A stretch of DNA of 62,145 nucleotides from Myxococcaceae bacterium (GTDB lineage Bacteria > Myxococcota > Myxococcia > Myxococcales > Myxococcaceae). This document shows, piece after piece, positions 1 through 62,145 of the stretch; position 1 is the stretch's first letter, and every line of letters begins with the position of its first letter. The position numbers were made by a program, and so were the translations under genes. The notes under the pieces were generated by a model that did not search any database, was not told the DNA's origin, and worked only from the letters and a program-made list of their open reading frames with translations. The stretch lies in NCBI GenBank assembly GCA_016926755.1, contig JAFGNZ010000002.1, positions 1 to 62,145 of the forward strand, written 5' to 3'.

Positions 1-56
1 CGGGACGCGAATGAGGACCTCCGAAGCCTCGTCGGCCGGACCGGTTTCGCTTGCCC

Positions 57-113
57 ACTGTTCGGGAATGTCGGGGGTTTTGGGCCCAAAAAGTCCCGAC
101 ATTCCCGAACAGT
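57..113. repeat. 57-bp near-perfect palindrome
   Basis: Positions 57-75 and 95-113 are perfect 19-bp inverted arms (left arm ACTGTTCGGGAATGTCGGG). The 19-base centre contains a second perfect palindrome, TTTTGGGCCCAAAA, at 78-91. As RNA this would fold into one very stable hairpin. It could be a transcription terminator for a gene beyond the left edge, a REP/MITE-like unit or a binding site. There is no T-tract on either side. Confidence 0.85.
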
Positions 114-237
114 CATGCACGCGGGGCCGCCGTGCGTGCCAGACCCTGCGGGCTCTTGCCGGGAGTTGGCTCGACTCCTCTGCAAACGGCCCTGCTCGGG
201 AGTCAAGTCAATACGCCTGCCTGCCTGCTCCTGCTCA

Positions 238-1516
<1,279 letters not shown>

Positions 1517-2119
1517 TCACAGCCGCAGGCGGTAGCCCAGGCTCGCGGCGAGCAGGCCTCCCACGTTCACCTTGCCGGTGGTGAGGAAGCCCACCCGGGT
1601 GAAGTGGTAGTGCGCCTCCAGGAAGAGGCCCCCGGGCCCCAGGCGCAGCTCGGCGCCGCCGAGGAGCTGGAAGCCCACGGTGCCCTCCTTCTCCACCGTG
1701 TTGGCGCCAAAGGCCTGCGCGGTGGCCTGGTGCAGATAGAGGCCCGGGCCCGCGCCCGCATACGGGGTGATGGAGCCGAGCGCCCCCTCGAAGCGATACA
1801 CCGCCGAGAGCAGGATGGCGATCTCCCGCTCGGTGAGCTGGTACTGCTGCTCGCCCAGGGTGAGCTGGGGATCGCTGAGCGCTCCGGACACCTTCGGCTG
1901 GTGGAAGTTGCCCTCCACCACGATGGCCAGGCGTCGGCCGAGCAGCGGGGTGACGTAGCCCGCCTCCAGGGCGAGGTAGGGCGCTCCCGCGAGCGGCGTG
2001 GTGCTCTTGAAGAAGCCGATCTTGGGCGCCAGCAGGATGCTGTCTCCCTCGGGCGGGGGCTCGGCCGGAGCCGGCGCCTGGGCGAGGACGAGGAGCGCGA
2101 GGACAGGAAGGGCAGTCAT
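1517..2119 (-). CDS. Small outer-membrane beta-barrel-like protein
   Basis: The protein has 200 residues and a cleavable signal peptide (MTALPVLALLVLAQAPAPAE). The rest alternates short amphipathic strands with turns, such as YLALEAGYVTPLLGRRLAIV and GGLFLEAHYHFTRVGF, and ends in a beta-signal-like GYRLRL. This pattern, with a PYAGAGPGLYLH segment in the middle, fits an eight-strand OmpA/OmpW-type barrel; the closest named family is not certain. The start follows GGGAG with ordinary spacing. It lies only 14 bases downstream of the stop of the large TIG/Kelch lipoprotein gene on the same strand, so the two are probably co-transcribed and may act together at the outer membrane. Confidence 0.7.
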   Translation of the reverse strand: MTALPVLALLVLAQAPAPAEPPPEGDSILLAPKIGFFKSTTPLAGAPYLALEAGYVTPLLGRRLAIVVEGNFHQPKVSGALSDPQLTLGEQQYQLTEREIAILLSAVYRFEGALGSITPYAGAGPGLYLHQATAQAFGANTVEKEGTVGFQLLGGAELRLGPGGLFLEAHYHFTRVGFLTTGKVNVGGLLAASLGYRLRL

Positions 2120-2133
2120 GGCGGGGTGTCTCC

Positions 2134-5100
2134 CTAGAAGAAGATGCGCTCGGTGGTGGCGACAGGCGTCCCGGTGCCGTTGTCATTGGGCAGGCCGCCG
2201 GAGACGTAGACGTAGGCACGGAACTGGGCGGTGCCGGAGAGGTAGCGCGGGCCTCCCGCCGTGTACTTGAACGCTCCGCTGTTCAAGCCTCGGGTGAAGC
2301 TGGCGTCACTCGTGCACTGTGTCGGGCTTCCATTGGCGGCCGGGCAGAGGACGTCCGAGTTGAGCTTGAAGACCGTGTTGCCCGCGCTGCCAGACTGGAA
2401 GAGGTAGTTGGCGATGACCTTCGCCCAACCCCCGTGGGTGCCGGTCTTGTAGTCGATGGGGGTGAAGCTCGCCGTGAGGTCTCCCGTGGCATCCCGCACC
2501 TTGGCGACCTCGATGACGTTGCTGGTCAGGATCGCCGTTGGCCCCCGGTCGCCGCCCACCGCGACGAGCCACACGTCCTGCCGGTTGTCTGGATCGGGCG
2601 AGGAGAAGGAATTGGGAGCCGTCGCGGCGCTGGCCACCGCGAGCGAGAACCGCTGGCGCTGCATGGTGAACGCGCCCAGCCCGTTGGTCGAGAAGGCGGT
2701 CGGGGTCGTGCTCGTGTTGAAGGTGTAGCTGTCGGCGTTGAAGGTGGCGCGCTCGATGCTGTCGAGGGTGTCGCCGGCCGCGTTGGCGCCTCCGGCCACG
2801 TACACGGTGTCTCCCAGGAGCTGGGCGGCCGCGTTCGCGCGCTCCACCGTCAGCTGCTCGTCCAGGAGCACCCAGCGGCCGAGCGCACCCGGAGGCAGCG
2901 GCTGCGCGCCGTTCGCGTCGGGCGTCTTCGCGCCGGTGTCCAGGTATGACACCTGGGGCAGCGGCGAGCCGGCGCAGGCCGGAGTGGCCGGCGCGTCAAC
3001 CTCTTCCAGCAGCCGCTCCGAGCCGGAGGGCTGGTTGGCGGCGACGGTGCGGTAGATGCGGTACTTCAGCGCGCCGGGGACACAGGTCCAGGTGAGGCGG
3101 GCCGCGTTGAGGGCGTCGTTGGCCTTCACCGGATACTCATCCGAGGGGAGTGTCTCGCCGCCAGGGTTCTCCGCGTCGTCCGGGCCGAGGAGGGCGGACA
3201 CCCGGTAATACAAGGTGCCTGGGGGAAGGGTCGCCCCTTGCTCGGTCAGCCGCTCGGGCGGCGTGAGCGCGGGCGCCTCCGCGATCTTGAGCACCTGCGC
3301 GCGCAGCACCGTGGACACGGGCTTGAGGGTGCCCGTACCGTCCGGCGCCAGGCCGCCCATGACGAAGAGGTAGGAGGTGTCTCCCTTCACGGTGCGCACG
3401 ATGGCGGTGTGGCCTCGCCGCGGCTCGGGAGCCGCCGCGCCCAGCTTCGAGCGATCGAGCGTGTAGAAGGAGCAGGCGTTGCCCGTGCAGGCGCCACCCA
3501 CGTCACCGAAGAGCGTCACCGGCGCCACCTCGACGGAGTCCAGGGCGTCGGTGCCGTCGCTGGTGCCCCCCAGCGCGTACAGGAAGGGCTGGCCGAGGTC
3601 ATCCGTGGCGACGACGAGCGGGAAGTCCGCGCGCGGCGTGACGAGCTGGGTGGTGATGGCGGGCCCCGCCGCTGGGTTGGCCGCCGGGTTGGTGACGGTG
3701 AGGCCCGAGTAGTTCGCGTACGCGGGATCCGCCGTGTTCTGCACGCGCACCACGAAGAGGCCCGCGACGAGCTGGAGGTCCGCGGTGGCGGCCACCTGGG
3801 TGCCCGTGGAGGTGTACTCGACGCACTGGGCGGCGGCCACGCTCCTGGGGACGAGCGCGCTCAGGCTCGTGGCGCTCGGCGTCCCCGTGGGCGGCAGATC
3901 GCAGGCCTCGATGTTTCCGTTGGCGAGCTGCTTCAGGAGCTGGACCTTCGCGTCCACCCCGAAGTTCGTCCCGGTCACCACCAGCGGGCTGGTGGGATCC
4001 GTCAGGCCGTTCGTGTCGATGGCCGACGGGGAGATGGACTCGATGCGGGGTGGCTCGTTCTGCAGCACGGTGAAGCCGCTGGCGGCCGGGATGGTGCCCA
4101 GCGCGCCGCTGGTGTCCACCACCTTGAGGGCATAGGGGCCGCCCGGGACGATGCCGGCGGGGCAGTCCTCCGCCGTCAATGGCAGCGCCGCGTTGCCCGA
4201 GCACGTGGGCACCACCGCGGTGAGGACGGAGGGCGAGACGAAGGCCACGCGGTTGAGGGGGATCTCCACCGTCTGCGAGGGATCCGCCTTCAGCGGGGCC
4301 ACCAGGAACACCTCGGGCGAGCCGCCCGCGAAGGCCCGCTGATCACCCGCGGGCGCGTTGTAGATCGTGATGGGCTGGTTGCGCCGCTGCCACCCGAAGC
4401 TCGGCTCGATCGTCAGCAGCCCCAGCCGCGCGTAGTTGATGGTGAGGGCGTTGGTCAGCGTGAACGCGCAGCCCTCGGGGTTGGTGAGGGTGAGATCATA
4501 GGTGCCCTCGGGCGTGCCGGGCGGGATCTCCGTGAGCAGGCGCGTGGGGGACTCCACCGTCGTCGTGAAGAGCTCCACGTCCGGCGCGCCGGCGCGGGTC
4601 AGCACCAGCGTGGGGAAGGTGCCAGGCTGGAAGCCCGTGCCCTCGATGACGAGCGGGCTGGGATCGCTGAGGGAGAAGCCCTGGGGCGCCGTCACCCGTG
4701 TCAACGTGGGCGGAGGGACGACGATGAGGAGATCCGCCAGCTCGGCGGTGCCGCCGCCGGGGTTCTTCACTTCGATCGCATAGCTGCCCTCGGGCAGCTC
4801 CGCTGGGGGCGTGCTGTCTCGCGTGGGAATGTCCAGGAAGAGCAGCCCGGAGTCCCGGTAGAAGACGCGCTCCCGATCGAGCGTCAAGGTGGCTGGCCCC
4901 TTCAGCGTCACCTCGGGCATGCCCACCTTGGGCGCATCAGTGAGCACATCCAGGGGAATGGGGGTGAAGCGCTCTCCGAGGAGCTCGATGCGCCAGCCTT
5001 GTGCACCTCCCTGGGCGTTGCACACGCGTGCGGGGGTGATGTTGCGCTGGCGAGGATTGATGGCGCTGGTGAGCGCGGGAGTAGGGCCCTCGGTGCTGCG

Positions 5101-5163
5101 AGAGCAAGCGGCGAGAACAAGCAGGACTGCGACGCGGTGCAGGCGCAAGGGGATCCTCCGCAT
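2134..5163 (-). CDS. Large TIG/IPT and Kelch-like repeat lipoprotein
   Basis: This is a secreted lipoprotein of 1009 residues when started at the ATG at 5163, giving MRRIPLRL followed by a hydrophobic run and the lipobox LVLAAC. An in-frame ATG at 5199 would add 12 residues; AAGAGG lies upstream of 5163. After the signal come beta-sandwich TIG/IPT-type repeats (for example PLVIEGTGFQPG and PLVVTGTNFG). The second half has Kelch-type blades recognisable by paired glycines: LYALGGTSDG, LFVMGGLAPDG, VYVAGGANAAG, WLVAVGGDRG, YVYVSGGLPND. A fibronectin-like insert lies between blades. Such proteins are typical myxobacterial surface or secreted adhesion/binding proteins; the ligand is unknown. The beta-barrel gene follows 14 bases downstream. 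Upstream it is divergent from the molybdenum hydroxylase genes, so 5164-5257 must hold both promoters. Confidence 0.85.
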   Translation of the reverse strand: MRRIPLRLHRVAVLLVLAACSRSTEGPTPALTSAINPRQRNITPARVCNAQGGAQGWRIELLGERFTPIPLDVLTDAPKVGMPEVTLKGPATLTLDRERVFYRDSGLLFLDIPTRDSTPPAELPEGSYAIEVKNPGGGTAELADLLIVVPPPTLTRVTAPQGFSLSDPSPLVIEGTGFQPGTFPTLVLTRAGAPDVELFTTTVESPTRLLTEIPPGTPEGTYDLTLTNPEGCAFTLTNALTINYARLGLLTIEPSFGWQRRNQPITIYNAPAGDQRAFAGGSPEVFLVAPLKADPSQTVEIPLNRVAFVSPSVLTAVVPTCSGNAALPLTAEDCPAGIVPGGPYALKVVDTSGALGTIPAASGFTVLQNEPPRIESISPSAIDTNGLTDPTSPLVVTGTNFGVDAKVQLLKQLANGNIEACDLPPTGTPSATSLSALVPRSVAAAQCVEYTSTGTQVAATADLQLVAGLFVVRVQNTADPAYANYSGLTVTNPAANPAAGPAITTQLVTPRADFPLVVATDDLGQPFLYALGGTSDGTDALDSVEVAPVTLFGDVGGACTGNACSFYTLDRSKLGAAAPEPRRGHTAIVRTVKGDTSYLFVMGGLAPDGTGTLKPVSTVLRAQVLKIAEAPALTPPERLTEQGATLPPGTLYYRVSALLGPDDAENPGGETLPSDEYPVKANDALNAARLTWTCVPGALKYRIYRTVAANQPSGSERLLEEVDAPATPACAGSPLPQVSYLDTGAKTPDANGAQPLPPGALGRWVLLDEQLTVERANAAAQLLGDTVYVAGGANAAGDTLDSIERATFNADSYTFNTSTTPTAFSTNGLGAFTMQRQRFSLAVASAATAPNSFSSPDPDNRQDVWLVAVGGDRGPTAILTSNVIEVAKVRDATGDLTASFTPIDYKTGTHGGWAKVIANYLFQSGSAGNTVFKLNSDVLCPAANGSPTQCTSDASFTRGLNSGAFKYTAGGPRYLSGTAQFRAYVYVSGGLPNDNGTGTPVATTERIFF

Positions 5164-5257
5164 TTTCCCAAGAGACCTCTTGGTTTTTGAGACGGCCACA
5201 TTCTCAGGGCTGAAGCTGCGCCTTGAGGCAGGGTGTGGCGCGTGCCATGTTCCTTAT

Positions 5258-7438
5258 ATGGCTGACACGCTGAAGCCGGACGTGGCCGTTTCAGGAAGAG
5301 TCGACCGTCGCCGGTTCCTCACGTGGGTGGTGGCTTCACCGACGTTGATGGTCGCGGCGCGATTGGGCCTCGACGTCCCTTCGGCCAGCGCGGCGGAAGC
5401 CAACGCGACAGGGGCGGGTGAGGCGGTGACGTCGAACGAGACCGCGCTCGATCTCTACATCGCCATCGGCTCGGATGGGCGTGTCCTCGCGACCTTGCCT
5501 CGTACCGAGATGGGCCAGGGCATCACCACGGGTGTGGCCATGCTCGTCGCCGAGGAGCTCGATGCCGGCCTCGGCTCGGTGGAGGTGCGCAGCGCCGACG
5601 CGGACCCGCGCTGGCTCATCCAGCTCACCGGGATGTCGTCGACGATGCGCTACCTCGCGGGGCCCCTTCGCGCCGCGGCGGCGGATGCGCGGGCGCGGCT
5701 GGTCACTGCCGCCGCGCACCGCTGGGGGGTGTCTGCCTCAAGTCTGAGCACCGCCAACGGCGAGGTGATCGCTCCCGACGGCCGCCGAGCCGGTTATGGC
5801 GAGCTCGCCCAGGACGCGGCGGGCGTCTGGCTGCCCGAGATCTCGTCGGAGCCGAAGGATCCGAGCGCCTATACGGTGGTCGGTCAGCCCACGGGGCGCG
5901 TCGATGCCCGTGACATCGTCACCGGGGCGGCGCGCTACACGCTCGACCTCAGCATTCCCGGGGCCGTGCCGGTCGTGGTGGCCCGGCCGCCCACGCTGCG
6001 GGGCTCGCTCCAGTCCTTCGACGCCTCGGCGGCGTCGGCGATGCCGGGCGTGGTGGGGGTGGTCCCCCTGCCCACGGGGGTGGCGGTCGCCGCCCAGACC
6101 TTCGCTCAGGCACTCGCCGCTCGCGATGCCTTGCGGATCTCCTGGACGCTCGGCCCGGCCAGCCAGCTCTCCGACGCGGACATCCGTATCAAGCTGCGTG
6201 ATCAGATTGGCCCACGGCCCCTCGCGCCGCTGTTCACGCTCAAGACCCTCGAGGGACGCTTCGACTTCCCCTACCTCGCCCACGCGCCCATGGAGACGCA
6301 GAGCTGCGTTGCCAGCGTGGTGGGCAACCGCGCCGAGATCTGGTCCGGTGTCCAGGATCCGAAGTTCGCCCAACGTGAGGTCGCGGCGGCGCTCGGCTGG
6401 GCGCTCACGCCCCAGTGGGTCACGGTGCATCCCGTCCGGGCAGGTGGCGGGTTCGGTCGGAGGTTCTTCACCGAGGCCCCCGTGGAGGCCGCGCTCGCCT
6501 CGCGAGCGCTCGGGCGGCCGGTGAAGTTGATGTGGACCCGCAACGACGACATGCGTCACGGGCATTACCGGCCGGCGAGCCACCATCGGGTCCTCGCCTA
6601 CATCGGCCCGTTCGGGACGATCCTCGGCTGGCACCACCGCGCCGCCATCCCCACCGTGGAGTTCCCCCACGGCTACGGGGATCTCGTCACCGCCATCTTC
6701 GGTGAGCTCCTGCCCGAGCTCACCAGCGCGCTCTTCTTCACGCTGACCCAGCACGTGCCCTACCATTTCGGGCTGGTGTCGCAGGAGCTGCGCGAGACCT
6801 CGATTCCGATCCCGACGGCCTCGTTCCGGTCCGTGTTCACCAGCCAGGTGGGAGTGGCCAACGAGATCTTCGTCGACCAGCTGGCCCGTGAGCTCGGGCG
6901 CGATCCGGTCGCGCTGAGGCGCTCTCAGCTCAAGTCGAATCGGCTCAAGGCCGTCCTGGACAAGGTGACGCTCGAGGGACAGTGGGGCAGGCCGCTGCCG
7001 CCCGGTGTCGCCCAGGGCGTCGCCGTCCTCGAGGAGTGGGACAGCGCCATCGCCCACCTCGTCGAGGTCGATGTCACCGGAGCGGAGCCCAAGGTGTTGC
7101 GCGTCGTGATCGCCGCCGATGTCGGCTTGCCGATCAACCCGAAGAGCGTCGAGGCCCAGCTCCAGGGCGCCGCGGTGGACGCGATGTCGACGACGCTGAG
7201 CGCGGGCCTCCACATCGACGCGGGCGCCGTGCGAGAGGGCAGCTTCGCCGACTACCGGTGGCTCCGGATGAAGCACATCCCCGCCGAGATCCGGGTCCAC
7301 TTCGTCAGGTCGGATGATCGCATCGGCGGAGTGGGCGAGCTCGGCTATCCCAGCGCGGCCGCTGCCCTGGCCAACGCCCTTGCCAGGGCCACTGGCACCA
7401 TGCCCACCCGCTTCCCGATCCTCGACGCAGGAGCCTGA
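5258..7438 (+). CDS. Molybdopterin aldehyde/N-heterocycle oxidoreductase, large subunit
   Basis: A protein of 726 residues related to the IorB-type catalytic subunit of xanthine-oxidase-family molybdenum hydroxylases. It begins with a Tat signal: twin arginines in RRRFL at residues 17-21, a hydrophobic stretch and a small-residue cleavage site (PSASAAE), so it should be exported folded with cofactor. Family motifs include [10 protein letters not shown], the GGGFGRRFF molybdopterin loop and, near the C-terminus, GVGELG, which carries the catalytic glutamate of the family. I chose the ATG at 5258 because it fits the Tat signal; the frame is open further upstream but there it is antisense to the TIG/Kelch gene. 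The 2Fe-2S subunit follows two bases after the stop. Electrons would pass from molybdenum to that subunit; no cytochrome subunit is adjacent. The substrate is unknown. Confidence 0.9.
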
Positions 7439-7440
7439 CC

Positions 7441-7920
7441 ATGCCGGCCTATCACTTCACCCTCAACGGCGAGGCGGTATCCGTGGAGGTGGCGACGGAC
7501 CTGCCACTGCTGTGGGTGCTGCGCGATGTGCTGGGCGTCACCGGCCCGAAGTATGGCTGTGGCGTGGGGGTGTGCGGAGCCTGCACCAGCCACCTCGACG
7601 GCCAGGCCTTCCGCCCCTGCATCCAGCCCGTCAGCGGAGTGGTGGGCCGTCAGGTGACGACCATCGAGGGGCTGGGAGGCGAGGGCCTCCATCCCGTGCA
7701 GCAGGCGTGGATCGCGGAGGACGTGGCCCAGTGCGGCTTCTGCCAACCCGGCCAGATCATGGCCGCGGTGGGGCTCCTGAGTCAGAACCCCAACCCATCC
7801 GACGCGGAGATCGACGCGGTCATGAGCGAGAACGTCTGCCGGTGCGGCACGTATGTCCGCATCCGGGCCGCCATCAAGCGTGCCGCGCAGGCGCTCCGGG
7901 ACGCAGGCACCGGGGGCTAA
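7441..7920 (+). CDS. 2Fe-2S subunit of the molybdenum hydroxylase
   Basis: The protein has 159 residues, the normal size for IorA/CoxS-type small subunits. The plant-ferredoxin-type cluster is held by Cys40, Cys45, Cys48 and Cys60. The second, helical-bundle cluster is held by Cys98, Cys101, Cys133 and Cys135 (QCGFCQPGQ and ENVCRCGTY). All eight ligands are present. It starts two bases after the large-subunit stop, with GGAG inside the end of the upstream gene, so the two are translated together. The order large-small is reversed relative to the usual iorA-iorB arrangement. It has no export signal of its own, so it is expected to travel with the Tat-exported large subunit, which is the known mode for this family. 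Confidence 0.92.
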
Positions 7921-7948
7921 GGTCGGAGTTCGTGAAGAAGGTGCAGGC

Positions 7949-9121
7949 ATGAACCGCCCTCTGCTGCTGCTGGCCGTCTGCCAGGGCCTGTTTCTCACCA
8001 ACAACGTCATCTTCGTTGCCATCAACGGCCTGGTGGGCCTGACCCTGGCGCCGCGGGGCTGGATGGCCACGCTGCCGCTGATGGGCTCCGTGGTCGGCGG
8101 CGCTCTGAGTACCGGCCTGGTCGCGCGCACGCAGACGCGCTACGGGCGTCAGGTCTCCTTCCAGATAGGCCTGGTCGTAGCGCTGCTGTCGGCCCTGCTG
8201 TGCGCCTGGGCGGCTTACAGCCGCAACTTCTGGCTCCTGGTGATGGCCACCGTGGTGGCCGGCTATTACGGCGCCAACGGCCAGCTCTACCTGTTCGCCG
8301 CCGCCGACCTGGCTGCGCCGGCCTTCCGCGAGAAAGCGGTCTCGCTGGTGCTGGCCGGCGGTCTGATCGGCGCGATCATCGGCCCGAACCTGGCCCGGTA
8401 CTCCCGTGATCTGCTGGCCATCCCCTTCACCGGCGCCTATCTGGCGCTGGCCGTGGTGGCCGTGCTGGCCATGGGGCTGATGGCCTTCGTCCGCTTCCCG
8501 GCCGTGCCAGCCGCGCAAGAGAGCACGGCCGGCGGACGGCCCATGCTCGAGCTCGTGCGCCAGCCGATGTTCTTCGTCGCCGCTGTCGGCGCGGCGCTGA
8601 GCTTCGGCGTGATGAACCTGCTGATGGCGGCCACGCCGCTGGCCATGCAGGGGTGCGGCTTTCCCTTCGGCGATGTGGCGCAGGTGCTGCAGTGGCATGT
8701 GATCGGCATGTTCGCCCCGGGCTTCTTCACCGGCCACCTGATCAAGCGCTTTGGCACGCTGACCATCATGGGCGCAGGCGTGCTGCTGAATGCGCTGTGC
8801 ATCGTGATCGCGGTGTCGGGCGTGGACCTGCGCCAGTTCCTGAGCGCGCTGTTCCTGCTCGGCGTGGGCTGGAACTTCCTCTTCACGGGCAGCACCACGC
8901 TGGCGCTGCAGGCCTATCGCCCCGAGGAAAAGGACCGCGCTCAGGCAGCGATCAACTTCAGCGTGTTCGCCGTGATGGCCTTCACCTCGTTTGCCTCGGG
9001 CGCGCTGGTCACCACCCAGGGCTGGAAGATGCTGAACTACGGCGCGCTGGTGCCAGTGGCGCTCACGGGGGCCGCGCTCCTGTGGCTCGCGTTGCGGCGG
9101 CAGGCGGCAGTGCGAACCTGA
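7949..9121 (+). CDS. MFS-type transporter
   Basis: A protein of 390 residues made almost entirely of hydrophobic helices, about twelve, in the pattern of major facilitator superfamily permeases. The loop after helix 2 carries RTQTRYGRQ, a version of the MFS loop-2-3 motif, and the second half repeats the arrangement with HLIKRFGTLT. I started it at the ATG at 7949, which begins directly with the first helix; the frame is open upstream into the 2Fe-2S gene. It lies 28 bases after the small subunit stop on the same strand and may be in its operon, in which case it could move the hydroxylase substrate or product. That link is inference. A decayed VOC-type fragment follows its stop directly. Confidence 0.85.
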   Translation: MNRPLLLLAVCQGLFLTNNVIFVAINGLVGLTLAPRGWMATLPLMGSVVGGALSTGLVARTQTRYGRQVSFQIGLVVALLSALLCAWAAYSRNFWLLVMATVVAGYYGANGQLYLFAAADLAAPAFREKAVSLVLAGGLIGAIIGPNLARYSRDLLAIPFTGAYLALAVVAVLAMGLMAFVRFPAVPAAQESTAGGRPMLELVRQPMFFVAAVGAALSFGVMNLLMAATPLAMQGCGFPFGDVAQVLQWHVIGMFAPGFFTGHLIKRFGTLTIMGAGVLLNALCIVIAVSGVDLRQFLSALFLLGVGWNFLFTGSTTLALQAYRPEEKDRAQAAINFSVFAVMAFTSFASGALVTTQGWKMLNYGALVPVALTGAALLWLALRRQAAVRT

Positions 9122-9237
9122 GCAGGCCCTGGCTCGAGAGCGAGGTGCGTCAGCGGCAATGTGGGCGCGGCGTGTACTTCGACGATCTCGACGGGAATCA
9201 CCTCGAGTGCATCACCGCGCCATACGAGAAGGAATGA
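9122..9237 (+). pseudogene. C-terminal remnant of a VOC/glyoxalase-fold protein
   Basis: This frame ends in GRGVYFDDLDGNHLECITAP and a few more residues before its stop at 9235-9237. That is the last strand and metal-ligand glutamate region of glyoxalase/bleomycin-resistance (vicinal oxygen chelate) proteins, which commonly read GVYFxDPDGHLLE. Only about 35 residues are left and no start is available, because the upstream DNA is the MFS transporter in another frame. It looks like the tail of a gene whose body was lost when the transporter region came to lie against it. Confidence 0.6.
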
Positions 9238-9558
9238 TCGCGTCGCCCGGCACGCATGGCAGGGCCTGCGCTGGGGCTGCCAGCTCCCACGCTCACGGCG
9301 CGACGGTTGAGGACGGGGGCGGATACGACTTCCCCCAGCAGCTCGGCAGCCGGCCGGCACCACGCACCCGTAGGTCCATCCAACATCCTTGGCCCGCCGA
9401 GCGATTCTACGGCATGACCCGAGGTGGGAGCCCAGTGCGGTAGCTCTGCTCGCTGGGGGCTGTGCGGGGGGCGGCCCGAGCCTTTACAGCGAAGGGCCGT
9501 CCCTACCGCGACCCCTGCGGTTTCCTGGGCACGTGGATGCAAGGTACAATGGGCCATC
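9238..9558. other. Intergenic stretch without a supported gene
   Basis: These 321 bases follow the VOC remnant. Open frames are present but none resembles a known protein. Just before the small lipoprotein gene the sequence TACAAT (9545-9550) resembles a -10 hexamer; I find no good -35 at the right distance. Confidence 0.4.
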
Positions 9559-9687
9559 ATGCCTCGAGAAAGCCCCTGGTCACGATGCAGTGCCTTGGTG
9601 GCGCTGCTCGTTCTCGGCTGCTCGATCCCCCCGAGATTCTCCGTTGAAGACGCAGATTCCCCCTGCTCAACGAGGGAGACTCCATGA
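9559..9687 (+). CDS. Very small putative lipoprotein
   Basis: A 42-residue frame starting at an ATG. It reads MPRESPWSRC, a hydrophobic run and the lipobox LVLGC, followed by about 20 polar residues. The stop overlaps the start of the next lipoprotein gene by four bases (ATGA at 9684-9687), the usual sign of translational coupling. No Shine-Dalgarno sequence is obvious. If real, the mature lipopeptide would be about 22 residues long, in the range of entericidin-like or lysis-type lipopeptides. It could instead be a truncated signal region of a lost lipoprotein. I cannot separate these from sequence alone. Confidence 0.4.
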   Translation: MPRESPWSRCSALVALLVLGCSIPPRFSVEDADSPCSTRETP

Positions 9688-10136
9688 GACATAGAGTCCT
9701 CTTGGCGGCTGTCATCCTTTCGAGCTGCCTGCGCAACCCCGTTGGCGCTCCAGTTCCAGAGGAAGTAGAGGACAAATCCATCATCTTTCCGGAGTTCTCC
9801 GCCGAGTTCCCGGTTGTTATCGGTGAAAAGGAATCCCCATATGAGCTGGGTGGAGTGACACTCCGGGCCATCATGCTTGCTGCCAATGACTATATCCCTC
9901 CCAGCGCTCAGCGTAGGGAGTGTTGGCAGACGCAAGAAGCACAGAATTATCGTGTCATTCGCCGGAGAGATCTCATCTTCGTTGGAATCACTGTGAACCC
10001 CCATTACTGCAAGGAGAGCGTCATACCGCTCGACGACGGTATGAGATATGCCATCAGCATCGATGGCCGCATCCTTGGGCGCCTGGCCACGGGTGAGCCT
10101 GATGGCTCGCGGCTCCTTTCTTCGACGCGGGTGTAG
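9684..10136 (+). CDS. Small lipoprotein with a two-cysteine domain
   Basis: The protein has 150 residues and a lipobox ILSSC at Cys15. The mature part carries one copy of a domain that I also see twice in the lipoprotein at 38195-39007. It has a helix (RAIMLAANDY), a cysteine (Cys80), a strand (YRVIRRRDLIFVGITV), a second cysteine 29 residues later (Cys109) and a closing hairpin (MRYAISIDGRILG). No named family is recognised. The two cysteines probably form a disulfide in the periplasm or outside the cell. The gene is visibly less GC-rich than the neighbouring core genes and sits in a decayed patch, which suggests transfer. It is coupled to the 42-residue lipoprotein frame upstream by an ATGA overlap. 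Confidence 0.7.
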   Translation: MRHRVLLAAVILSSCLRNPVGAPVPEEVEDKSIIFPEFSAEFPVVIGEKESPYELGGVTLRAIMLAANDYIPPSAQRRECWQTQEAQNYRVIRRRDLIFVGITVNPHYCKESVIPLDDGMRYAISIDGRILGRLATGEPDGSRLLSSTRV

Positions 10137-10275
10137 GGAAAACCTCCGGCCAGCCGGTTCCTAAACACCTTGTAGGTGTCCTGAGTGGCCCAGGCCAGAT
10201 TCCCCAGCAGTGGCGCAAGGACGGGGGGAGCCCCGCGAGCTTGGAGCCACAACCTCATCCGCTTCAGGCTCCCGA

Positions 10276-10454
10276 TGGGGGACTCTCTGGAGATGGTGGC
10301 TCTCCCGCGGATGGTGGCGCCCGGCCTGGGCCAGGTTTGTAAGCGAGCGCTACCCTTTGGTGGAGGCCATCGGATCGCCGATGTGAGCCGCGCGCGACAT
10401 AGCCCTCGTTTGCGGCCCATCAGATTCAGGTGGGGGCTCTCTCAAGATGGAGGC
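10276..10454. repeat. Imperfect direct repeats, att-like
   Basis: The sequence at 10276-10300 (TGGGGGACTCTCTGGAGATG, then GTGGC) recurs with few changes at 10431-10454 (TGGGGGCTCTCTCAAGATGG, then AGGC). Each is preceded by TTCAGG, at 10263-10268 and 10425-10430. The right copy runs into the tRNA-like 3' end; the left copy has a decayed version of the same junction. Duplicated tRNA 3' ends are what integrase-type elements leave behind, so this may be an old attachment site. That is inference. Confidence 0.4.
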
Positions 10455-10558
10455 GGCGGGAATCGAACCCGCGTCAGGCGGTGCGAAACCTCTCGCAGAA
10501 TCGCGCCCTTACCTCGTAACCGCCCGGAATGATTCGGAGCCGTTAGCCCTCCGCCTCC
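10448..10558 (-). other. tRNA/tmRNA 3'-end-like element, non-canonical
   Basis: Read on the minus strand, the 3' end is a perfect T-arm (GCGGG, TTCGATT, CCCGC) followed by CGCCTCC and A. The T-arm plus acceptor closely resembles the end of many tmRNAs and some tRNAs. The 5' end at 10558 is GGAGGCG, which pairs exactly with the 3' CGCCTCC, so a full 7-bp acceptor stem can form. The 111 bases in between do not make a normal cloverleaf: no 5-bp anticodon stem with a 7-base loop and U33, and no encoded CCA. A 6-bp stem (GGCGGT/ACCGCC) closes an internal arm. I read it as a decayed or unusual tRNA-like gene or an integration scar, not a working tRNA. Confidence 0.45.
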
Positions 10559-10778
10559 CTTCTCGTCCCGTCCTGTCCCAGCCCGTTCCGCAGGCTCCTG
10601 CGACATACGTGCAACATGGCGGAGGCCGAACCCTCGCGCCCACGGGGCACATGCGGCTTCTCCGTCCCGTGTGACTTTCGGCAACGACCTGAAGACGTGT
10701 ACCTCGGCCCCCTGCGCGGGCCTTTGCTCCAGCCCGCCCGAGCCCGTGTCGTGCGGGGAGCAGCCTACGGCCATGCAG

Positions 10779-11534
10779 TCACCCTGCCGGCCAGGGCTGC
10801 AACGGCCGTAGCAACCCGGCCCGGTCCAGCAGTTCGTGGACACGAGCGGCCAGCGCGACGTGCTCCGGGTTGGAAGCGGTGAACCGCTCGGGAGTGAGAA
10901 TGACGAGGGTGCCCTTGTCCTCCACCGGCTCGATGCGCACGGGAGCAGGCAGGGGAGGCACCGTGCCTCGCAGCCGCGAGAAGTACATCACCCAGCCTAC
11001 GAAGGTATCCGGGAAGTCCCCCTTCGTGATCATCTCCTGGTGCGCATAGGAGGTGGCCACTCCCCACTCCGGCTCCCAGGCTAGGGTCATGGCGCGCAAC
11101 ACCTCGGTCATGACGGGAGCGGCCAGCATCCGCTCCGCATTGGGTCCTCGGGTGTGGGGCTCGAGTACACAGGAGGATGGGACCCGCAGCGAGGAGGACC
11201 CACAGGTCCCGCGAACACCGGACGCCTCTTGCAGGTTGTCACCTGCCCACAGCCAGAACGAGAAGTCATCAGCATTTCGCTTCTGCCTCTCTGCAAACAG
11301 CGCGAGGAAGTTTGCCGCGTCTGTCGTGAACTGGAGTTCGCGCGCTTCCTCGAAGGAGTCTGCTGTCTCATACCAGCGGGTCCACGCTGGGTCGCAGCGC
11401 CCCAGGAGGTGGAAGAACCGCTCCGCGCGTCGCGCGCAAGCCTCGGCGGATTCGGGCCGGGCGAGCCAGTAAGAGCCAACGTAGTAGGTTTCTCTCATCG
11501 CACGGCTACTCTTCACGGGGTCGGGGGGGAACAT
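10779..11534 (-). CDS. Imm52-family immunity protein
   Basis: The protein has 251 residues. The N-terminal MRETYYVGSYW, the following ESAEACARRAERFFHLL helix, the WLWAGDN segment and the GWVMYFSRLRG strand match the Imm52 family, which is common in myxobacteria as antidotes to polymorphic toxins. I placed the start at the ATG at 11534 because GAGG stands six bases before it; an ATG at 11498 gives the more usual family N-terminus and is a fair alternative. It is cytoplasmic, with no signal or membrane helix. No intact toxin gene lies upstream; only a short frame ending at 11506 could be the tail of one. It is therefore an orphan immunity gene or the survivor of a lost toxin-immunity pair. The minus-strand tRNA-like element lies 220 bases downstream. 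Confidence 0.75.
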   Translation of the reverse strand: MFPPDPVKSSRAMRETYYVGSYWLARPESAEACARRAERFFHLLGRCDPAWTRWYETADSFEEARELQFTTDAANFLALFAERQKRNADDFSFWLWAGDNLQEASGVRGTCGSSSLRVPSSCVLEPHTRGPNAERMLAAPVMTEVLRAMTLAWEPEWGVATSYAHQEMITKGDFPDTFVGWVMYFSRLRGTVPPLPAPVRIEPVEDKGTLVILTPERFTASNPEHVALAARVHELLDRAGLLRPLQPWPAG

Positions 11535-11598
11535 GAACGACCTCGATCTTTAGTTTGTTGAGCGCGAACATCTTCCTGACCAGGAATCGAACTCGCCG
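11506..11598 (-). pseudogene. Possible C-terminal remnant of a polymorphic toxin
   Basis: Directly upstream of the Imm52 gene, and overlapping its start by 29 bases, a minus-strand frame ends with RRVRFLVRKMFALNKLKIEV and then VHVPP before the stop. The segment is locally less GC-rich than the DNA before it. Toxin genes normally end at or just inside the start of their immunity gene. Endonuclease-fold toxins paired with Imm52 tend to finish with a strand followed by a proline-rich end, which this resembles. Only about 30 residues are left. The case rests on position and a weak pattern. Confidence 0.3.
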
Positions 11599-11725
11599 CT
11601 GGAGGAGAGGGCGCCGGGAAGCCGGGCTCAGCGCGCGTCCGCTGGGCTTGATATGGGCGGGGACTCTTCCGGCAGGGTGCGCCCAGCGGCGCGGCATCCG
11701 TGGGCGTGCTCCTGGCGGTGAGCGC

Positions 11726-12313
11726 TCACCGTCGGCACAGCACCGTCAGGGACTCGCGCTCGTCGATGAGCTCGAAGGCCGGAGCCTTCACGATGACCTC
11801 GCTCGTGTAGCGCACGCTGCCGGCTCCAGGACGTGGGCTCTCCTTCGTGTCGCGGCTGTCGTGCAGCGCCACCACGCCGCCCGGTGCCACCAGCGGACTC
11901 CAGCCCGTCCAGTCCGCCTGGAGCCCCTCGTAGCTGTGGTCCCCGTCGATGAAGATGAAGTCCACCGGCGCCAACCCCTGTGCCCGGTGGCGGTGCGCGG
12001 CCTCCTCGCCTGTCGTCCGGACCCAGACCACCCGCCCGTTGCGCACCGCCCCCACCTCCCGGTGCGCGATGAGGTACTGGACGCTGAACTTGAGCTGCCC
12101 CGGAGGGAACGGATCCACCGCGTACAGCGTGGCGCTCGGATCCATCACGCTCCGCAGCACCCGCGTCGTCACCCCGTGCCACACCCCGATCTCCACCAGC
12201 CGCTGCCTGCCCGCCGCGTGCTTCGCCAGGCACGCACGCTCCGCCGCCGACGTCTGTGTCCGCGCCTGCTCCAGACCGACGAGCCAGAGGCCGAAGTGGG
12301 TGATGACGCGCAT
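11726..12313 (-). CDS. Class I SAM-dependent methyltransferase
   Basis: The protein has 195 residues with a Rossmann-type SAM fold of the Methyltransf_24 type. Motif I reads RLVEIGVWHGVTTRVL, followed by an acidic strand end (LYAVDPFPPG). The FIFIDGDHSYEGLQADW segment is typical of sugar or small-molecule O-methyltransferases of this family, and GGVVALHDSRD closes the core. The ATG at 12313 was chosen because GGAG precedes it by seven bases; an ATG at 12379 would add 22 residues but has no ribosome site. It lies 110 bases downstream of the membrane acyltransferase gene on the same strand and probably modifies a sugar of the same polysaccharide. Confidence 0.85.
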   Translation of the reverse strand: MRVITHFGLWLVGLEQARTQTSAAERACLAKHAAGRQRLVEIGVWHGVTTRVLRSVMDPSATLYAVDPFPPGQLKFSVQYLIAHREVGAVRNGRVVWVRTTGEEAAHRHRAQGLAPVDFIFIDGDHSYEGLQADWTGWSPLVAPGGVVALHDSRDTKESPRPGAGSVRYTSEVIVKAPAFELIDERESLTVLCRR

Positions 12314-12423
12314 GGGAGGGCTCCGTGGCGGTTTGCTGCCCTCGCCAGCCAGCGGCGCGAGCACGGGTATCCCTAGCATGGTTTCGGCGCGTCTTTTCGG
12401 AGCCGAGCGCTGGTGCCGAGCCC

Positions 12424-13509
12424 TCACGTGGCACGGGCTCCTCCCGGCAGCAGCCGCCTCAGCAGCGCCGGCGGCGAGCCCTTCAGCCCCAGCGCCGGCT
12501 TCTCCACCAGGTGCCACGACAGCGCCGCCAGCCCCACCACCACGGGCAGCGACACGGCCGCGTTCACCCACCACGCCACGCGGCCCCCCAGCAGCGCCGT
12601 GACGAGCTGCTGCACCGGGAACGCGTAGATATAGACGCCGTAAGAGAAGTCCCCGTACCGTGCGAAGTCCGCCAGCCGGCTCGGGAGGAAGGCCAGGTAG
12701 AGCACCAGGTAGGCCCCGCAGCTGCCCACCGCGTACCGGAAGCCCACGCCGAGCCGCGCCGTCACCACCAGCCCCGCCGCGCACCCCAGCGCCACCCAGG
12801 GGCTCATCCGCAGCCGATCCCTCAGCAGGTACAGCGCCATCCCCCCGCCAAAGTAGAGGTACAGCTCCGGCCACAGGTTCAGCCGCGGGCCCACGTATGG
12901 CACGAAGGGCACCACCGCCGCCGCCACCCAGCCGGCCAGGGCCACCTCGCGCCGCAGCAGCCCCACCGAGCCCAGCAGGGCCACCAGCAGGTAGAAGCCC
13001 ACCTCGTAGACCAGCGTCCACAGCGAGCCGTTCACCGCGCCCGGGTACGCGTTGCCGGTGAACACCCCCGGCAGGTTCCACTGCGGCTGGTACAGCGTGA
13101 GGTTGCGCAGCAGGTACCGGTACGTCTCCGGGGAGAGGAGGTACGTGCCCAGCGGCAGCTCGGTGAGCGCGGGCCCCAGCAGGAACGCGCTCGCCAGCAG
13201 CACCACCGCCAGCCCCGGGAAGATGCGCAGCACCCGCGCCCACGTGTAGCGCGCCAGGTCCGCCGAGCGCTCTCGGCTCTGCGTGATGAGCAGCCCGCTG
13301 ATGACCAGGAACACCGCCACGCACAGCCGGCCCAGCGTCGCCTGCCCTCGGGTGAAGTCCTCCAGCGGCTCTCGCGTCCCCAGGCCCTCGCCCAGCGGGA
13401 AGGCGTGCGAGAAGATCACCCCCGCCGCCGCCACGAACCGGATGAAGTCCAGGTTGTTGCGCCGGCCGTCCAGGCACTGCCGCAGCGTGGGGGAAGGGTT
13501 GGAGGACAT
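12424..13509 (-). CDS. Membrane acyltransferase, OafA/YrhL type
   Basis: The protein has 361 residues and about ten transmembrane helices, matching the acyltransferase-3 family that O-acetylates surface sugars. The hallmark N-terminal helix contains NNLDFIRFVAAAGVIFSHAF, with the Arg and His that the family uses for catalysis. It is followed by LCVAVFLVISGLLITQS and later NGSLWTLVYEVGFYLL, both conserved family patches. The ATG at 13509 puts the first helix about 15 residues in; longer frames upstream have no support. It is divergent from the glycosyltransferase at 13667 with about 157 bases between them. With the methyltransferase downstream it would decorate the polymer made by this locus. 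Confidence 0.9.
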   Translation of the reverse strand: MSSNPSPTLRQCLDGRRNNLDFIRFVAAAGVIFSHAFPLGEGLGTREPLEDFTRGQATLGRLCVAVFLVISGLLITQSRERSADLARYTWARVLRIFPGLAVVLLASAFLLGPALTELPLGTYLLSPETYRYLLRNLTLYQPQWNLPGVFTGNAYPGAVNGSLWTLVYEVGFYLLVALLGSVGLLRREVALAGWVAAAVVPFVPYVGPRLNLWPELYLYFGGGMALYLLRDRLRMSPWVALGCAAGLVVTARLGVGFRYAVGSCGAYLVLYLAFLPSRLADFARYGDFSYGVYIYAFPVQQLVTALLGGRVAWWVNAAVSLPVVVGLAALSWHLVEKPALGLKGSPPALLRRLLPGGARAT

Positions 13510-13666
13510 ATAAGGATGCGGGGAGGCCGCGCTGCATTCTGGACCGAGCCCCTTGTCGCTCAAAGCATCCAGGGAGCCGGCCCCTCGATGGAAGGTACGC
13601 CAACGGCAGACAGAAGCCCGGCCCTCCGTGCTATCCATCATCCCGGCGCTCTTCCACGGGGGCGGT

Positions 13667-14809
13667 GTGTCTGGCCCGCGAGTCCTTCTCGGCATCCACC
13701 ATCTGCTCGATCCGAACCTGGGGGCCCCCGGCGTCACCCTCGCCCTGGGCCGTGCGCTCGTGGAGCTCGGCTGCGAGGTCTCCTACTTCGGCTTCGAGGA
13801 AGCCTTCCCTGGCGCCTCCAGGCTCTCCGCCTGGCACTCCGTGCGCTTCCCCTGGGCCCTGGCGGCGTGGCTCGCGCGCAACGCCGGGCGCTTCGACGTG
13901 CTGGACATCACCACCGGGGACGCCTGGCCCTGGATCCGCCTGGGCCGCCCGGGCGCCCGGCGCCGCCACGCCCTCATCACCCGCAGCCATGGCCTGGAGC
14001 ACGTCGTCTCCGAGCAGCTCCGCGCCGATGTCCGCGCGGGCCGTGCGCGCCTGAGCTGGAAGTACCCGCTCTACCATGGGGGCTTCCGGCTCTGGGAGGT
14101 GCGCCAGTCCCTGCTCCTCGCGGATCACGTCGTGCTCCTCAACCCGCTGGACCGCGACTACGCGCGCGATCGCCTCGGCGTCCCCGCCGAGCGCATCTCC
14201 CTCATCCGCCACGGCCTGCCCGAGCCCTTCCGCGCGCTGCCGCCTCCGGAGCCCCCCGCCGAGGGCCCCGTGCGCCTGGCCTTCGTGGGCACGTGGATCC
14301 AGCGCAAGGGCCACGAGGACGTCGTCGCCGTGGCCCGCGCGCTGCACGAGCAGGGCGTGGCCTTCACGCTCTCCCTGCTGGGCACTGGCGTGGGGGAGGC
14401 CGAGGTGCTCGCGGCCTTCTCCGCTCCCGTGCGCGAGCGCCTCCACGTGGTGCCGCGCTACCGCCACGAGGAGCTGCCCGGCCTGCTCCGAGGGCACGAG
14501 GTGCTGCTCTTCCCCAGCCACGCCGAGGGCTATGGCATGGCGCTGGTGGAGGCCATGGCCTGTGGGCTCGCGCCCGTGGCGACACCCGTGGGCGTGGCCC
14601 CGGAGGTGGTGCGCGAGGGGGAGTCCGGTCGGCTGGTGCCCGTCGGTGACGTGCCCGGCTTCACCGCGGCTGTGCGCGCCTTCTCCGAGGACCGGGGGTG
14701 GCTGCTCCAGGTGCGGCGCGCTGCGCAGAATGCCGTACAGGGGATGACATGGAGGGACGCCGCGCTGCGGACCCTGAAGCTCTATGAGTCCGTGCTCCAG
14801 GCCCGGTGA
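13667..14809 (+). CDS. Glycosyltransferase family 4
   Basis: The protein has 380 residues with two Rossmann domains of the GT-B fold. The N-terminal acceptor domain opens with VLLGIHHLLDPNLGAPG. The donor domain has LAFVGTWIQRKGHEDVV and the family sugar-nucleotide motif HAEGYGMALVEAMACG, with the two conserved glutamates of GT4 enzymes spaced as expected. I chose the GTG at 13667; the open frame continues upstream to an ATG at 13553, but family members begin close to VLLGIHH. It precedes the WecA-like gene by 95 bases on the same strand and probably adds a sugar to the lipid-linked precursor in the cytoplasm. Confidence 0.88.
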   Translation: MSGPRVLLGIHHLLDPNLGAPGVTLALGRALVELGCEVSYFGFEEAFPGASRLSAWHSVRFPWALAAWLARNAGRFDVLDITTGDAWPWIRLGRPGARRRHALITRSHGLEHVVSEQLRADVRAGRARLSWKYPLYHGGFRLWEVRQSLLLADHVVLLNPLDRDYARDRLGVPAERISLIRHGLPEPFRALPPPEPPAEGPVRLAFVGTWIQRKGHEDVVAVARALHEQGVAFTLSLLGTGVGEAEVLAAFSAPVRERLHVVPRYRHEELPGLLRGHEVLLFPSHAEGYGMALVEAMACGLAPVATPVGVAPEVVREGESGRLVPVGDVPGFTAAVRAFSEDRGWLLQVRRAAQNAVQGMTWRDAALRTLKLYESVLQAR

Positions 14810-14904
14810 GGGGGCGGGCGAGCGAGCCTTGGGGGTGGGGTGAATTTTCGGGACTCGACATTGACGCGCCACGCTGTGCGCCGCCACCATGGCGCCCGCT
14901 TCGG

Positions 14905-16389
14905 ATGATCACCTTCCTCGTCACCTTCCTCGTCTCGTTGATGGGCGCCCTGGGGCTCACGCTCGTCGTGCGCAACCGGGCGCTGGCGTGGGGCTGGGTG
15001 GACCAGGCCAACTCCAGCCGCAAGGTGCACGCGCGCCCCATTCCCCGGCTGGGCGGCGTCGCGATCGTCGCCGGCTTCTTCGCGCCCCTGTGCGCCCTCT
15101 TCTTCGTCGACTCGGGAGTGGGCTCCCTCTTCCGCTCCCACCAGGAGCTCGTCTGGGGCCTGTTCTGCGGGGGGGCGGCCATCGCGGCGCTCGGGCTGTA
15201 TGACGACCTGCAGGGCGCGGGCGCGCGGCTCAAGTTCTCCGTCCAGTTCACCGTGGCGCTCGCCCTGTACCTGTTCGACTTCCGGGTGGAGCTGATCGCC
15301 AACCCCTTTGGCCAGGCGATCTCCCTGGGGGCGCTGAGCCTGCCGTTCACGCTGCTGTGGATCGTCGGCGTCGTCAACGCGCTCAACCTCATTGACGGGC
15401 TGGATGGGCTGGCGGGCGGCGTGGCCTTCTTCGGCGTGGGCACCAACTTCATCCTCTCGCTGGTGCGTGGGGATGTCGTCATGTGCCTGCTGATGGCGGC
15501 GCTGGCGGGCGCCATCCTCGGGTTCCTCGTCTTCAACTTCAACCCGGCCTCCATCTTCATGGGGGACACCGGCAGCATGTTCCTGGGCTACGTGCTGGCC
15601 GCCGTCTCCCTGAAGACGTCCACCAAGAGCGGCACGGCGGTGGCCATGCTCGTGCCCGTGATGGCGCTGGGCCTGCCCATCATGGACACCCTGCTGGCGA
15701 TGATCCGGCGCTCGCTGCTGGGCCGGCCCCTGTTCAGCGCGGACAAGGAGCACATCCACCACCGGCTCATGAGCCGTCTGGTGCTGAGCCACCGCTCCGC
15801 CGTGCTGGTGCTCTACGGCCTGTGCGGGCTGTTCACCGTCACGGCGCTGGGCCTCAACTTCGCCAACAGCGCCCAGAGCGCCATGCTCCTGGTGGGCATG
15901 GGCATCGTCATCTTCGTGCTCATGCGCAAGCTGGGCTACCTGGATCTGCGCCGGGCGGGCTCGGTCGGCGAGGTGCGCCGCAAGAACATCCGCCTGCGCT
16001 CGCTGGTGAAGGATCTCACGCGCGCCACGCGCGGCGCCCGCTCGCTCCAGGAGCTGTGGGATGGCGTGCGCCCGCTCGCCGAGGCGCTGGACGTGGCCCG
16101 CCTGGAGCTGCGCCTCCAGCACCAGCGGGACGGGCTCACCGATGGCGTCGTCTTCGAGGTGCTGCGCCCCGCGGGCTCCGCCCTGCCGCTGGAGGTGCGC
16201 ATCGAGGTCAAGGATGAAGAGCTGCAGCTCGGGTGGCTCAGCCTGTCCTGGCGGGACGGGCGCGCGGAGATCAACCGCGACGAGGAGCTGGCCCTGGAGC
16301 TCGTCGCCGACGCCGTGGCCGAGCGCGCCGTCAGCCTCATGGCCCTGGCCGAGGCGGAGCCTGGCCGCGTCGTCTCGCTGAGGCGGTGA
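14905..16389 (+). CDS. WecA/MraY-type polyprenyl-P sugar-1-P transferase with C-terminal extension
   Basis: The first about 330 residues form the ten- to eleven-helix core of the family that moves GlcNAc-1-P (or a related sugar phosphate) to undecaprenyl phosphate, the first step in O-antigen or EPS synthesis. Key motifs are the DD of GLYDDLQGAG, NALNLIDGLDGLAGG, FMGDTGSMFLG and the late HIHHRLM histidine motif. The protein has 494 residues, well above the usual 350. The extra about 150 residues after the last helix are soluble and look like a small GAF-type domain (RSLQELWDGVRPLAEALDVA through LELVADAVAERAV). Its role is unknown, but it could sense a ligand and tune initiation. The ATG at 14905 is the first that starts at the first helix. 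The next gene overlaps its stop by four bases (GTGA), so they are coupled. Confidence 0.9.
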   Translation: MITFLVTFLVSLMGALGLTLVVRNRALAWGWVDQANSSRKVHARPIPRLGGVAIVAGFFAPLCALFFVDSGVGSLFRSHQELVWGLFCGGAAIAALGLYDDLQGAGARLKFSVQFTVALALYLFDFRVELIANPFGQAISLGALSLPFTLLWIVGVVNALNLIDGLDGLAGGVAFFGVGTNFILSLVRGDVVMCLLMAALAGAILGFLVFNFNPASIFMGDTGSMFLGYVLAAVSLKTSTKSGTAVAMLVPVMALGLPIMDTLLAMIRRSLLGRPLFSADKEHIHHRLMSRLVLSHRSAVLVLYGLCGLFTVTALGLNFANSAQSAMLLVGMGIVIFVLMRKLGYLDLRRAGSVGEVRRKNIRLRSLVKDLTRATRGARSLQELWDGVRPLAEALDVARLELRLQHQRDGLTDGVVFEVLRPAGSALPLEVRIEVKDEELQLGWLSLSWRDGRAEINRDEELALELVADAVAERAVSLMALAEAEPGRVVSLRR

Positions 16390-17426
16390 GGCGCGTGGGC
16401 GCGCGGGCGTTCCTGGCGCTGCTCCGGTCATGGCCGGAGGCTCCGGCGAGCCCGCCCCCGGTGGAGGAGGAGCCCCTCGTCCGCGCCGCCGCGCGCCACG
16501 GGCTGGCGGGCTTCACGGTGCATGCGCTGGAGCGGGCAGGGTGGAGGTTGGCGGAGCCCGCTCGCGAGGCCCTGCGCCGGGAGTCCCTGAGCAGCGCCGC
16601 GCGCGCCATCCGCGTCCACGCGCTCCTGCTGCGCTCGGTGGATGCGCTGGCGGCGGTGGGGGTGGTGCCCGTGGTGCTCAAGGGCTCGGCGCTGGCGCGG
16701 CGGCTGTACCCGGAGCCGTTCCACCGCGCCACAAGTGATGTGGATCTGCTCGTCGCTCGGGAGCAGGTGGAGGCGGCCGCGCGCGCGTTGGAAGGCCTGG
16801 GGCTGGCTCGAGCCCCGGAGCGGCCCGGGCACGGGGGAGCGCACTCGCACCACCGCGAGTTCCAGGGGAGGGCCGGGCTGGTGGAGCTGCACTTCCGCGC
16901 GCTGGTGGGGTACGGGCAGGCGCTGGAGGCGGACGCGCTGCTCGCCCACGCGCAAGAGGCCGAGCTGGAGGGCCGCCGCGTCCGCTACTTCCGGCCCGAG
17001 GATGAGCTGGTGTACCTGGCGCTCCACGCGAGCAACCACCTGCTCCAGCGCCTCGCGTGGCTGTTCGACTTGAAGTTGTTGATCCTCGCGCACCCGGGGC
17101 TGGGTTGGCGGCGGGTGGTGCAGGTGGCGCGCGAAACGGCCTTCTCGCACCTGGCGTGGTACGCGCTGGAGGCCGCGAGCCGGCTGATGGGAGCGTCGGT
17201 GCCACGGGAGGTGCTCGCGGAGCTGGCCCCGCCGCGCTGGCAGCGGGCGCTGGCCGCGAGGTTCTTCTCCGAGGAGCGGCTGCTGGAGGCGCGGCTCGTG
17301 GAGCACAAGGCCGAGTGGGTGGCCGCGAAGCTCCTGCTCGCGCCCCGCGCCCTGCCGATGGCCCGCTATGGCCTGTGGCGACTGGGCGAAGCCGTGCGAG
17401 CCCGGCTCCCGCTCAGGCGTCGATGA
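16386..17426 (+). CDS. Nucleotidyltransferase-family protein (NTP_transf_5)
   Basis: The protein has 346 residues starting at a GTG that overlaps the stop of the WecA-like gene (GTGA); a second GTG at 16395 is possible. The core motif of the family is intact: VVPVVLKGSALARRLYPEP, then TSDVDLLVAREQVE, with the Lys-Gly and the Asp-Val-Asp metal pair of polymerase-beta-like nucleotidyltransferases. Members of this family often sit in polysaccharide and capsule loci, but their reaction is not established. The C-terminal half is helical, with LALHASNHLLQRLAWLFDLK typical of the family. A second member with a damaged active site is at 31996-32967. The gene ends convergently with the sensor kinase, overlapping it by 14 bases. 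Confidence 0.85.
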   Translation: MRRVGARAFLALLRSWPEAPASPPPVEEEPLVRAAARHGLAGFTVHALERAGWRLAEPAREALRRESLSSAARAIRVHALLLRSVDALAAVGVVPVVLKGSALARRLYPEPFHRATSDVDLLVAREQVEAAARALEGLGLARAPERPGHGGAHSHHREFQGRAGLVELHFRALVGYGQALEADALLAHAQEAELEGRRVRYFRPEDELVYLALHASNHLLQRLAWLFDLKLLILAHPGLGWRRVVQVARETAFSHLAWYALEAASRLMGASVPREVLAELAPPRWQRALAARFFSEERLLEARLVEHKAEWVAAKLLLAPRALPMARYGLWRLGEAVRARLPLRRR

Positions 17427-19479
17427 GCAGCAGCCGCCGGCGAGGCCCCTGCCGTTCCCCCGGCGCTGCCTGCGTGCGGGGCTCGGCGCGCTGCGGGGCC
17501 TGGGCCGCAGGGAGCACCAGCCGGAACACGCTGCCGCGCCCCAGCTCGCTCTCCACCTCGATTCTCCCCTGCATGGACTGGATGATGGACTGGCAGATGG
17601 CCAGCCCCAGGCCGGTGCCCTCTCCCGCGGGCTTGGTGGTGAAGAACGGATCGAAGATGCGCTGCCGCACCTCCGGGCTCATGCCCGGCCCGTTGTCCTC
17701 CACCTCGATCACCACCGAGCCCGGCTCAGCGCTCCGCGTGGCGATCCGCACGCGGTTGCGCGCCAGATCGTTCCGCGGAAAGGCCTGGAGGGCATTCACC
17801 AGCACGTTCACCAGCACCTGCCCCAGGCGCCCCTCGTTGCCGAGGATGGCGGGCACCGGCTCCAGCGCGCGCTCCAGCAGGGCGCGGTACTCCAGCTGCT
17901 TGCGCACCAGCCGCAGCGCCCCGTCGATGGCCTGGTGGACCTCCACCGGGCCGGTGCGGCTCTCGTCCGTGTGCGCGAAGCTCCTCACGTCCTGGACGAT
18001 GGTCCGCACGCGGCGGATGCCCTCCTGCGTCTCCGCCAGCACCTGGCGCAGCTCGGCCAGCTCCTCGGTGGCCACCGCGGGCTGCGCGAGCGACTGCTGT
18101 AGGAAGGAGAGGTTGGAGCAGACATAGGCCAGCGGGTTGTTGATCTCGTGGACCACGCCCGCCGCCAGCGTGCCGATGGAGGACAGCCGGTCCGCCAGTC
18201 GCAGCTGCGTCTCCAGGCGCTTGCGATCCGTGATGTCGCGGAGGGCGGCGATGAGGAAGGAGCCGCCGCCGGGCTCCGTGAAGACGGCCTTCTTGCTGAC
18301 GATCGTCCGGGGGTGGCCACCCTGGGGATGCTCGAAGATCCCCTCGATCTCCAGGGACTGGCCGGTGGCGAAGAGCTGCTCGTCCTGCTCCCGGAAGGCC
18401 TCCGCCTGGTGAGCGGGGAGGACATCACGGCCGGAGCGGCCGAGCAGCTCCCGCTCGCTCCTCCCCAGCAGGTCGCAGAAGGCGCGGTTGACCACCACCC
18501 ACCGGTGCGCCCGATCCATGACGAAGAGCGGATCCGGCACCGCGTTCAGCGTGTTGCGCAGGAAGTCGCGCGTGCGCTCCAACTCCTCCTGCGCGCGGAT
18601 GCGCTCCAGCTCCGCGCCCGCGCGCGCCGCGAAGGCTCCCAGCAGCGAAGACTCCAGCGCCTCCACCTCGAGCGGCTGGTGGTGCAGGATGGCCAGGAGC
18701 CCCAGGGCGTTGCCCTCCCCATTCTTCAGGGCAATCCCCAGGTACCCCCGCGCGCCCAGCCGGGTGAGCAGCCCGTTGCCGGGGAAGCGCTCCGCCACGC
18801 CATCCCCGCAGGAGTAGACGGACTCGCGGATCACCTCGTCGTCGGGCGTGCCCCGCAGCGGGTAGACGATGCCTCGCTGCAGGCTCCCGTTGTGGCAGAA
18901 GGCCAGCGTGCGGATCGAGCCCTGCTCCGGCAGCAGCTCTCCCACCATGACGCAGGAGGCGCGGAAGAGCTTCGACAGGTGCTCCACGAGGTTGCTGAAG
19001 AAGTCGTAGCCCAGCGCCGCCGTGGTGCTGTCCAGCAGCGCATGGAGCGCGGCCCGAACGGAGAGGCGCTCGGGCGAGGGCTCCTGGGCGGGCGGCGGGG
19101 CGGCGGCCTCCAGCGAGGCCAGGCGCCTGGAGAGGATCGTCAGCCGCGCCAGCCAGTCACCTCCCGGAGGCGCCGCGCACTCGTCTGCGCCGGCCTGGAT
19201 CAGCGCGCGGACCTCCAAGGGGGCCCGCTCGGTCAACACCAGCAGGTGCGTGCGCGCCACATCGCGGCGGGAGTGAAGCTCGCGGCAGAGCCGCTCCACC
19301 TCCGCCAGCGAGCGCTCCGGGTCGCTCAGCACCACCAGGCCGTCCGGCAAGGGTTGAGGCAGCTCCGCGAGCTCGCGGGCATGCAGCCGCGGGCACCCCT
19401 CATGCATCCCCAGCTCCTGGAGGCCACGCTCGAGCTGCTCCCGGATGAGCTGGGAGGTGCCCAGCAAGGTCACGTGCAT
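17413..19479 (-). CDS. Soluble sensor histidine kinase: receiver-like, GAF, PAS, HK
   Basis: The protein has 688 residues and no membrane segments, so it is a cytoplasmic kinase. In order it has a receiver-like N-terminal domain (about 1-120) lacking a clear phospho-acceptor aspartate context, a GAF domain (about 160-300), a PAS domain (about 310-420), a dimerisation/phospho-acceptor helix with His444 in GVVHEINNPL, and an ATPase domain with an N-box near residue 560, DNGPGM at 595-600 and GTGLGLAI at 621-628. This is NtrB-like kinase architecture. The start at 19479 gives MHVTLLGTSQLI, which begins the receiver fold directly. No response regulator is adjacent, so its partner is elsewhere. 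It lies inside the polysaccharide locus, whose expression it may control, but that is inference. Confidence 0.9.
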   Translation of the reverse strand: MHVTLLGTSQLIREQLERGLQELGMHEGCPRLHARELAELPQPLPDGLVVLSDPERSLAEVERLCRELHSRRDVARTHLLVLTERAPLEVRALIQAGADECAAPPGGDWLARLTILSRRLASLEAAAPPPAQEPSPERLSVRAALHALLDSTTAALGYDFFSNLVEHLSKLFRASCVMVGELLPEQGSIRTLAFCHNGSLQRGIVYPLRGTPDDEVIRESVYSCGDGVAERFPGNGLLTRLGARGYLGIALKNGEGNALGLLAILHHQPLEVEALESSLLGAFAARAGAELERIRAQEELERTRDFLRNTLNAVPDPLFVMDRAHRWVVVNRAFCDLLGRSERELLGRSGRDVLPAHQAEAFREQDEQLFATGQSLEIEGIFEHPQGGHPRTIVSKKAVFTEPGGGSFLIAALRDITDRKRLETQLRLADRLSSIGTLAAGVVHEINNPLAYVCSNLSFLQQSLAQPAVATEELAELRQVLAETQEGIRRVRTIVQDVRSFAHTDESRTGPVEVHQAIDGALRLVRKQLEYRALLERALEPVPAILGNEGRLGQVLVNVLVNALQAFPRNDLARNRVRIATRSAEPGSVVIEVEDNGPGMSPEVRQRIFDPFFTTKPAGEGTGLGLAICQSIIQSMQGRIEVESELGRGSVFRLVLPAAQAPQRAEPRTQAAPGERQGPRRRLLLIDA

Positions 19480-19717
19480 GTACGGTCTCTCGGGGGATGG
19501 GATGCGCCGGAAGTCTACAGGACCGCAGGACAGAGAAGCGGGAGCGGGCCTGCGCGGGCGCGGTCGACGAGATCGCCACGGGATCGGTTGTCGATGTGCT
19601 GACACTTGCCCCGCACCGCGCGCCTCCGGGGTGGCAGATCGCTCGCCTGCTACCATGTGGACGGACGGTGCGACCGGGGGGGCGCGCCCACACCCGGCCG
19701 AGGGGCGCGGGCGCCTT

Positions 19718-19746
19718 TTGACGCCGTCCCACCGCTCTGTTAGCTA
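19718..19746 (+). promoter_or_regulatory. Candidate sigma-70-type promoter for wecE
   Basis: TTGACG at 19718-19723, a 17-base spacer and TAGCTA at 19741-19746 fit housekeeping hexamers. They lie 33 bases upstream of the aminotransferase start, so transcription would begin near 19753 with a short leader. Confidence 0.4.
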
Positions 19747-19779
19747 GCGACCTCTTCTGTCTCCCGAGGCAAGGGCTCC

Positions 19780-20901
19780 ATGATTCCGTTCAACAAACCG
19801 GTCCATCTGGGCACTGAGCTCTCCGCCATGGCCGAGGCCATCCTGAAGAACGGCCACGTGGCGGGAGGAGGACCCTTCGGCAAGCGGTGCGAGGCGATGC
19901 TCGAGAAGATGCTCGAGCTGCGCACGCTGCTCGTCACCTCCTGCACGCACGCGCTGGAGATGGCGGCGCTGCTGCTGGAGGTGGGGCCGGGCGACGAGTT
20001 CATCGTGCCCTCCTACACCTTCGTCTCCACCGCCAACGCCTTCGTGCTGCGCGGGGCGAAGCCCGTCTTCGCGGACGTGGACGCCCACGGCAACCTGGAT
20101 CTGGCGCACGTGGAGCGGCTGCTGGGGCCGCGCACCAAGGCGGTGCTGGTGGTCCACTACGCCGGCAACTCCTGTGACATGGAGGCCCTGCTGAAGCTGT
20201 GCGGCCAGGTGCCGGTGGTGGAGGACGCGGCTCAGGCGCTGTCGGCCAGCTTCGACGGGCGCCCGCTGGGCACCTTCGGCGTGTGCTCCGCGTTCAGCTT
20301 CCACGAGACGAAGAACATCGGCTGCGGCGAGGGCGGCGCGCTCACCCTGAAGGATCCGAACCTCGTGGATCGCGCCGAGTACCTGCGAGACAAGGGCACC
20401 AACCGCCGGAAGTTCCAGAGCGGCCTGGTGGACAAGTACACGTGGGTGGACGTGGGCTCCAGCTACGTGCTGTCGGATCTGAACGCGGCCTACCTGAGCA
20501 CGCAGCTGGAGGCGCTGGCGCGCATCCAGCACCGCCGCCGGGAGATCTACTCGGCCTACGAGGCGGCGCTCGCCGAGCCGGTGGAGCGCATGGGCGGCTA
20601 CCTCATCCAGGGCTCGGCGCGGAACACGGGCAACCAGCACCTGTTCGCCATCGTCCTCCGCCAGCCTGAGCACCGCGCGCAGTACATCGCGCACATGCGG
20701 AAGCATGACATCATCGCGCCCTTCCACTACGTGGCCCTGCACCAGTCCCCCATGGGCCAGCGCTTCCACGACGGCTCGCGCCTGCCCAACTCCGAGCGGC
20801 TGACGACGAACCTGGTGCGCCTGCCGCTGTTCTTCAACATGACGGACGCCGAGCGCGACGAGGTGATCGGCCGCACGCTGGAGTTCCTCCGTGCCCTCTG
20901 A
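19780..20901 (+). CDS. wecE: dTDP-4-amino-4,6-dideoxygalactose transaminase
   Basis: The protein has 373 residues, essentially the length of E. coli WecE/RffA, and resembles it along its whole length: MIPFNKP at the start, VPSYTFVSTANAFVLRGAKP, VEDAAQAL, SFHETKN, VDKYTWVDVGSSYVLSDLNA and FHYVALH near the end. Lys178 in SFHETKN is the residue that binds pyridoxal phosphate. It converts dTDP-4-keto-6-deoxyglucose to dTDP-4-amino-4,6-dideoxygalactose (dTDP-fucosamine precursor) using glutamate. It begins an operon with a GT2 enzyme (start overlapping by 11 bases), a WecD-like acetyltransferase and a methyltransferase. The genes for the earlier dTDP-glucose steps are not in the window. A likely promoter lies just upstream. 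Confidence 0.93.
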   Translation: MIPFNKPVHLGTELSAMAEAILKNGHVAGGGPFGKRCEAMLEKMLELRTLLVTSCTHALEMAALLLEVGPGDEFIVPSYTFVSTANAFVLRGAKPVFADVDAHGNLDLAHVERLLGPRTKAVLVVHYAGNSCDMEALLKLCGQVPVVEDAAQALSASFDGRPLGTFGVCSAFSFHETKNIGCGEGGALTLKDPNLVDRAEYLRDKGTNRRKFQSGLVDKYTWVDVGSSYVLSDLNAAYLSTQLEALARIQHRRREIYSAYEAALAEPVERMGGYLIQGSARNTGNQHLFAIVLRQPEHRAQYIAHMRKHDIIAPFHYVALHQSPMGQRFHDGSRLPNSERLTTNLVRLPLFFNMTDAERDEVIGRTLEFLRAL

Positions 20902-21886
20902 AGGACTGCTCTCCGTCGTCATCCCCTGCTATCGCTCCCAGCGCTACCTGGAGCGGACGGTGACGGAGCTGGTGGAGGCGCTCGAGCCCCACGGCCCTTT
21001 CGAGATCATCCTGGTCAACGACGGCTCCCCGGACGACGTCCAGGAGGTCATCGATCGCCTGCACGCGAAGGACGCGCGCGTCCGCTTCCTGGAGCTGGGC
21101 AGCAACCGCGGCCAGCACGCGGCCACCTTGAAGGGGTTCTCCATCGCGCGCGGCGATGTCGTCATCACGGTGGATGACGACGGGCAGAACCCGCCGGAAG
21201 CCGGGCTGGCCGTGGCGCAGGCGCTGCGCGGCAGCCGCCATGACGTGGTGTACGGCCGCTTCCAGACGACGGAGCAGAAGCTGCTGCGGCGGCTCGCCTC
21301 GCGGCTCAACCTGTGGATCTTCAAGCACACCATGGGCAACCGGGCGGGTGTCCGGGTGACCAACGTGCGGGCGATCCGCGGAGACCTGGCCCGCAGGCTG
21401 GGGCAGTCCGAGCAGCTCTTCCCGTACATCGACTCGATGATCTTCCGCGCCACCCGCCGGGTGGGCGAGGTCTCCGTGCCCCACCGGCGCCGGGACGCGG
21501 GCGAGTCCACGTACCGCATCCGCGACCTGTTCCGGTTGTGGCTCTCCCACATGAGCACCCTGACGGTGCTGCCGCTGCAGATCGCCACGTGGGGCTCGTT
21601 CGGCGCGGCGGGGCTGGGGTTCTTCATCGGGGTGGTGCAGCTCGTTCGTGCGCTGGTGGCGCGCCAGTCCCCGCCGGGCTGGCTCTCGCTCTTCTGCGCG
21701 CTGACGTTCCTCTTCGGCCTCCTCTTCGCCTTCCTGGGAGTCCTCAGCACCTACCTGGGGCGGATGTACGTCTCGCTGAATGCCCGGGGCCAGGACTGGA
21801 TCCGCTCCTCGGGTGGGCTCGGTCCGGCGCCGGGCTCCGGCCTGGAGGGGGGCACCCAGCCGGGAAAGGATCGCCATGCTGCGTGA
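20891..21886 (+). CDS. Glycosyltransferase family 2, GtrB/DPM-like
   Basis: The protein has 331 residues starting at GTG, 11 bases inside the end of wecE, so it is translationally coupled. The GT-A catalytic domain has SVVIPCYRSQ, IILVNDGSPDD and the metal-binding VVITVDDDGQN. Two hydrophobic helices follow in the C-terminal third (after STLTVLPLQIATWGS and around LTFLFGLLFAFLGVLST). This two-helix tail on a GT2 domain is the layout of enzymes that load a sugar onto polyprenyl phosphate, such as GtrB and dolichol-P-mannose synthase. It could therefore supply the lipid-linked sugar used by the GtrII-like protein encoded at 23872-25428. That pairing is inference; ArnC-like transfer of an aminosugar is the alternative, suggested by the wecE neighbour. 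Confidence 0.88.
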   Translation: MPSEGLLSVVIPCYRSQRYLERTVTELVEALEPHGPFEIILVNDGSPDDVQEVIDRLHAKDARVRFLELGSNRGQHAATLKGFSIARGDVVITVDDDGQNPPEAGLAVAQALRGSRHDVVYGRFQTTEQKLLRRLASRLNLWIFKHTMGNRAGVRVTNVRAIRGDLARRLGQSEQLFPYIDSMIFRATRRVGEVSVPHRRRDAGESTYRIRDLFRLWLSHMSTLTVLPLQIATWGSFGAAGLGFFIGVVQLVRALVARQSPPGWLSLFCALTFLFGLLFAFLGVLSTYLGRMYVSLNARGQDWIRSSGGLGPAPGSGLEGGTQPGKDRHAA

Positions 21887-22922
21887 GGGACTCCAGGAGA
21901 GCCAGCGCTTCGGGCTGAGGATCTTCCGTGGGAGCGTCGAGGAGCTCGATGAGCGCCTGCTCCTCTCGGAGCTGCTGCGCCACGAGGTGGACGTCGCCAT
22001 CGTGCGCCTGCTGCGCGACGGGCACGGGCAGCTGCACCGGCTCCAGGCGCTGGGGCTGCCGTACATCGTCGCGGACACCCTGGTCTACTACTCGTGCGAT
22101 CTCACCCAGCACGAGCCCGGGGGGCAGAAGAACGAGGACGTCGCGTTCATCGAGTGTGGGCCGGCCCATGCGGAGGTGGTGGATCGCCTCGTCGAGACGA
22201 GCTTCGCCGACTACAAGAACCACTACTCGATGAACCCGCTGCTGGATCCGCGCGGGCTGGTGGCCGGGTACCAGGAGTGGGCGCGTGGCTTCATCACGGG
22301 CGCGGATCCCCACCGGCGGGCGTGGGTGGTGCGCGCGGGGGAGGAGCCCATCGCCTTCGCCACCTGCTCCTTCGAGGGAGACACCTCCGAGGTGGTCCTC
22401 AATGGCGTCCATCCGGCCCATGCCGGCCGGGGCATCTACGGGGATCTCCTCAGGTTCATCCAGCGGGTGTCGAAGCAGCAGGGCCTCACGCGGATGCGCA
22501 TCTCCACCCAGGTCTCCAACTTCGCCGTCCAGAAGGTGTGGGCGCGCAACGGCTTCTCGCTGACGGACGCGTACCTGACGGTCCACATCAATGCGCTGCT
22601 CTCGGCCCGAGGCGCGCATGGCCTGGTCCGGGAAGTCGTCCTCAGCGCCGAGGAGCTCCCGCGCTTCTCGCAGTCGAGCGGGGCGCTCGCGGCCTCGCTC
22701 ATGGCCAGGGTCTTCACCGAGGAGTTCCCTGGCCCGGGGACGGCGATCGTGCAGCAGTCCTTCCGTGTCTTGAGGCCGCTCTCCGCTGACCGGCCGTACC
22801 GGTTCCAGTACGCGTTCCACCCGAGGGATCCCGCGAAGGGACCGTGGCTGGCGGTCGTCACCGTTCGAGATGACGCGGGGAATGTGTACCTGCTCTCGCA
22901 GAGCCTGTTGTCCCGGCGCTGA
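21876..22922 (+). CDS. WecD-like acetyltransferase fused to a hotdog-like domain
   Basis: The protein has 348 residues, starting 11 bases inside the preceding gene with GGAAAGGAT ahead of the ATG. The N-terminal 130 residues resemble the leading part of dTDP-fucosamine acetyltransferase WecD/RffC (FGLRIFRG, LPYIVADTLVYYSCDL). The middle is a GNAT domain with the acetyl-CoA loop region EVVLNGVHPAHAGRGIYGDL and the late VWARNGF strand. The last about 90 residues (LSAEELPRFSQSSGALAASL through QQSFRVLRPLSADRPY) look like a MaoC/thioesterase hotdog fold, which ordinary WecD lacks. The first two parts fit N-acetylation of the aminosugar made by WecE. The role of the extra domain is unknown; it may bind an acyl-CoA or act on another acyl group. 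Confidence 0.7.
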   Translation: MLREGLQESQRFGLRIFRGSVEELDERLLLSELLRHEVDVAIVRLLRDGHGQLHRLQALGLPYIVADTLVYYSCDLTQHEPGGQKNEDVAFIECGPAHAEVVDRLVETSFADYKNHYSMNPLLDPRGLVAGYQEWARGFITGADPHRRAWVVRAGEEPIAFATCSFEGDTSEVVLNGVHPAHAGRGIYGDLLRFIQRVSKQQGLTRMRISTQVSNFAVQKVWARNGFSLTDAYLTVHINALLSARGAHGLVREVVLSAEELPRFSQSSGALAASLMARVFTEEFPGPGTAIVQQSFRVLRPLSADRPYRFQYAFHPRDPAKGPWLAVVTVRDDAGNVYLLSQSLLSRR

Positions 22923-22947
22923 GGGATGGGTACCCAGCGAGAGCCAT

Positions 22948-23853
22948 ATGAGTGAGAGCCAGGCGGTGGCTGGGCTGCGAGGCGGGGACGCGGAGGGGGA
23001 CTCCGCGTATGTCCTCGAGGATGGCGTCTTCATGCCGCGCGAGCCGGTGCGGCACCGCGAGGACGAGTACGACGAGCGTGGGTTCGCGCTCCTGCGCCAG
23101 ATGCAGGAGCGGCACTTCTGGTACCTGGGCCGGCGCCGGTTCTTGTGGAGCGCGCTGCGGCGGCACCTGGGGCGGCTGCCGGCGCGAAGCCCGGGGCCGC
23201 GGGCCATCGATCTGGGCGGAGGGGCTGGAGGCTGGGTGAGCTTCCTCGCGGAGCGCGGCGGCGCGAGGTTCAGCGAGCTGGCCTTCTCGGACTCCTCGCT
23301 CCGCGCGCTCCAGACGGCCTCCAGCCTCGTTCCGGCCTCGGTCTCTCGCTACCAGGTGGATCTGCTGCGCCTGGGCTGGAGCAACCGGTGGGAGGTGGCC
23401 TTCCTGCTGGACGTGCTGGAGCACATCCCCGATGACGGGGCCGCCCTGCGGCAGGTGTTCCAGGCGCTGTCCCCCGGAGGGCTCGCCTTCATCACCACGC
23501 CCGCGCTCCAGCGGTTCTGGTCCTGGAATGACGTCGCCGCGGGCCACCAGCGGCGCTACGCGCGCGCGGAGCTGGAGCGGCTCGGGCGCGAGGCGGGCTT
23601 TCGCGTGCTGGACACGCGCTACTTCATGTTCCTGCTGAGCCCGCTGCTCGTCCTCAGCCGGCTGGCGGGGCAGCCGGACCTGTCCAGGCTGTCGAAGGAG
23701 GAGCTCTGGGCCCTGGTGGAGCGCTCGCACCGCGTGCCGGCCTCTCCAGTGAACGCGGTGCTGCGAGCCCTCTTCAGCCTCGAGACGCCGCTGGGGCACC
23801 AGGTGTCCTTCCCCTGGGGAACGTCGGTCCTGGCCGTGATGCAGAAGCCGTGA
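22948..23853 (+). CDS. Class I SAM-dependent methyltransferase
   Basis: The protein has 301 residues. An N-terminal region with MQERHFWYLGRRRFLWSAL is typical of sugar and lipid methyltransferases of the UbiE/Methyltransf_12 group. Motif I reads AIDLGGGAGGWVSFLA and motif II-III is VAFLLDVLEHIPDDG followed by LSPGGLAFITTPA. It starts at the ATG at 22948, 25 bases after the acetyltransferase stop, and is the last gene of the wecE operon. It probably methylates the sugar or the lipid-linked intermediate of the same pathway, but the acceptor cannot be read from sequence. It is convergent with the GtrII-like gene, 18 bases away. Confidence 0.85.
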   Translation: MSESQAVAGLRGGDAEGDSAYVLEDGVFMPREPVRHREDEYDERGFALLRQMQERHFWYLGRRRFLWSALRRHLGRLPARSPGPRAIDLGGGAGGWVSFLAERGGARFSELAFSDSSLRALQTASSLVPASVSRYQVDLLRLGWSNRWEVAFLLDVLEHIPDDGAALRQVFQALSPGGLAFITTPALQRFWSWNDVAAGHQRRYARAELERLGREAGFRVLDTRYFMFLLSPLLVLSRLAGQPDLSRLSKEELWALVERSHRVPASPVNAVLRALFSLETPLGHQVSFPWGTSVLAVMQKP

Positions 23854-23871
23854 GGGGCCGCCGCCGGAGGC

Positions 23872-25428
23872 TCAGAAGCAGATGACGGCCGTGTCGCCTT
23901 CCACCCACACGGAGCGCTCATCCGGCCACCGGGGGAGGGCTTCGCAGCGGGGGGCCAGCTCCGCGCGCCGGGCTTCGGTGACCTCCAGGAAGCGCCGCCC
24001 GGAGATCTCGCTCATCAACCCCACCTGACCCCAGGGGATCCCCAGGGCGGAGTTGTTGGTGTCTCCCACGGTGAGCGCGACGGGGTACCACGTGGTGTGG
24101 TTCACGAAGACGATGTGCCGCAGCTCCTGGAAGCCGGGGAGCAGCTCCAGCCGCTGCAGCACCCGGGCGGCCGTGGTCCGATCAATCTCGTTCACCCGGA
24201 GCTGCCCCGCGGTGACCTGCTGACTCAAGCCCATGAAGCCCACCAGCAGGAGGCTGGCGGTGAGCAACACCAGGCCTCGCAGCCGGGCGCTCAGGAGCAC
24301 GTAGGCCAGGCTCAGGTGGCCACCGATGACGAAGGCCAGGGCGTTCAGCGTCCGCGGGGAGGTGCCCCAGACCTTGACGATCACCAGGAGGCCGGCGATG
24401 CAGGCGAGGCTCGCACCCGACAGGAGCAGCATCACCAGGCCCTTGCCAGGGGCGCGGTGTCGCCAGGCCAGCAGGGCCGTCAGGAGGGTGACCGCACCCA
24501 GCACCCCCAGCCCGAGCCCGGTGAGCAGCGGGGTGCTGAGGACCTCGTCCCGCAGCAGGTGCGAGTACAGCTGCTTCACCTCCACCCAGCGCCGGGGAAC
24601 ATCGGCCAGGGGCAGCAGCGCCGCGCGCTCCAGCCTGGGGACCGACAAGAGCTTCTGGATCACGACGTTCACCAGCATGTAGGTGATGCTGGAGAGGGGA
24701 ACCATGCACAGCGCCGGGAGCCAGGAGCGCAGGGTGCGCTTGAGCGCCTCCTTCTCCCTGCCCGTGCGGCCGACATCCAGCGCCACGCCCAGCAGGAGGG
24801 TCGCGACGAGCGGGTTGAAGGCGAGCTGGTAGACGCTCAAGGCGAAGACCATCAGCGGCACGGCGATCCGCAGCCCACGCCACCCCTCCGTCCGGGTCCG
24901 CTCCAGCGCGAGCAGGGAGGGGACCAGCGAGACGCAGAAGAGGAAGGGGACTCCGCGGAACGTCCACACCTCCGCGAAGTAGGGGTGCGCGAAGATGAGC
25001 GGCCCGACGAGGAAGGGCAGCCAGCGCTCATGGGTGATCCGCCAGATCCTCGCCAGCAGCACCGAGGCGAACGCGAACAGGGCCAGGGCCAGCCACGAAT
25101 AGAGCGTCACCGTCTTCGCGTGCGGGGCCCCGAGCGCCTTCATCGCGGTGATCAGCAACGCGATGCCGAACCGCCCCTGGCCCAGCGTCAGGGTGATCAG
25201 CTCGCCGGGATCCTGGCTGTGGATCTGGTAGTAGTCATCCGTGGAGTAGAACGTCGGTGACAGCTTGGGGGACCAGGCCACCAGCAGCAGGGCGAACGCG
25301 CCGCCCAGGATCATCAGCTCGCGCCGGGAGAGCGCTCCTGAGGGGAGCACGGGGGGCTCCGCGCGCTCCTGGGGCGCGGGCGGCGTGGCCGGGCTCTCCA
25401 CGGAGGGCTCCGCGAGCAGGGGCTTCAT
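23872..25428 (-). CDS. GtrII-family membrane glucosyltransferase
   Basis: The protein has 518 residues with about ten membrane helices after a 45-residue cytoplasmic N-terminus. The first periplasmic loop has FYSTDDYYQIHSQDPGELIT, which carries the aspartate pair conserved in the Glucos_trans_II (GtrII) family and in related GT-C enzymes using polyprenyl-phosphate sugars. The C-terminal soluble tail (residues about 430-518) is short. Such enzymes add a glucose or similar side branch to O-antigen on the periplasmic side. Its ATG overlaps the stop of the two-domain glycosyltransferase by four bases (ATGA on the minus strand), so they are coupled. The GtrB-like enzyme at 20891 would be the natural donor partner. 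Confidence 0.8.
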   Translation of the reverse strand: MKPLLAEPSVESPATPPAPQERAEPPVLPSGALSRRELMILGGAFALLLVAWSPKLSPTFYSTDDYYQIHSQDPGELITLTLGQGRFGIALLITAMKALGAPHAKTVTLYSWLALALFAFASVLLARIWRITHERWLPFLVGPLIFAHPYFAEVWTFRGVPFLFCVSLVPSLLALERTRTEGWRGLRIAVPLMVFALSVYQLAFNPLVATLLLGVALDVGRTGREKEALKRTLRSWLPALCMVPLSSITYMLVNVVIQKLLSVPRLERAALLPLADVPRRWVEVKQLYSHLLRDEVLSTPLLTGLGLGVLGAVTLLTALLAWRHRAPGKGLVMLLLSGASLACIAGLLVIVKVWGTSPRTLNALAFVIGGHLSLAYVLLSARLRGLVLLTASLLLVGFMGLSQQVTAGQLRVNEIDRTTAARVLQRLELLPGFQELRHIVFVNHTTWYPVALTVGDTNNSALGIPWGQVGLMSEISGRRFLEVTEARRAELAPRCEALPRWPDERSVWVEGDTAVICF

Positions 25429-28130
25429 CCCGCGACCGCCAGATCCACCGGGCGAGCGCCGGTGCGCAGCAGCTCCTCGAAGGCCTTGCGGTAGGCCGCG
25501 TGGGTGGCGGCCAGCGGGAAGTGCGTCTGCATGCGCTGGCGCGCGCGCTGCCCCATGGCGGCCCGGAGCGCCTCGTTCTCCAGGATGTCGAGCGCGGCCT
25601 CGCTCACGCGCTCGAGCCGCTTCTCCGCGTTCTTCAGGTTGGGCACGCATGCGCCCACGTCCTGCGTGACGAGCTCGGGGATGCCCTCGATGGCGGTAGT
25701 CACCACCGGGACGCCCATGGACAGGGCCTCGTAGAAGACGATGGGCAGCCCCTCCACGCGCGAGGCCAGCAGCAGCAGGGACATGTCGCGCATGGCCAGC
25801 GCGATGGGAGCGTTGCTGGGCAGGAAGTGCGTGCAGCGGTTCATCCCCGTCCTGAGGAGGCGCTCTTGCAGCGGCTCCTGCATCGGCCCATCGCCGATGA
25901 AGACGAAGTGCAGCGGCCGGTTGGGTTGCGACCAGCGCGACCGCATCTTCTCGTGGACCTGGGCCAGGAAGAGCGGGTTCTTGTCCTCGTGGAGGCGGCC
26001 CACGAAGCCCACCACCGGCGTGCCGCGGCGCAGCCCCAGCCGCTCGTACAGCCAGCCCTCGGCCACCTTCTCCGGGTTGAAGAGGCTCTGCTCATCACAG
26101 GTGAGGCGGATCACCCGGAGCTTGTCCGGGCTCACGCCGTAGCGCTCGGCCCGGCGGGCGATGTACTCGCTGCTCACCAGGTGCATGTCCAGGTACCGGT
26201 CGTACCGCTTGCAGGACTGGCGGGTGTAGTCGTTGTGCATGTGGAGGAAGTCCACCGTGCGCACACCCGGGAGCCGCCGCTTCACGGCCATGGCGGTGTC
26301 GTAGCCCAGCCACGAGTGGCTCATGAAGACGGCGTCGAAGCCGCGGTTGCGGACGAGCTCCGTCAACACGCCGGCCTGGTCCGCCGGAGGCACCAGGGTG
26401 TGCATGTGCCAGAGATCATCCACATGGGGCACCAGCTTGTGGGCCCACTCGTTGGTGGCCGGAAGGTTGGTGGCCAGGGACAGCTCGTACCCGGCGCCGC
26501 GCAGCAGCTCGGCCATGTCGATGGTGGCCTTGTCCACGCCGCCGCACATGACCCAGGGCAGCACCAGCAGCACGCGCTTCGAGTCTCCGGCGGTGACCCG
26601 TGGCTCCGGGCGCTCCAGGTCCACCGGCACGCCGTCCAGCAGCAGCCGCTCCTGGAGGTGGCTGGGGCACAGCAGCAGCCGGTGCTCGGGGATCCACTGC
26701 TCCTTGCGCCGCTGGACCAGGCGCTTGAGGGCGCTCCGGCGCTCGTGTACCCCCTGCTTGATGGGGTGCAGGAGGCGGGCCGTCCGTTCCTCGCCCAGCA
26801 CCCTGACCATGCCCTTACGGGCGACGGAGATGGCGCCGCGCGCCTTCTTCTTGAAGGAAGGGGCGGGCTGCGGGGCTGGCGGGCAGAAGCTCGCCTGCGT
26901 CTGCGGCAGCTGCTTCACCTGGCGGAAGAAGTCGTGCGCGAACAGGAACGAGTCCGGCTGGCGCACCACCGCGTGGAACAGCGCCGTGGCGGGCCGGTCC
27001 GGCGGGAGCTCCCCCTCGGTGGCGCGGCTGGCCAGGTAGGTGCGCATGAAGATGATGTCCTCGGGGTGCGTCTCCAGGCGCTCCAGCGGGTAGGGCGCCT
27101 CGCGCTCGCGTGTGGCCCAGGCGGTCAGCGTGGGCACGTCCGTGGGCACCACCATGGCTGACAGGTAGCGCCACTCCAAGGCGCGCATCAGCTGCTCGAG
27201 GAAGGTGGGCGAGCCCTGCTCCAGCAGCGGCAGGTGCGCGGGCCGCAGCAGGGCCGCGTACTTGCCCTTGAGGCTCTGCAGCAGCCCCCGCGCATCATCG
27301 GGCGCCCCCACGGTGAGCGTCACGTCCGTGAGCGTCTGCTGCTCCAGCCACCTGCGCACGCGCGGCACGTCCGTGGCCTCCCCTGTCCACACCAGCTCCA
27401 GCCCCGGCGCGTGCCGCAGCTTGAGCTCCGCCCGCTTCGCCGGGGTGAACAGGCTGGGGTGCTGCTGCAGCAGCAGCGTCCTCAGCTCGTGCCGCACGCG
27501 GTCGGACGCCGTCAGCAGGGAGCCCGTCACCTTGCGCCGGTACTTGAAGAGCGGCTCGTCGATGACGATGCCGTACAGGCCCTGCTCGATGCAGCCCATC
27601 CAGAAGGACCAGTCCTCATAGCCGAGCATCTTCGGGTAGTAGAGCCCCCGCTCGGTGAAGAGGGACTTGCGGATGAGCGACATCACCACGCAGTAGTTGG
27701 TGTCCAGCTCCAGGTAGGGGTTCCACCGGGGGACGGTGATGATGTCCTGCCAGGCCCCGAAGGACTCGATGTGGCTGTACACCCACGACGCGTCCGGGTT
27801 GGCGTCGAGCGCGGCCTCCATCTTCTCCAGCGTCGTCGGGTCGAGCAGGTCGTCGCTGTCGAGCGCGAGGATGAGGTCCCCGGTCGTCTCCCGGATGCCG
27901 TTGTTGCGCGCGAAGCCCAGCCCCTGGTTGTGCTGGTGGTGGACGCGGATGTGCTTGGGGAGCGTGTCGAGCAGCGCGAGCGTGGCCGGATCCGTCGAGC
28001 CGTCATTGACCACCAGGATCTCGTCCGGGGGGCGCGTCTGCGCCGCGACGCTCTGGAGGGTCTCCGGCAGGTACTTGCCGTCGTTGTAGCAGGGGATCAC
28101 GACCGAGATCCTGTTGCGCTTGCTCACCAT
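25425..28130 (-). CDS. Two-domain glycosyltransferase, GT2 plus GT4
   Basis: The protein has 901 residues. Residues about 8-250 form a GT-A domain of family 2: ISVVIPCYNDGKYLPETLQS, ILVVNDGSTD, LILALDSDDLLDP. A linker with a helical segment follows. From about 480 on comes a GT-B domain of family 4: VLLVLPWVMCGGVDKATIDM, VVGFVGRLHEDKNPLF and SRVEGLPIVFYEALSMG, the last carrying the donor-binding glutamates. Two active sites in one chain suggest that it adds two successive sugars, or the same sugar in two linkages, to a growing polymer. There are no membrane helices; it would act at the inner face. It is coupled to the GtrII gene downstream. The start at 28130 follows a weak ribosome site. Confidence 0.9.
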   Translation of the reverse strand: MVSKRNRISVVIPCYNDGKYLPETLQSVAAQTRPPDEILVVNDGSTDPATLALLDTLPKHIRVHHQHNQGLGFARNNGIRETTGDLILALDSDDLLDPTTLEKMEAALDANPDASWVYSHIESFGAWQDIITVPRWNPYLELDTNYCVVMSLIRKSLFTERGLYYPKMLGYEDWSFWMGCIEQGLYGIVIDEPLFKYRRKVTGSLLTASDRVRHELRTLLLQQHPSLFTPAKRAELKLRHAPGLELVWTGEATDVPRVRRWLEQQTLTDVTLTVGAPDDARGLLQSLKGKYAALLRPAHLPLLEQGSPTFLEQLMRALEWRYLSAMVVPTDVPTLTAWATREREAPYPLERLETHPEDIIFMRTYLASRATEGELPPDRPATALFHAVVRQPDSFLFAHDFFRQVKQLPQTQASFCPPAPQPAPSFKKKARGAISVARKGMVRVLGEERTARLLHPIKQGVHERRSALKRLVQRRKEQWIPEHRLLLCPSHLQERLLLDGVPVDLERPEPRVTAGDSKRVLLVLPWVMCGGVDKATIDMAELLRGAGYELSLATNLPATNEWAHKLVPHVDDLWHMHTLVPPADQAGVLTELVRNRGFDAVFMSHSWLGYDTAMAVKRRLPGVRTVDFLHMHNDYTRQSCKRYDRYLDMHLVSSEYIARRAERYGVSPDKLRVIRLTCDEQSLFNPEKVAEGWLYERLGLRRGTPVVGFVGRLHEDKNPLFLAQVHEKMRSRWSQPNRPLHFVFIGDGPMQEPLQERLLRTGMNRCTHFLPSNAPIALAMRDMSLLLLASRVEGLPIVFYEALSMGVPVVTTAIEGIPELVTQDVGACVPNLKNAEKRLERVSEAALDILENEALRAAMGQRARQRMQTHFPLAATHAAYRKAFEELLRTGARPVDLAVAG

Positions 28131-28534
28131 GTGCTGCTCTCCATTGGGTTCCCAGCTCGGCGACTCGCGAGGTGGGCGCTGGCTTCGGTCAGTGCCACGC
28201 CGCAGGCGACTTCGGGCCGAGGCCCCCCGGAGTCTCTTGGCTGCCCCAGCAAGGCATCGGGATGCCCGCCGCGCTTGATTGAATGGGGCGAGCTACGTAC
28301 CTCAAACTCTGGTGCCCGAGCAATGGTGCCGCGCGCCTGCCTGCCTGCGGGAGGAGCGGCTGACACGCGGGGCTTATTGCTTGGGTGAGTGCCCGGCGAT
28401 GGCCGCCTCGTGCAGGGGATTCGCCTTGACTGACGCGCCCGACATGGCCCATTGCGCCCCATGCTTTGGACGTAGGTGGCCTCGGAGCCCAGGGCACGGT
28501 GGCAGCGGACCCACCACAACAGGTAGGGTGCTAT
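28131..28534. other. Intergenic stretch without a supported gene
   Basis: These about 400 bases separate the start of the two-domain glycosyltransferase from the small gene at 28559, which runs the other way, so promoters for both must lie here. TTGACT at 28424-28429 resembles a -35 but has no good partner. Short frames on both strands have no recognisable features. Confidence 0.4.
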
Positions 28535-28551
28535 CCTGGTGACTCACCAGG
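28535..28551 (+). promoter_or_regulatory. Perfect 17-bp palindrome over a ribosome site
   Basis: CCTGGTGACTCACCAGG is an 8-bp perfect inverted repeat around a single central base. Its last bases are the first bases of AGGAGG, the ribosome site of the small gene that follows. A TATCCT just upstream (28532-28537) could be a -10 element. The position is ideal for a self-repressing operator. Confidence 0.55.
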
Positions 28552-28558
28552 AGGCATG

Positions 28559-28807
28559 ATGTCTTCGCTCCCCCCGCCCCCAAGGCTTCGCCTGCCTCGC
28601 GAGGAGGAGCTTGCCCTGGAGGAGGAAGTCCAGGCCACCGCGCGCAGCCGCATCGGCATCATCACCGAGGCGCTGCGCCTGCGCCGGGCGGTGCTCGTGG
28701 CCCTCGGAGTGGAGGCCGTTGGTACGGATCCGGGCGAGATCGCCGAGGCCGTGAGAAAGGCCATTGAGGTCGGGCAGGTCCGCCTGAAGTCGGTGAAGAA
28801 GAGATAG
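28559..28807 (+). CDS. Small ribbon-helix-helix-like protein
   Basis: The protein has 82 residues when started at the second of two adjacent ATGs (28559), which is four bases from the strong AGGAGG; the first ATG (28556) is too close to it. The N-terminal half fits a ribbon-helix-helix pattern: a short strand (RLRLPREEE), a helix (LALEEEVQATA), a turn with RSRIG and a second helix (IITEALRLRRAVLVALG). The C-terminal part is a second, basic helix pair ending VRLKSVKKR. RHH proteins are dimeric repressors and often antitoxins. The palindrome overlapping the ribosome site supports autoregulation. No toxin partner follows: the next gene is convergent behind a terminator. The fold call is by pattern only. 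Confidence 0.6.
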   Translation: MSSLPPPPRLRLPREEELALEEEVQATARSRIGIITEALRLRRAVLVALGVEAVGTDPGEIAEAVRKAIEVGQVRLKSVKKR

Positions 28808-28837
28808 CGCTCACCCGGGCGCTCTCATCGAGAGGCC

Positions 28838-28871
28838 GGGGATGCCGCTCGTCGCGAGAAGCGGCATCCCC
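28838..28871. terminator. Bidirectional terminator hairpin
   Basis: GGGGATGCCGCT (28838-28849) and AGCGGCATCCCC (28860-28871) make a perfect 12-bp stem with a 10-base loop. It sits between the small plus-strand gene and the convergent FG-GAP lipoprotein and can serve both directions. Confidence 0.75.
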
Positions 28872-28892
28872 GCGGAGGTGTCGTGCGCAGGA

Positions 28893-31784
28893 CTACGGGC
28901 GACGAGGCGCCGCCGTGGGGGCCTTGGGCGCGGCCACCGTGGGGAGCTGGGCGCTCGGCTCCGCCGCGCTCGCGCTGGCCGCCACCGTGACGGTGCGCTG
29001 CACGGGCGTCGCGCTGAACCCGGCGCTGTCCTCCACCGTGTACGTGAGCACGTAGGTGCCAGGGACGTGGATGTTCACGTTCCCCACCCGCACGACGGAG
29101 GGGTTGAGGTCGCCGTAGCACAGGTCCACCGCCGAGGCCCCCGGATCCACGAACTCCTCTCCGACCGCGAGCGTCACGCTCTCCGCCCCGTTCAGCGTCA
29201 GCGTCGGCGGCAGCGTGTCGAGCGTCTGCACCGTGCGGGTGAGCTGCACCAGGTTCCACGCGGCGTCGATGGCCTGATACTGCACCGGGTAGGTGCCCTC
29301 GGCCCCCCCGAGCGGGCCAGGGCCATAGTCGTCCGGATCCACCGAGCCCGGAATCCCGTCCCCGTCATCATCCCCGGAGTTGAACTTCTGCACCGGCAGC
29401 GTCCCGCTGCACGCGTCGTAGGCGGTGGCGCCGGGATCCACGTAGGTGTCCACGCCGCACTCCATCTCCATGTACGCCGCGCCCATCATCTCCAGCCTCG
29501 GCGGGACGTCGTCCACCACGGTGACATAGCGCGTGGCGCCCACCGTGGTGTTCCCCGCCGCGTCCTTCACCTGGTAGTGCACCTCCTGGTAGCCGGGCTG
29601 GTTGGGGTTGTAGCCCACCACTTCGAGCTGGGCGGTGAGGTCCCCCGAGCACGAGTCCGAGGCCTCCACGCCCGGAGGCAGCGCATAGCCGCACTGGACC
29701 ACCGGCGCGGGATCGCCCACCAGCGTCAGCGTGGGCGGCGTCACGTCCCGCACCTTCACCAACGCCGTGCACACCGCGCTGGCCAACCCGTCCGAGGCGG
29801 TCAGGGTGATGTCGTGGTCGCCCGGCCCGAAGGGGCCCGCCGGCGCCTCGGTGATGGCCAGCGGCTGCGGCCCGCTGTCCGGATCATGGCTGCCGTTGTC
29901 CACGCTCGCGGTGGCCTGACAGGTGACCGGATCCGCGGGCACGGTGACTTCCTGGCACAGCGCCACGGGCCGCACGTTGTCCCCGGCAGGGCACCGGAAC
30001 TCCAGCGTCAACGCCAGGCGGTTGTTGTCCTCATGGCTCTCCTGCTCCTGGCTGCCGCCCGCTCCGTCGCTGTCGGCGACGGCGTGCACCTCCAGCGTCC
30101 GCTCCAGGGGCGACAGCTGCAGCCTCGCCGGAGCGCTCTGATCCACCGGCAGCTCCACCGCCACCCGGGCCACTCCCAACAGCACGCCCCCCGCGGCGGG
30201 ATCGCCCTCATAGAGGGCCACCGGGACGTTGGCGCGCGCCGCCGCGCCACCTTTGTTCCTGACCGTGGCGATGAGCGCCGACTGCTCGCGCGTGGGGGCG
30301 CACTCCGCCGTCACATCCGTGATGATCAAGTCCGGCGCCACGAAGGGCGGGGGGGCGCCCTGGCTGTTGGAGCGGAACGTGTTCAGGCCGGGGATGCGCC
30401 AGTTGGCGATCGGCCGGGCCGGGATCGTCCCGTTGTCGTTGACGTTGGTGATGGAGTAGGCGTGCTGGTTCCAGAGGCGCCGCGTGCTCACCCACCCGTC
30501 GCTCAGATCCCGGAACACGCGCACGCCCGCCGTGCCCGGCCGGCCGCCGAAGTTGTTGGAGACGACGACCAGCTCCGCGCTGCCGTCGGCGTCCACGTCC
30601 ACGACGATGGGGAACTCGTACGTGGTGCCGGAGCTGTTCGGCACGCTGAAGCGCACCTCCCCGGTGGCCCCGTCATAGATGCGCAGCGTCGTCTCGTCCG
30701 CGTAGGCGACCTCCATCGCGCCGTCACCCTCGAAGTCGAACGTCGTGGAGCCCGTCACCTGCGAGTTCCGGTCCTGCGTGGCGCTGGACCATTTCACGGT
30801 GCCATCCGCCTCGAACACCGCGTAGCGGCTGGCGCCCGCCACGCCGATCTCCGGCAGCGGATCCCCGTCGAAGTTCGCGATGTTGGGCGCGCCGCCCGTG
30901 CCGCCTCCGGGCAGGGCGGTGGACCACAGCGCCGTGCAGTCGTCGTCCATCAGCGTCACCATGCCCGCCGCCACGAGGACGATCTCGCCCGCCCCATCCG
31001 CGTCGAAGTTGCCCACGCCCGCAAGCCCGTGCTGGAGCCCCAGGTTGACGCACTTCGTCGTGCCATCGTGCCGGTAGATGGCGCGATCGTTGATGAGCTC
31101 CTGCAGGCCATCCCCGTCGATGTCCGCCGCGAAGGAGATGGGGCCCACGCTGCCGTTGCCGCCGTCCTCACCCACCCACTTCAGCTCGCCGATGTGGCTG
31201 TACACGTGGGCGCCGTTGAGGATCTCCACGTTCCCGTCACCGTCCAGGTCCGCCAGCGAGGGGCCTCCCCAGTCGTTGGTCCCCACCGAGGTGCGGAACT
31301 TGAAGGTGCCGTCGTGCTCGAAGCAGATGATGCCCAGGCCCGACTCGGGGATGGTGCACAGCTCCACCTTCCCGTCGAGATCGATGTCCCCGGCGGCGAT
31401 GCTGGACGCGCCGCGCACCTCGAGCGCCGGATCCGTCACCGTCCACAGCTCCGCTCCGGTCGCGCCGTCCACCGCGCGCATGACGCCGTTGCTGCTGGAG
31501 CGGCTGCCCTCGAACGCGTTGAAGACGACGTCCGGGACGTTGTCCCCGCTCACGTCCACCACCACCGGCGTCATCATCACCTGCCGGTGCTCGGGCTTGA
31601 CCGTGCTGCCCGTCCATTCCCACTGCAGCACGGGCTCGAACAGCGCGGCGGCTGTCTCCATGCGCTGCCGCTGCTCCAACGGAAAGGAAGCAAGGGCCGC
31701 CGTCTCGGAGCCACAGGCGGCCAGGGTCAACGACGCGAGCAGACCGCAGCCTGCCTTCAAGCCTTTTCTCACAAGGACCCCCAC
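28893..31784 (-). CDS. FG-GAP/VCBS, CARDB and Ig-like repeat lipoprotein
   Basis: The protein has 963 residues with a lipoprotein signal ending in the lipobox LAAC (Cys24). The first about 400 mature residues form an FG-GAP/VCBS propeller with at least seven calcium-loop sequences of the DxDxDG type (DIDLDGKVEL, DLDGDGNVEI, DIDGDGLQEL, NFDADGAGEI, DFEGDGAMEV, DVDADGSAEL). A CARDB-like module follows (DLIITDVTAECAPTREQSAL to about 600). Then come a HYR-like module and three Ig-like modules of the DUF5011 type, each with PPTLTL or PPRLEM at the start and paired cysteines. The tail is Ala/Pro-rich. This is a surface or secreted binding protein. Its promoter must lie in the less GC-rich 31785-31995, shared with the divergent gene at 31996. 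Confidence 0.88.
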   Translation of the reverse strand: MGVLVRKGLKAGCGLLASLTLAACGSETAALASFPLEQRQRMETAAALFEPVLQWEWTGSTVKPEHRQVMMTPVVVDVSGDNVPDVVFNAFEGSRSSSNGVMRAVDGATGAELWTVTDPALEVRGASSIAAGDIDLDGKVELCTIPESGLGIICFEHDGTFKFRTSVGTNDWGGPSLADLDGDGNVEILNGAHVYSHIGELKWVGEDGGNGSVGPISFAADIDGDGLQELINDRAIYRHDGTTKCVNLGLQHGLAGVGNFDADGAGEIVLVAAGMVTLMDDDCTALWSTALPGGGTGGAPNIANFDGDPLPEIGVAGASRYAVFEADGTVKWSSATQDRNSQVTGSTTFDFEGDGAMEVAYADETTLRIYDGATGEVRFSVPNSSGTTYEFPIVVDVDADGSAELVVVSNNFGGRPGTAGVRVFRDLSDGWVSTRRLWNQHAYSITNVNDNGTIPARPIANWRIPGLNTFRSNSQGAPPPFVAPDLIITDVTAECAPTREQSALIATVRNKGGAAARANVPVALYEGDPAAGGVLLGVARVAVELPVDQSAPARLQLSPLERTLEVHAVADSDGAGGSQEQESHEDNNRLALTLEFRCPAGDNVRPVALCQEVTVPADPVTCQATASVDNGSHDPDSGPQPLAITEAPAGPFGPGDHDITLTASDGLASAVCTALVKVRDVTPPTLTLVGDPAPVVQCGYALPPGVEASDSCSGDLTAQLEVVGYNPNQPGYQEVHYQVKDAAGNTTVGATRYVTVVDDVPPRLEMMGAAYMEMECGVDTYVDPGATAYDACSGTLPVQKFNSGDDDGDGIPGSVDPDDYGPGPLGGAEGTYPVQYQAIDAAWNLVQLTRTVQTLDTLPPTLTLNGAESVTLAVGEEFVDPGASAVDLCYGDLNPSVVRVGNVNIHVPGTYVLTYTVEDSAGFSATPVQRTVTVAASASAAEPSAQLPTVAAPKAPTAAPRRP

Positions 31785-31995
31785 ACTCTGATGGGCCTGC
31801 CCTCAATGGGCAGCGGGCGCCATAAGTAGAGTAGTTCTGCTTTCCCGGCAACTATGCAATACCACGGTAAAAATGGTACCTGGGTCAAGCTAGTAAAGGC
31901 TGGATTTCACTGATTCGAGGGAGTGCTAACAAGCAGGGAGGCGGCGCGCACGCCAATTGCGCCTTGTGGGGGAGGCTCGCTAAAGGTGCGCCACC

Positions 31996-32967
31996 ATGGC
32001 GCCTGGCCTGCTCGAGACCTTTCGCATCCTGTCCTCCTTTGCTCCGCCGCGCGTCTCGCTGCGAGGCGCGCCGTGGGAGCAGTACGTGGACTGGGCGATT
32101 GCCCAGGGGCTGGCGGCGCTGGCGGCCTACAACCTGGAGTACCGGCTGGCGGGAGCGGATGCGCCGGAGTGGGCGAGGGACCGGCTGCTCTCCATCTACC
32201 AGGGCTCCGTCAACGACAACGTGATGAAGCTCGTCAACTTCAAGCAGACGGTGGACGAGCTGGAGGGCCGCAAGCTGCTGCTGCTGGGGGGCGCCGCGTT
32301 CGCGGAGGCGCTCTACCCGCACGTGGGGTTCCGGCCGGTGCTGGACATCCAGGTGCTGCTGCGGCGGGTGGACGTGGAGGGCTTCGCGGGCTTCCTCTCG
32401 CAGAGCCACTTCAAGCCGGAGAAGGACGAGACGAACAGCGGCGCGGCGCGCGTGGTGAGCGACGGGCGCACGGCCATCTACCTCTTCGCGGACGTGCTGG
32501 GCGCCCAGCGGCGCGCGGAGCTCCAGGGCGTGTTCGACCGAGCCCTGCCCATGAAGGTGTACGGGCCGTCCATCTTCCGGCCGGAGCTGGAGGACGCGGT
32601 GCTGCTGCTGTGCCTGGAGCACGCGCGCCAGGGCTACCAGGTGCCGTGGCTGTCCTTCGTGGATCTGCGCGAGCTGGTGACGGGCGCCACCTTCATGGGC
32701 GGCGTCTACTCCCGGCGGCTGGAGGTGGCGGCGCTGCGGGAGCGCGCCCGGGCGTGGCGGCTGGAGCGCGCGCTGTACACCTCCCTGTCCATCCTCGAGC
32801 GGCTCTTTCCGGAGACGGCGGCCAGCGTGGAGGCGGCGCGCCCGCCGCTGCGCCGCGCCACGCGGGAGCTGCTGAACCGGCTCGTGGTGGAGCCGGTGAG
32901 CGTCCCGGGGAGCCGAGGGGTGCTGCGGGGGGCGGATCGCCTCCGCCGGCTGCTCACCGGGCAGTGA
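31996..32967 (+). CDS. NTP_transf_5-like protein with a degenerate active site
   Basis: The protein has 323 residues and the overall layout of the NTP_transf_5 nucleotidyltransferase family: a helical start, a central RKLLLLGGAAFAEALYPHVG followed by FRPVLDIQVLLRRVD, and a helical C-terminus with LLLCLEHARQGYQVPWLSFVDLREL. In the intact paralogue at 16386 the corresponding motifs are VLKGSALARRLYPEP and SDVDLLV. Here the Lys of the KG motif is replaced by Leu and the second metal-binding Asp by Gln, so nucleotidyl transfer is unlikely as for its relative. It may be a regulatory or scaffold pseudoenzyme. It starts at an ATG after AAAGGTG and lies 102 bases before ugd on the same strand. Confidence 0.7.
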   Translation: MAPGLLETFRILSSFAPPRVSLRGAPWEQYVDWAIAQGLAALAAYNLEYRLAGADAPEWARDRLLSIYQGSVNDNVMKLVNFKQTVDELEGRKLLLLGGAAFAEALYPHVGFRPVLDIQVLLRRVDVEGFAGFLSQSHFKPEKDETNSGAARVVSDGRTAIYLFADVLGAQRRAELQGVFDRALPMKVYGPSIFRPELEDAVLLLCLEHARQGYQVPWLSFVDLRELVTGATFMGGVYSRRLEVAALRERARAWRLERALYTSLSILERLFPETAASVEAARPPLRRATRELLNRLVVEPVSVPGSRGVLRGADRLRRLLTGQ

Positions 32968-33069
32968 GCCCCTGCCCGCCTCCCGGGCGGGCGGCGGGGT
33001 AGCGGGCTCTGGCTTCCCCTCACCGCGCTCCCAGGGTAGACGGGGAGCGCCAGTCGCCACGGGAGTCTC

Positions 33070-34371
33070 ATGCGCATCGCCATCATCGGAACGGGCTACG
33101 TCGGGCTCGTCGCGGGTACCTGCTTCGCGGACTCGGGCAACGACGTCACCTGCGTGGACATCGACGAGCGGAAGATCCGCGCGCTCCAGGCGGGCGAGGT
33201 GCCCATCTACGAGCCGGGCCTGGAGGAGCTCATCCGCAAGAACGTGCGGGAGCGGCGGCTGGCCTTCACCACGCAGCTGGCCGAGGCGGTGGGGCCGGCG
33301 CAGGTGGTGTTCATCGCCGTGGGCACGCCCGAGGGCGAGAGCGGGGACGCGGACCTGCAGTACGTGCTGGCGGCCGCGGAGCAGATCGGCCGTGCCCTGC
33401 GCCAGTACACGGTGGTGGTGGACAAGAGCACGGTGCCGGTGGGCACCGCGGACGAGGTGCGCGAGGCGCTCTCACGGGTGACGAAGGTGGAGTTCGACGT
33501 CGTCTCCAACCCCGAGTTCCTCAAGGAGGGGGCGGCGCTGGAGGACTTCCTCAAGCCGGATCGCGTGGTGATTGGGGCGGACTCCGAGCGGGCGCGCCGG
33601 CTGATGGGCGAGCTGTACGCGCCGTTCGTGCGCACGGAGAACCCCATCTTCTACATGGACACGCGCTCGGCGGAGCTGACGAAGTACGCGGCCAACGCCA
33701 TGCTGGCCACGCGCATCTCCTTCATGAACGACATCGCCGCGCTCTGCGAGAAGGTGGGCGCGGACGTGGACTTCGTGCGCAAGGCGCTGGGCGCGGACCG
33801 GCGGATCGGCTACCCGTTCCTCTTCCCGGGCGTGGGCTATGGCGGCTCATGCTTCCCCAAGGACGTGAAGGCGCTGGTGGCCACCGGGCGGGAGCACGGG
33901 CTGGAGCTGGAGCTGCTGCGCGCGGTGGAGCGCACCAACGAGCGGCAGAAGCGGCTGCTGGTGGGCAAGGCGCTCAAGCACTTCGGCGGCTCGCTGGCGG
34001 GGCGGACGTTTGGCGTGTGGGGGCTGGCCTTCAAGCCGAAGACGGACGACATGCGCGAGGCGCCCTCGATCGAGGTGATTGAGGGGCTGCTGGGCAAGGG
34101 CGCGAAGGTGGTGGCGCATGATCCGGTGGCCGAGCGCTCCGCGGGGCGCTACTTCGGGGAGCGCATCCGCTACGCGGCGCTGCCCTACGAGGCGCTGGAG
34201 GGCGTGGACGCGCTCTTCATCGTCACCGAGTGGAACGAGTTCCGTCACCCGGACTTCGAGCGGATGAAGCGGCTGATGAAGGCGCCGGTCATCTTCGACG
34301 GCCGCAACATCTACGATCCAGCCCGCATGCGCGAGCTGGGCTTCACCTACCAGGGCATCGGCCGCCCCTGA
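33070..34371 (+). CDS. ugd: UDP-glucose 6-dehydrogenase
   Basis: The protein has 433 residues, the full family length. It oxidises UDP-glucose twice with NAD to UDP-glucuronate, the precursor of acidic polysaccharides and pentose/Ara4N sugars. The N-terminal Rossmann fold starts IAIIGTGYVGLVAGTCFAD. The substrate domain has SNPEFLKEGAA and TKYAANAMLATRISFMN. Cys261 in GYGGSCFPKD is the catalytic cysteine that forms the thioester. The C-terminal UDP-binding domain has VWGLAFKPKTDDMREAPS. It belongs to the second polysaccharide block, with the O-antigen ligase/TPR gene downstream and a small lipoprotein gene inserted on the other strand. Confidence 0.96.
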   Translation: MRIAIIGTGYVGLVAGTCFADSGNDVTCVDIDERKIRALQAGEVPIYEPGLEELIRKNVRERRLAFTTQLAEAVGPAQVVFIAVGTPEGESGDADLQYVLAAAEQIGRALRQYTVVVDKSTVPVGTADEVREALSRVTKVEFDVVSNPEFLKEGAALEDFLKPDRVVIGADSERARRLMGELYAPFVRTENPIFYMDTRSAELTKYAANAMLATRISFMNDIAALCEKVGADVDFVRKALGADRRIGYPFLFPGVGYGGSCFPKDVKALVATGREHGLELELLRAVERTNERQKRLLVGKALKHFGGSLAGRTFGVWGLAFKPKTDDMREAPSIEVIEGLLGKGAKVVAHDPVAERSAGRYFGERIRYAALPYEALEGVDALFIVTEWNEFRHPDFERMKRLMKAPVIFDGRNIYDPARMRELGFTYQGIGRP

Positions 34372-34394
34372 GCGGAGGAGGGGCTCCCGAGAGC

Positions 34395-34673
34395 TCAGCG
34401 GGCCAGGCCGCAGGCCACCTTGCCCTCGTTGGTCTCGATGGCCTCGCAGGTGCACTGCTCGTTGGTCAGGAGCTCCTCGCACCGGGCCTCGTCCTCGGAG
34501 GCGGGGTCCACGAGGGCCTCGTCGTTGGCGGCTCGGCGGAGGCAGAACTCGCGATCGAGGGAGTTGGTGAAGCAGTCGCACAGCTTCTCGGACAGCTCGC
34601 GGCAGGAGCCTTTGCAGCCAGCGAGGCCGAGGAGGGCGAGGGACATCACGGCGGTTGCGACGAGGCGGCGCAT
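34395..34673 (-). CDS. Small Cys-rich lipoprotein
   Basis: The protein has 92 residues with a signal ending in LGLAGC (lipid Cys20). The mature 70 residues carry eight more cysteines: 24, 32, 34, 44 and 65, 74, 76, 88. The two sets have nearly the same spacing (C-x7-C-x-C-x9-C and C-x8-C-x-C-x11-C), so the protein looks like an internal duplication of a disulfide-locked mini-module; otherwise it is acidic. No family is recognised. It is convergent with ugd (23 bases) and divergent from the O-antigen ligase gene at 34839. A weak inverted repeat (CTGAGC/GCTCAG, 34368-34398) spans the convergent stops. Confidence 0.7.
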   Translation of the reverse strand: MRRLVATAVMSLALLGLAGCKGSCRELSEKLCDCFTNSLDREFCLRRAANDEALVDPASEDEARCEELLTNEQCTCEAIETNEGKVACGLAR

Positions 34674-34838
34674 GGGCTGCGGAAGATGCCAGAAGCCACC
34701 CTGGATGCAAGCCGCGTTGCGCTCGGAGCGTTGGGCCTTGGGCGTCCGCGCCGCCCGCCCGCCCGGCCACCGGGGAGGCCCCGAGGCCCCAAGGGAGGAG
34801 GCTTTCCCTCCCACCCATGCGATAATCCAGGCCCCTTC

Positions 34839-37457
34839 ATGACCTCCGCTTCTCGCCGCACCTCCCGGTTCAGCCTTGGCGCCGAAGCGACGCTGGCGGT
34901 GCTGGTCGTGCTGTGCCCCCTGGCGCTCGGCGGAGCGGCGACGTGGGTGCTCTGGCCGCTGGTGGGGCTGGGGACGGTGGCGATCCTCCTGGCGGGGGTG
35001 GGGGCGCACCGGCAGGGCCACGCGCTGCACGTGCCGCTGCTCGCGCTGCCGCTGGTGGCGGGCGCGGCGCTCTGTGGGCTGCAGCTCCTCCCGCTCCCGG
35101 CGGGGCTGCTGGGGGGCGTGAGCCCGGAGGCCGCCGCGCTGCGCGAGTTCGCGCTCGTCCCCCTGGGGCTCTCGTCCGCGCGGCCCGTCTCGCTGGATCC
35201 ACCGGCCACCTGGCGCGAGCTGTCCCGGCACCTGGCGTACGCGCTGGTCTTCGTGGCGGCGGTGGAGGTGTGCCGCTCCCGGCGCTCGCGGCGGCGGCTG
35301 CTGGCCACGCTGGCCGTCACGGGCGCCGGCGTGGCGCTGCTGGGGCTGCTGCACGCGCTGCTGGGCCTCACGTCCCTGCTCGGGATTCGGGCCTATGCCC
35401 ACGCGCAGCCGCCCCTGGTGACGCCGTTCGGCAACCCCAACCACCTGGCGGGCTTCCTGGGGCTGTGCTCCACGGTGGCGCTGGGGCTGGCGCTCTCCAG
35501 CGAGCACCGGGTGCGCGGAGTGCTGTTCGGAGCGGCGGCGCTGCTCTCGGGGGCGGGGGTGCTGCTCTCCCTGTCTCGGGCGGGGATCTTCTTCTTCCTG
35601 CTGGGACAGGCGGTGCTCGCGGTGTGGCTGCTGCGTCAGCGCCAGGCGTCTCGAGGGCAGGCGCGGGGGTTGGCGGCCTGGGGCCGGGGCGGCGCCGCGC
35701 TGCTGGTGCTCGGCGCGACGCTGGCGGTGGGCGGCTACGTGGCCTGGGAGAAGCTGGTGGCGGAGGCGCAGAGCGCGGACAGCGTGGAGGAGCTGCGCCG
35801 CGGCAAGCTGGACGTGTGGCCGATGATGGCGGAGGCCGCGCGGGCGTTTCCGGTGCTGGGCATGGGCCGAGGGGCCTTCGAGGCCGCCTTCCCGCGCTAC
35901 CAGACGGAGCCCAACCCGAACACGCTGACGCACCCGGAGAACGCGGCGCTGCAGCTCGGGGCGGAGTTCGGCGTGCCGGGGCTGGTGCTGCTGGCGGTGA
36001 TGCTGTGGGGCTTCCTGCGGCTGCTGCGCCGCGAGCGACTGGGGAGCCTGGAGCTGGCGGCGCTCGCGGGAGTCGCGGCGCTGGGGCTGCACAACCTCTT
36101 CGACTTCAGCCTGGAGCTGCCGGCGTGCGCGGTGGCGGTGCTGGTGGCGCTGGCGGCGGTGGCCCGGCCGGAGGAGCGAGAGGGCACGGTGGTGGCCCGA
36201 GGGGCCTGGAGGCTGCCCGCGACGCGTGGGATGGCGATCGCTGGTGGGCTCGCGGTGCTAGCGGGGGTGGCGCTCGTGCCGGGGCGGCACACGCTGGCGA
36301 CGGCGGAGGAGGAGCTGGCGGGGCTCCTCCGGGCGCGCGCGCCGCTGGCGGAGGTGCGGGCGGCAGCGCTGGTCCTGATTGATCAGCACCCGGCGGACTA
36401 CCTGCTCCATGGCCTGGTCGGCTCGGCGTACGCGGCGGGAGGGAAGGGGACGGCGGGGGAGGCGCTGGCGTGGGTGAACCGGGCGCTCTACCTGCGGCCG
36501 CTGGACGCCGCGTCACACCGCACGGCGGCGAGATCCCTGCTGGCGCTGGGGCGTCGGAGCCAGGCCTTCCTGGAGTACCGGTTGGCGTACGAGGCCGGGG
36601 ACACGGAGGTGCTGGTGCGCGAGGCGGTGGGGCAGGCGCGCGCGCTGGAGGAGCTCCAGGCGCTCACTCCGAATTCGCCGCGGCGGGTGGCGGAGCTGTC
36701 GCTGTCGCTGGCGTCGCGGCCGGGGCGCCAGGAGCAGGCGCTGGCGTGGCTCACCTGGGCCCGTGAGCACTTCGCCGAGGCGCGGGACGTGCGCGCGCTG
36801 TGGGAGCAGGAGGCGCGGCTGCGCCTGGTGCGCGGGGAACTGGCCGAGGCGGAGGCGCTGTGCGCGGAGCTGGAGCGGCGAGCCCCGGAGGCGCTCGAGC
36901 CCCAGCTGCTGCGCGCGGAGATCCTCCGGGCGCAGGGACGGCGTGAGGAGTCGATCCATCTGCTGGAACGGCTGCTGCCGCGCTTCCCGGGGCAGGTGGG
37001 GTTGTCGTTCATGCTGGCGACGCAGCTGCTGGAGGCGGGGCTGACGCGGCGTACGAGGGAGGTGCTCCAGCAGGCCAGCCCCTTCATCACGGACTATGGG
37101 CAGCGAGCGCGGCTGCTGTCGCTGGAGGGGGCATCCTACGAGCGCGAGGGGCTGCTCTCGAGAGCGCTGGAGCGGTACCAGACAGTGGCGCGGCTGGTGC
37201 CCGCGGCGGAGGCGCACTTCACGGTGGCGCGGTTGCAGGAGTCCCTGCGCCGCTACGGAGAGGCGGCGAGGGCGGTGCGCGAGGGGTTGCAGCTGCTGCC
37301 CGCGGGAGCACGGCAGGATCGGGAGGCGTGGGTGGCGCGGCTGGAGGCCGAGGAGCGGAAGCTCCTGGAGGCGCGGCGGGAAGAGCTGATGGGAGATCCA
37401 CAGAAGCAGGACGTGGTGGAGCACCTGCTGGAGACCACCTCCGATACACCCCCGTAG
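34839..37457 (+). CDS. O-antigen ligase-like membrane protein with TPR tail
   Basis: The protein has 872 residues. The first about 490 contain some 12 membrane helices of the Wzy_C/O-antigen ligase type. The long periplasmic loop carries GNPNHLAGFLGL, SLSRAGIFFF, then LGMGRGAFEAAFPRY, NTLTHPENAALQLGAEFGVPG and HNLFDFSLELP, all typical of WaaL/PilO-type ligases, where conserved Arg and His residues act. From about 500 to the end are helical TPR-type repeats (for example RALYLRPLDAASHRTAARSL and EALEPQLLRAEILRAQGRRE). This ligase-TPR fusion is common in bacteria exporting EPS. It would join or polymerise the undecaprenyl-linked glycan at the periplasmic face. The ATG at 34839 directly precedes the first helix. 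Confidence 0.85.
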   Translation: MTSASRRTSRFSLGAEATLAVLVVLCPLALGGAATWVLWPLVGLGTVAILLAGVGAHRQGHALHVPLLALPLVAGAALCGLQLLPLPAGLLGGVSPEAAALREFALVPLGLSSARPVSLDPPATWRELSRHLAYALVFVAAVEVCRSRRSRRRLLATLAVTGAGVALLGLLHALLGLTSLLGIRAYAHAQPPLVTPFGNPNHLAGFLGLCSTVALGLALSSEHRVRGVLFGAAALLSGAGVLLSLSRAGIFFFLLGQAVLAVWLLRQRQASRGQARGLAAWGRGGAALLVLGATLAVGGYVAWEKLVAEAQSADSVEELRRGKLDVWPMMAEAARAFPVLGMGRGAFEAAFPRYQTEPNPNTLTHPENAALQLGAEFGVPGLVLLAVMLWGFLRLLRRERLGSLELAALAGVAALGLHNLFDFSLELPACAVAVLVALAAVARPEEREGTVVARGAWRLPATRGMAIAGGLAVLAGVALVPGRHTLATAEEELAGLLRARAPLAEVRAAALVLIDQHPADYLLHGLVGSAYAAGGKGTAGEALAWVNRALYLRPLDAASHRTAARSLLALGRRSQAFLEYRLAYEAGDTEVLVREAVGQARALEELQALTPNSPRRVAELSLSLASRPGRQEQALAWLTWAREHFAEARDVRALWEQEARLRLVRGELAEAEALCAELERRAPEALEPQLLRAEILRAQGRREESIHLLERLLPRFPGQVGLSFMLATQLLEAGLTRRTREVLQQASPFITDYGQRARLLSLEGASYEREGLLSRALERYQTVARLVPAAEAHFTVARLQESLRRYGEAARAVREGLQLLPAGARQDREAWVARLEAEERKLLEARREELMGDPQKQDVVEHLLETTSDTPP

Positions 37458-37498
37458 GGCTCTGGGAACGGTACTTCGACGGTGCTAGCCTGAATGGC

Positions 37499-38155
37499 AT
37501 GGGCAATCGGAAACGCGGCAGGAATGCTTGCATGCTGCCCGCGCTGACCTGCCTTGCCTTACTGGGGTGCGCCAGCAGCGCGCGGCAGGGCGAGGGCACA
37601 GACTACGGGTTCGAAGGAAACCCTGATCGGGTATGGGTCAAAGGCCCTTGGGAGGCCATCAACCCTTCCCACGATATTGATGCAGTCATCGATCAGCTAT
37701 GCCCGGCGGTCATGGGCCTGCCCCGGGCCCGGGAGAGGGACTTCGGCCAGGAGTATTGCGGCGTCATCTACAAGCTTCTCAGCGAAGACAAGTATTACGC
37801 GAGCAAGCCCTCTCCGCTGGGCAGAGCCATTCTGAGCGGTGACAGCAAGCGCAAGACCTGCCTCATCCCCAGGAGAGTCAGGGACTCGCGTGGGGCGCTC
37901 AGGCCTGATGCCGACTTTCATGGGCACCCATGGTTTCCGTCTGGCATGAGCAGGGAAGACAGGATGGGCCAGAACCAGTGGTACATGTTCCGCATCCAGT
38001 TCGACACGGCGTGCCGTGTCCAGAAGCTCGTGCCTCATGTTGACAGCGATCGTCCGGCGGAATTGTATGAGCGTCAGGGACAGAGTTGGAGGCTGGTGGG
38101 GCACATCCTCCCTGAAGACAAGGGGCTTGGCTATGTCACCACCGTGCATGATTGA
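37499..38155 (+). CDS. JAB/JAMM-like lipoprotein
   Basis: The protein has 218 residues with a signal and lipobox LLGC (Cys24). The mature part fits a JAB1/MPN metalloprotease pattern: Glu85 and Cys87-Gly88 in QEYCGVIYKLL (the family opens with ExCG), then HGHPWFPSGMSRED, which places His141 and His143 as zinc ligands, Ser148 (or Ser151) and Asp154. The basic segment between them and the C-terminal strands (CRVQKLVPHVDSD) fit the same fold. A lipid-anchored JAB protein is unusual, since most act inside the cell on ubiquitin-like or phage-tail proteins. It could cleave a peptide outside the inner membrane. The gene is less GC-rich than its neighbours and is followed 39 bases later by another lipoprotein gene, so the two are probably one unit. 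Confidence 0.6.
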   Translation: MGNRKRGRNACMLPALTCLALLGCASSARQGEGTDYGFEGNPDRVWVKGPWEAINPSHDIDAVIDQLCPAVMGLPRARERDFGQEYCGVIYKLLSEDKYYASKPSPLGRAILSGDSKRKTCLIPRRVRDSRGALRPDADFHGHPWFPSGMSREDRMGQNQWYMFRIQFDTACRVQKLVPHVDSDRPAELYERQGQSWRLVGHILPEDKGLGYVTTVHD

Positions 38156-38194
38156 CCATCCGCGAACCACCTCTCTCTCCCAGCGGGGGAACTC

Positions 38195-39007
38195 ATGAGG
38201 TATGGGCTTGCCTTGCTGCTGTGTCTCATGCTTGCTGCATGCGCGCGCAAACACACTGCGGTTCGCTATGTCCCACCGGAGGAGGCTGCTTGGTTCAAGT
38301 TCAAGGGCTCGTTTCCGGAGGAAGGGCGGCAGGCGATCCCTGGTCCCATGGTTGTCGCCATGCAGGCTGCCGCCAATCACTTCCTCTCCTGGGAGGCGCG
38401 CATTCCCCACGGAGCGGATGCTGTCGACATCTGCATCCGGCAGCGTCAGGCCTGGGATGTGGAGATCGTGTCGTGGGACGAGCAGGCCATGCTGGTCCGA
38501 TTCGCCTTGAGTCCTGGAGCATGTCGGTGGGGCGGAGCGCCGCTCTTGGACATGGGCACTACCTACGCCGTGCGCGCGCACGATGGGCACATCCTGGCAA
38601 GCTCCAGTTCCGCGCCTCCGCCTGAAAGCGCTGCACCGGTCCAACTTCCTCCAGAGCTTCCTCGGCAGGGTCTGCAAAGCATTGAAGGCAACTCAGCCGC
38701 TGCCATCCAACTGGCCGCGGAAGCTTTTGTAGGTCAGTTGCCGCGCACAGCCGAAAACCCTTCGAATGAAGAGGCATGCCTGGCCCGGCTGGGATCCTAT
38801 GATGTGACGGCTGTCTCCGAGCCTGGGGGAGTCGCGCTGGTTCGCTTCGATGTCGACGATGAGCGATGTCCGCCGCCTGGCCCAGTTGACATGGTGGAGG
38901 GTAGAAGGGTCCTCGCCCCTGCGTTCGTCACCACGTATGCCATTGACATCCGGACGATGCGGATCCTCGGCATAGATCTCTCCACGCGACAGCGCGTCGT
39001 GGAGTGA
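38195..39007 (+). CDS. Lipoprotein with duplicated two-cysteine domain
   Basis: The protein has 270 residues and a lipobox LMLAAC (Cys16). The mature protein consists of two copies of one domain (about 52-134 and 166-250). Each has a helix (VVAMQAAANHFL; AAIQLAAEAFV), a first cysteine (Cys80; Cys185), WDV or YDV, a strand ending LVRF, a second cysteine exactly 30 residues after the first (Cys110; Cys215) and a closing YAVRAHDGHIL or YAIDIRTMRILG. The same domain occurs once in the lipoprotein at 9684-10136. I recognise no named family. It follows the JAB-like lipoprotein by 39 bases and is convergent with the glycosylase-like gene. The lower GC suggests acquisition. Confidence 0.75.
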   Translation: MRYGLALLLCLMLAACARKHTAVRYVPPEEAAWFKFKGSFPEEGRQAIPGPMVVAMQAAANHFLSWEARIPHGADAVDICIRQRQAWDVEIVSWDEQAMLVRFALSPGACRWGGAPLLDMGTTYAVRAHDGHILASSSSAPPPESAAPVQLPPELPRQGLQSIEGNSAAAIQLAAEAFVGQLPRTAENPSNEEACLARLGSYDVTAVSEPGGVALVRFDVDDERCPPPGPVDMVEGRRVLAPAFVTTYAIDIRTMRILGIDLSTRQRVVE

Positions 39008-39025
39008 GTGAGTGTGGAGGAAGGC

Positions 39026-39655
39026 TTACGCCGACGGATGCTTGTCGACCCTGATGGTGTACGCTCGCTCTGCCGACTCGCAGATGGCCCTGATGGAGCC
39101 AGTCACCTCCTCTTCCCACTCTGGAAAGCCACGACCGATCGCGACCACAAATATGAGACGCTCTGCCTGGGAAGATCCCACAATCGCCATGATCTCTTGC
39201 ATGAGATGATAAATGCAGTGGCATGCAGCTTCGTTGACCCGTATATCCTTCTTCCGGTCGACACGCTTCTGCAGACCCGAGTCTGCGTGGCAGCGGACCA
39301 GATTTGTTCTGTAGATGTTGTCATCGAGCCAGTCCAACCACCCGGCATCCACTCCCCTCAAATTCCTCTGACTCTTGTAGATCCGCTGCCCGGTGCTGCC
39401 GACGGCCGGCAGTCCATGACTGAACTCACGGTGGGAGGGTGATTCGCAGACGTAAATCAGTGAAATGCTCTGCCTGCTATCCTCCGGCCAGTTGGTGTGA
39501 ACGGGCACGCCCCGTACGCGAGCCAGCACGTCATTCCAGTTGCCGGTTCCACACTTTGAGGGGCAGTTGGAGCATATCTCCGAAGTCACGGGGGCAAATT
39601 CATAGAATCTCGAGTAGTTCGGGTTTTTGGGCGTCTGACGTTCCTTTACAGGCAT
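39026..39655 (-). CDS. Uracil-DNA-glycosylase-superfamily-like protein, short C-terminus
   Basis: The protein has 209 residues; the ATG at 39655 follows AGGGAG at good spacing. The layout matches iron-sulfur uracil-DNA glycosylases (families 4/5). Cys28 and Cys31 form the N-terminal C-x2-C pair; motif A is ESPSHREFSHGLPAVGSTG (71-89), where the family has a GxxPGxxExxxGxPFVG-like loop. NLVRC (Cys122) and the NEAAC segment (Cys145) supply the other two cluster ligands. A hydrophobic strand (RLIFVVAIG) follows. The protein ends DKHPSA: the family motif B begins with HPS, so the chain stops just after the catalytic histidine region, earlier than usual. Motif A is also divergent. It may be inactive, a DNA-binding relative or a truncated enzyme. 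The GC content is low for the window. Confidence 0.55.
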   Translation of the reverse strand: MPVKERQTPKNPNYSRFYEFAPVTSEICSNCPSKCGTGNWNDVLARVRGVPVHTNWPEDSRQSISLIYVCESPSHREFSHGLPAVGSTGQRIYKSQRNLRGVDAGWLDWLDDNIYRTNLVRCHADSGLQKRVDRKKDIRVNEAACHCIYHLMQEIMAIVGSSQAERLIFVVAIGRGFPEWEEEVTGSIRAICESAERAYTIRVDKHPSA

Positions 39656-39728
39656 AAGTGTCTCCCTCTGCAAGCCGTATGCGTTTTATGCGCGATATTG
39701 TTGTAAATGTCATTCTCGCCCGTATCTG

Positions 39729-39911
39729 TTACGACAGTTTGTCGAGCTTTGAGATCTCGCCCTCGGCAATCTCCCGATAGAGCGGCACAATCTCAACGGC
39801 GAGTACGTCACGCATCTGCTGGCGTGCCTCTTCGAGATCCCCAGCGGCCTGGAGTTCGTACATCCGGAACTCACCTACTCTTTGCATGGCCGACAGGTGC
39901 GAAGAGGCCAA
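39729..39911 (-). CDS. DUSAM-like C-terminal fragment
   Basis: The frame encodes 60 residues from a TTG at 39911; the nearest ATG is at 39887. The core RMYELQAAGDLEEARQQMRD followed by VLAVEIVPLYREIAEG strongly recalls the C-terminal end of DUSAM (DUF2379) proteins, which are found almost only in myxobacteria. Full-length members are at least twice as long. The frame is open upstream to within the end of the membrane-protein gene but no N-terminal part is present, so this is probably a truncated copy. It could be a short functional version. It lies between the membrane protein and the glycosylase-like gene, all on the minus strand. Confidence 0.45.
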   Translation of the reverse strand: MASSHLSAMQRVGEFRMYELQAAGDLEEARQQMRDVLAVEIVPLYREIAEGEISKLDKLS

Positions 39912-39946
39912 TCGGGTCGCATAGAGGCTGGAAGATCTTGCGGCGC

Positions 39947-41608
39947 CTACGTGCGCGGGCGCTGCTTCAGGACCGGCACCGAGCGCCAGAAAACCTCGAG
40001 CATCTCGATGTTCTCATCGTCCATGAGCGAGCGGAGCGCTCGGTCGACGTGGGACTCCTTGTCGAAGTCCACCGCGGCCTCCGGCTTCTTCACCCCGTAG
40101 GCGGGTAGCACCTCCAGGCTCGGAGGAGGCTCCAGCCGCTTCTTCCCCACCTCGATCAGCTCCGAGCCCGTCACCTCCGGAACCTCTGGGGCTGGCGGCT
40201 CGGGCGGCGAGGGAGCCTCCAACTCGGCCTGCTCGTGGCCGAACCGCTGGAGCGCGAGCCGCCGCCCGGCGATGGCGCCGCGGATGAAGAACTGCTCCCG
40301 CAACAGCAGCGCGTTGGTGCGCCCGACACGCTCGATGAGCAGGGCCTGATCCTGCCAGTCGCAGATCCGCTGCAGGCCGTAGACGGTGTTGAAGAAGATG
40401 CGCGCGGTGGGGGTGAACGCCAGCGCGTGCACGGAGTCGATGCGCTCCTCGGCCAGCCGCGCGGCATCCTCCTCGCTCAGGCCGTCGATGACGCTCATGT
40501 CCGAGACCACGGGCGAGGAGAAGCCTTCGAGCCCCAGCAGGCTCGCGGCGCGGCTGGTCACCAACCTCAGCATCCGCTCCCCGATCAGCGCCACCGCGAT
40601 GCCGATGAGCAAGGCTCCCGTGCGGCCACTCAGCGGGTTGGCAACGGGCGGAGGGGTGTTGCCGGGCGGCGGCGCCTCCCGCGGAGCGGCGATCTCCTCC
40701 GAGGCAGCAGCCTCGGCGGGCCGCTCGCTGCCCTCCAGGAAGAGGGCGCCGAAGAACAGGGCGCAGATGGAGACGATCAACAACGTCCGCGAGGCCCGGG
40801 CCATCATCCGCGCGGTGGCGTCGTTGCTCGCCGAGCGGAAGAAGATCTGCCCCTGGTGCAGGGTGAAGGAGATGGTCGCCGCGGTCGCCACCGCGAGCGC
40901 GGGGTAGTCCCGCTCCGCGACCCAGATGGCCGAGCACGTGATGAGGATGCAGGAGGCCAGGAAGCCCAGGATCGCCGCGTGGCGCCCCATGCGGTGGATG
41001 GAGCCTTCCATGATCTCCCGCTCGTACTCCCAGTTGGCCTGGGCGTGCCTCACGAGCTCCGCGGCGTGCCTCTTCCCCCCGAAGAGGGAGGGGTTGACCT
41101 CGAAGGCGAAGTCCCCGCGCGCCATCCGCCGCTCCACCAGGAGCGAGACGCCGAGCGTCATGAACGCGGGCGTCGAGGACAGGCACAGGATGCCCAGCAA
41201 CGTCACCGACACTCCCCCGAGCGTGGCGTCCTTGTCGAACGGCGGGTGCACCTTCATCACGTGGTAGGCGATGAGGAGGATGGCGCCCAGCAGGAATACC
41301 AGGGCGGGCTTCACCAGCGAGGGCGCGACCGCCGCGGCCGTCTTCGCGACGGCGAGCCACTGCTCCTCCACATGGGCGCGGAGGTTGTACCAGTACGTGA
41401 GGGCGAGGACGAAGAGGCCGGCCACGATGGCGATCGCCACCTTGAAGTACCAGGGCAGCTCGTTGCGGAAGGTCTCACCCAGATCGCTGGTCGCCAGGGA
41501 CCAGGTGCTCACCAGCAGCGCGAAGATCACCAGGCCATTCAGGGATGGCTCGAGCCAGCGCAGCGGGTTGCGCTTCGACTTGGGGAGGTCGGGTGGCTCT
41601 GCGCTCAT
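39947..41608 (-). CDS. Multi-pass membrane protein of unknown function
   Basis: The protein has 553 residues and starts at an ATG after GGAG. It has two helices near the N-terminus (LNGLVIFALLVSTWSLA; VAIAIVAGLFVLALTYWY), two in the next 100 residues, two more around 220-260 (AAILGFLASCILITCSAIWV and the following), one near 290 and one near 330. A short Pro-rich insert lies before the last. The C-terminal 200 residues are soluble, with DGLSEEDAARLAEERIDSVH resembling a helix-hairpin-helix turn and a long helix (LLLREQFFIRGAIAGRRLAL). I recognise no family. It is the first of three minus-strand genes in the accessory patch and lies 55 bases before the end of astB. Confidence 0.75.
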   Translation of the reverse strand: MSAEPPDLPKSKRNPLRWLEPSLNGLVIFALLVSTWSLATSDLGETFRNELPWYFKVAIAIVAGLFVLALTYWYNLRAHVEEQWLAVAKTAAAVAPSLVKPALVFLLGAILLIAYHVMKVHPPFDKDATLGGVSVTLLGILCLSSTPAFMTLGVSLLVERRMARGDFAFEVNPSLFGGKRHAAELVRHAQANWEYEREIMEGSIHRMGRHAAILGFLASCILITCSAIWVAERDYPALAVATAATISFTLHQGQIFFRSASNDATARMMARASRTLLIVSICALFFGALFLEGSERPAEAAASEEIAAPREAPPPGNTPPPVANPLSGRTGALLIGIAVALIGERMLRLVTSRAASLLGLEGFSSPVVSDMSVIDGLSEEDAARLAEERIDSVHALAFTPTARIFFNTVYGLQRICDWQDQALLIERVGRTNALLLREQFFIRGAIAGRRLALQRFGHEQAELEAPSPPEPPAPEVPEVTGSELIEVGKKRLEPPPSLEVLPAYGVKKPEAAVDFDKESHVDRALRSLMDDENIEMLEVFWRSVPVLKQRPRT

Positions 41609-41662
41609 CAGGCTCCATGATGGCCGCCCCCCCTGGCGAGCGCAAAATTCCAGCGCCGCGCC

Positions 41663-42985
41663 TCAGCGCTGGAAGTCGTAGACGCTGCCGAGCTGGAGCA
41701 GGCGCGTCAGCTCGTCGAGCGCCGCCATCGTCTCGCGGGCGAGCTTCGGATCCTGCAGATCCGTCGGGTACAGCGTCTCGCGGTAGTGCTTCTTCACCCA
41801 CGCCGCGAGCGACTCGTGGAGGGCGGGAGAGTAGAAGACGTTGGCCTTCACCGCGGCGCGCTCGGCGTCCGTGAGCCAGATGCGCTGGCGCAGGCACGCG
41901 GGGCCGCCGCCGTTGTTCATGGACTGGCGCACGTCCAGGTAGTGCACCTTCTTGACGGGGTTGTTCTCGGCCACCACGCGCTCCAGGAAGCGCCGCGCGG
42001 GCTCCGTCTCCTGGCTCTCCACCGGGGCGATGATGGCCATGCTCCCGTCCGGCAGGGTGAGCACCTGGGAGTTGAATGGGTACGCCCTCACCGCGTCCCT
42101 CACCGGCAGCTCCGCCTGGGTGGCGACGATGGAGGTGAAGCCCTCGCCCAGCTTCTCGCGCAGGGTGCGCAGCAGGCCGGGGACGTCCGTGAACGCCAGC
42201 TCGTGGAGCATCAGGAAGCTGTCATTGCCCACCCCGAGCACATCCGTGTGGAAGGCCCCCGAGTCGATGCCCTCCGGGTGCTGCTGCGGGAAGAGGGTGC
42301 GCTCCGGATCCAACCGGTGCAGCCGCGCGAGCGCCTGGCTGGCCTCCAGCGTCTGCCGCGCGGGGAAGCGCTGGGGCCCGGCGATGTCCTTCCAGGCGCT
42401 GCGGCCCCACGCGAGCAGGTGCACCGCGGCGTGCCCGGGGGTGATGAGGCGGGTGTGGTTGGCCGCGCCCTCGTCCGCGAAGTGGCCGCCGCCGGGCAGG
42501 GGCGCGTGGACGGCGAAGTGCTGCTCGTCCGAGAAGATGGCGCGCAGCACGGAGTGCGTCGTCTCCGCCTCGATGGCACGGTGGAACATCTGCTGGAGGT
42601 TGGCGGGCGTCAGGTGCATCCGCCTGTCCCCCGTGTCCTCCGAGGGGGCGCAGGTGGCCGCGTTGGCCGTCCACATGGCGGCGGCGCTGGAGGTGAGCCG
42701 CAGCAGGTGCTCGCCCTCCTTCGCGGCGCGGGTGATGACCTCCTCGTCCGTGCCGGTGAAGCCCAGCATCCTCAGCGTCCTCAGCGAGGGGCGCGGCTGG
42801 GGCGGCAGCACGGCCTGGCCCACCCCCAGGCCCGAGACGAAGCGCATCTTCTCCAGCCCCTGGAGGGCCGCCTCGCGGGGGTAGCTGGCCTGGCCGCCAT
42901 GGCTCGTGGAGGCCAGGTTGCCGACCGAGAGGCCGCCGTAATTGTGGGTAGGACCGACGAGACCGTCGAAGTTGTACTCGCGCAT
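41663..42985 (-). CDS. astB: N-succinylarginine dihydrolase
   Basis: The protein has 440 residues, the family length. It removes two ammonia and CO2 from N-succinylarginine to give N-succinylornithine in the arginine succinyltransferase pathway. The N-terminus EYNFDGLVGPTHNYGGLSVG is the family signature, and the catalytic cysteine lies in NNGGGPACLRQR near the C-terminus. The conserved FHTDVLGVGNDSFLMLHELA and HLLAWGRSAW segments are present. I placed the start at the ATG at 42985, which gives MREYNFDG, matching the family. No other ast gene is in the window. The acyltransferase gene is divergent with only about 17 bases between starts, so the promoters must overlap the coding ends. Confidence 0.92.
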   Translation of the reverse strand: MREYNFDGLVGPTHNYGGLSVGNLASTSHGGQASYPREAALQGLEKMRFVSGLGVGQAVLPPQPRPSLRTLRMLGFTGTDEEVITRAAKEGEHLLRLTSSAAAMWTANAATCAPSEDTGDRRMHLTPANLQQMFHRAIEAETTHSVLRAIFSDEQHFAVHAPLPGGGHFADEGAANHTRLITPGHAAVHLLAWGRSAWKDIAGPQRFPARQTLEASQALARLHRLDPERTLFPQQHPEGIDSGAFHTDVLGVGNDSFLMLHELAFTDVPGLLRTLREKLGEGFTSIVATQAELPVRDAVRAYPFNSQVLTLPDGSMAIIAPVESQETEPARRFLERVVAENNPVKKVHYLDVRQSMNNGGGPACLRQRIWLTDAERAAVKANVFYSPALHESLAAWVKKHYRETLYPTDLQDPKLARETMAALDELTRLLQLGSVYDFQR

Positions 42986-43002
42986 TGGATATAGAACCGC
43001 CT

Positions 43003-43959
43003 GTGGAGCACCCACCCTTAGCAAAGCGCCTCAAGCGTTTCCTCCGCTACCTGCTCGTCCGGGCAGCGTTGGCCCTGGTCCACCCGATGCCCCTCGGGAT
43101 GGCGCGGTGGCTGGGTGTGCGCTTCGGGACACTGGCCTTCCTCGTGGCCGGCCGTGAGCGGCGCAAGGCGCTCGCCTCCCTCACCCGGGCCTTCCCGGAG
43201 AAGTCCGAGGCGGAGCGGCTCGCCCTGGCCCGCGCCTGCTTCCGCCACCTGGGCGCCGCCATGTTCGAGGTGGGGTGCACGGCCGCGCTGGACCGGGAGC
43301 TGCCGCGCCTCGTGGCCTGGCCCCAGGAGGACCGGCGCGTGCTGGAGGCGGCGCTGGCGCGGGGCAAGGGCGTGGTGTTCGTCTCCGGGCACGTGGGCAA
43401 CTGGGAGCTGCTGGCCCGGCGGGTGGCCTTCGAGGGCTTCCCCTGCCAGAGCATCGCCAAGGAGACCTCGGATCCGCGCCTCACCGCCCTGGTGGAGCGC
43501 TTCCGGGCGCGCGGCAGGGTGCGCAGCATCTGGCGCGGGCAGGACGGCGCGGCCCGGCACATGCTCCGCGCGCTGAAGAGCGGGGAGATCCTCGGGCTCC
43601 TGATCGACCAGGACACGAAGGTGCAGTCCTTCTTCGTGCCCTTCTTCGGGGAGCTGGCGGCCACGCCTCGGGCGGCGGCGGACCTGGCCATCCGCACCGG
43701 GGCGGCGGTGGTGGTGGGCTTCTGTCAGCGCGAGGGGGCTGGCTATCGGCTGAGCATGGAGGAGGTGCCCCTGCCGCCCGAGGAGGACCGGGAGGCGGCG
43801 GCGCTGGCCCTCACCGCGACGCTGTCGCAGCGCATCGAGGCGGCGATCCGCCGCGCCCCCGAGCAGTGGGTGTGGATGCACCAGCGGTGGAAGAGCCGGC
43901 CTGACCCTCAGGCCACGACACTGTCCACCGGAGCGGCAGCGCCCGCGCCCGCCCGGTGA
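43003..43959 (+). CDS. LpxL/HtrB-type lysophospholipid/lipid A acyltransferase
   Basis: The protein has 318 residues from the GTG at 43003; a TTG at 42985 would overlap the astB start codon and is less likely. An N-terminal hydrophobic helix (YLLVRAALALVHPMPLGMA) anchors it to the inner membrane. The catalytic H-x4-D/E motif is SGHVGNWELL. Further family features are IAKETSDPRLTALVERFRA, EILGLLIDQDTK with VPFFG, and the C-terminal EQWVWMHQRWKSRP. It would add a secondary acyl chain to lipid A. It sits 13 bases before lptC in the same direction, which fits a role in LPS assembly. Confidence 0.9.
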   Translation: MEHPPLAKRLKRFLRYLLVRAALALVHPMPLGMARWLGVRFGTLAFLVAGRERRKALASLTRAFPEKSEAERLALARACFRHLGAAMFEVGCTAALDRELPRLVAWPQEDRRVLEAALARGKGVVFVSGHVGNWELLARRVAFEGFPCQSIAKETSDPRLTALVERFRARGRVRSIWRGQDGAARHMLRALKSGEILGLLIDQDTKVQSFFVPFFGELAATPRAAADLAIRTGAAVVVGFCQREGAGYRLSMEEVPLPPEEDREAAALALTATLSQRIEAAIRRAPEQWVWMHQRWKSRPDPQATTLSTGAAAPAPAR

Positions 43960-43972
43960 TAGGAAGAGCCTC

Positions 43973-44518
43973 GTGCTTCGACGACTCGCGCTCTCCAGCC
44001 TCCTCGCCCTCCTGGCGGCCTGTGGCCCACGCTCGGGCTCGCAGGGCGCGTCCGAGGCGCAGCCTCAGGTGGTGCTCCACGGCGTGCAGCTCCAGTCCTT
44101 CGAGGGAGATCAGCTCGTCCTCGCCGGCCAGGCCGAGCGCCTCACCTACCAGCGCTCGCAGGGCGAGGCGACGGCGACCAGCGCCTTGTTGCGCCTGCCG
44201 GGCCGGCGGGACACCCAGCGCGCGCCCTCGGGGCCTCGGGGGGGCATGGAGATCCGCGCGCCGCGGATGGAGGGCAGCTTCGCCTCGCGCCAGCTCGAGG
44301 CCTCCGGAGGCGTCACCATCCGCACCGCGGAGGGCATGGTGGCGCGCACGCCGCGAGCCACGTACGACACGGCCGCCCAGATCGCCCGAGGGCGGGAGGG
44401 CGTGGCGGTGCGGGGGCCGGACTACGCCCTGCGCGCGGACAGCTTCGATCTGTCCTTCGTGGACGAGACGTTCACCTTCGAAGGCTCAACGCAGACCGTG
44501 GTGGGAGGGGCACAGTGA
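43973..44518 (+). CDS. lptC: LPS export periplasmic protein LptC
   Basis: The protein has 181 residues starting at GTG. It has the LptC/OstA-like beta-jellyroll pattern (VVLHGVQLQSFEGDQLVLAG, QLEASGGVTIRTAEGMVART, ARGREGVAVRGPDYALRADS). It passes LPS from the LptBFG extractor to LptA. Unlike E. coli LptC, which has a membrane helix, the N-terminus here ends in a lipobox (LLALLAACG), so the protein is probably a lipoprotein. Identification rests on fold pattern and on the lptA and lptB genes that follow with four-base overlaps. The lptF and lptG genes are not in the window. Confidence 0.85.
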   Translation: MLRRLALSSLLALLAACGPRSGSQGASEAQPQVVLHGVQLQSFEGDQLVLAGQAERLTYQRSQGEATATSALLRLPGRRDTQRAPSGPRGGMEIRAPRMEGSFASRQLEASGGVTIRTAEGMVARTPRATYDTAAQIARGREGVAVRGPDYALRADSFDLSFVDETFTFEGSTQTVVGGAQ

Positions 44519-45027
44519 TCGAGTTCCTGGCGATGGCCTTCTTCGTCGCGCAGCCCGCGACGCCCGCCGCGGCGGACGGTGGGACGCGTCCTCCGATGCT
44601 CGGGAGCGTGGCGCTGACCAACCCGGTGGAGATCACCGCGAAGCTCATCACGGGAGAGCGCAGCTCGGCGACGTTCACCGGGGACGTGCGGGTGAAGCAC
44701 CGCACGCTGGATCTGCGCTGCGACAAGATGATCGCCTTCTACACGGGCGCCCGCGAGGTGAAGCGGGTGGAGTGCACCGGGGGCGTGCAGGCCCAGGATG
44801 GGGACCGGTTCGCCCGGGGCGAGCGGGCCGAGTACGACGTGCCCAGCGGCGTGCTGGTGGTGACGGGCTCGCCGGAGGCCCGCCAGGGCGGCACGTACAT
44901 GACAGGGACGAAGGTGCGCCTCACGCTGGGCAGCGAGCGGCTGGAGGTGGAGAACGCCCGCATCCTCGTGGAGACGGCGCCCGGCGCTCCGCTCAGGAAG
45001 GGCAAGGGAGGCGCGAAGAAGCCATGA
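44515..45027 (+). CDS. lptA: LPS transport bridge protein LptA
   Basis: The protein has 170 residues and starts at a GTG overlapping the lptC stop (GTGA). A signal peptide (IEFLAMAFFVAQPATPAAAD) precedes the OstA-fold core: PVEITAKLITGERSSATFTG, VRVKHRTLDLRCDKMIAFY, VKRVECTGGVQAQDGDRFAR and GERAEYDVPSGVLVVTGSPE. These are the repeating edge strands with which LptA stacks into a bridge across the periplasm. The C-terminus is basic (GKGGAKKP). It is coupled to lptB by an ATGA overlap. Confidence 0.93.
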   Translation: MIEFLAMAFFVAQPATPAAADGGTRPPMLGSVALTNPVEITAKLITGERSSATFTGDVRVKHRTLDLRCDKMIAFYTGAREVKRVECTGGVQAQDGDRFARGERAEYDVPSGVLVVTGSPEARQGGTYMTGTKVRLTLGSERLEVENARILVETAPGAPLRKGKGGAKKP

Positions 45028-45767
45028 GCGGCGGCGCGCGGCTGTGGGCCGAGGGCCTCCAGAAGAGCTACCGCAAGCGCCAGGTGGTGCGCGGCGTCTC
45101 CTTCAACGTGGCCCAGGGCGAGGTGGTGGGGCTGCTGGGGCCCAACGGCGCCGGGAAGACGACGAGCTTCAACATGGTGGTGGGGCTCGTCACCGCGGAC
45201 GAGGGCCGCGTGCGCGTGGACGGCGCGGACCTGACGCACCTGCCCATGCACCGGCGCGCGCGCTCCGGGCTCGGCTACCTGCCGCAGGAGGCCTCGATCT
45301 TTCGCAAGCTCTCCGTGCGCCAGAACTTCCTGGCCGTGCTGGAGCTGCAGAAGGGGCTGGACCGCAAGGTGCGCGAGCGGCGGGCCCAGGAGCTGATCGA
45401 CGAGTTCGGCCTGGGCCACGTGGCGGACGCGCTGGGGGAGACGCTCTCCGGCGGTGAGCGGCGGCGCGCGGAGATCGCCCGCTCGCTCATCCCCAACCCC
45501 CGCTTCATCCTCTTCGACGAGCCCTTCGCCGGCGTGGATCCGATCAACGTGGGAGACCTCCAGCGGCAGATCGCCCTGCTCAAGCAGCGCGGGCTGGGGG
45601 TGCTCATCACGGACCACAACGTCCAGGACACCCTGGGCATCTGCGACCGGGCCTACATCATCGCCCAGGGGCAGATCCTCGAGGAGGGCACCCCCGCCGC
45701 GATCGCGGACTCGCCCCGGGCGCGCGCCGTCTACCTGGGAGAGCGCTTCCGCTTGCAAGCGCCGTGA
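45024..45767 (+). CDS. lptB: LPS export ABC transporter ATPase LptB
   Basis: The protein has 247 residues, the standard length. It powers extraction of LPS from the inner membrane with LptFG. The Walker A is GPNGAGKTT (39-47), the Q-loop region YLPQEASIFRKLSVRQN is typical of LptB, the signature is LSGGERRR, Walker B is FILFDEPFAGVDP, and the switch histidine is in ITDHNV. It begins at an ATG overlapping the lptA stop. The gene is followed by a 287-base leader containing a weak hairpin (GAGACC/GGTCTC, 45883-45899) and then rpoN. Confidence 0.97.
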   Translation: MSGGARLWAEGLQKSYRKRQVVRGVSFNVAQGEVVGLLGPNGAGKTTSFNMVVGLVTADEGRVRVDGADLTHLPMHRRARSGLGYLPQEASIFRKLSVRQNFLAVLELQKGLDRKVRERRAQELIDEFGLGHVADALGETLSGGERRRAEIARSLIPNPRFILFDEPFAGVDPINVGDLQRQIALLKQRGLGVLITDHNVQDTLGICDRAYIIAQGQILEEGTPAAIADSPRARAVYLGERFRLQAP

Positions 45768-45990
45768 AACCCGCCTCGAAGGCCCGCTGGACGCGCCGTC
45801 TGCAGAGGGGCCGAGCGAGCCTCGCCGCGGCCCGGAGTGTATATTGGCCCACCCTTTGCGTTGAGGCTTTAACAGCTTCTGAGAGACCCGGGAGGTCTCC
45901 TAAGTCCATGATTCAATTATGGAAATCAGATAATGCAAGCAAAGGGCCACGCTCTTGGGCACTAGACGAATGGAGGGGGTCTTGCTAGTT

Positions 45991-46005
45991 TGGCACGGTC
46001 CTTGA
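45991..46005 (+). promoter_or_regulatory. Sigma-54 -24/-12-like element before rpoN
   Basis: TGGCACGGTCCTTGA fits the -24/-12 consensus TGGCAC-N5-TTGC except for A in place of the final C. It lies 50 bases upstream of the rpoN start in otherwise non-coding DNA. The -12 GC is usually important, so activity is uncertain. Confidence 0.4.
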
Positions 46006-46054
46006 TTGAGGCGGCTTCAAGGACATGTTTCTGCTCGGTGGGGAGCCCTAGTCC

Positions 46055-47569
<1,515 letters not shown>

Positions 47570-47656
47570 ACCCCCGGTCGGGGACCGTTGCTCCTGAACA
47601 GGTGCAGGCAACGGGAGTGGGCCAGGGGCGCTCGGCCGTGATAGGCGAGGACCCTT

Positions 47657-49066
47657 GTGTCGCGGCCTACCTTCACGCCCGTGCTGCACCGGCTGCAGCG
47701 GTTCTGGTGGGAGCTCTCGCCGGCGGCGCTGCTGTCCCTGAGCTTCGCGGTGCTCATCATCATCGGGACAATGGGGCTGCTGCTCCTGCCGGGCCTGTAT
47801 ACCGGCGAGCGCCTGCGCCCGCTGGACGCGCTCTTCATGATGACGAGCGCCGTGTGCGTCACCGGCCTGGCGGTGGTGGACACCGCGACGTACTTCACCC
47901 GCTGGGGGCAGGCCTGGCTGCTGATCTTCATTCAATTGGGGGGCGTGGGGCTCCTGAGCATGACGACGCTCATCATTGGCGCGCTGGGCCGCAGGCTGTC
48001 GCTGCGCAGCGAGGTCATCATCGTCGCCCCCGTGGACTACACCCACCGGCGTGATGTGGTGCACCTCACCCTCGCGGTGCTGCGCTTCACCTTGGGAGCA
48101 GAGCTGGCGGGGGCCGTCATGCTGTGGCTGCTGTGGGGGCCTCGGCTCGGGTGGGGCGAGGCGCTGTGGCACGCCGTCTTCCACGCGGTGTGCGCCTTCT
48201 GCAATGCGGGCTTCTCCACCTTCAGCACGTCCCTGGTGGACTTCGCCCAGGAGCCGGCCACGCTCGTGGTGGTGTCGCTCCTCATCATCGTCGGGGGCCT
48301 CGGGTACCTCAGCTTCGAGGAGACCCTTCGCTGGTGGCGCCTCCGCTCCGGGAAGGGCAGGCGCCGCCTGTCGGTGCACACCTTCGCCGCGCTGACCGCC
48401 ACCGCGCTGCTGCTGGTCGGCGGCACCGTCCTCTTCGCCGTGTTCGAGTGGCGGGGGGCGCTCGCGGGGCTCGGGCTGGTCGATCGGCTGGCCAACGCCG
48501 GCTTCATGTCCGTCACCGCGCGCACCGCCGGCTTCAACAGCCTCCCCTACGCGGAGGTGGGCAACGCGAGCGCCTACCTCACCATCCTGCTGATGGTGGT
48601 GGGGGGCTCGCCGGGCAGCACCGCCGGAGGGCTGAAGACGACCACCTTCATGGTGCTCCTGGCGCTGGCGTTCTCGCGCATGAGGGGGCTGCGGCACGCG
48701 CGGCTGCACGGGCGGACCATCCCGGCGGGCACCGTCGAGCGCACCGTGAGCGTGGCGCTGCTGGCCTTCGCCCTGATGACGGCGGCGGTGTTCGTGCTGA
48801 GCGCCAGCGAGACGCGCGGGCTGGAGACGGCGCAGGCGCGCCAGGCCTTCCTCCCCGTGTTCTTCGAGGTGGTGAGCGCCTTCTGCACCGTGGGGCTGTC
48901 CATGGACACCACGGCCAGCCTGAGTGGCTTTGGCAGGTGGGTCATCATCGGGATGATGTTCATCGGGCGCGTGGGGCCCCTGTCGTTCTTCGCGGGCCTG
49001 ACGCTGCGTGCACGCAGACTGGGGACGGAGGTCCGGCCGGCGCAGGAGGACCTCATCGTCGGTTAG
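47657..49066 (+). CDS. TrkH/KtrB-type potassium uptake membrane subunit
   Basis: The protein has 469 residues starting at GTG. It has four repeated M1-P-M2-like units of the TrkH/KtrB superfamily. The selectivity-loop regions are visible as TSAVCVTGLAVVDTAT, HAVCAFCNAGFSTFS, SVTARTAGFNSLPY and VSAFCTVGLSMDTTA. The sequence GGSPGSTAGGLKTTT is the conserved patch in the third unit. It forms the K+ channel-like pore, gated by the TrkA/KtrA-type subunit encoded 9 bases downstream. The short length and lack of extra N-terminal helices favour the KtrB form. Confidence 0.92.
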   Translation: MSRPTFTPVLHRLQRFWWELSPAALLSLSFAVLIIIGTMGLLLLPGLYTGERLRPLDALFMMTSAVCVTGLAVVDTATYFTRWGQAWLLIFIQLGGVGLLSMTTLIIGALGRRLSLRSEVIIVAPVDYTHRRDVVHLTLAVLRFTLGAELAGAVMLWLLWGPRLGWGEALWHAVFHAVCAFCNAGFSTFSTSLVDFAQEPATLVVVSLLIIVGGLGYLSFEETLRWWRLRSGKGRRRLSVHTFAALTATALLLVGGTVLFAVFEWRGALAGLGLVDRLANAGFMSVTARTAGFNSLPYAEVGNASAYLTILLMVVGGSPGSTAGGLKTTTFMVLLALAFSRMRGLRHARLHGRTIPAGTVERTVSVALLAFALMTAAVFVLSASETRGLETAQARQAFLPVFFEVVSAFCTVGLSMDTTASLSGFGRWVIIGMMFIGRVGPLSFFAGLTLRARRLGTEVRPAQEDLIVG

Positions 49067-49075
49067 GAGGGCAGC

Positions 49076-49732
49076 ATGAAGCGCATCATCGTGGTGGGCC
49101 TGGGCAACTTCGGCGCCAGCCTCGCCGCGCGGCTGCACGAGCTGGGGCAGGATGTCATCTGCCTGGATCCGCGCCACGAGGTAGTGGACGCGATCGGCCC
49201 CAAGGTGTCGAGGGCCGTCGTCGCGGACGCCACCCAGCGGGCGGTGCTCGAGGAGGTGGGCGCCCGCCAGGCCGACGTGGCCATCATCTCCACGGGAGAC
49301 AACCTCTCGGCGAGCATCCTCACCCTGCTGGCGCTGAAGGACTTCGGCGTGGGCCAGATCTTCGTGAAGGTGCGCTCGGACGACCACGCGCGCATCGCGG
49401 ATGCCCTGGGCGCCACGGAGAGCATCTTCCCCGAGCGCGAGTCGGCCCTCGGGCTGGCCTCGCGGCTGACCAGCGGGAAGCTGCTGCAGTACGTCCAGCT
49501 CGGCGCGGAGTTCGGCCTGCAGGAGATGCCGGTGCCGAATGCCTGGAATGGCAAGTCGCTGCGCGAGCTGGCGCTCCCCCAGCGCTACCGCGTCAACGTG
49601 GTGGCCGTGCACGACATGTTGACGGACCGGATGATCCCCATCCCGGAGCCGGACAGGCCGCTGACGCAGTCGGACACGCTGCTGGTCGCCGGAGAGCCGA
49701 GCGCCCTGGAGCGCATCACGAAGCTGAGGTGA
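49076..49732 (+). CDS. TrkA/KtrA-type potassium uptake regulatory subunit
   Basis: The protein has 218 residues: an RCK_N Rossmann domain (MKRIIVVGLGNFGASLAARL, with the NAD/ATP-binding GxGxxG and an acidic residue at the end of the second strand in VICLDPRHE) and an RCK_C domain from about 135 on (LQEMPVPNAWNGKSLRELAL). It forms a cytoplasmic ring that gates the membrane subunit in response to nucleotides. It starts 9 bases after the pore gene, with GGAGG before the ATG. Confidence 0.93.
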   Translation: MKRIIVVGLGNFGASLAARLHELGQDVICLDPRHEVVDAIGPKVSRAVVADATQRAVLEEVGARQADVAIISTGDNLSASILTLLALKDFGVGQIFVKVRSDDHARIADALGATESIFPERESALGLASRLTSGKLLQYVQLGAEFGLQEMPVPNAWNGKSLRELALPQRYRVNVVAVHDMLTDRMIPIPEPDRPLTQSDTLLVAGEPSALERITKLR

Positions 49733-49822
49733 AAGGGCGCTCGCGCTGGCGCTGAAGCTGGTCCATCCGATTTTTGAAAACCGGCCCTGTTGGCTGGACC
49801 AGCTGCTGGGCACGATAGGCCC

Positions 49823-50458
49823 ATGAACCAGAACGTTACGGACACGGAGCTTCTCCGCAGGGCCCTCATCCCGCTGGTCGTCCCCCCGGTGACCCTGGAA
49901 GGGCGCGCGGTGCGGCTGGAGCCGCTGCGCCCGGAGCACGCCTCGGCGCTGGCCTCCCTCCTCGAAGACGAGATCTTCGAGTTCACCTCCCAGGTGCTGC
50001 GCACACAGGCGGACGTGGAGGCCTACATCGCCGCGGCGCTGGCGGCCGCCGAGCGAGGAGCCGAGCAGCCCTTCTTCATTCGAGAGCGGGAGACCGGAGC
50101 GCCGCTGGGCACCACGCGCTACCTGACGATCTCTCGCCAGGACAGGAGCCTGGAGATCGGCCACACGTGGCTGGGACGGCGGGCCTGGCGCACGCGGGTG
50201 AACACCGAGTGCAAGTTCCTCCTGTTCCGGCATGCCTTCGAGCAGCTCCAGGTGATGCGCGTCCAGTTCAAGACGGACCGGCGCAACGCGCGCTCGCGGG
50301 CCGCCATCGAGCGGATTGGCGCGAAGTTCGAGGGCATCCTGCGCCATCACATGCTGGTGCGCGGAGGGGTGGTGCGGGACTCGGCGGTCTACAGCGTCAT
50401 CGACACCGAGTGGCCCGAGGTGAAGGCGCGGCTGGAGGAGCAGCTGGCGCGGGGGTGA
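49823..50458 (+). CDS. GNAT acetyltransferase, RimJ/RimL-like
   Basis: The protein has 211 residues. It has the typical start of this group (LEGRAVRLEPLRPEHASALA), the IGHTWLGRRAWRTRVNTECK acetyl-CoA-binding region and the late FKTDRRNARSRAAIERIGAK, a signature of RimJ/RimL-type GNAT proteins, which acetylate protein N-termini or small amines. The ATG at 49823 was preferred over one at 49790 because it begins closer to the conserved core. It stands between trkA and a lipoprotein gene, with 16 bases to the latter. Its substrate is unknown. Confidence 0.87.
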   Translation: MNQNVTDTELLRRALIPLVVPPVTLEGRAVRLEPLRPEHASALASLLEDEIFEFTSQVLRTQADVEAYIAAALAAAERGAEQPFFIRERETGAPLGTTRYLTISRQDRSLEIGHTWLGRRAWRTRVNTECKFLLFRHAFEQLQVMRVQFKTDRRNARSRAAIERIGAKFEGILRHHMLVRGGVVRDSAVYSVIDTEWPEVKARLEEQLARG

Positions 50459-50474
50459 TAGGGTCGCGAGTCGC

Positions 50475-51266
50475 ATGTTCGACTCTTCAAGACTCTCCTC
50501 TTCCCGCTGTGTCGTGTCGTCTCTCATCCTCCTCGGGCTGCTCGCTGGCTGCGGCGGGCGCACCGAGACCCGCCCCGTCTCCCTGGAGGATCTCTCCAGC
50601 CGCACGCTCACCTTCGCGCTCGTGGACCTGGACCTGCTGGGGACTCCGCAGGCGGCCGGCTCGCACCGCTTCACCTTCACGCTCTCGCAGGCGGAGGATG
50701 GCTGCACCCGGCTCGTTGACGGGGTGACGGCGACCTTCAATGGCCTGCCCATGGAGCTGGAGCCCGGGGGCGTCCCGGATACGGGAGGCGGCCGCGACGT
50801 GTGCGAGGAGACGCGCGCGTGGATCGACTTCGATCCGGCGGAGTGGGACGCCGAGCCCATCGAGGACGCTCGCGTCTTCCTCCAGGGCGCCGACGGCGGC
50901 CGCGCCGTGTCGCTCATCATCCACGCCGCGAAGACCAAGCGTCACTTCGCCTACCAGGGCGTAGGCACCGGAGAGACGCTGCGCCGGGGCCAGCGGTACA
51001 CGTACCAGTGGCTGCCGGTGGAGGAGACCCCCGGGCCCGTCACGGCCACCCTGCTGCGCGAGGAGGGGCGCGCGCCGGCCACCCTCCAGGTCGAGCAGGA
51101 CGGGGGCCTCGCGAGCTTCACGCTCTCCGAGGCCACGCCCGTGGCCACCCACCTGCTGACCCTGAGCGCCAGCCTGCCCGGCGAGGTGATCGAGTGCGAG
51201 GGCGTGGCCACCTGTGAGGGCACCATCCTCCACACCCAGGACTTCGAGGTGACTGTCGCGCCCTGA
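50475..51266 (+). CDS. Lipoprotein of unknown function
   Basis: The protein has 263 residues with a signal peptide and lipobox LLAGC. The mature protein is mostly beta-strand, acidic and without recognised domains. It has three Cys residues in the first 100 and a Cys pair late (IECEGVATCEG), suggesting disulfides. Strands such as TLTFALVDLDLLG and HRFTFTLSQAEDG suggest a beta-sandwich. It begins 16 bases after the acetyltransferase gene and ends in a terminator hairpin that overlaps its stop. Confidence 0.75.
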   Translation: MFDSSRLSSSRCVVSSLILLGLLAGCGGRTETRPVSLEDLSSRTLTFALVDLDLLGTPQAAGSHRFTFTLSQAEDGCTRLVDGVTATFNGLPMELEPGGVPDTGGGRDVCEETRAWIDFDPAEWDAEPIEDARVFLQGADGGRAVSLIIHAAKTKRHFAYQGVGTGETLRRGQRYTYQWLPVEETPGPVTATLLREEGRAPATLQVEQDGGLASFTLSEATPVATHLLTLSASLPGEVIECEGVATCEGTILHTQDFEVTVAP

Positions 51267-51281
51267 GCGGCCGGGCCGCTC
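51265..51281 (+). terminator. Hairpin at a stop codon
   Basis: GAGCGGC (51265-51271), a three-base loop and GCCGCTC (51275-51281) form a tight GC stem that includes the last bases of the lipoprotein stop codon. There is no U-tract. It would end the trkH-to-lipoprotein run. Confidence 0.45.
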
Positions 51282-51386
51282 GCCCTCCAGGCGACAGAGC
51301 TCCTGGGCCATCCTCCGCCCCGCGCGAGGGTGGTTGCCGGACCCGGGTACCGCGCCCACCGTGGGTAGGGACCCCCTGGAGGACCC

Positions 51387-52268
51387 ATGCCCCGCAACCC
51401 CGATCCGCGCGAAGCTGGCCCCAAGACGCCCTTCGCCGAGCAGCCCCAGCCGCACCCCGGCATCGAGGAGCGGATGCAGGAGGCGCCGGACTATGGCGAG
51501 CAGTCCTACAAGGGGCTCGGTCGGCTGAAGGATCGGGTGGCGCTCGTCACGGGCGGAGACAGCGGCATCGGCCGGGCGGTGTGCCTGGCCTTCGCCCGCG
51601 AGGGCGCCGACGTGGCCTTCGCCTACCTCAACGAGTACGAGGACGCGGAGAAGACGCGGCGGCTGCTGGAGGACGAGGGCCGTCAGGTACTCCATATGGC
51701 CGGCGATCTGGCTGTCGAGGCGCACTGCCGCAAGCTCGTCGAGGAGACGGTGAAGCGCTTCGGCCGCATCGACGTGCTGGTGAACAACGCCGCCTTCCAG
51801 GGCAAGGAGGTGGAGACGTTCGAGGAGCTGGACGCCGAGCGCGTCGAGCGCACCTTCCGGGTGAACATCCTGGCCATGTTCCACCTGGTCCGGCTGGCGC
51901 TGCCGCACATGAAGCCGGGCAGCACCATCATCAACGTCGCCTCCATCCAGGCCTATCAGCCCTCGCCTGGCCTCCTCGACTACGCGAGCACCAAGGGCGC
52001 CATCGTCACCTTCACCAAGGGCCTGGCGCAGTCGCTCATCGAGCGCGGCATCCGCGTCAACTGCGTGGCCCCCGGGCCCGTGTGGACGCCGCTCATCCCG
52101 CAGTCCTTCAGCGGCGAGCACCTGAAGAAGTTCGGCGAGAGCAGCCCCACGGGCCGCCCCGCGCAGCCCGCGGAGCTGGCGCCCTCCTTCGTGTTCCTCG
52201 CCAGCGACGAGTCCCGCTACGTCAACGGGGAGATCCTCGGCGTCACCGGCGGCAAGGTCCTCGCGTGA
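51387..52268 (+). CDS. SDR-family oxidoreductase, YghA/GS39-like
   Basis: The protein has 293 residues. The 45-residue N-terminal extension ending EEAPDYGEQSYKG-like (here QEAPDYGEQSYKGLGRL) is typical of the YghA/general-stress-protein-39 group of short-chain dehydrogenases. The NAD(P) motif is TGGDSGIGRA and the catalytic Tyr-x3-Lys is in DYASTKGAIV. The serine lies in VASIQAYQP and the NNAA strand motif in VLVNNAAFQG. It probably reduces aldehydes or ketones during stress. It starts after GGAGG. A decayed flavoprotein tail begins about 40 bases after its stop, so a partner gene may have been lost. Confidence 0.92.
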   Translation: MPRNPDPREAGPKTPFAEQPQPHPGIEERMQEAPDYGEQSYKGLGRLKDRVALVTGGDSGIGRAVCLAFAREGADVAFAYLNEYEDAEKTRRLLEDEGRQVLHMAGDLAVEAHCRKLVEETVKRFGRIDVLVNNAAFQGKEVETFEELDAERVERTFRVNILAMFHLVRLALPHMKPGSTIINVASIQAYQPSPGLLDYASTKGAIVTFTKGLAQSLIERGIRVNCVAPGPVWTPLIPQSFSGEHLKKFGESSPTGRPAQPAELAPSFVFLASDESRYVNGEILGVTGGKVLA

Positions 52269-52309
52269 GCGGCCTCGGAGCGCGAGCCGGCGGCGCGGGC
52301 CCTGGCGTC

Positions 52310-52609
52310 ATCAACCCGCGGACACGCCAGCGCTCTTTGTTCGCCAGCAAACTGGGCTGCGCCTTCACCCGGAAGGGCGCGGTGAAGACGCGCACGCTCC
52401 AGGACACCGGCATCCCCGGACTTTACGTCGCTGGCGATGCCGCGCGGGATGTGCAGTTCGTGATCGTCGCCGCCGCGGAAGGGGCCAAGGCGGCCCTGGC
52501 GATCAACAAGTCCCTGCGCATCGAGGACTGTGTAGAACCCAACCCAGCACGTGACTCGCCCTTCGCTGTCCCGGAGCGCATGGAAGTGGCTGAATCCTCA
52601 CGGGATTAG
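52310..52609 (+). pseudogene. C-terminal remnant of a thioredoxin-reductase-like flavoprotein
   Basis: The frame contains KLGCAFTRKGAVKTRTLQDT, then GIPGLYVAGDAARDVQFVIV and AAAEGAKAALAINKSL. This is the last part of NAD(P)/FAD-dependent oxidoreductases of the thioredoxin-reductase-like type: GLYVAGDA is the FAD ribityl-binding motif and the following helix closes the FAD domain. The N-terminal FAD and NAD domains are missing, and the frame upstream is antigenic noise within the SDR gene. It ends at a stop at 52607-52609. It is a truncated gene, lost by deletion, not by frameshift. Confidence 0.7.
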
Positions 52610-52772
52610 AGCGGGAATAAGCCCTTTCGTCCACCTGTCGGATGGAGAGGGATGCCAGTCCCCGGGGCTTTGTCGCGCGGCCCACATAGGGGGGGGCGGT
52701 TGCTTTTGTCCCCCCAGACCGTTTCTGATCTGTGACGGAGCACCGTCCTACCCACGGAGGAGGCAGCTACGC

Positions 52773-53429
52773 ATGCAGATGAACATCACCTTCCGCCAGT
52801 TCGGCACGTCGGATTCCCTCAAGGAGTACGCACGCGAGAAGGTAGAGCGAGTGAACCGGTTGCTGGACAGGGCCGGTGAAGCGCATGTGGTGCTCTCTCT
52901 CGAACGCCATCTGCACCATGCCGACATCACGATCCACTCGGGCTCATGGGTGCTCAGAGGCAGAGAGAAGAGCGAGGACATGTACGCGTCCATCGATCTG
53001 GCGATGGACAAGATCGAGCGGCAGCTGCGCCGCTACAAGGACAAGCTCAAGTCCCACCACGGCAAGGAGCGCGTGCACCACCGGCAGGATCTGATGAAAG
53101 AGCTGGGGCGCGTGCGCCACGCCGTCTTCGAGATGCCGGAGGATCTGGACGCGCAGCAGGAGCAGCGCGCTCCCGAGGCCGCCGCGCCCGCACAGGCAAC
53201 CACCGAGGCCGCGGAGCCCACGCCGCGCATGCTGCGCACCACGCACCTCACGGTGAAGCCGCTCAAGGTGGACGAGGCGGTGATGCAGATGAACCTGATG
53301 GACAACGACTTCTACGTCTTCCACAACGTGGACTCGAACTCGATGTGCGTCGTCTACCGCCGCAAGGATGGACAGTACGGCCTCATCGAGCCGCACGCGC
53401 CGGAGCCGACCTCCGCGGCGGCGCGGTAG
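52773..53429 (+). CDS. hpf: Ribosome hibernation promoting factor, long form
   Basis: The protein has 218 residues, the long-form HPF. The N-terminal domain (1-100) has the RaiA/HPF fold (MNITFRQFGTSDSLKEYARE, a central sheet and an RRYKDKLKSHHGKERVH basic helix end) that sits in the ribosome decoding site. After a flexible Ala/Glu/Gln linker (about 125-150), the C-terminal domain (LRTTHLTVKPLKVDEAVMQM through YRRKDGQYGLIEP) mediates 100S ribosome dimers. A strong GGAGGAGG stands about 10 bases before the ATG. In most relatives hpf directly follows rpoN; here seven features lie between them. Confidence 0.95.
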   Translation: MQMNITFRQFGTSDSLKEYAREKVERVNRLLDRAGEAHVVLSLERHLHHADITIHSGSWVLRGREKSEDMYASIDLAMDKIERQLRRYKDKLKSHHGKERVHHRQDLMKELGRVRHAVFEMPEDLDAQQEQRAPEAAAPAQATTEAAEPTPRMLRTTHLTVKPLKVDEAVMQMNLMDNDFYVFHNVDSNSMCVVYRRKDGQYGLIEPHAPEPTSAAAR

Positions 53430-53448
53430 CCTCCCCCTGAAACGACAC

Positions 53449-53482
53449 GCGCTCCGCCTCCCGCAGGGGTGAGGCGGAGCGC
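53449..53482. terminator. Bidirectional terminator hairpin
   Basis: GCGCTCCGCCTC (53449-53460) and GAGGCGGAGCGC (53471-53482) form a perfect 12-bp stem with a 10-base loop. It lies between hpf and the convergent lipoprotein gene and has the same dimensions as the hairpin at 28838-28871. Confidence 0.75.
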
Positions 53483-53520
53483 GGTGGAGGAGGCCTCGGG
53501 AGTGCCCCGGGGCAGCGCCT

Positions 53521-54153
53521 CTAGCGGGTCTTCGTGCACGCGCTGCGCGGCAGCTTGTGGAGCTCCGCCTGCCAGCGGGCGAAGCGCGCGGGGGAGACCG
53601 CGGGGGAGTAGGTCTCCGTGTAGCTGGCGAGCGCCAGGGTGAGCAGCGTGGCCATCTCGCCCAGCGGGCGCGCCTGGAGGCTCTCGGGGAAGTCCACGTA
53701 GAAGCCCTCCTCGAGCGGGCCGGCGCAGTCGCGCTTGCCGGAGTAGCCCCCTTCCACGCGCGTCATGTAGTAGGCGCAGGAGCCCACCCGGGCCAGCATC
53801 ACGTCCTGCTTCACGAGGATGTCCACGGGGGCCCCGCCGAAGGTGCCGGAGGCGCGGGTGTCATCGCCCTCGGAGAGCTCCAGGTTGACGCCCCGCGTCC
53901 CGAAGATGCCCGTCACCTGCTGGTAGTCCCACTTCAGATCCACGGGCTGATCCCGGAAGCGGCCGCGCGCCCCGTCCGCCTTGAGCGCCAGCGCCGAGCT
54001 GGGGCCGGTGAGGTAGGTGCTCGTGACGACCATGGGCTCGGCGGACCGCTGGCCCATCCGGATCCTTTCGCCCCCCGCGCGAAGGCCGCTCCCAGCGCCA
54101 GCACACCCCACAGTGAAGACGAGAAGAGACGACAGCAGCAGTGAGCGAGACAT
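53521..54153 (-). CDS. Lipoprotein of unknown function
   Basis: The protein has 210 residues from the ATG at 54153, which follows GGAGGAAG. The signal ends in the lipobox TVGC. The mature protein has beta-rich segments (MVVTSTYLTGPSSALALKAD, VDLKWDYQQVTGIFG, VDILVKQDVMLARVGSCAYY), a possible disulfide between the Cys of GSCAYY and that of KRDCAG, and a helical C-terminus (FARWQAELHKLPRSACTK). No family is recognised. It is divergent from nothing close: the GH3 gene upstream is on the same strand, 80 bases away, and may share its transcript. Confidence 0.72.
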   Translation of the reverse strand: MSRSLLLSSLLVFTVGCAGAGSGLRAGGERIRMGQRSAEPMVVTSTYLTGPSSALALKADGARGRFRDQPVDLKWDYQQVTGIFGTRGVNLELSEGDDTRASGTFGGAPVDILVKQDVMLARVGSCAYYMTRVEGGYSGKRDCAGPLEEGFYVDFPESLQARPLGEMATLLTLALASYTETYSPAVSPARFARWQAELHKLPRSACTKTR

Positions 54154-54233
54154 GGACTTCCTCCGTTCCGTTCGTTGGCGGTGACGAGAGGAAGAACGCG
54201 GAGTGGGAAAAGACATATCGCGCCAGGCGCGAG

Positions 54234-56021
54234 CTAGCGCGCGGCGCCCTGAGGACCGAGCGCCGTCTTCCCGCTGCTCGAGGAGTCGGGCCTGGAGGCC
54301 TCGCGCTGCCCCACCGGATCCAGCACGTGGCCGAAGGTGAGCACGCGCAGGTTCACCGGCAGGCGGCCCGGCGTGCCGATCTCTCCGAAGAGGGCGGCGG
54401 CGGCGGCGGCGGTGGAGGCGGGCTGGTACGAGTAGACGGCGAGCACGGCGCGGGCCTCGTCCACCAGCTCGGCCAGGTAGGGCAGCCCCATGGACACCAC
54501 CACCACGGGGCGGCCCGTGGCGGCGGCCATGGTGACGAGCTCCGCCTGGCGTGAGTTGATCAGCCCCACCACCACCACGTCCGCGGAGAGCGCGGCCTTC
54601 CGTGCCTTCCGCCGCAGCGCGGCGCGCTCGGTGGCGGTGGGGTAGGCGGGGACCTCCAGCACGGAGGCGTGCGGGGCCCGGGCGAGGATGGCCTCTCCCA
54701 GCGAGGGCTCGGCGGTGATGACGGCGATGCGGGCCTCTCGAGCCAGGGGGAAGTGGCGTCCGTCCGTGCGCAGCAGGGTGGCGGAGGCGCGGGCGATGCG
54801 GTGGGCCACCTCGCTGTTGCCAGGGGGCGGCGGGGTGGCGAGCCGCTCCTCCAGCCGGGGCGGGGTGGCGAAGAGGCCCCGGCGCACCTTGGCGGTGAGG
54901 ATGCGGCGCACGGCCTGCTCCAGGCGCGCGAGCGGCAGCTCCCCGCTGCGCGCGGCCTCCAGCAGGGCCTCGTAGGCCTCCGTCTTCTTCTCCGGCCCCC
55001 AGGGGACGAGCACCATGTCCGCGCCGGCCCGCACCGCCAGCACCGCCGCGCGGCCCACCCCGTAGCGCTGGACGATGGCGTCCATCTCCAGCTCGTCGGT
55101 GATCACCAGCCCCTCGAAGCGCAGCTCCTGGCGCAGCAACCCGCTCAGCACCTGGGGGTGGAGCGTGGCCGGCACGTCATCCCCGGTGAGGCGGGGGATG
55201 GCCACGTGGGCCGTCATCAGCCCGTCCAGCCCGTCCTGGATGGTGGCGCGGAAGGGCTCCATCTGCAGGAGCACCTCCTCGCGCGTCTCGCGCATCACCG
55301 GCAGCGCCTTGTGGCTGTCCTCGTCCGTGGAGCCGTGGCCGGGGAAGTGCTTGGCCACCGTGACGAGCCCCGCGTCCTGCTGCCCCCGCACGAAGGCCCG
55401 GCCCAGCTCGGAGACGAGCGACACGCTGTCGCCGTAGGAGCGCACGCCGATGACGGGGTTGCGCGGGTTGAGGTTCACGTCCAGCACGGGCGCCAGGTTC
55501 ATGTTGAAGCCCAGCCGCCGCAGGTCCTCTCCCTGGGCCCTCCCCGCCGCGTAGGCCAGCTCCGCGGAGCGCGTGGCCCCCAGCGCCATGTTGCTGGGCA
55601 GCACCACCACCTGGTCGCTCACGCGCACCACGTTGCCGCCCTCCTGATCCAGCGCGAGGAAGGGAGGGATGTGGTCAATCAGCAGCCGGCGCAGCCCCTC
55701 GTTGAGGCGCGCCACCTGCTCGGCGTCCCGCACGTTGTGCTTGAAGAGGCACACCCCGCCCACCCTGCGGCCGCGCACCAGCGCCTCCACCTGCTCGTCC
55801 ACCTCCGTGCCGATGAAGCCCACCATGAGCAGCTGCCCCACCTGATCCTCCAGGGAGAGGCCAGCGAGCAGGCTCTCCACCCGGCTCGTGGACACCGGGG
55901 GGAGGCCCGCGGGGGGCGGGGCGGAGGGCGTCGGGAGGGAGCTGGCGCTGGGGGAGGGCGCGGAGGCGCACAGGCCGAGGGAGAGCAGCAGGGCGAGGGG
56001 GACGAGGTGACGGGCAGACAC
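54234..56021 (-). CDS. Glycoside hydrolase family 3, NagZ-like exported enzyme
   Basis: The protein has 595 residues. A signal peptide ending LSLGLCAS suggests a lipoprotein or secreted form; a Pro/Ser-rich linker follows. The GH3 barrel then starts LSLEDQVGQLLMVGFIGTEV. The catalytic loop KHFPGHGSTDEDSH is the NagZ-type signature, where His acts as acid/base, and the nucleophile Asp lies in LVITDELEM. Residues from about 400 form a second alpha/beta domain (RIAVITAEPSLGEAI onward) found in two-domain GH3 enzymes. E. coli NagZ is cytoplasmic and single-domain; this one is exported, so it probably acts on peptidoglycan fragments or foreign GlcNAc polymers outside the cytoplasm. It lies between hpf and ptsN. 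Confidence 0.9.
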   Translation of the reverse strand: MSARHLVPLALLLSLGLCASAPSPSASSLPTPSAPPPAGLPPVSTSRVESLLAGLSLEDQVGQLLMVGFIGTEVDEQVEALVRGRRVGGVCLFKHNVRDAEQVARLNEGLRRLLIDHIPPFLALDQEGGNVVRVSDQVVVLPSNMALGATRSAELAYAAGRAQGEDLRRLGFNMNLAPVLDVNLNPRNPVIGVRSYGDSVSLVSELGRAFVRGQQDAGLVTVAKHFPGHGSTDEDSHKALPVMRETREEVLLQMEPFRATIQDGLDGLMTAHVAIPRLTGDDVPATLHPQVLSGLLRQELRFEGLVITDELEMDAIVQRYGVGRAAVLAVRAGADMVLVPWGPEKKTEAYEALLEAARSGELPLARLEQAVRRILTAKVRRGLFATPPRLEERLATPPPPGNSEVAHRIARASATLLRTDGRHFPLAREARIAVITAEPSLGEAILARAPHASVLEVPAYPTATERAALRRKARKAALSADVVVVGLINSRQAELVTMAAATGRPVVVVSMGLPYLAELVDEARAVLAVYSYQPASTAAAAAALFGEIGTPGRLPVNLRVLTFGHVLDPVGQREASRPDSSSSGKTALGPQGAAR

Positions 56022-56173
56022 GCTCCCGAGAGCCTAGTCGAGAGACGCAACCCCCTCCACCTTGCTTGCTGGTGAGCGAAGCCGGCCAAGGAGGGGCAGG
56101 CGACCCTTGCGCGAAAGAGGAGCGAGGAGTAATTGCCCCCCGGAGTCGAGAGAGCGCCACCGCGGGAGCGCCA

Positions 56174-56635
56174 GTGAGAATCTCCGAGTTCCTCAGCCCC
56201 CAAGCCGTCATCGCGGACATGCAGGCGCGCACCAAGCCCGAGGTGCTGCGCGAGCTGAGCGCGGCTCTCGTGCGCGCCCACCCGCAGCTCCAGGAGGAGA
56301 AGCTGGTGGAGGTGCTGCGCGAGCGAGAGAAGCTGGGCTCCACGGGCATCGGTGAGGGGGTGGCCATCCCCCACGGCAAGCTGCCGGGGATGACGCAGCT
56401 GCTGGCCACCTTCGGGGTGTCCCGCGAGGGGCTGGACTTCGAGGCGATTGACGGCAAGCCCACCCACCTCTTCTTCGCGCTGGTGGCGCCGGAGAACAGC
56501 GCGGGGGTGCACCTCAAGGCGCTGGCGCGCATCTCCCGGCTCTTCAAGAACCCGCGCTTCCGGACCGCCATCCTCGAGGCGCCCACCGCCGCGGACATCC
56601 ACGCGCTCATCGTCCAGGAAGACGCCAGGCCCTGA
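56174..56635 (+). CDS. ptsN: PTS nitrogen-regulatory protein EIIA-Ntr
   Basis: The protein has 153 residues starting at a GTG after GGAG, which gives the family start RISEFLSPQAVI. His67 in VAIPHGKL is the phosphorylated histidine. REKLGSTGIGEG and LFFALVAPENSAGVHLKALA are further family motifs. EIIA-Ntr takes phosphate from NPr and controls potassium uptake, nitrogen and envelope stress responses; in E. coli it binds TrkA, and here TrkH/TrkA-type genes lie 7 kb upstream. It is part of the ancestral rpoN-hpf-ptsN neighbourhood. The next gene starts 17 bases after its stop. Confidence 0.93.
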   Translation: MRISEFLSPQAVIADMQARTKPEVLRELSAALVRAHPQLQEEKLVEVLREREKLGSTGIGEGVAIPHGKLPGMTQLLATFGVSREGLDFEAIDGKPTHLFFALVAPENSAGVHLKALARISRLFKNPRFRTAILEAPTAADIHALIVQEDARP

Positions 56636-56652
56636 GCGGGCCGGGGGGCCTC

Positions 56653-57498
56653 ATGGAAATCGTTCTTCGGCCGATCCAGGACCGCTTCTTCCAGGAGGCG
56701 GTGCTGCCGTTCCTCACCCGGGCGATGGTGGATGTGCCCGGGGCGCTGGAGGGGCTGGTGGGGCTGCTGGGGGATGAGCAGGCCCGCTTCCTCTGTGAGG
56801 AGCTGCTCTCCTCCGGGCTCCAAGGTGGCGTGCAGGCCGTGGCGCCCGAGTCCTGGGCGGAGCTGGTGGAGCAGCTCGTCTTCCAGCAGTGGCGCGAGGG
56901 CGCCGCGGGGTGGGAGAGCGCGGGGCAGCGGGCCGGGTACGCGGGCGACTGGGACGAGGCGCTGCACCTGGCGCTGATGGTGGAGCTGCCGGACTACCCC
57001 TACGCGAACACGCGCGACGCGCGGGCGGTGCGGGACGCGTTCCGGCTGAAGCCCCAGGCGGGGCTGGGGATGGCCTCGCTGATGGCGGGCGTGTGGGAGC
57101 CCTTCCCGGACTTCCTCCCGGAGCAGGTCCTCTCCACGCAGGGGCGGGGCGAGTACGTGCCCAAGGCGCGCTTCGCCTTCGCGGACTGGGCCTGGCGGCC
57201 GGCCAACGAGGTGGCGCAGTGGCAGTCGAGCCTGCCAGGCAAGCTGGAGCGGCTCCTCGCCCGGGAGCAGGAGCGGCTGCAGCTGTCCTCGCTGCCGGAG
57301 CGGGAGGAGCTGCTGGCTTGGTGGGGGGGCAAGGCCTCGCAGCCGCCACCCCTGGCGGTGCTCTTCTCCGGGCTGGGCCCGCGCGCGCCTGGATGGATCC
57401 ACGAGCTGGGCGTCATCTGCGGCCACGTGCACGAGGCGGCGCGCGAGCGGGCGGCGCTCGTCTCGCTGGTGACGAAGGGCTTCGAGGTCCGCCTCTGA
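56653..57498 (+). CDS. Protein of unknown function
   Basis: The protein has 281 residues with no signal or membrane helix. The first 60 residues are helical (VLRPIQDRFFQEAVLPFLTR); a Trp- and Glu-rich middle and a helical C-terminus (GWIHELGVICGHVHEAARER) follow. No motifs of a named family are visible. It starts 17 bases after ptsN with no other gene between them, so it may be co-transcribed, and it is convergent with dtd with a one-base gap between stops. The composition is ordinary for the window, suggesting a resident lineage-specific gene. Confidence 0.7.
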   Translation: MEIVLRPIQDRFFQEAVLPFLTRAMVDVPGALEGLVGLLGDEQARFLCEELLSSGLQGGVQAVAPESWAELVEQLVFQQWREGAAGWESAGQRAGYAGDWDEALHLALMVELPDYPYANTRDARAVRDAFRLKPQAGLGMASLMAGVWEPFPDFLPEQVLSTQGRGEYVPKARFAFADWAWRPANEVAQWQSSLPGKLERLLAREQERLQLSSLPEREELLAWWGGKASQPPPLAVLFSGLGPRAPGWIHELGVICGHVHEAARERAALVSLVTKGFEVRL

Positions 57499-57499
57499 G

Positions 57500-57964
57500 C
57501 TAGGGAGCCTGCGCCGCCGCGGCGCCCGGCGTCTCCAGGAGGATGGTGACGGGGCCGTCATTGATGAGGGCCACCTTCATGTCCGCGGCGAAGATGCCGG
57601 TGCCCACCGTGAGGCCGCGGGCGCGCAGCTGCTCACAGGCGCGCTCGTAGAGGGCCTTGGCCCCCACCGGCTCCATGGCCTCGATGAAGCTGGGGCGCCG
57701 GCCCTTGCGCGCATCTCCATATAAGGTGAACTGGCTCACCACGATGAGCTGCCGGTGCGTGTCCTCCAGGGACAGGTTCATCTTGCCGGCCGCGTCCTCG
57801 AAGATGCGCAGCGTGGCCAGCTTCTCCACCATCCACGCCACCTCCGCCTCCGTGTCCCCCTTGCCCACGCCCAGCAGCACCAGCAGCCCCGGCCCGATCG
57901 CGCTCACCTTCTCCCCGTTGACCGTGACTGACGCCTCGAGCACCCGCTGCACCACCGCCCTCAT
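57500..57964 (-). CDS. dtd: D-aminoacyl-tRNA deacylase
   Basis: The protein has 154 residues, family length 145-155. It hydrolyses D-amino acids and glycine mischarged on tRNA. The signature SQFTLYGD is present and the other cross-dimer motif, usually NSGPVT, reads NDGPVT, keeping the Gly-cis-Pro pair. The N-terminus [20 protein letters not shown] is typical. It starts at an ATG at 57964 after a GGAGGAT-like site. Upstream it is divergent from the repeat protein at 58127. Confidence 0.96.
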
Positions 57965-57987
57965 CGCATCCTCCTGGATTTTCTTGG

Positions 57988-58000
57988 CCTACAGTGTAGG
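57988..58000 (+). promoter_or_regulatory. 13-bp palindrome in an AT-richer divergent promoter region
   Basis: CCTACAGTGTAGG is a perfect 6-bp inverted repeat about a central G, in the divergent space between dtd and the repeat protein at 58127. Two GATCAT copies (58002-58007 and 58017-58022) follow it. The whole of 57970-58085 is clearly less GC-rich than its surroundings. This suggests a regulated promoter. Confidence 0.4.
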
Positions 58001-58126
58001 CGATCATCTCACTTAGGATCATTTTTCGAGATGTAAGCAACCAAAAATGCAGATCGCGGAGAATCAGGATCAAGAACTACAACGCCCCACCTTTGTCCCG
58101 TTGCCGCCGTAAACAAGGAGCCAGCC

Positions 58127-58966
58127 ATGGGTATCCCGTCCGTTCAGAACCGCAGCTACAGCAACACCCGTAGCGTCGAGCGTGACACCCGCACGGGTGA
58201 GACGACGCGGGCCCAGAAGACCACCACCGAGACGACCAACCAGGTCAAGCCGGAGGTCAAGAACAACGGCGCCAAGGCCGAGGTCGAGCTCTTCAAGGCG
58301 GACAAGTTCGAGCGCGAGGCCAACGCCCTCCACAAGGAGGGCAAGTTCGGCGGCGAGGGCAGCACGTTCTCCGGCGAGGGCAACGTGAAGGTCGGCTCGG
58401 CGGGCGTGTCCGCCGAGGGCGGGGTGACGGCGGATCTGGCCAAGGGCCAGGTGAAGGCCAGCGGGGAGGCGGAGGCGCACGCCAACCTGGTGAGCGCCGA
58501 GGGCAAGGTCAAGGCGGACTACGGCATCGGCAGCACCGAGGTGTCCGGCAAGGCCAACGTGGGCGCCGAGGCCAAGGTCAATGGCGAGGTGGTCATCGAC
58601 CCGCTGCACGGCGATGTGGCGGCCTCCGCGGGCGGCGAAGTGTTCGTGGGCGCGCGCGCCTCGGCCGAGGTGGCGCAGACGGTGGGCCCGGTCACCGGCA
58701 AGGTGGGCGGTGAGGTGATGGCGGGCGTGGGCGCCGAGTTCGAGGCGGACGTGGGCCTCAAGGACGGCAAGCTCTCGGCCAACTTCGATATCGGCGCCTC
58801 CCTGGGCATCGGCGCCAGCCTGGAGTTCGGCGTCGAGGTCGACGTGGGCAAGGCCGTGGACACCGCCAAGGACGTGGCGAACGCGGTGGGTGACGCGGCC
58901 AGCACCGCGGCCAACGCGGTGGGCGACGCGGCCGAGAAGGCCAAGGACTTCCTCACCGGCTGGTAG
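58127..58966 (+). CDS. Gly/Ala/Glu repeat protein, possibly secreted or structural
   Basis: The protein has 279 residues, starting six bases after a strong AAGGAG. There is no classical signal peptide. After a polar N-terminus (about 1-60) comes a long run of short beta-type repeats rich in Gly, Ala, Val and Glu with alternating pattern (VSAEGGVTADLAKGQVKASG, AEAKVNGEVVIDPLHGDVAA, VGPVTGKVGGEVMAGVGAEF). The end is an amphipathic helix of near-identical 11-residue units (ANAVGDAASTAANAVGDAAE). The pattern suggests a beta-solenoid or fibre with a helical, possibly membrane-active, tail. Strong translation signals and an operator-like palindrome upstream suggest abundant, regulated expression. 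A terminator follows. No family is recognised. Confidence 0.75.
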   Translation: MGIPSVQNRSYSNTRSVERDTRTGETTRAQKTTTETTNQVKPEVKNNGAKAEVELFKADKFEREANALHKEGKFGGEGSTFSGEGNVKVGSAGVSAEGGVTADLAKGQVKASGEAEAHANLVSAEGKVKADYGIGSTEVSGKANVGAEAKVNGEVVIDPLHGDVAASAGGEVFVGARASAEVAQTVGPVTGKVGGEVMAGVGAEFEADVGLKDGKLSANFDIGASLGIGASLEFGVEVDVGKAVDTAKDVANAVGDAASTAANAVGDAAEKAKDFLTGW

Positions 58967-58979
58967 TTCCCTGGCGGCA

Positions 58980-59006
58980 CCTGTCGCCCTCTTTGAAGGC
59001 GACAGG
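58980..59006 (+). terminator. Terminator hairpin
   Basis: CCTGTCGCC (58980-58988) and GGCGACAGG (58998-59006) form a perfect 9-bp stem with a 9-base loop, 14 bases after the stop of the repeat protein and 30 bases before the next start. It separates the two genes' transcripts. Confidence 0.6.
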
Positions 59007-59035
59007 CAAGCCGGCCTGAGCGAGAATCCGGCGCC

Positions 59036-60217
59036 ATGAGCGCTGCTGAGAAACTCCTCGAGGCGGGTCAGACAGCAAAGGCGAAGGCGGCGGCGGAGCA
59101 GGCCCTGGCGAAACAGCCCCAGGACCGCTCCGCCCTCGTCGTCTTGAGCAAGGTGCTGCTGCTGGAGGGGCAGCTCGACAAGGCCGAGCAGCACCTCGCC
59201 CGCGCCGAGAAGCTGGGCGCCACGGCGGACACGCTGCTGTTGCGCGCCAACCTCGCCTCGCAGCGCGGGCAGCTGGAGCCCGCCGCGGGCTTCTTCCGCT
59301 CGGCCGTCTCGAAGGATCCCAAGCGCGCCGAGGCCTGGTTCGGGCTGGGGCTGGTGCTCTTCAAGCAGGCGGAGCTGGCCGAGGGGCTGACGGCGCTGGA
59401 GAAGGCCGCACAGCTCCAGCCGAAGAACGCCGTCTTCGTCTACCGGCTCGGGCAGGTGCAGCTGGAGGCCGGGCAGCACGAGCAGGGCATCGCGACGATC
59501 GCTCGCGCCATCACCGTGCAGCCGCGCTTCCTGGCGCCCTACCTCTCGCTGATCCAGGTGCTGGTGGAGGACGGGCGGGCGCTGGAGGCGCGTAAGGTGG
59601 CGGAGGAGGGGCTGAAGGCCCTGCCCAACAACCCGCGGCTGCTGTCCGCGCTCACGGCCATCTCGCTGGGCATGGGGGACGCGAAGACCAGCTACCAGGC
59701 CGCCTCCACGCTGGCGGCCCAGCGCCCGAAGGATCCCAAGGCCCAGGCCAACCTCGCCCTGCTGCTGCTGCTCAAGGGCCAGCGCGAGGAGGCGCTGCAC
59801 ATCTGCCGCACCCTGGAGAGCCTGGGGGTGAACACCGCGGAGCTGAAGATGATCGAGGCCACCGCGCACGAGGCGGCCGAGCCGCCGGCCTACGAGAAGG
59901 CGATGGCGGCCTACGAGGAGGCGATGGCGCTGGAGCCGGACGGGTGGAAGGCGCCCAACAACCTGGGGCAGCTGCTGCTGCGCATGCCGGCCACGCCGCC
60001 GGAGAAGCACATGCCGCGCGCCATCACGGTGCTGGAGGAGGGGGTGCGGCGCAAGCCGGACCAGCCGGAGCCGCACCTCAACCTGGCGCTGGCGTACACG
60101 CGCGCGGGGGACACGGCGAAGGCGCAGGCCGAGGCCCGGCAGGTGCTCATGGCGTACCTGCCCGAGGGCGACAGCCTGCGCGAGCAGGCCGAGCGGCTGC
60201 TGAAGGCGCTGGGCTGA
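59036..60217 (+). CDS. TPR-repeat protein
   Basis: The protein has 393 residues built from about ten tetratricopeptide repeats with no signal peptide or membrane helix. Clear units are KAKAAAEQALAKQPQDRSAL, AEAWFGLGLVLFKQAELAEG, QANLALLLLLKGQREEALHI and PEPHLNLALAYTRAGDTAKA. It is a cytoplasmic protein-interaction scaffold; the partner is unknown. The start at 59036 is the first ATG and directly begins the first repeat. It ends convergently with the flavoprotein gene at a shared hairpin. Confidence 0.9.
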   Translation: MSAAEKLLEAGQTAKAKAAAEQALAKQPQDRSALVVLSKVLLLEGQLDKAEQHLARAEKLGATADTLLLRANLASQRGQLEPAAGFFRSAVSKDPKRAEAWFGLGLVLFKQAELAEGLTALEKAAQLQPKNAVFVYRLGQVQLEAGQHEQGIATIARAITVQPRFLAPYLSLIQVLVEDGRALEARKVAEEGLKALPNNPRLLSALTAISLGMGDAKTSYQAASTLAAQRPKDPKAQANLALLLLLKGQREEALHICRTLESLGVNTAELKMIEATAHEAAEPPAYEKAMAAYEEAMALEPDGWKAPNNLGQLLLRMPATPPEKHMPRAITVLEEGVRRKPDQPEPHLNLALAYTRAGDTAKAQAEARQVLMAYLPEGDSLREQAERLLKALG

Positions 60218-60236
60218 GCCCGCGGGCCCGGCTCAG
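60214..60236. terminator. Hairpin spanning two convergent stop codons
   Basis: CTGAGCC (60214-60220) and GGCTCAG (60230-60236) pair across a 9-base loop that is itself GC-rich. The plus-strand TGA (60215-60217) and the minus-strand stop (60233-60235) both lie inside the stem, so one element can end both transcripts. Confidence 0.55.
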
Positions 60237-61738
60237 AAGCCGTAGCGCCCGGGCGCGAGGATCCCCGCCGGATCCAGGGCCTGCTTGAGGCGCTTGAGCA
60301 GCGCGCGCGAGTCGTCCTGCACGGGGAGCTCCTCGGGGAAGCCGGGGAGGCCCAGGCGCATGGGGTAGTAGCCGGTCTGGGTGAACTCGCGCTGGAGGGC
60401 CTGGTAGCAGGCCATGGCGCGAGCGTCCTCGCCGGCGGTCTCCCGGTCGTACGCGAGCGCCACCACCAGGTAGAGGCAGCGCGGGGCCAGGGCCAGGAAG
60501 GCGACGTTGGCTTCCAGGGCGAACATGCGCGGCACCCGGCTGGCGATGCCGCACGCCTCGCGGGCGCGCTCGCTGGTGAAGGGCACGGCCACCGAGCACC
60601 AGATGAAGCCGCACTGATCTCTATCCGGGTGGGGCTCGGGGGGCATGGGGTTGCGCTTGCGCCAGTAGGCCATGGCCATGTTGTCCGAGGGCTTGCCGTG
60701 GAAGGGGCTCTCGTAGTCCGCGTCCCGCTCCAGCACGATGCGCCTGGCCAGCCCCTCCACCGCGGTGGCCAGCCGCCGCTCGAGGAGCGCCCCGAGCTCC
60801 TCGTCCGGCGCGGTGACGGCGCCGCTGATGGCCCACCGGCCGAAGTCCTCGCGGAAGGTGTCCAGGAAGAAGCCGGGCAGGGGCGTGCGCCCATGGGTGG
60901 CCTGATAGGGGTACTGCATCCCCACGCTCAGCGCCTTCACGTCGTTCCAGAAGAAGAAGCTGTTGCGCAGGGTGCCCTCCAGCGCGAGCGCCTGGAGCCG
61001 ATCCATCACCTCCCAGAGGTGCTCGTCATCCTTCACGGAGAAGACGAACTCGCGCAGGTAGGGCGCCTTCTTCACCAGCCAGAACGTCATGCGCGTCACC
61101 ACGCCCAGGGCGGACTGGCTGAACAGCCCGTCCAGCGAGGGCCCCAGCCCCCAGCGGTACACGGGGGCGGAGTGGGCGTTGGGGAAGCGCGCGTGGCCCG
61201 TCTCCACGCGCTCGCCGGTGGGCAGCACCACCTCCAGGCCGCACACGTGGTTGAAGATGTCGGCGTGGGGCCCGCGGCCGTCGCCGCGCTCCAGCGCGTT
61301 GCCGATCAGGCTGCCCTCGGGCGAGCCGCCGATGGTGGTGATGAAGAGCGGGCTGCCGCGCTCCTTGAGCCAGGTGTACGCCTGCCGGAAGGTGACGCCG
61401 GGCTCGACGGTGAGGTAGGCCAGCTTCTCGTCATAGGCGAGGATGCGGTTCATCCGCGCCAGCTCCAGCAGCACGCACCCATCGCGCGGCGGCACGCGAG
61501 AGCCGTAGCCCCAGTTGCGCCCGCCGCTGACGGGGTAGACGGGGACGGCGTGGGACTGGGCGATGCGCAGGCAGGCCTGCACCTCGGCGGTGCTCGAGGG
61601 GCGGAGGATGGCGGGGATGCGCTGGGTGGTGGCGAAGGTCGCCGTCTCGGCCGACGCGAGCGCCTCCGGCTCGGTGATGACGTGCGCCTCGCCCAGGGCG
61701 GAGCGCCACTCGGCCAGCGCGGCCTCCAGCCCGCTCAT
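60233..61738 (-). CDS. FAD-linked oxidase of the vanillyl-alcohol-oxidase type
   Basis: The protein has 501 residues from the ATG at 61738, which follows AGGTG; an ATG at 61780 is less likely. The N-terminal PCMH-type FAD domain has ILRPSSTAEVQACLRIAQSH and VYPVSGGRNWGYGSRVP, where members of this superfamily bind FAD. The substrate domain ends with QALDPAGILAPGRYGF, the C-terminal signature shared by 4-cresol dehydrogenase, vanillyl-alcohol oxidase and related enzymes. These oxidise para-substituted phenols or other alcohols. No cytochrome subunit is adjacent, so it may be an oxidase or use another acceptor. Confidence 0.88.
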   Translation of the reverse strand: MSGLEAALAEWRSALGEAHVITEPEALASAETATFATTQRIPAILRPSSTAEVQACLRIAQSHAVPVYPVSGGRNWGYGSRVPPRDGCVLLELARMNRILAYDEKLAYLTVEPGVTFRQAYTWLKERGSPLFITTIGGSPEGSLIGNALERGDGRGPHADIFNHVCGLEVVLPTGERVETGHARFPNAHSAPVYRWGLGPSLDGLFSQSALGVVTRMTFWLVKKAPYLREFVFSVKDDEHLWEVMDRLQALALEGTLRNSFFFWNDVKALSVGMQYPYQATHGRTPLPGFFLDTFREDFGRWAISGAVTAPDEELGALLERRLATAVEGLARRIVLERDADYESPFHGKPSDNMAMAYWRKRNPMPPEPHPDRDQCGFIWCSVAVPFTSERAREACGIASRVPRMFALEANVAFLALAPRCLYLVVALAYDRETAGEDARAMACYQALQREFTQTGYYPMRLGLPGFPEELPVQDDSRALLKRLKQALDPAGILAPGRYGF

Positions 61739-61881
61739 GAGCACACCTGCCGGCTTCCGGGGGAGACCAGGATTCGACACGGGGGGACGCTGGCGATGGG
61801 GGGGCTCACGTGCCCAGTCTGGTCCGCCAACTCCGTGAAAGGGAAGCGGTCTAGAGGGAAGGGACTTTGCATGCCTCGGAG

Positions 61882-62145
61882 TCAGTCCAGGAAGCGGCGC
61901 TCCCAGCGGCGCGTCTCCTCCCTGGACTGGTAGAGGACGCGGCCGTCCTGATGGAAGAGCCAGGGCTCCAGCACTCGAGCCAGCTCCCGGTAGGCAGGCA
62001 GCCCCTCGCCGCGCTCGGCATCTCCCGCTTCGGGCCAGGCCCCCAGGGTGATGGCGACCTTGTCACCCGCCAACTCCTGCACGGTGGTACCCGGGCTGTG
62101 GAGCCGCGCGCGCAGCCCCGCGGCCCCGCCCAGCTCTCCCAGCAC
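61882..62145 (-). CDS. DUF3396-type (type VI immunity family) protein, C-terminal part
   Basis: The gene runs off the right edge, so only the last 87 residues are seen. AGDKVAITLGAWPEAGDAER followed by GEGLPAYRELARVLEPWLF recalls the C-terminal region of DUF3396 proteins, annotated as type VI secretion immunity proteins and expanded in myxobacteria. The gene ends with ETRRWERRFLD. Neighbouring toxin genes, if any, lie outside the window. The identification is by pattern and should be read as likely but not certain. Confidence 0.6.
   Translation of the reverse strand: MLGELGGAAGLRARLHSPGTTVQELAGDKVAITLGAWPEAGDAERGEGLPAYRELARVLEPWLFHQDGRVLYQSREETRRWERRFLD

Follow-up and report, generated by a model that had tools for sequence, protein, structure and literature searches.

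Genomes of the Myxococcaceae carry what is, by sequence comparison, one conserved two-gene cassette, in which a lipoprotein of the JAB/JAMM family (JAB) is followed by a small partner lipoprotein (B). The chances are somewhat better than even that this cassette is toxin-immunity-like, with JAB a self-harmful envelope hydrolase or toxin and B its lipoprotein immunity factor. The reading is built from sequence features that are evident across the family: near-obligate pairing, a conserved catalytic motif, a lipobox on both proteins, one-sided decay, an excess of B, and insertion at many unrelated sites. No description of the pair was apparent in the literature on JAB/JAMM combined with myxobacterial terms; two SitA papers, one in PNAS 2019 that covers six families and one in ISME J 2020, fall outside that scope and might mention it.

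In the window (the whole 62,145-nucleotide stretch of DNA analysed, which is one entire contig, C144, of its genome), the pair lies on the plus strand next to a uracil-DNA-glycosylase (UDG)-like gene. The three open reading frames described by the earlier note at 37499-39655 (JAB lipoprotein, two-domain lipoprotein B and UDG-like protein) are present as stated, and their lower GC was confirmed, at 57-66% in 1-kb windows at 37000-40500 compared with mostly 68-76% elsewhere in 30000-46000. A second GC dip, to 66%, occurs at 31000-32499. JAB (37499-38155, plus strand) is a protein of 218 aa and B (38195-39007, plus strand), directly downstream, one of 270 aa. Upstream of the pair is an O-antigen-ligase/TPR gene (Wzy_C Pfam match), and downstream of the three-gene patch are a membrane protein gene (39947-41608) and a gene that is presumably astB-like.

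The JAMM motif of JAB consists of Glu85 (in EYCG; plus-strand codon at 37751-37753), His141-x-His143 (37919-37927, plus strand) and Asp154 (37958-37960, plus strand), together with serines at 148 and 151. Conservation was counted in 100 intact relatives; the other 32 sites of an earlier set of 132 were set aside because JAB was too short or broken there. Glu85 is kept in 99 of these and His141, His143, Ser148 and Asp154 in every one, while position 151 is Ser in 94 and Thr in 6, so that the residues from which a JAB protein had originally been proposed are all present and nearly invariant. The middle residue of HxH is S in 84, T in 8 and G in 7 of the 100, the window's own being G. Three cysteines (C68, C121 and C172) are invariant, and the lipobox Cys24 (codon at 37568-37570, plus strand) is found in 97 of the 100, a stricter lipobox pattern in 81. 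The intact relatives are stand-alone lipoproteins of 171-375 aa (median 211). At a lax limit of E<=10, Prok-JAB (PF14464) was matched by 37 of 43 aligned relatives (best 2e-6) and DUF4329 by 23 of the 43 (best 3.9e-4); the window's JAB alone matched neither, Prok-JAB being sought in it to the same limit, and the window's JAB and B alone gave no Pfam match at E<=1. An AlphaFold2 model of JAB from a 61-row alignment (mean pLDDT 89) was predicted to have a JAB-type fold, which bears out the call that structure prediction had been suggested to check. The best Foldseek row was DSY2949 (8e-3), followed by AF2198, BRCC36, AMSH/Sst2 and PfJAMM1, and rows 2-9 are proteins named JAB1/MPN, JAMM, AMSH or BRCC36; no match reached E<=0.001 and TM-scores were modest. 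Because the profile matches of the relatives, the conservation of the motif and the predicted fold agree, the assignment of the first gene as a JAB/JAMM-family lipoprotein is supported.

Profile matches, model and Foldseek place the JAB-type domain across the whole mature protein. Judged by mean pairwise identity, which is 54% among 96 JABs compared with 48% for their Bs, JAB has no swapped toxin end, a point against the toxin reading. We infer that JAB is a zinc-dependent hydrolase of the peptidase or isopeptidase type that is held at the envelope. Most studied JAMM metallopeptidases are cytoplasmic and act on ubiquitin-like tails. JAB has the JAMM motif and predicted fold of the Prok-JAB/JAMM metallopeptidases (PF14464; AF2198, PfJAMM1, AMSH, BRCC36) but, unlike most of the studied members, is predicted to be exported and lipidated, has invariant cysteines and comes with its own partner.

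In most relatives B is a single domain of about 125 aa (whole-protein median 140 aa), and a lipobox pattern is present in 132 of 145 nonredundant ORFs. Two-domain ORFs make up 10 of the 145, including that of the window, where the family profile aligns twice, with all 124 of its 124 positions in one stretch and 109 in the other; the window's lipoprotein had been described as a duplicated-domain protein, and it is indeed the same domain twice in one chain. The first domain, with the signal peptide, spans 38195-38620 and the second 38621-39004 (both plus strand), and the part of the chain from about residue 141 onward is enough by itself to match single-domain relatives. Pfam searches with 79 B members gave six weak families, none of them matched by more than two members (the best, at E 0.018, by two) and none an immunity family. 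The model of the first domain (mean pLDDT 85) has a helix packed on a four-stranded sheet. The best structural neighbour is a designed cystatin fold, 4r80 (Z 7.4, rmsd 3.7, 71 aligned), followed by the C-terminal domain of YpeB, 5boi (Z 6.5, rmsd 2.3, 63 aligned); 4hzb_C, one chain of the Tae3-Tai3 effector-immunity complex, scores Z 5.1 (rmsd 3.7, 75 aligned) and NTF2-like domains lie near Z 5, all values below 8 that may reflect only the common arrangement of a helix on a sheet. No Foldseek match to the model was found at E<=0.001. B resembles the cystatin/PepSY/NTF2-like folds (4r80, 5boi) in having one helix packed on an antiparallel sheet, and the likeness to cystatin and YpeB folds (Z 6.5-7.4) extends over 63-71 residues only and has no sequence support. 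The fold is perhaps cystatin/NTF2-like, a weak assignment. Neither JAB nor B carries a Lys at position +2; the two are predicted to occupy the same compartment, and both may sit in the outer membrane.

The pairing of JAB with B was followed at 143 unique JAB sites in the Myxococcaceae, which fall into 69 groups by flanking sequence. These sites were drawn from the best 150 matches listed, and weaker matches lie mostly outside the sample. The downstream stretch used for grouping can include tandem or second B domains, so that some groups are over-merged (one site, L035, was grouped with the window, yet has no Wzy or astB in its stretch), and the figure of 69 is therefore a probable underestimate. 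At 118 of the 143 sites among the matches listed, an intact JAB is followed directly downstream on the same strand by an intact B. Divergent JAB subfamilies (28-47% identity where measured) keep the pairing, and a second, more divergent JAB on contig C254 of the window's own genome is again followed by B. A search with the single JAB sequence found matches in 53 of 96 family genomes (0 to 9 per genome). With a profile, 59 of 195 genomes of the phylum were matched, at up to 16 matches per genome when fragments are counted apart; 58 of these belong to the family, and the other, G187, has one marginal match (E 8.9e-4) and no listed B match. B profile matches were found in 62 of 193 phylum genomes, all in the same family. 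Named relatives with JAB matches include Myxococcus, Corallococcus, Pyxidicoccus, Archangium, Hyalangium and Citreicoccus. Records labelled Comamonas KCTC 72670 also match and are probably mislabelled. Rfam gave no match for the pair.

In the 16 loci compared in full, out of 20 of 16 kb, the genes around the pair mostly differ and look like ordinary chromosomal genes; the few shared settings are those of L076 with L077 and L080 with L081, with similar surroundings at L068 and L078. Against the concern that neighbours might differ in every relative, B stays beside JAB across relatives. Within the window's genus, genome G040 has the pair at the window's site, with Wzy upstream and astB downstream; in G041 the membrane protein gene adjoins astB and the pair is absent from that site; and G036-G039 have neither membrane protein nor pair there.

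The UDG-like gene does not share this history. The earlier note had grouped all three genes as one possible contact or defence system, a proposal that starts from the adjacency of the genes and their shared low GC in the window. The UDG-like gene is convergent to the pair, is missing at the orthologous site in G040 where the pair is present, and found a match in no more than 2 of 96 family genomes, one being the window's own and the other G060, where the copy stands among unrelated genes. Its sole match in the phage and plasmid collections was one Vibrio plasmid. The protein scores 17.4 bits (E=0.005) against Pfam UDG, below the curated cut-off of 24.3. Its Cys28/31, 122 and 144 fit what we take to be a family-IV-like cluster, so that the cysteines are intact in the window's protein as claimed; comparison with the G060 relative (33% identity) does not show them to be conserved, as that protein keeps C31 and C122 and aligns no Cys with C28 or C144. 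PADLOC gave no match for the three window proteins or for one relative. A search for the same gene set in other myxobacterial genomes thus recovers the pair, while the UDG-like gene is rarely matched and the genes outside the pair mostly differ. By these comparisons the UDG-like gene is a separate insertion unrelated to the pair, its place as third member of a conserved unit is refuted, and a three-gene defence system that includes it is scarcely credible. What stands of the suggestion is that the pair itself resembles a conflict system of the toxin-immunity kind.

Decay of the cassette is one-sided. For this comparison JAB was scored as intact when one open frame ran from model position <=48 to >=135, and B when >=85 positions lay in one frame. 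By these rules 22 of the 143 sites among the matches listed have a broken JAB and an intact B. The reverse state, with JAB intact and B broken, occurs at no site and would have been noticed, because nearly all sites were found by their JAB match (2 of the 22, L057 and L273, entered through the B search). No intact JAB lacks an intact B, barring L138, where a contig end cuts within JAB. At L177 JAB is broken and there is no full B, and at L134 both genes have frameshifts (a lenient rule had scored that JAB as intact and its B as partial). The broken sites are spread over 20 of the 69 flank groups. In 19 of 19 one-sided groups it is JAB that is broken, which has p about 1e-4 if breakage is proportional to model length (202 vs 124) and groups are treated as independent. 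In G074 (L269), a comparison by eye indicates that JAB has lost its body and that its signal peptide now runs in frame into B; G059 and G066, with the same upstream flank, carry JAB-B-B at this site. One-sided decay and the G074 fusion form the pattern expected if the first gene is costly without the second.

B also outnumbers JAB. Profile totals are 489 B and 250 JAB matches (JAB fragments counted apart), from the best 16 and 22 candidates scored per genome, with G041 contributing at least its count and with the B total raised by tandem and fused B domains. B matches exceed JAB matches in 56 and equal them in 6 of the 62 family genomes with a B match, G187 being left out of this comparison. 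Two or more B domains are present at 16 intact sites among the matches listed. Conversely, 43 of the 150 listed B matches, at 40 sites, have no listed JAB within 2.5 kb; of nine such sites examined, eight have no JAB match and one a 36-residue JAB remnant, and L057, also among the B sites without a listed JAB, retains a 28-residue remnant. B may also outnumber and outlast JAB because it serves some purpose independent of JAB.

Pairing and one-sided decay would be expected equally if JAB were an envelope protease with B as its dedicated inhibitor or chaperone, serving the cell's own predation, matrix turnover or envelope maintenance with no delivery to other cells. In that case B would restrain the protease, which would explain why the two genes stay together and why loss of B is costly. 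Protease inhibitors include cystatins and PepSY-type propeptides, and the nearest structural neighbours of B include a designed cystatin fold and the YpeB domain; the shared predicted compartment of JAB and B fits such a role as well. A housekeeping pair, however, should not turn up in 69 flank groups, in copy numbers that range from 0 to 9 (single sequence) and up to 16 (profile, fragments apart) per genome, within prophage-like contigs, or at a given site in only some relatives. Use by the cell alone is rather unlikely on this evidence, and the toxin-immunity-like reading is preferred.

Insertion of the cassette could be followed at individual sites. Direct repeats scoring >=17 flank the cassette at 6 of 139 sites, compared with 0 of 417 mismatched flank pairs (maximum 15). 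Two repeat-flanked sites, L123 and L164, were compared with empty sites in relatives. For L123 (G073), 5 of the 26 other genomes searched (L350, L351, L352, L354, L356/L376) have contiguous flanks that overlap by 37-49 nt in alignment; the remaining genomes diverge, break off or hold another JAB-B copy. G073 itself has repeats of 42 nt (95%) at this site and an inserted piece of 1,269 bp. For L164 (G022), where JAB is broken, 5 of 15 other genomes searched (L412, L413, L414, L415, L417) overlap by 32-33 nt, and the inserted piece is 1,184 bp. Both pieces end at the stop codon of B and hold only the pair, with no recombinase inside. By these alignments the cassette inserted at the two sites with target duplications of about 42 nt and 32 nt. 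Folding of the L123 repeat gives a strong hairpin (-31.8 kcal/mol); at L164 a stem-loop is seen by eye in the downstream and empty copies, and folding of the upstream copy, which is truncated, is weak (-11.2). From two sites, a preference for terminators can be no more than a lead. L077 has no clean empty site, its relatives having other sequence between the flanks. At L135 all 19 loci compared lose upstream homology no more than 8 nt from the repeat, and the downstream flank has no match of 100 nt or more in those loci. No target duplication was seen for the window's own cassette, which is absent from the 30 best of the 139 repeat-scored sites, and no shared 9-mer at the cassette ends rose above shuffled controls among 91 upstream and 85 downstream nonredundant flanks.

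The pair could on these observations be a minimal mobile element, consisting of a toxin and an immunity gene only and with the immunity stop codon as its right edge. Such an element would insert downstream of genes, at or beside terminator hairpins, with target duplications of unusual length (~32-42 nt); without a recombinase of its own it would be moved in trans by a host or phage enzyme, and its extracytoplasmic JAB toxin with lipoprotein immunity would be passed between kin by membrane contact. Taken as a whole this picture is unlikely. Transfer by phage is another possible route, since on two prophage-like IMG/VR contigs the pair is flanked by phage-type genes (of 10 neighbours scanned, 5 have PHROGs matches, namely RusA, sigma factor, replication initiator, tail and HNH). 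These contigs and the many copies scattered in genomes would also suit an accessory pair of mobile elements, for instance a lipoprotein module that changes the cell surface and so serves superinfection exclusion or acts against phage, while B keeps damage to the cell itself in check. Such a role is improbable given that the JAB protein has no match in 50,697 phage or 72,556 plasmid records, that PADLOC recognized neither the window proteins nor the one relative, and that the neighbours in the 16 loci compared in full look like ordinary chromosomal genes.

Among known toxin-immunity systems two groups come closest to the pair, and the second, that of the JAB toxins, is also a precedent for the reading. 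In the available text of PMC8546572, SitA comprises six families of myxobacterial lipoprotein toxins that are defined by an N-terminal escort domain of ~375 aa and end in nucleases acting in the cytoplasm; delivery is by outer membrane exchange (PMC5562445, PMC8546572). As far as those texts describe SitA/SitI, the JAB-B pair is alike in having a lipoprotein as its first gene and a partner directly downstream, and in that one genome can hold many divergent copies, that prophage-like elements carry it, and that myxobacteria are its sole known hosts. It differs in that JAB, with a median whole length of 211 aa, has neither the escort domain nor a C-terminal nuclease, the JAB-type domain filling the protein, and in that B is itself a lipoprotein, unlike SitI, which counters a toxin acting in the cytoplasm. 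Identity of JAB with SitA or SitB is ruled out by the escort domain, the nuclease and the type I signal that PMC5562445, in its available text, gives for SitB. In the sections available of Zhang et al. 2012 (PMC3482391), Tox-JAB-2 (DUF4329; motif E, H[ST]H, S, D) is listed with an NTF2-fold immunity protein, Tox-JAB-1 is paired with Imm65, called the sole lipoprotein immunity protein in that collection, and nuclease activity is thought likely for JAB toxins. The JAB family has the same E, H[ST]H, S, D motif (the window's own middle residue being G), and B, like the partners described there, is small and alpha+beta and, like Imm65, a lipoprotein. In contrast to Tox-JAB-1 and Tox-JAB-2, which those sections describe as modules of large secreted proteins such as RHS, JAB is a stand-alone lipoprotein, and B, unlike their partners, has no clear Pfam match and is set beside Imm65 by description. 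Because the pair lacks the escort domain and nuclease of SitA and the large-protein context of Tox-JAB-2, it is best said to work like these systems and not to be one of them.

In the mechanism proposed, JAB at the envelope would harm a cell lacking B, and B, as a small cystatin/NTF2-like lipoprotein, would bind and block JAB in the same compartment. The conserved cysteines of JAB and the lipid anchors on both proteins suggest action outside the cytoplasm, unlike the SitA nucleases, and since both are predicted to be exported and lipidated an extracytoplasmic target is the more likely. The most likely use would be contact-dependent antagonism among close relatives, in which protection would extend only to those JAB variants whose matching B the cell carries. 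By analogy with SitA lipoproteins, JAB might be passed between outer membranes, a route that is possible though on balance doubtful. Lys at +2 is linked to inner-membrane retention in M. xanthus in the available text of PMC3222651, and outer membrane exchange of JAB is plausible because JAB does not carry it. B lacks it as well, so B might transfer with JAB and protect the recipient, which is a real difficulty for this model of delivery. TraA was not picked out among the MYXO-CTERM matches in the window's genome.

Myxobacteria recognize self and non-self by means of large repertoires of lipoprotein toxins, and the pair, if the reading is true, would add to them an envelope-acting JAB hydrolase with a lipoprotein antidote. 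It would also offer a test case for what JAB toxins cut, setting the nuclease suggested in the available sections of Zhang et al. 2012 against the extracytoplasmic target that seems likely here. Finally, the clean, duplicated insertion sites of a recombinase-free two-gene cassette raise the question of how toxin-immunity pairs spread.

The UDG-superfamily-like gene on the reverse strand of the window (39026-39655), which matches UDG below the Pfam cut-off and which the earlier note had grouped with the JAB-B pair, is solitary and has no link to that pair. Relatives of the gene are found in another genome (G060) and on a Vibrio parahaemolyticus plasmid, where the product (35.6% over 52%) is annotated as a uracil-DNA glycosylase family protein.

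The genome to which the window belongs carries a second, divergent JAB-B pair on the forward strand of contig C254 (locus L344, 2742-3482 and 3250-3954), and its profile matches number 17 for B versus 5 for JAB. In each of the loci L057 and L100, two JAB-B pairs that differ from one another and come from distant subfamilies are convergent neighbors; one of the two JABs of L057 is a remnant. Myxobacterial genes were also found on BNCN01 contigs titled Comamonas sp. KCTC 72670 (L194, L218, L222, L230, and L251), a genome that is probably mislabelled.

Phage-type genes lie on both sides of the JAB-B pair in two IMG/VR contigs (L252 and L253), a cargo position comparable to that of sitBAI in the Mx-alpha prophages. 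In L123 and L164, the pair is flanked by direct repeats that resemble target duplications, of about 42 nt (oriented 2034-2074 and 3344-3385) and about 32 nt (1297-1328 and 2513 onward), respectively. These repeats lie in intergenic sequence able to form hairpins, relatives show precise empty sites for both insertions, and neither inserted cassette contains a recombinase.

In Myxococcus-group genomes, the locus represented by L350-L378 adjoins a 480-aa gene. This place holds JAB-B copies or remnants in five genomes (G073, G067, G066, G059, and G065), is empty in others, and is a recurrent insertion site for JAB-B.
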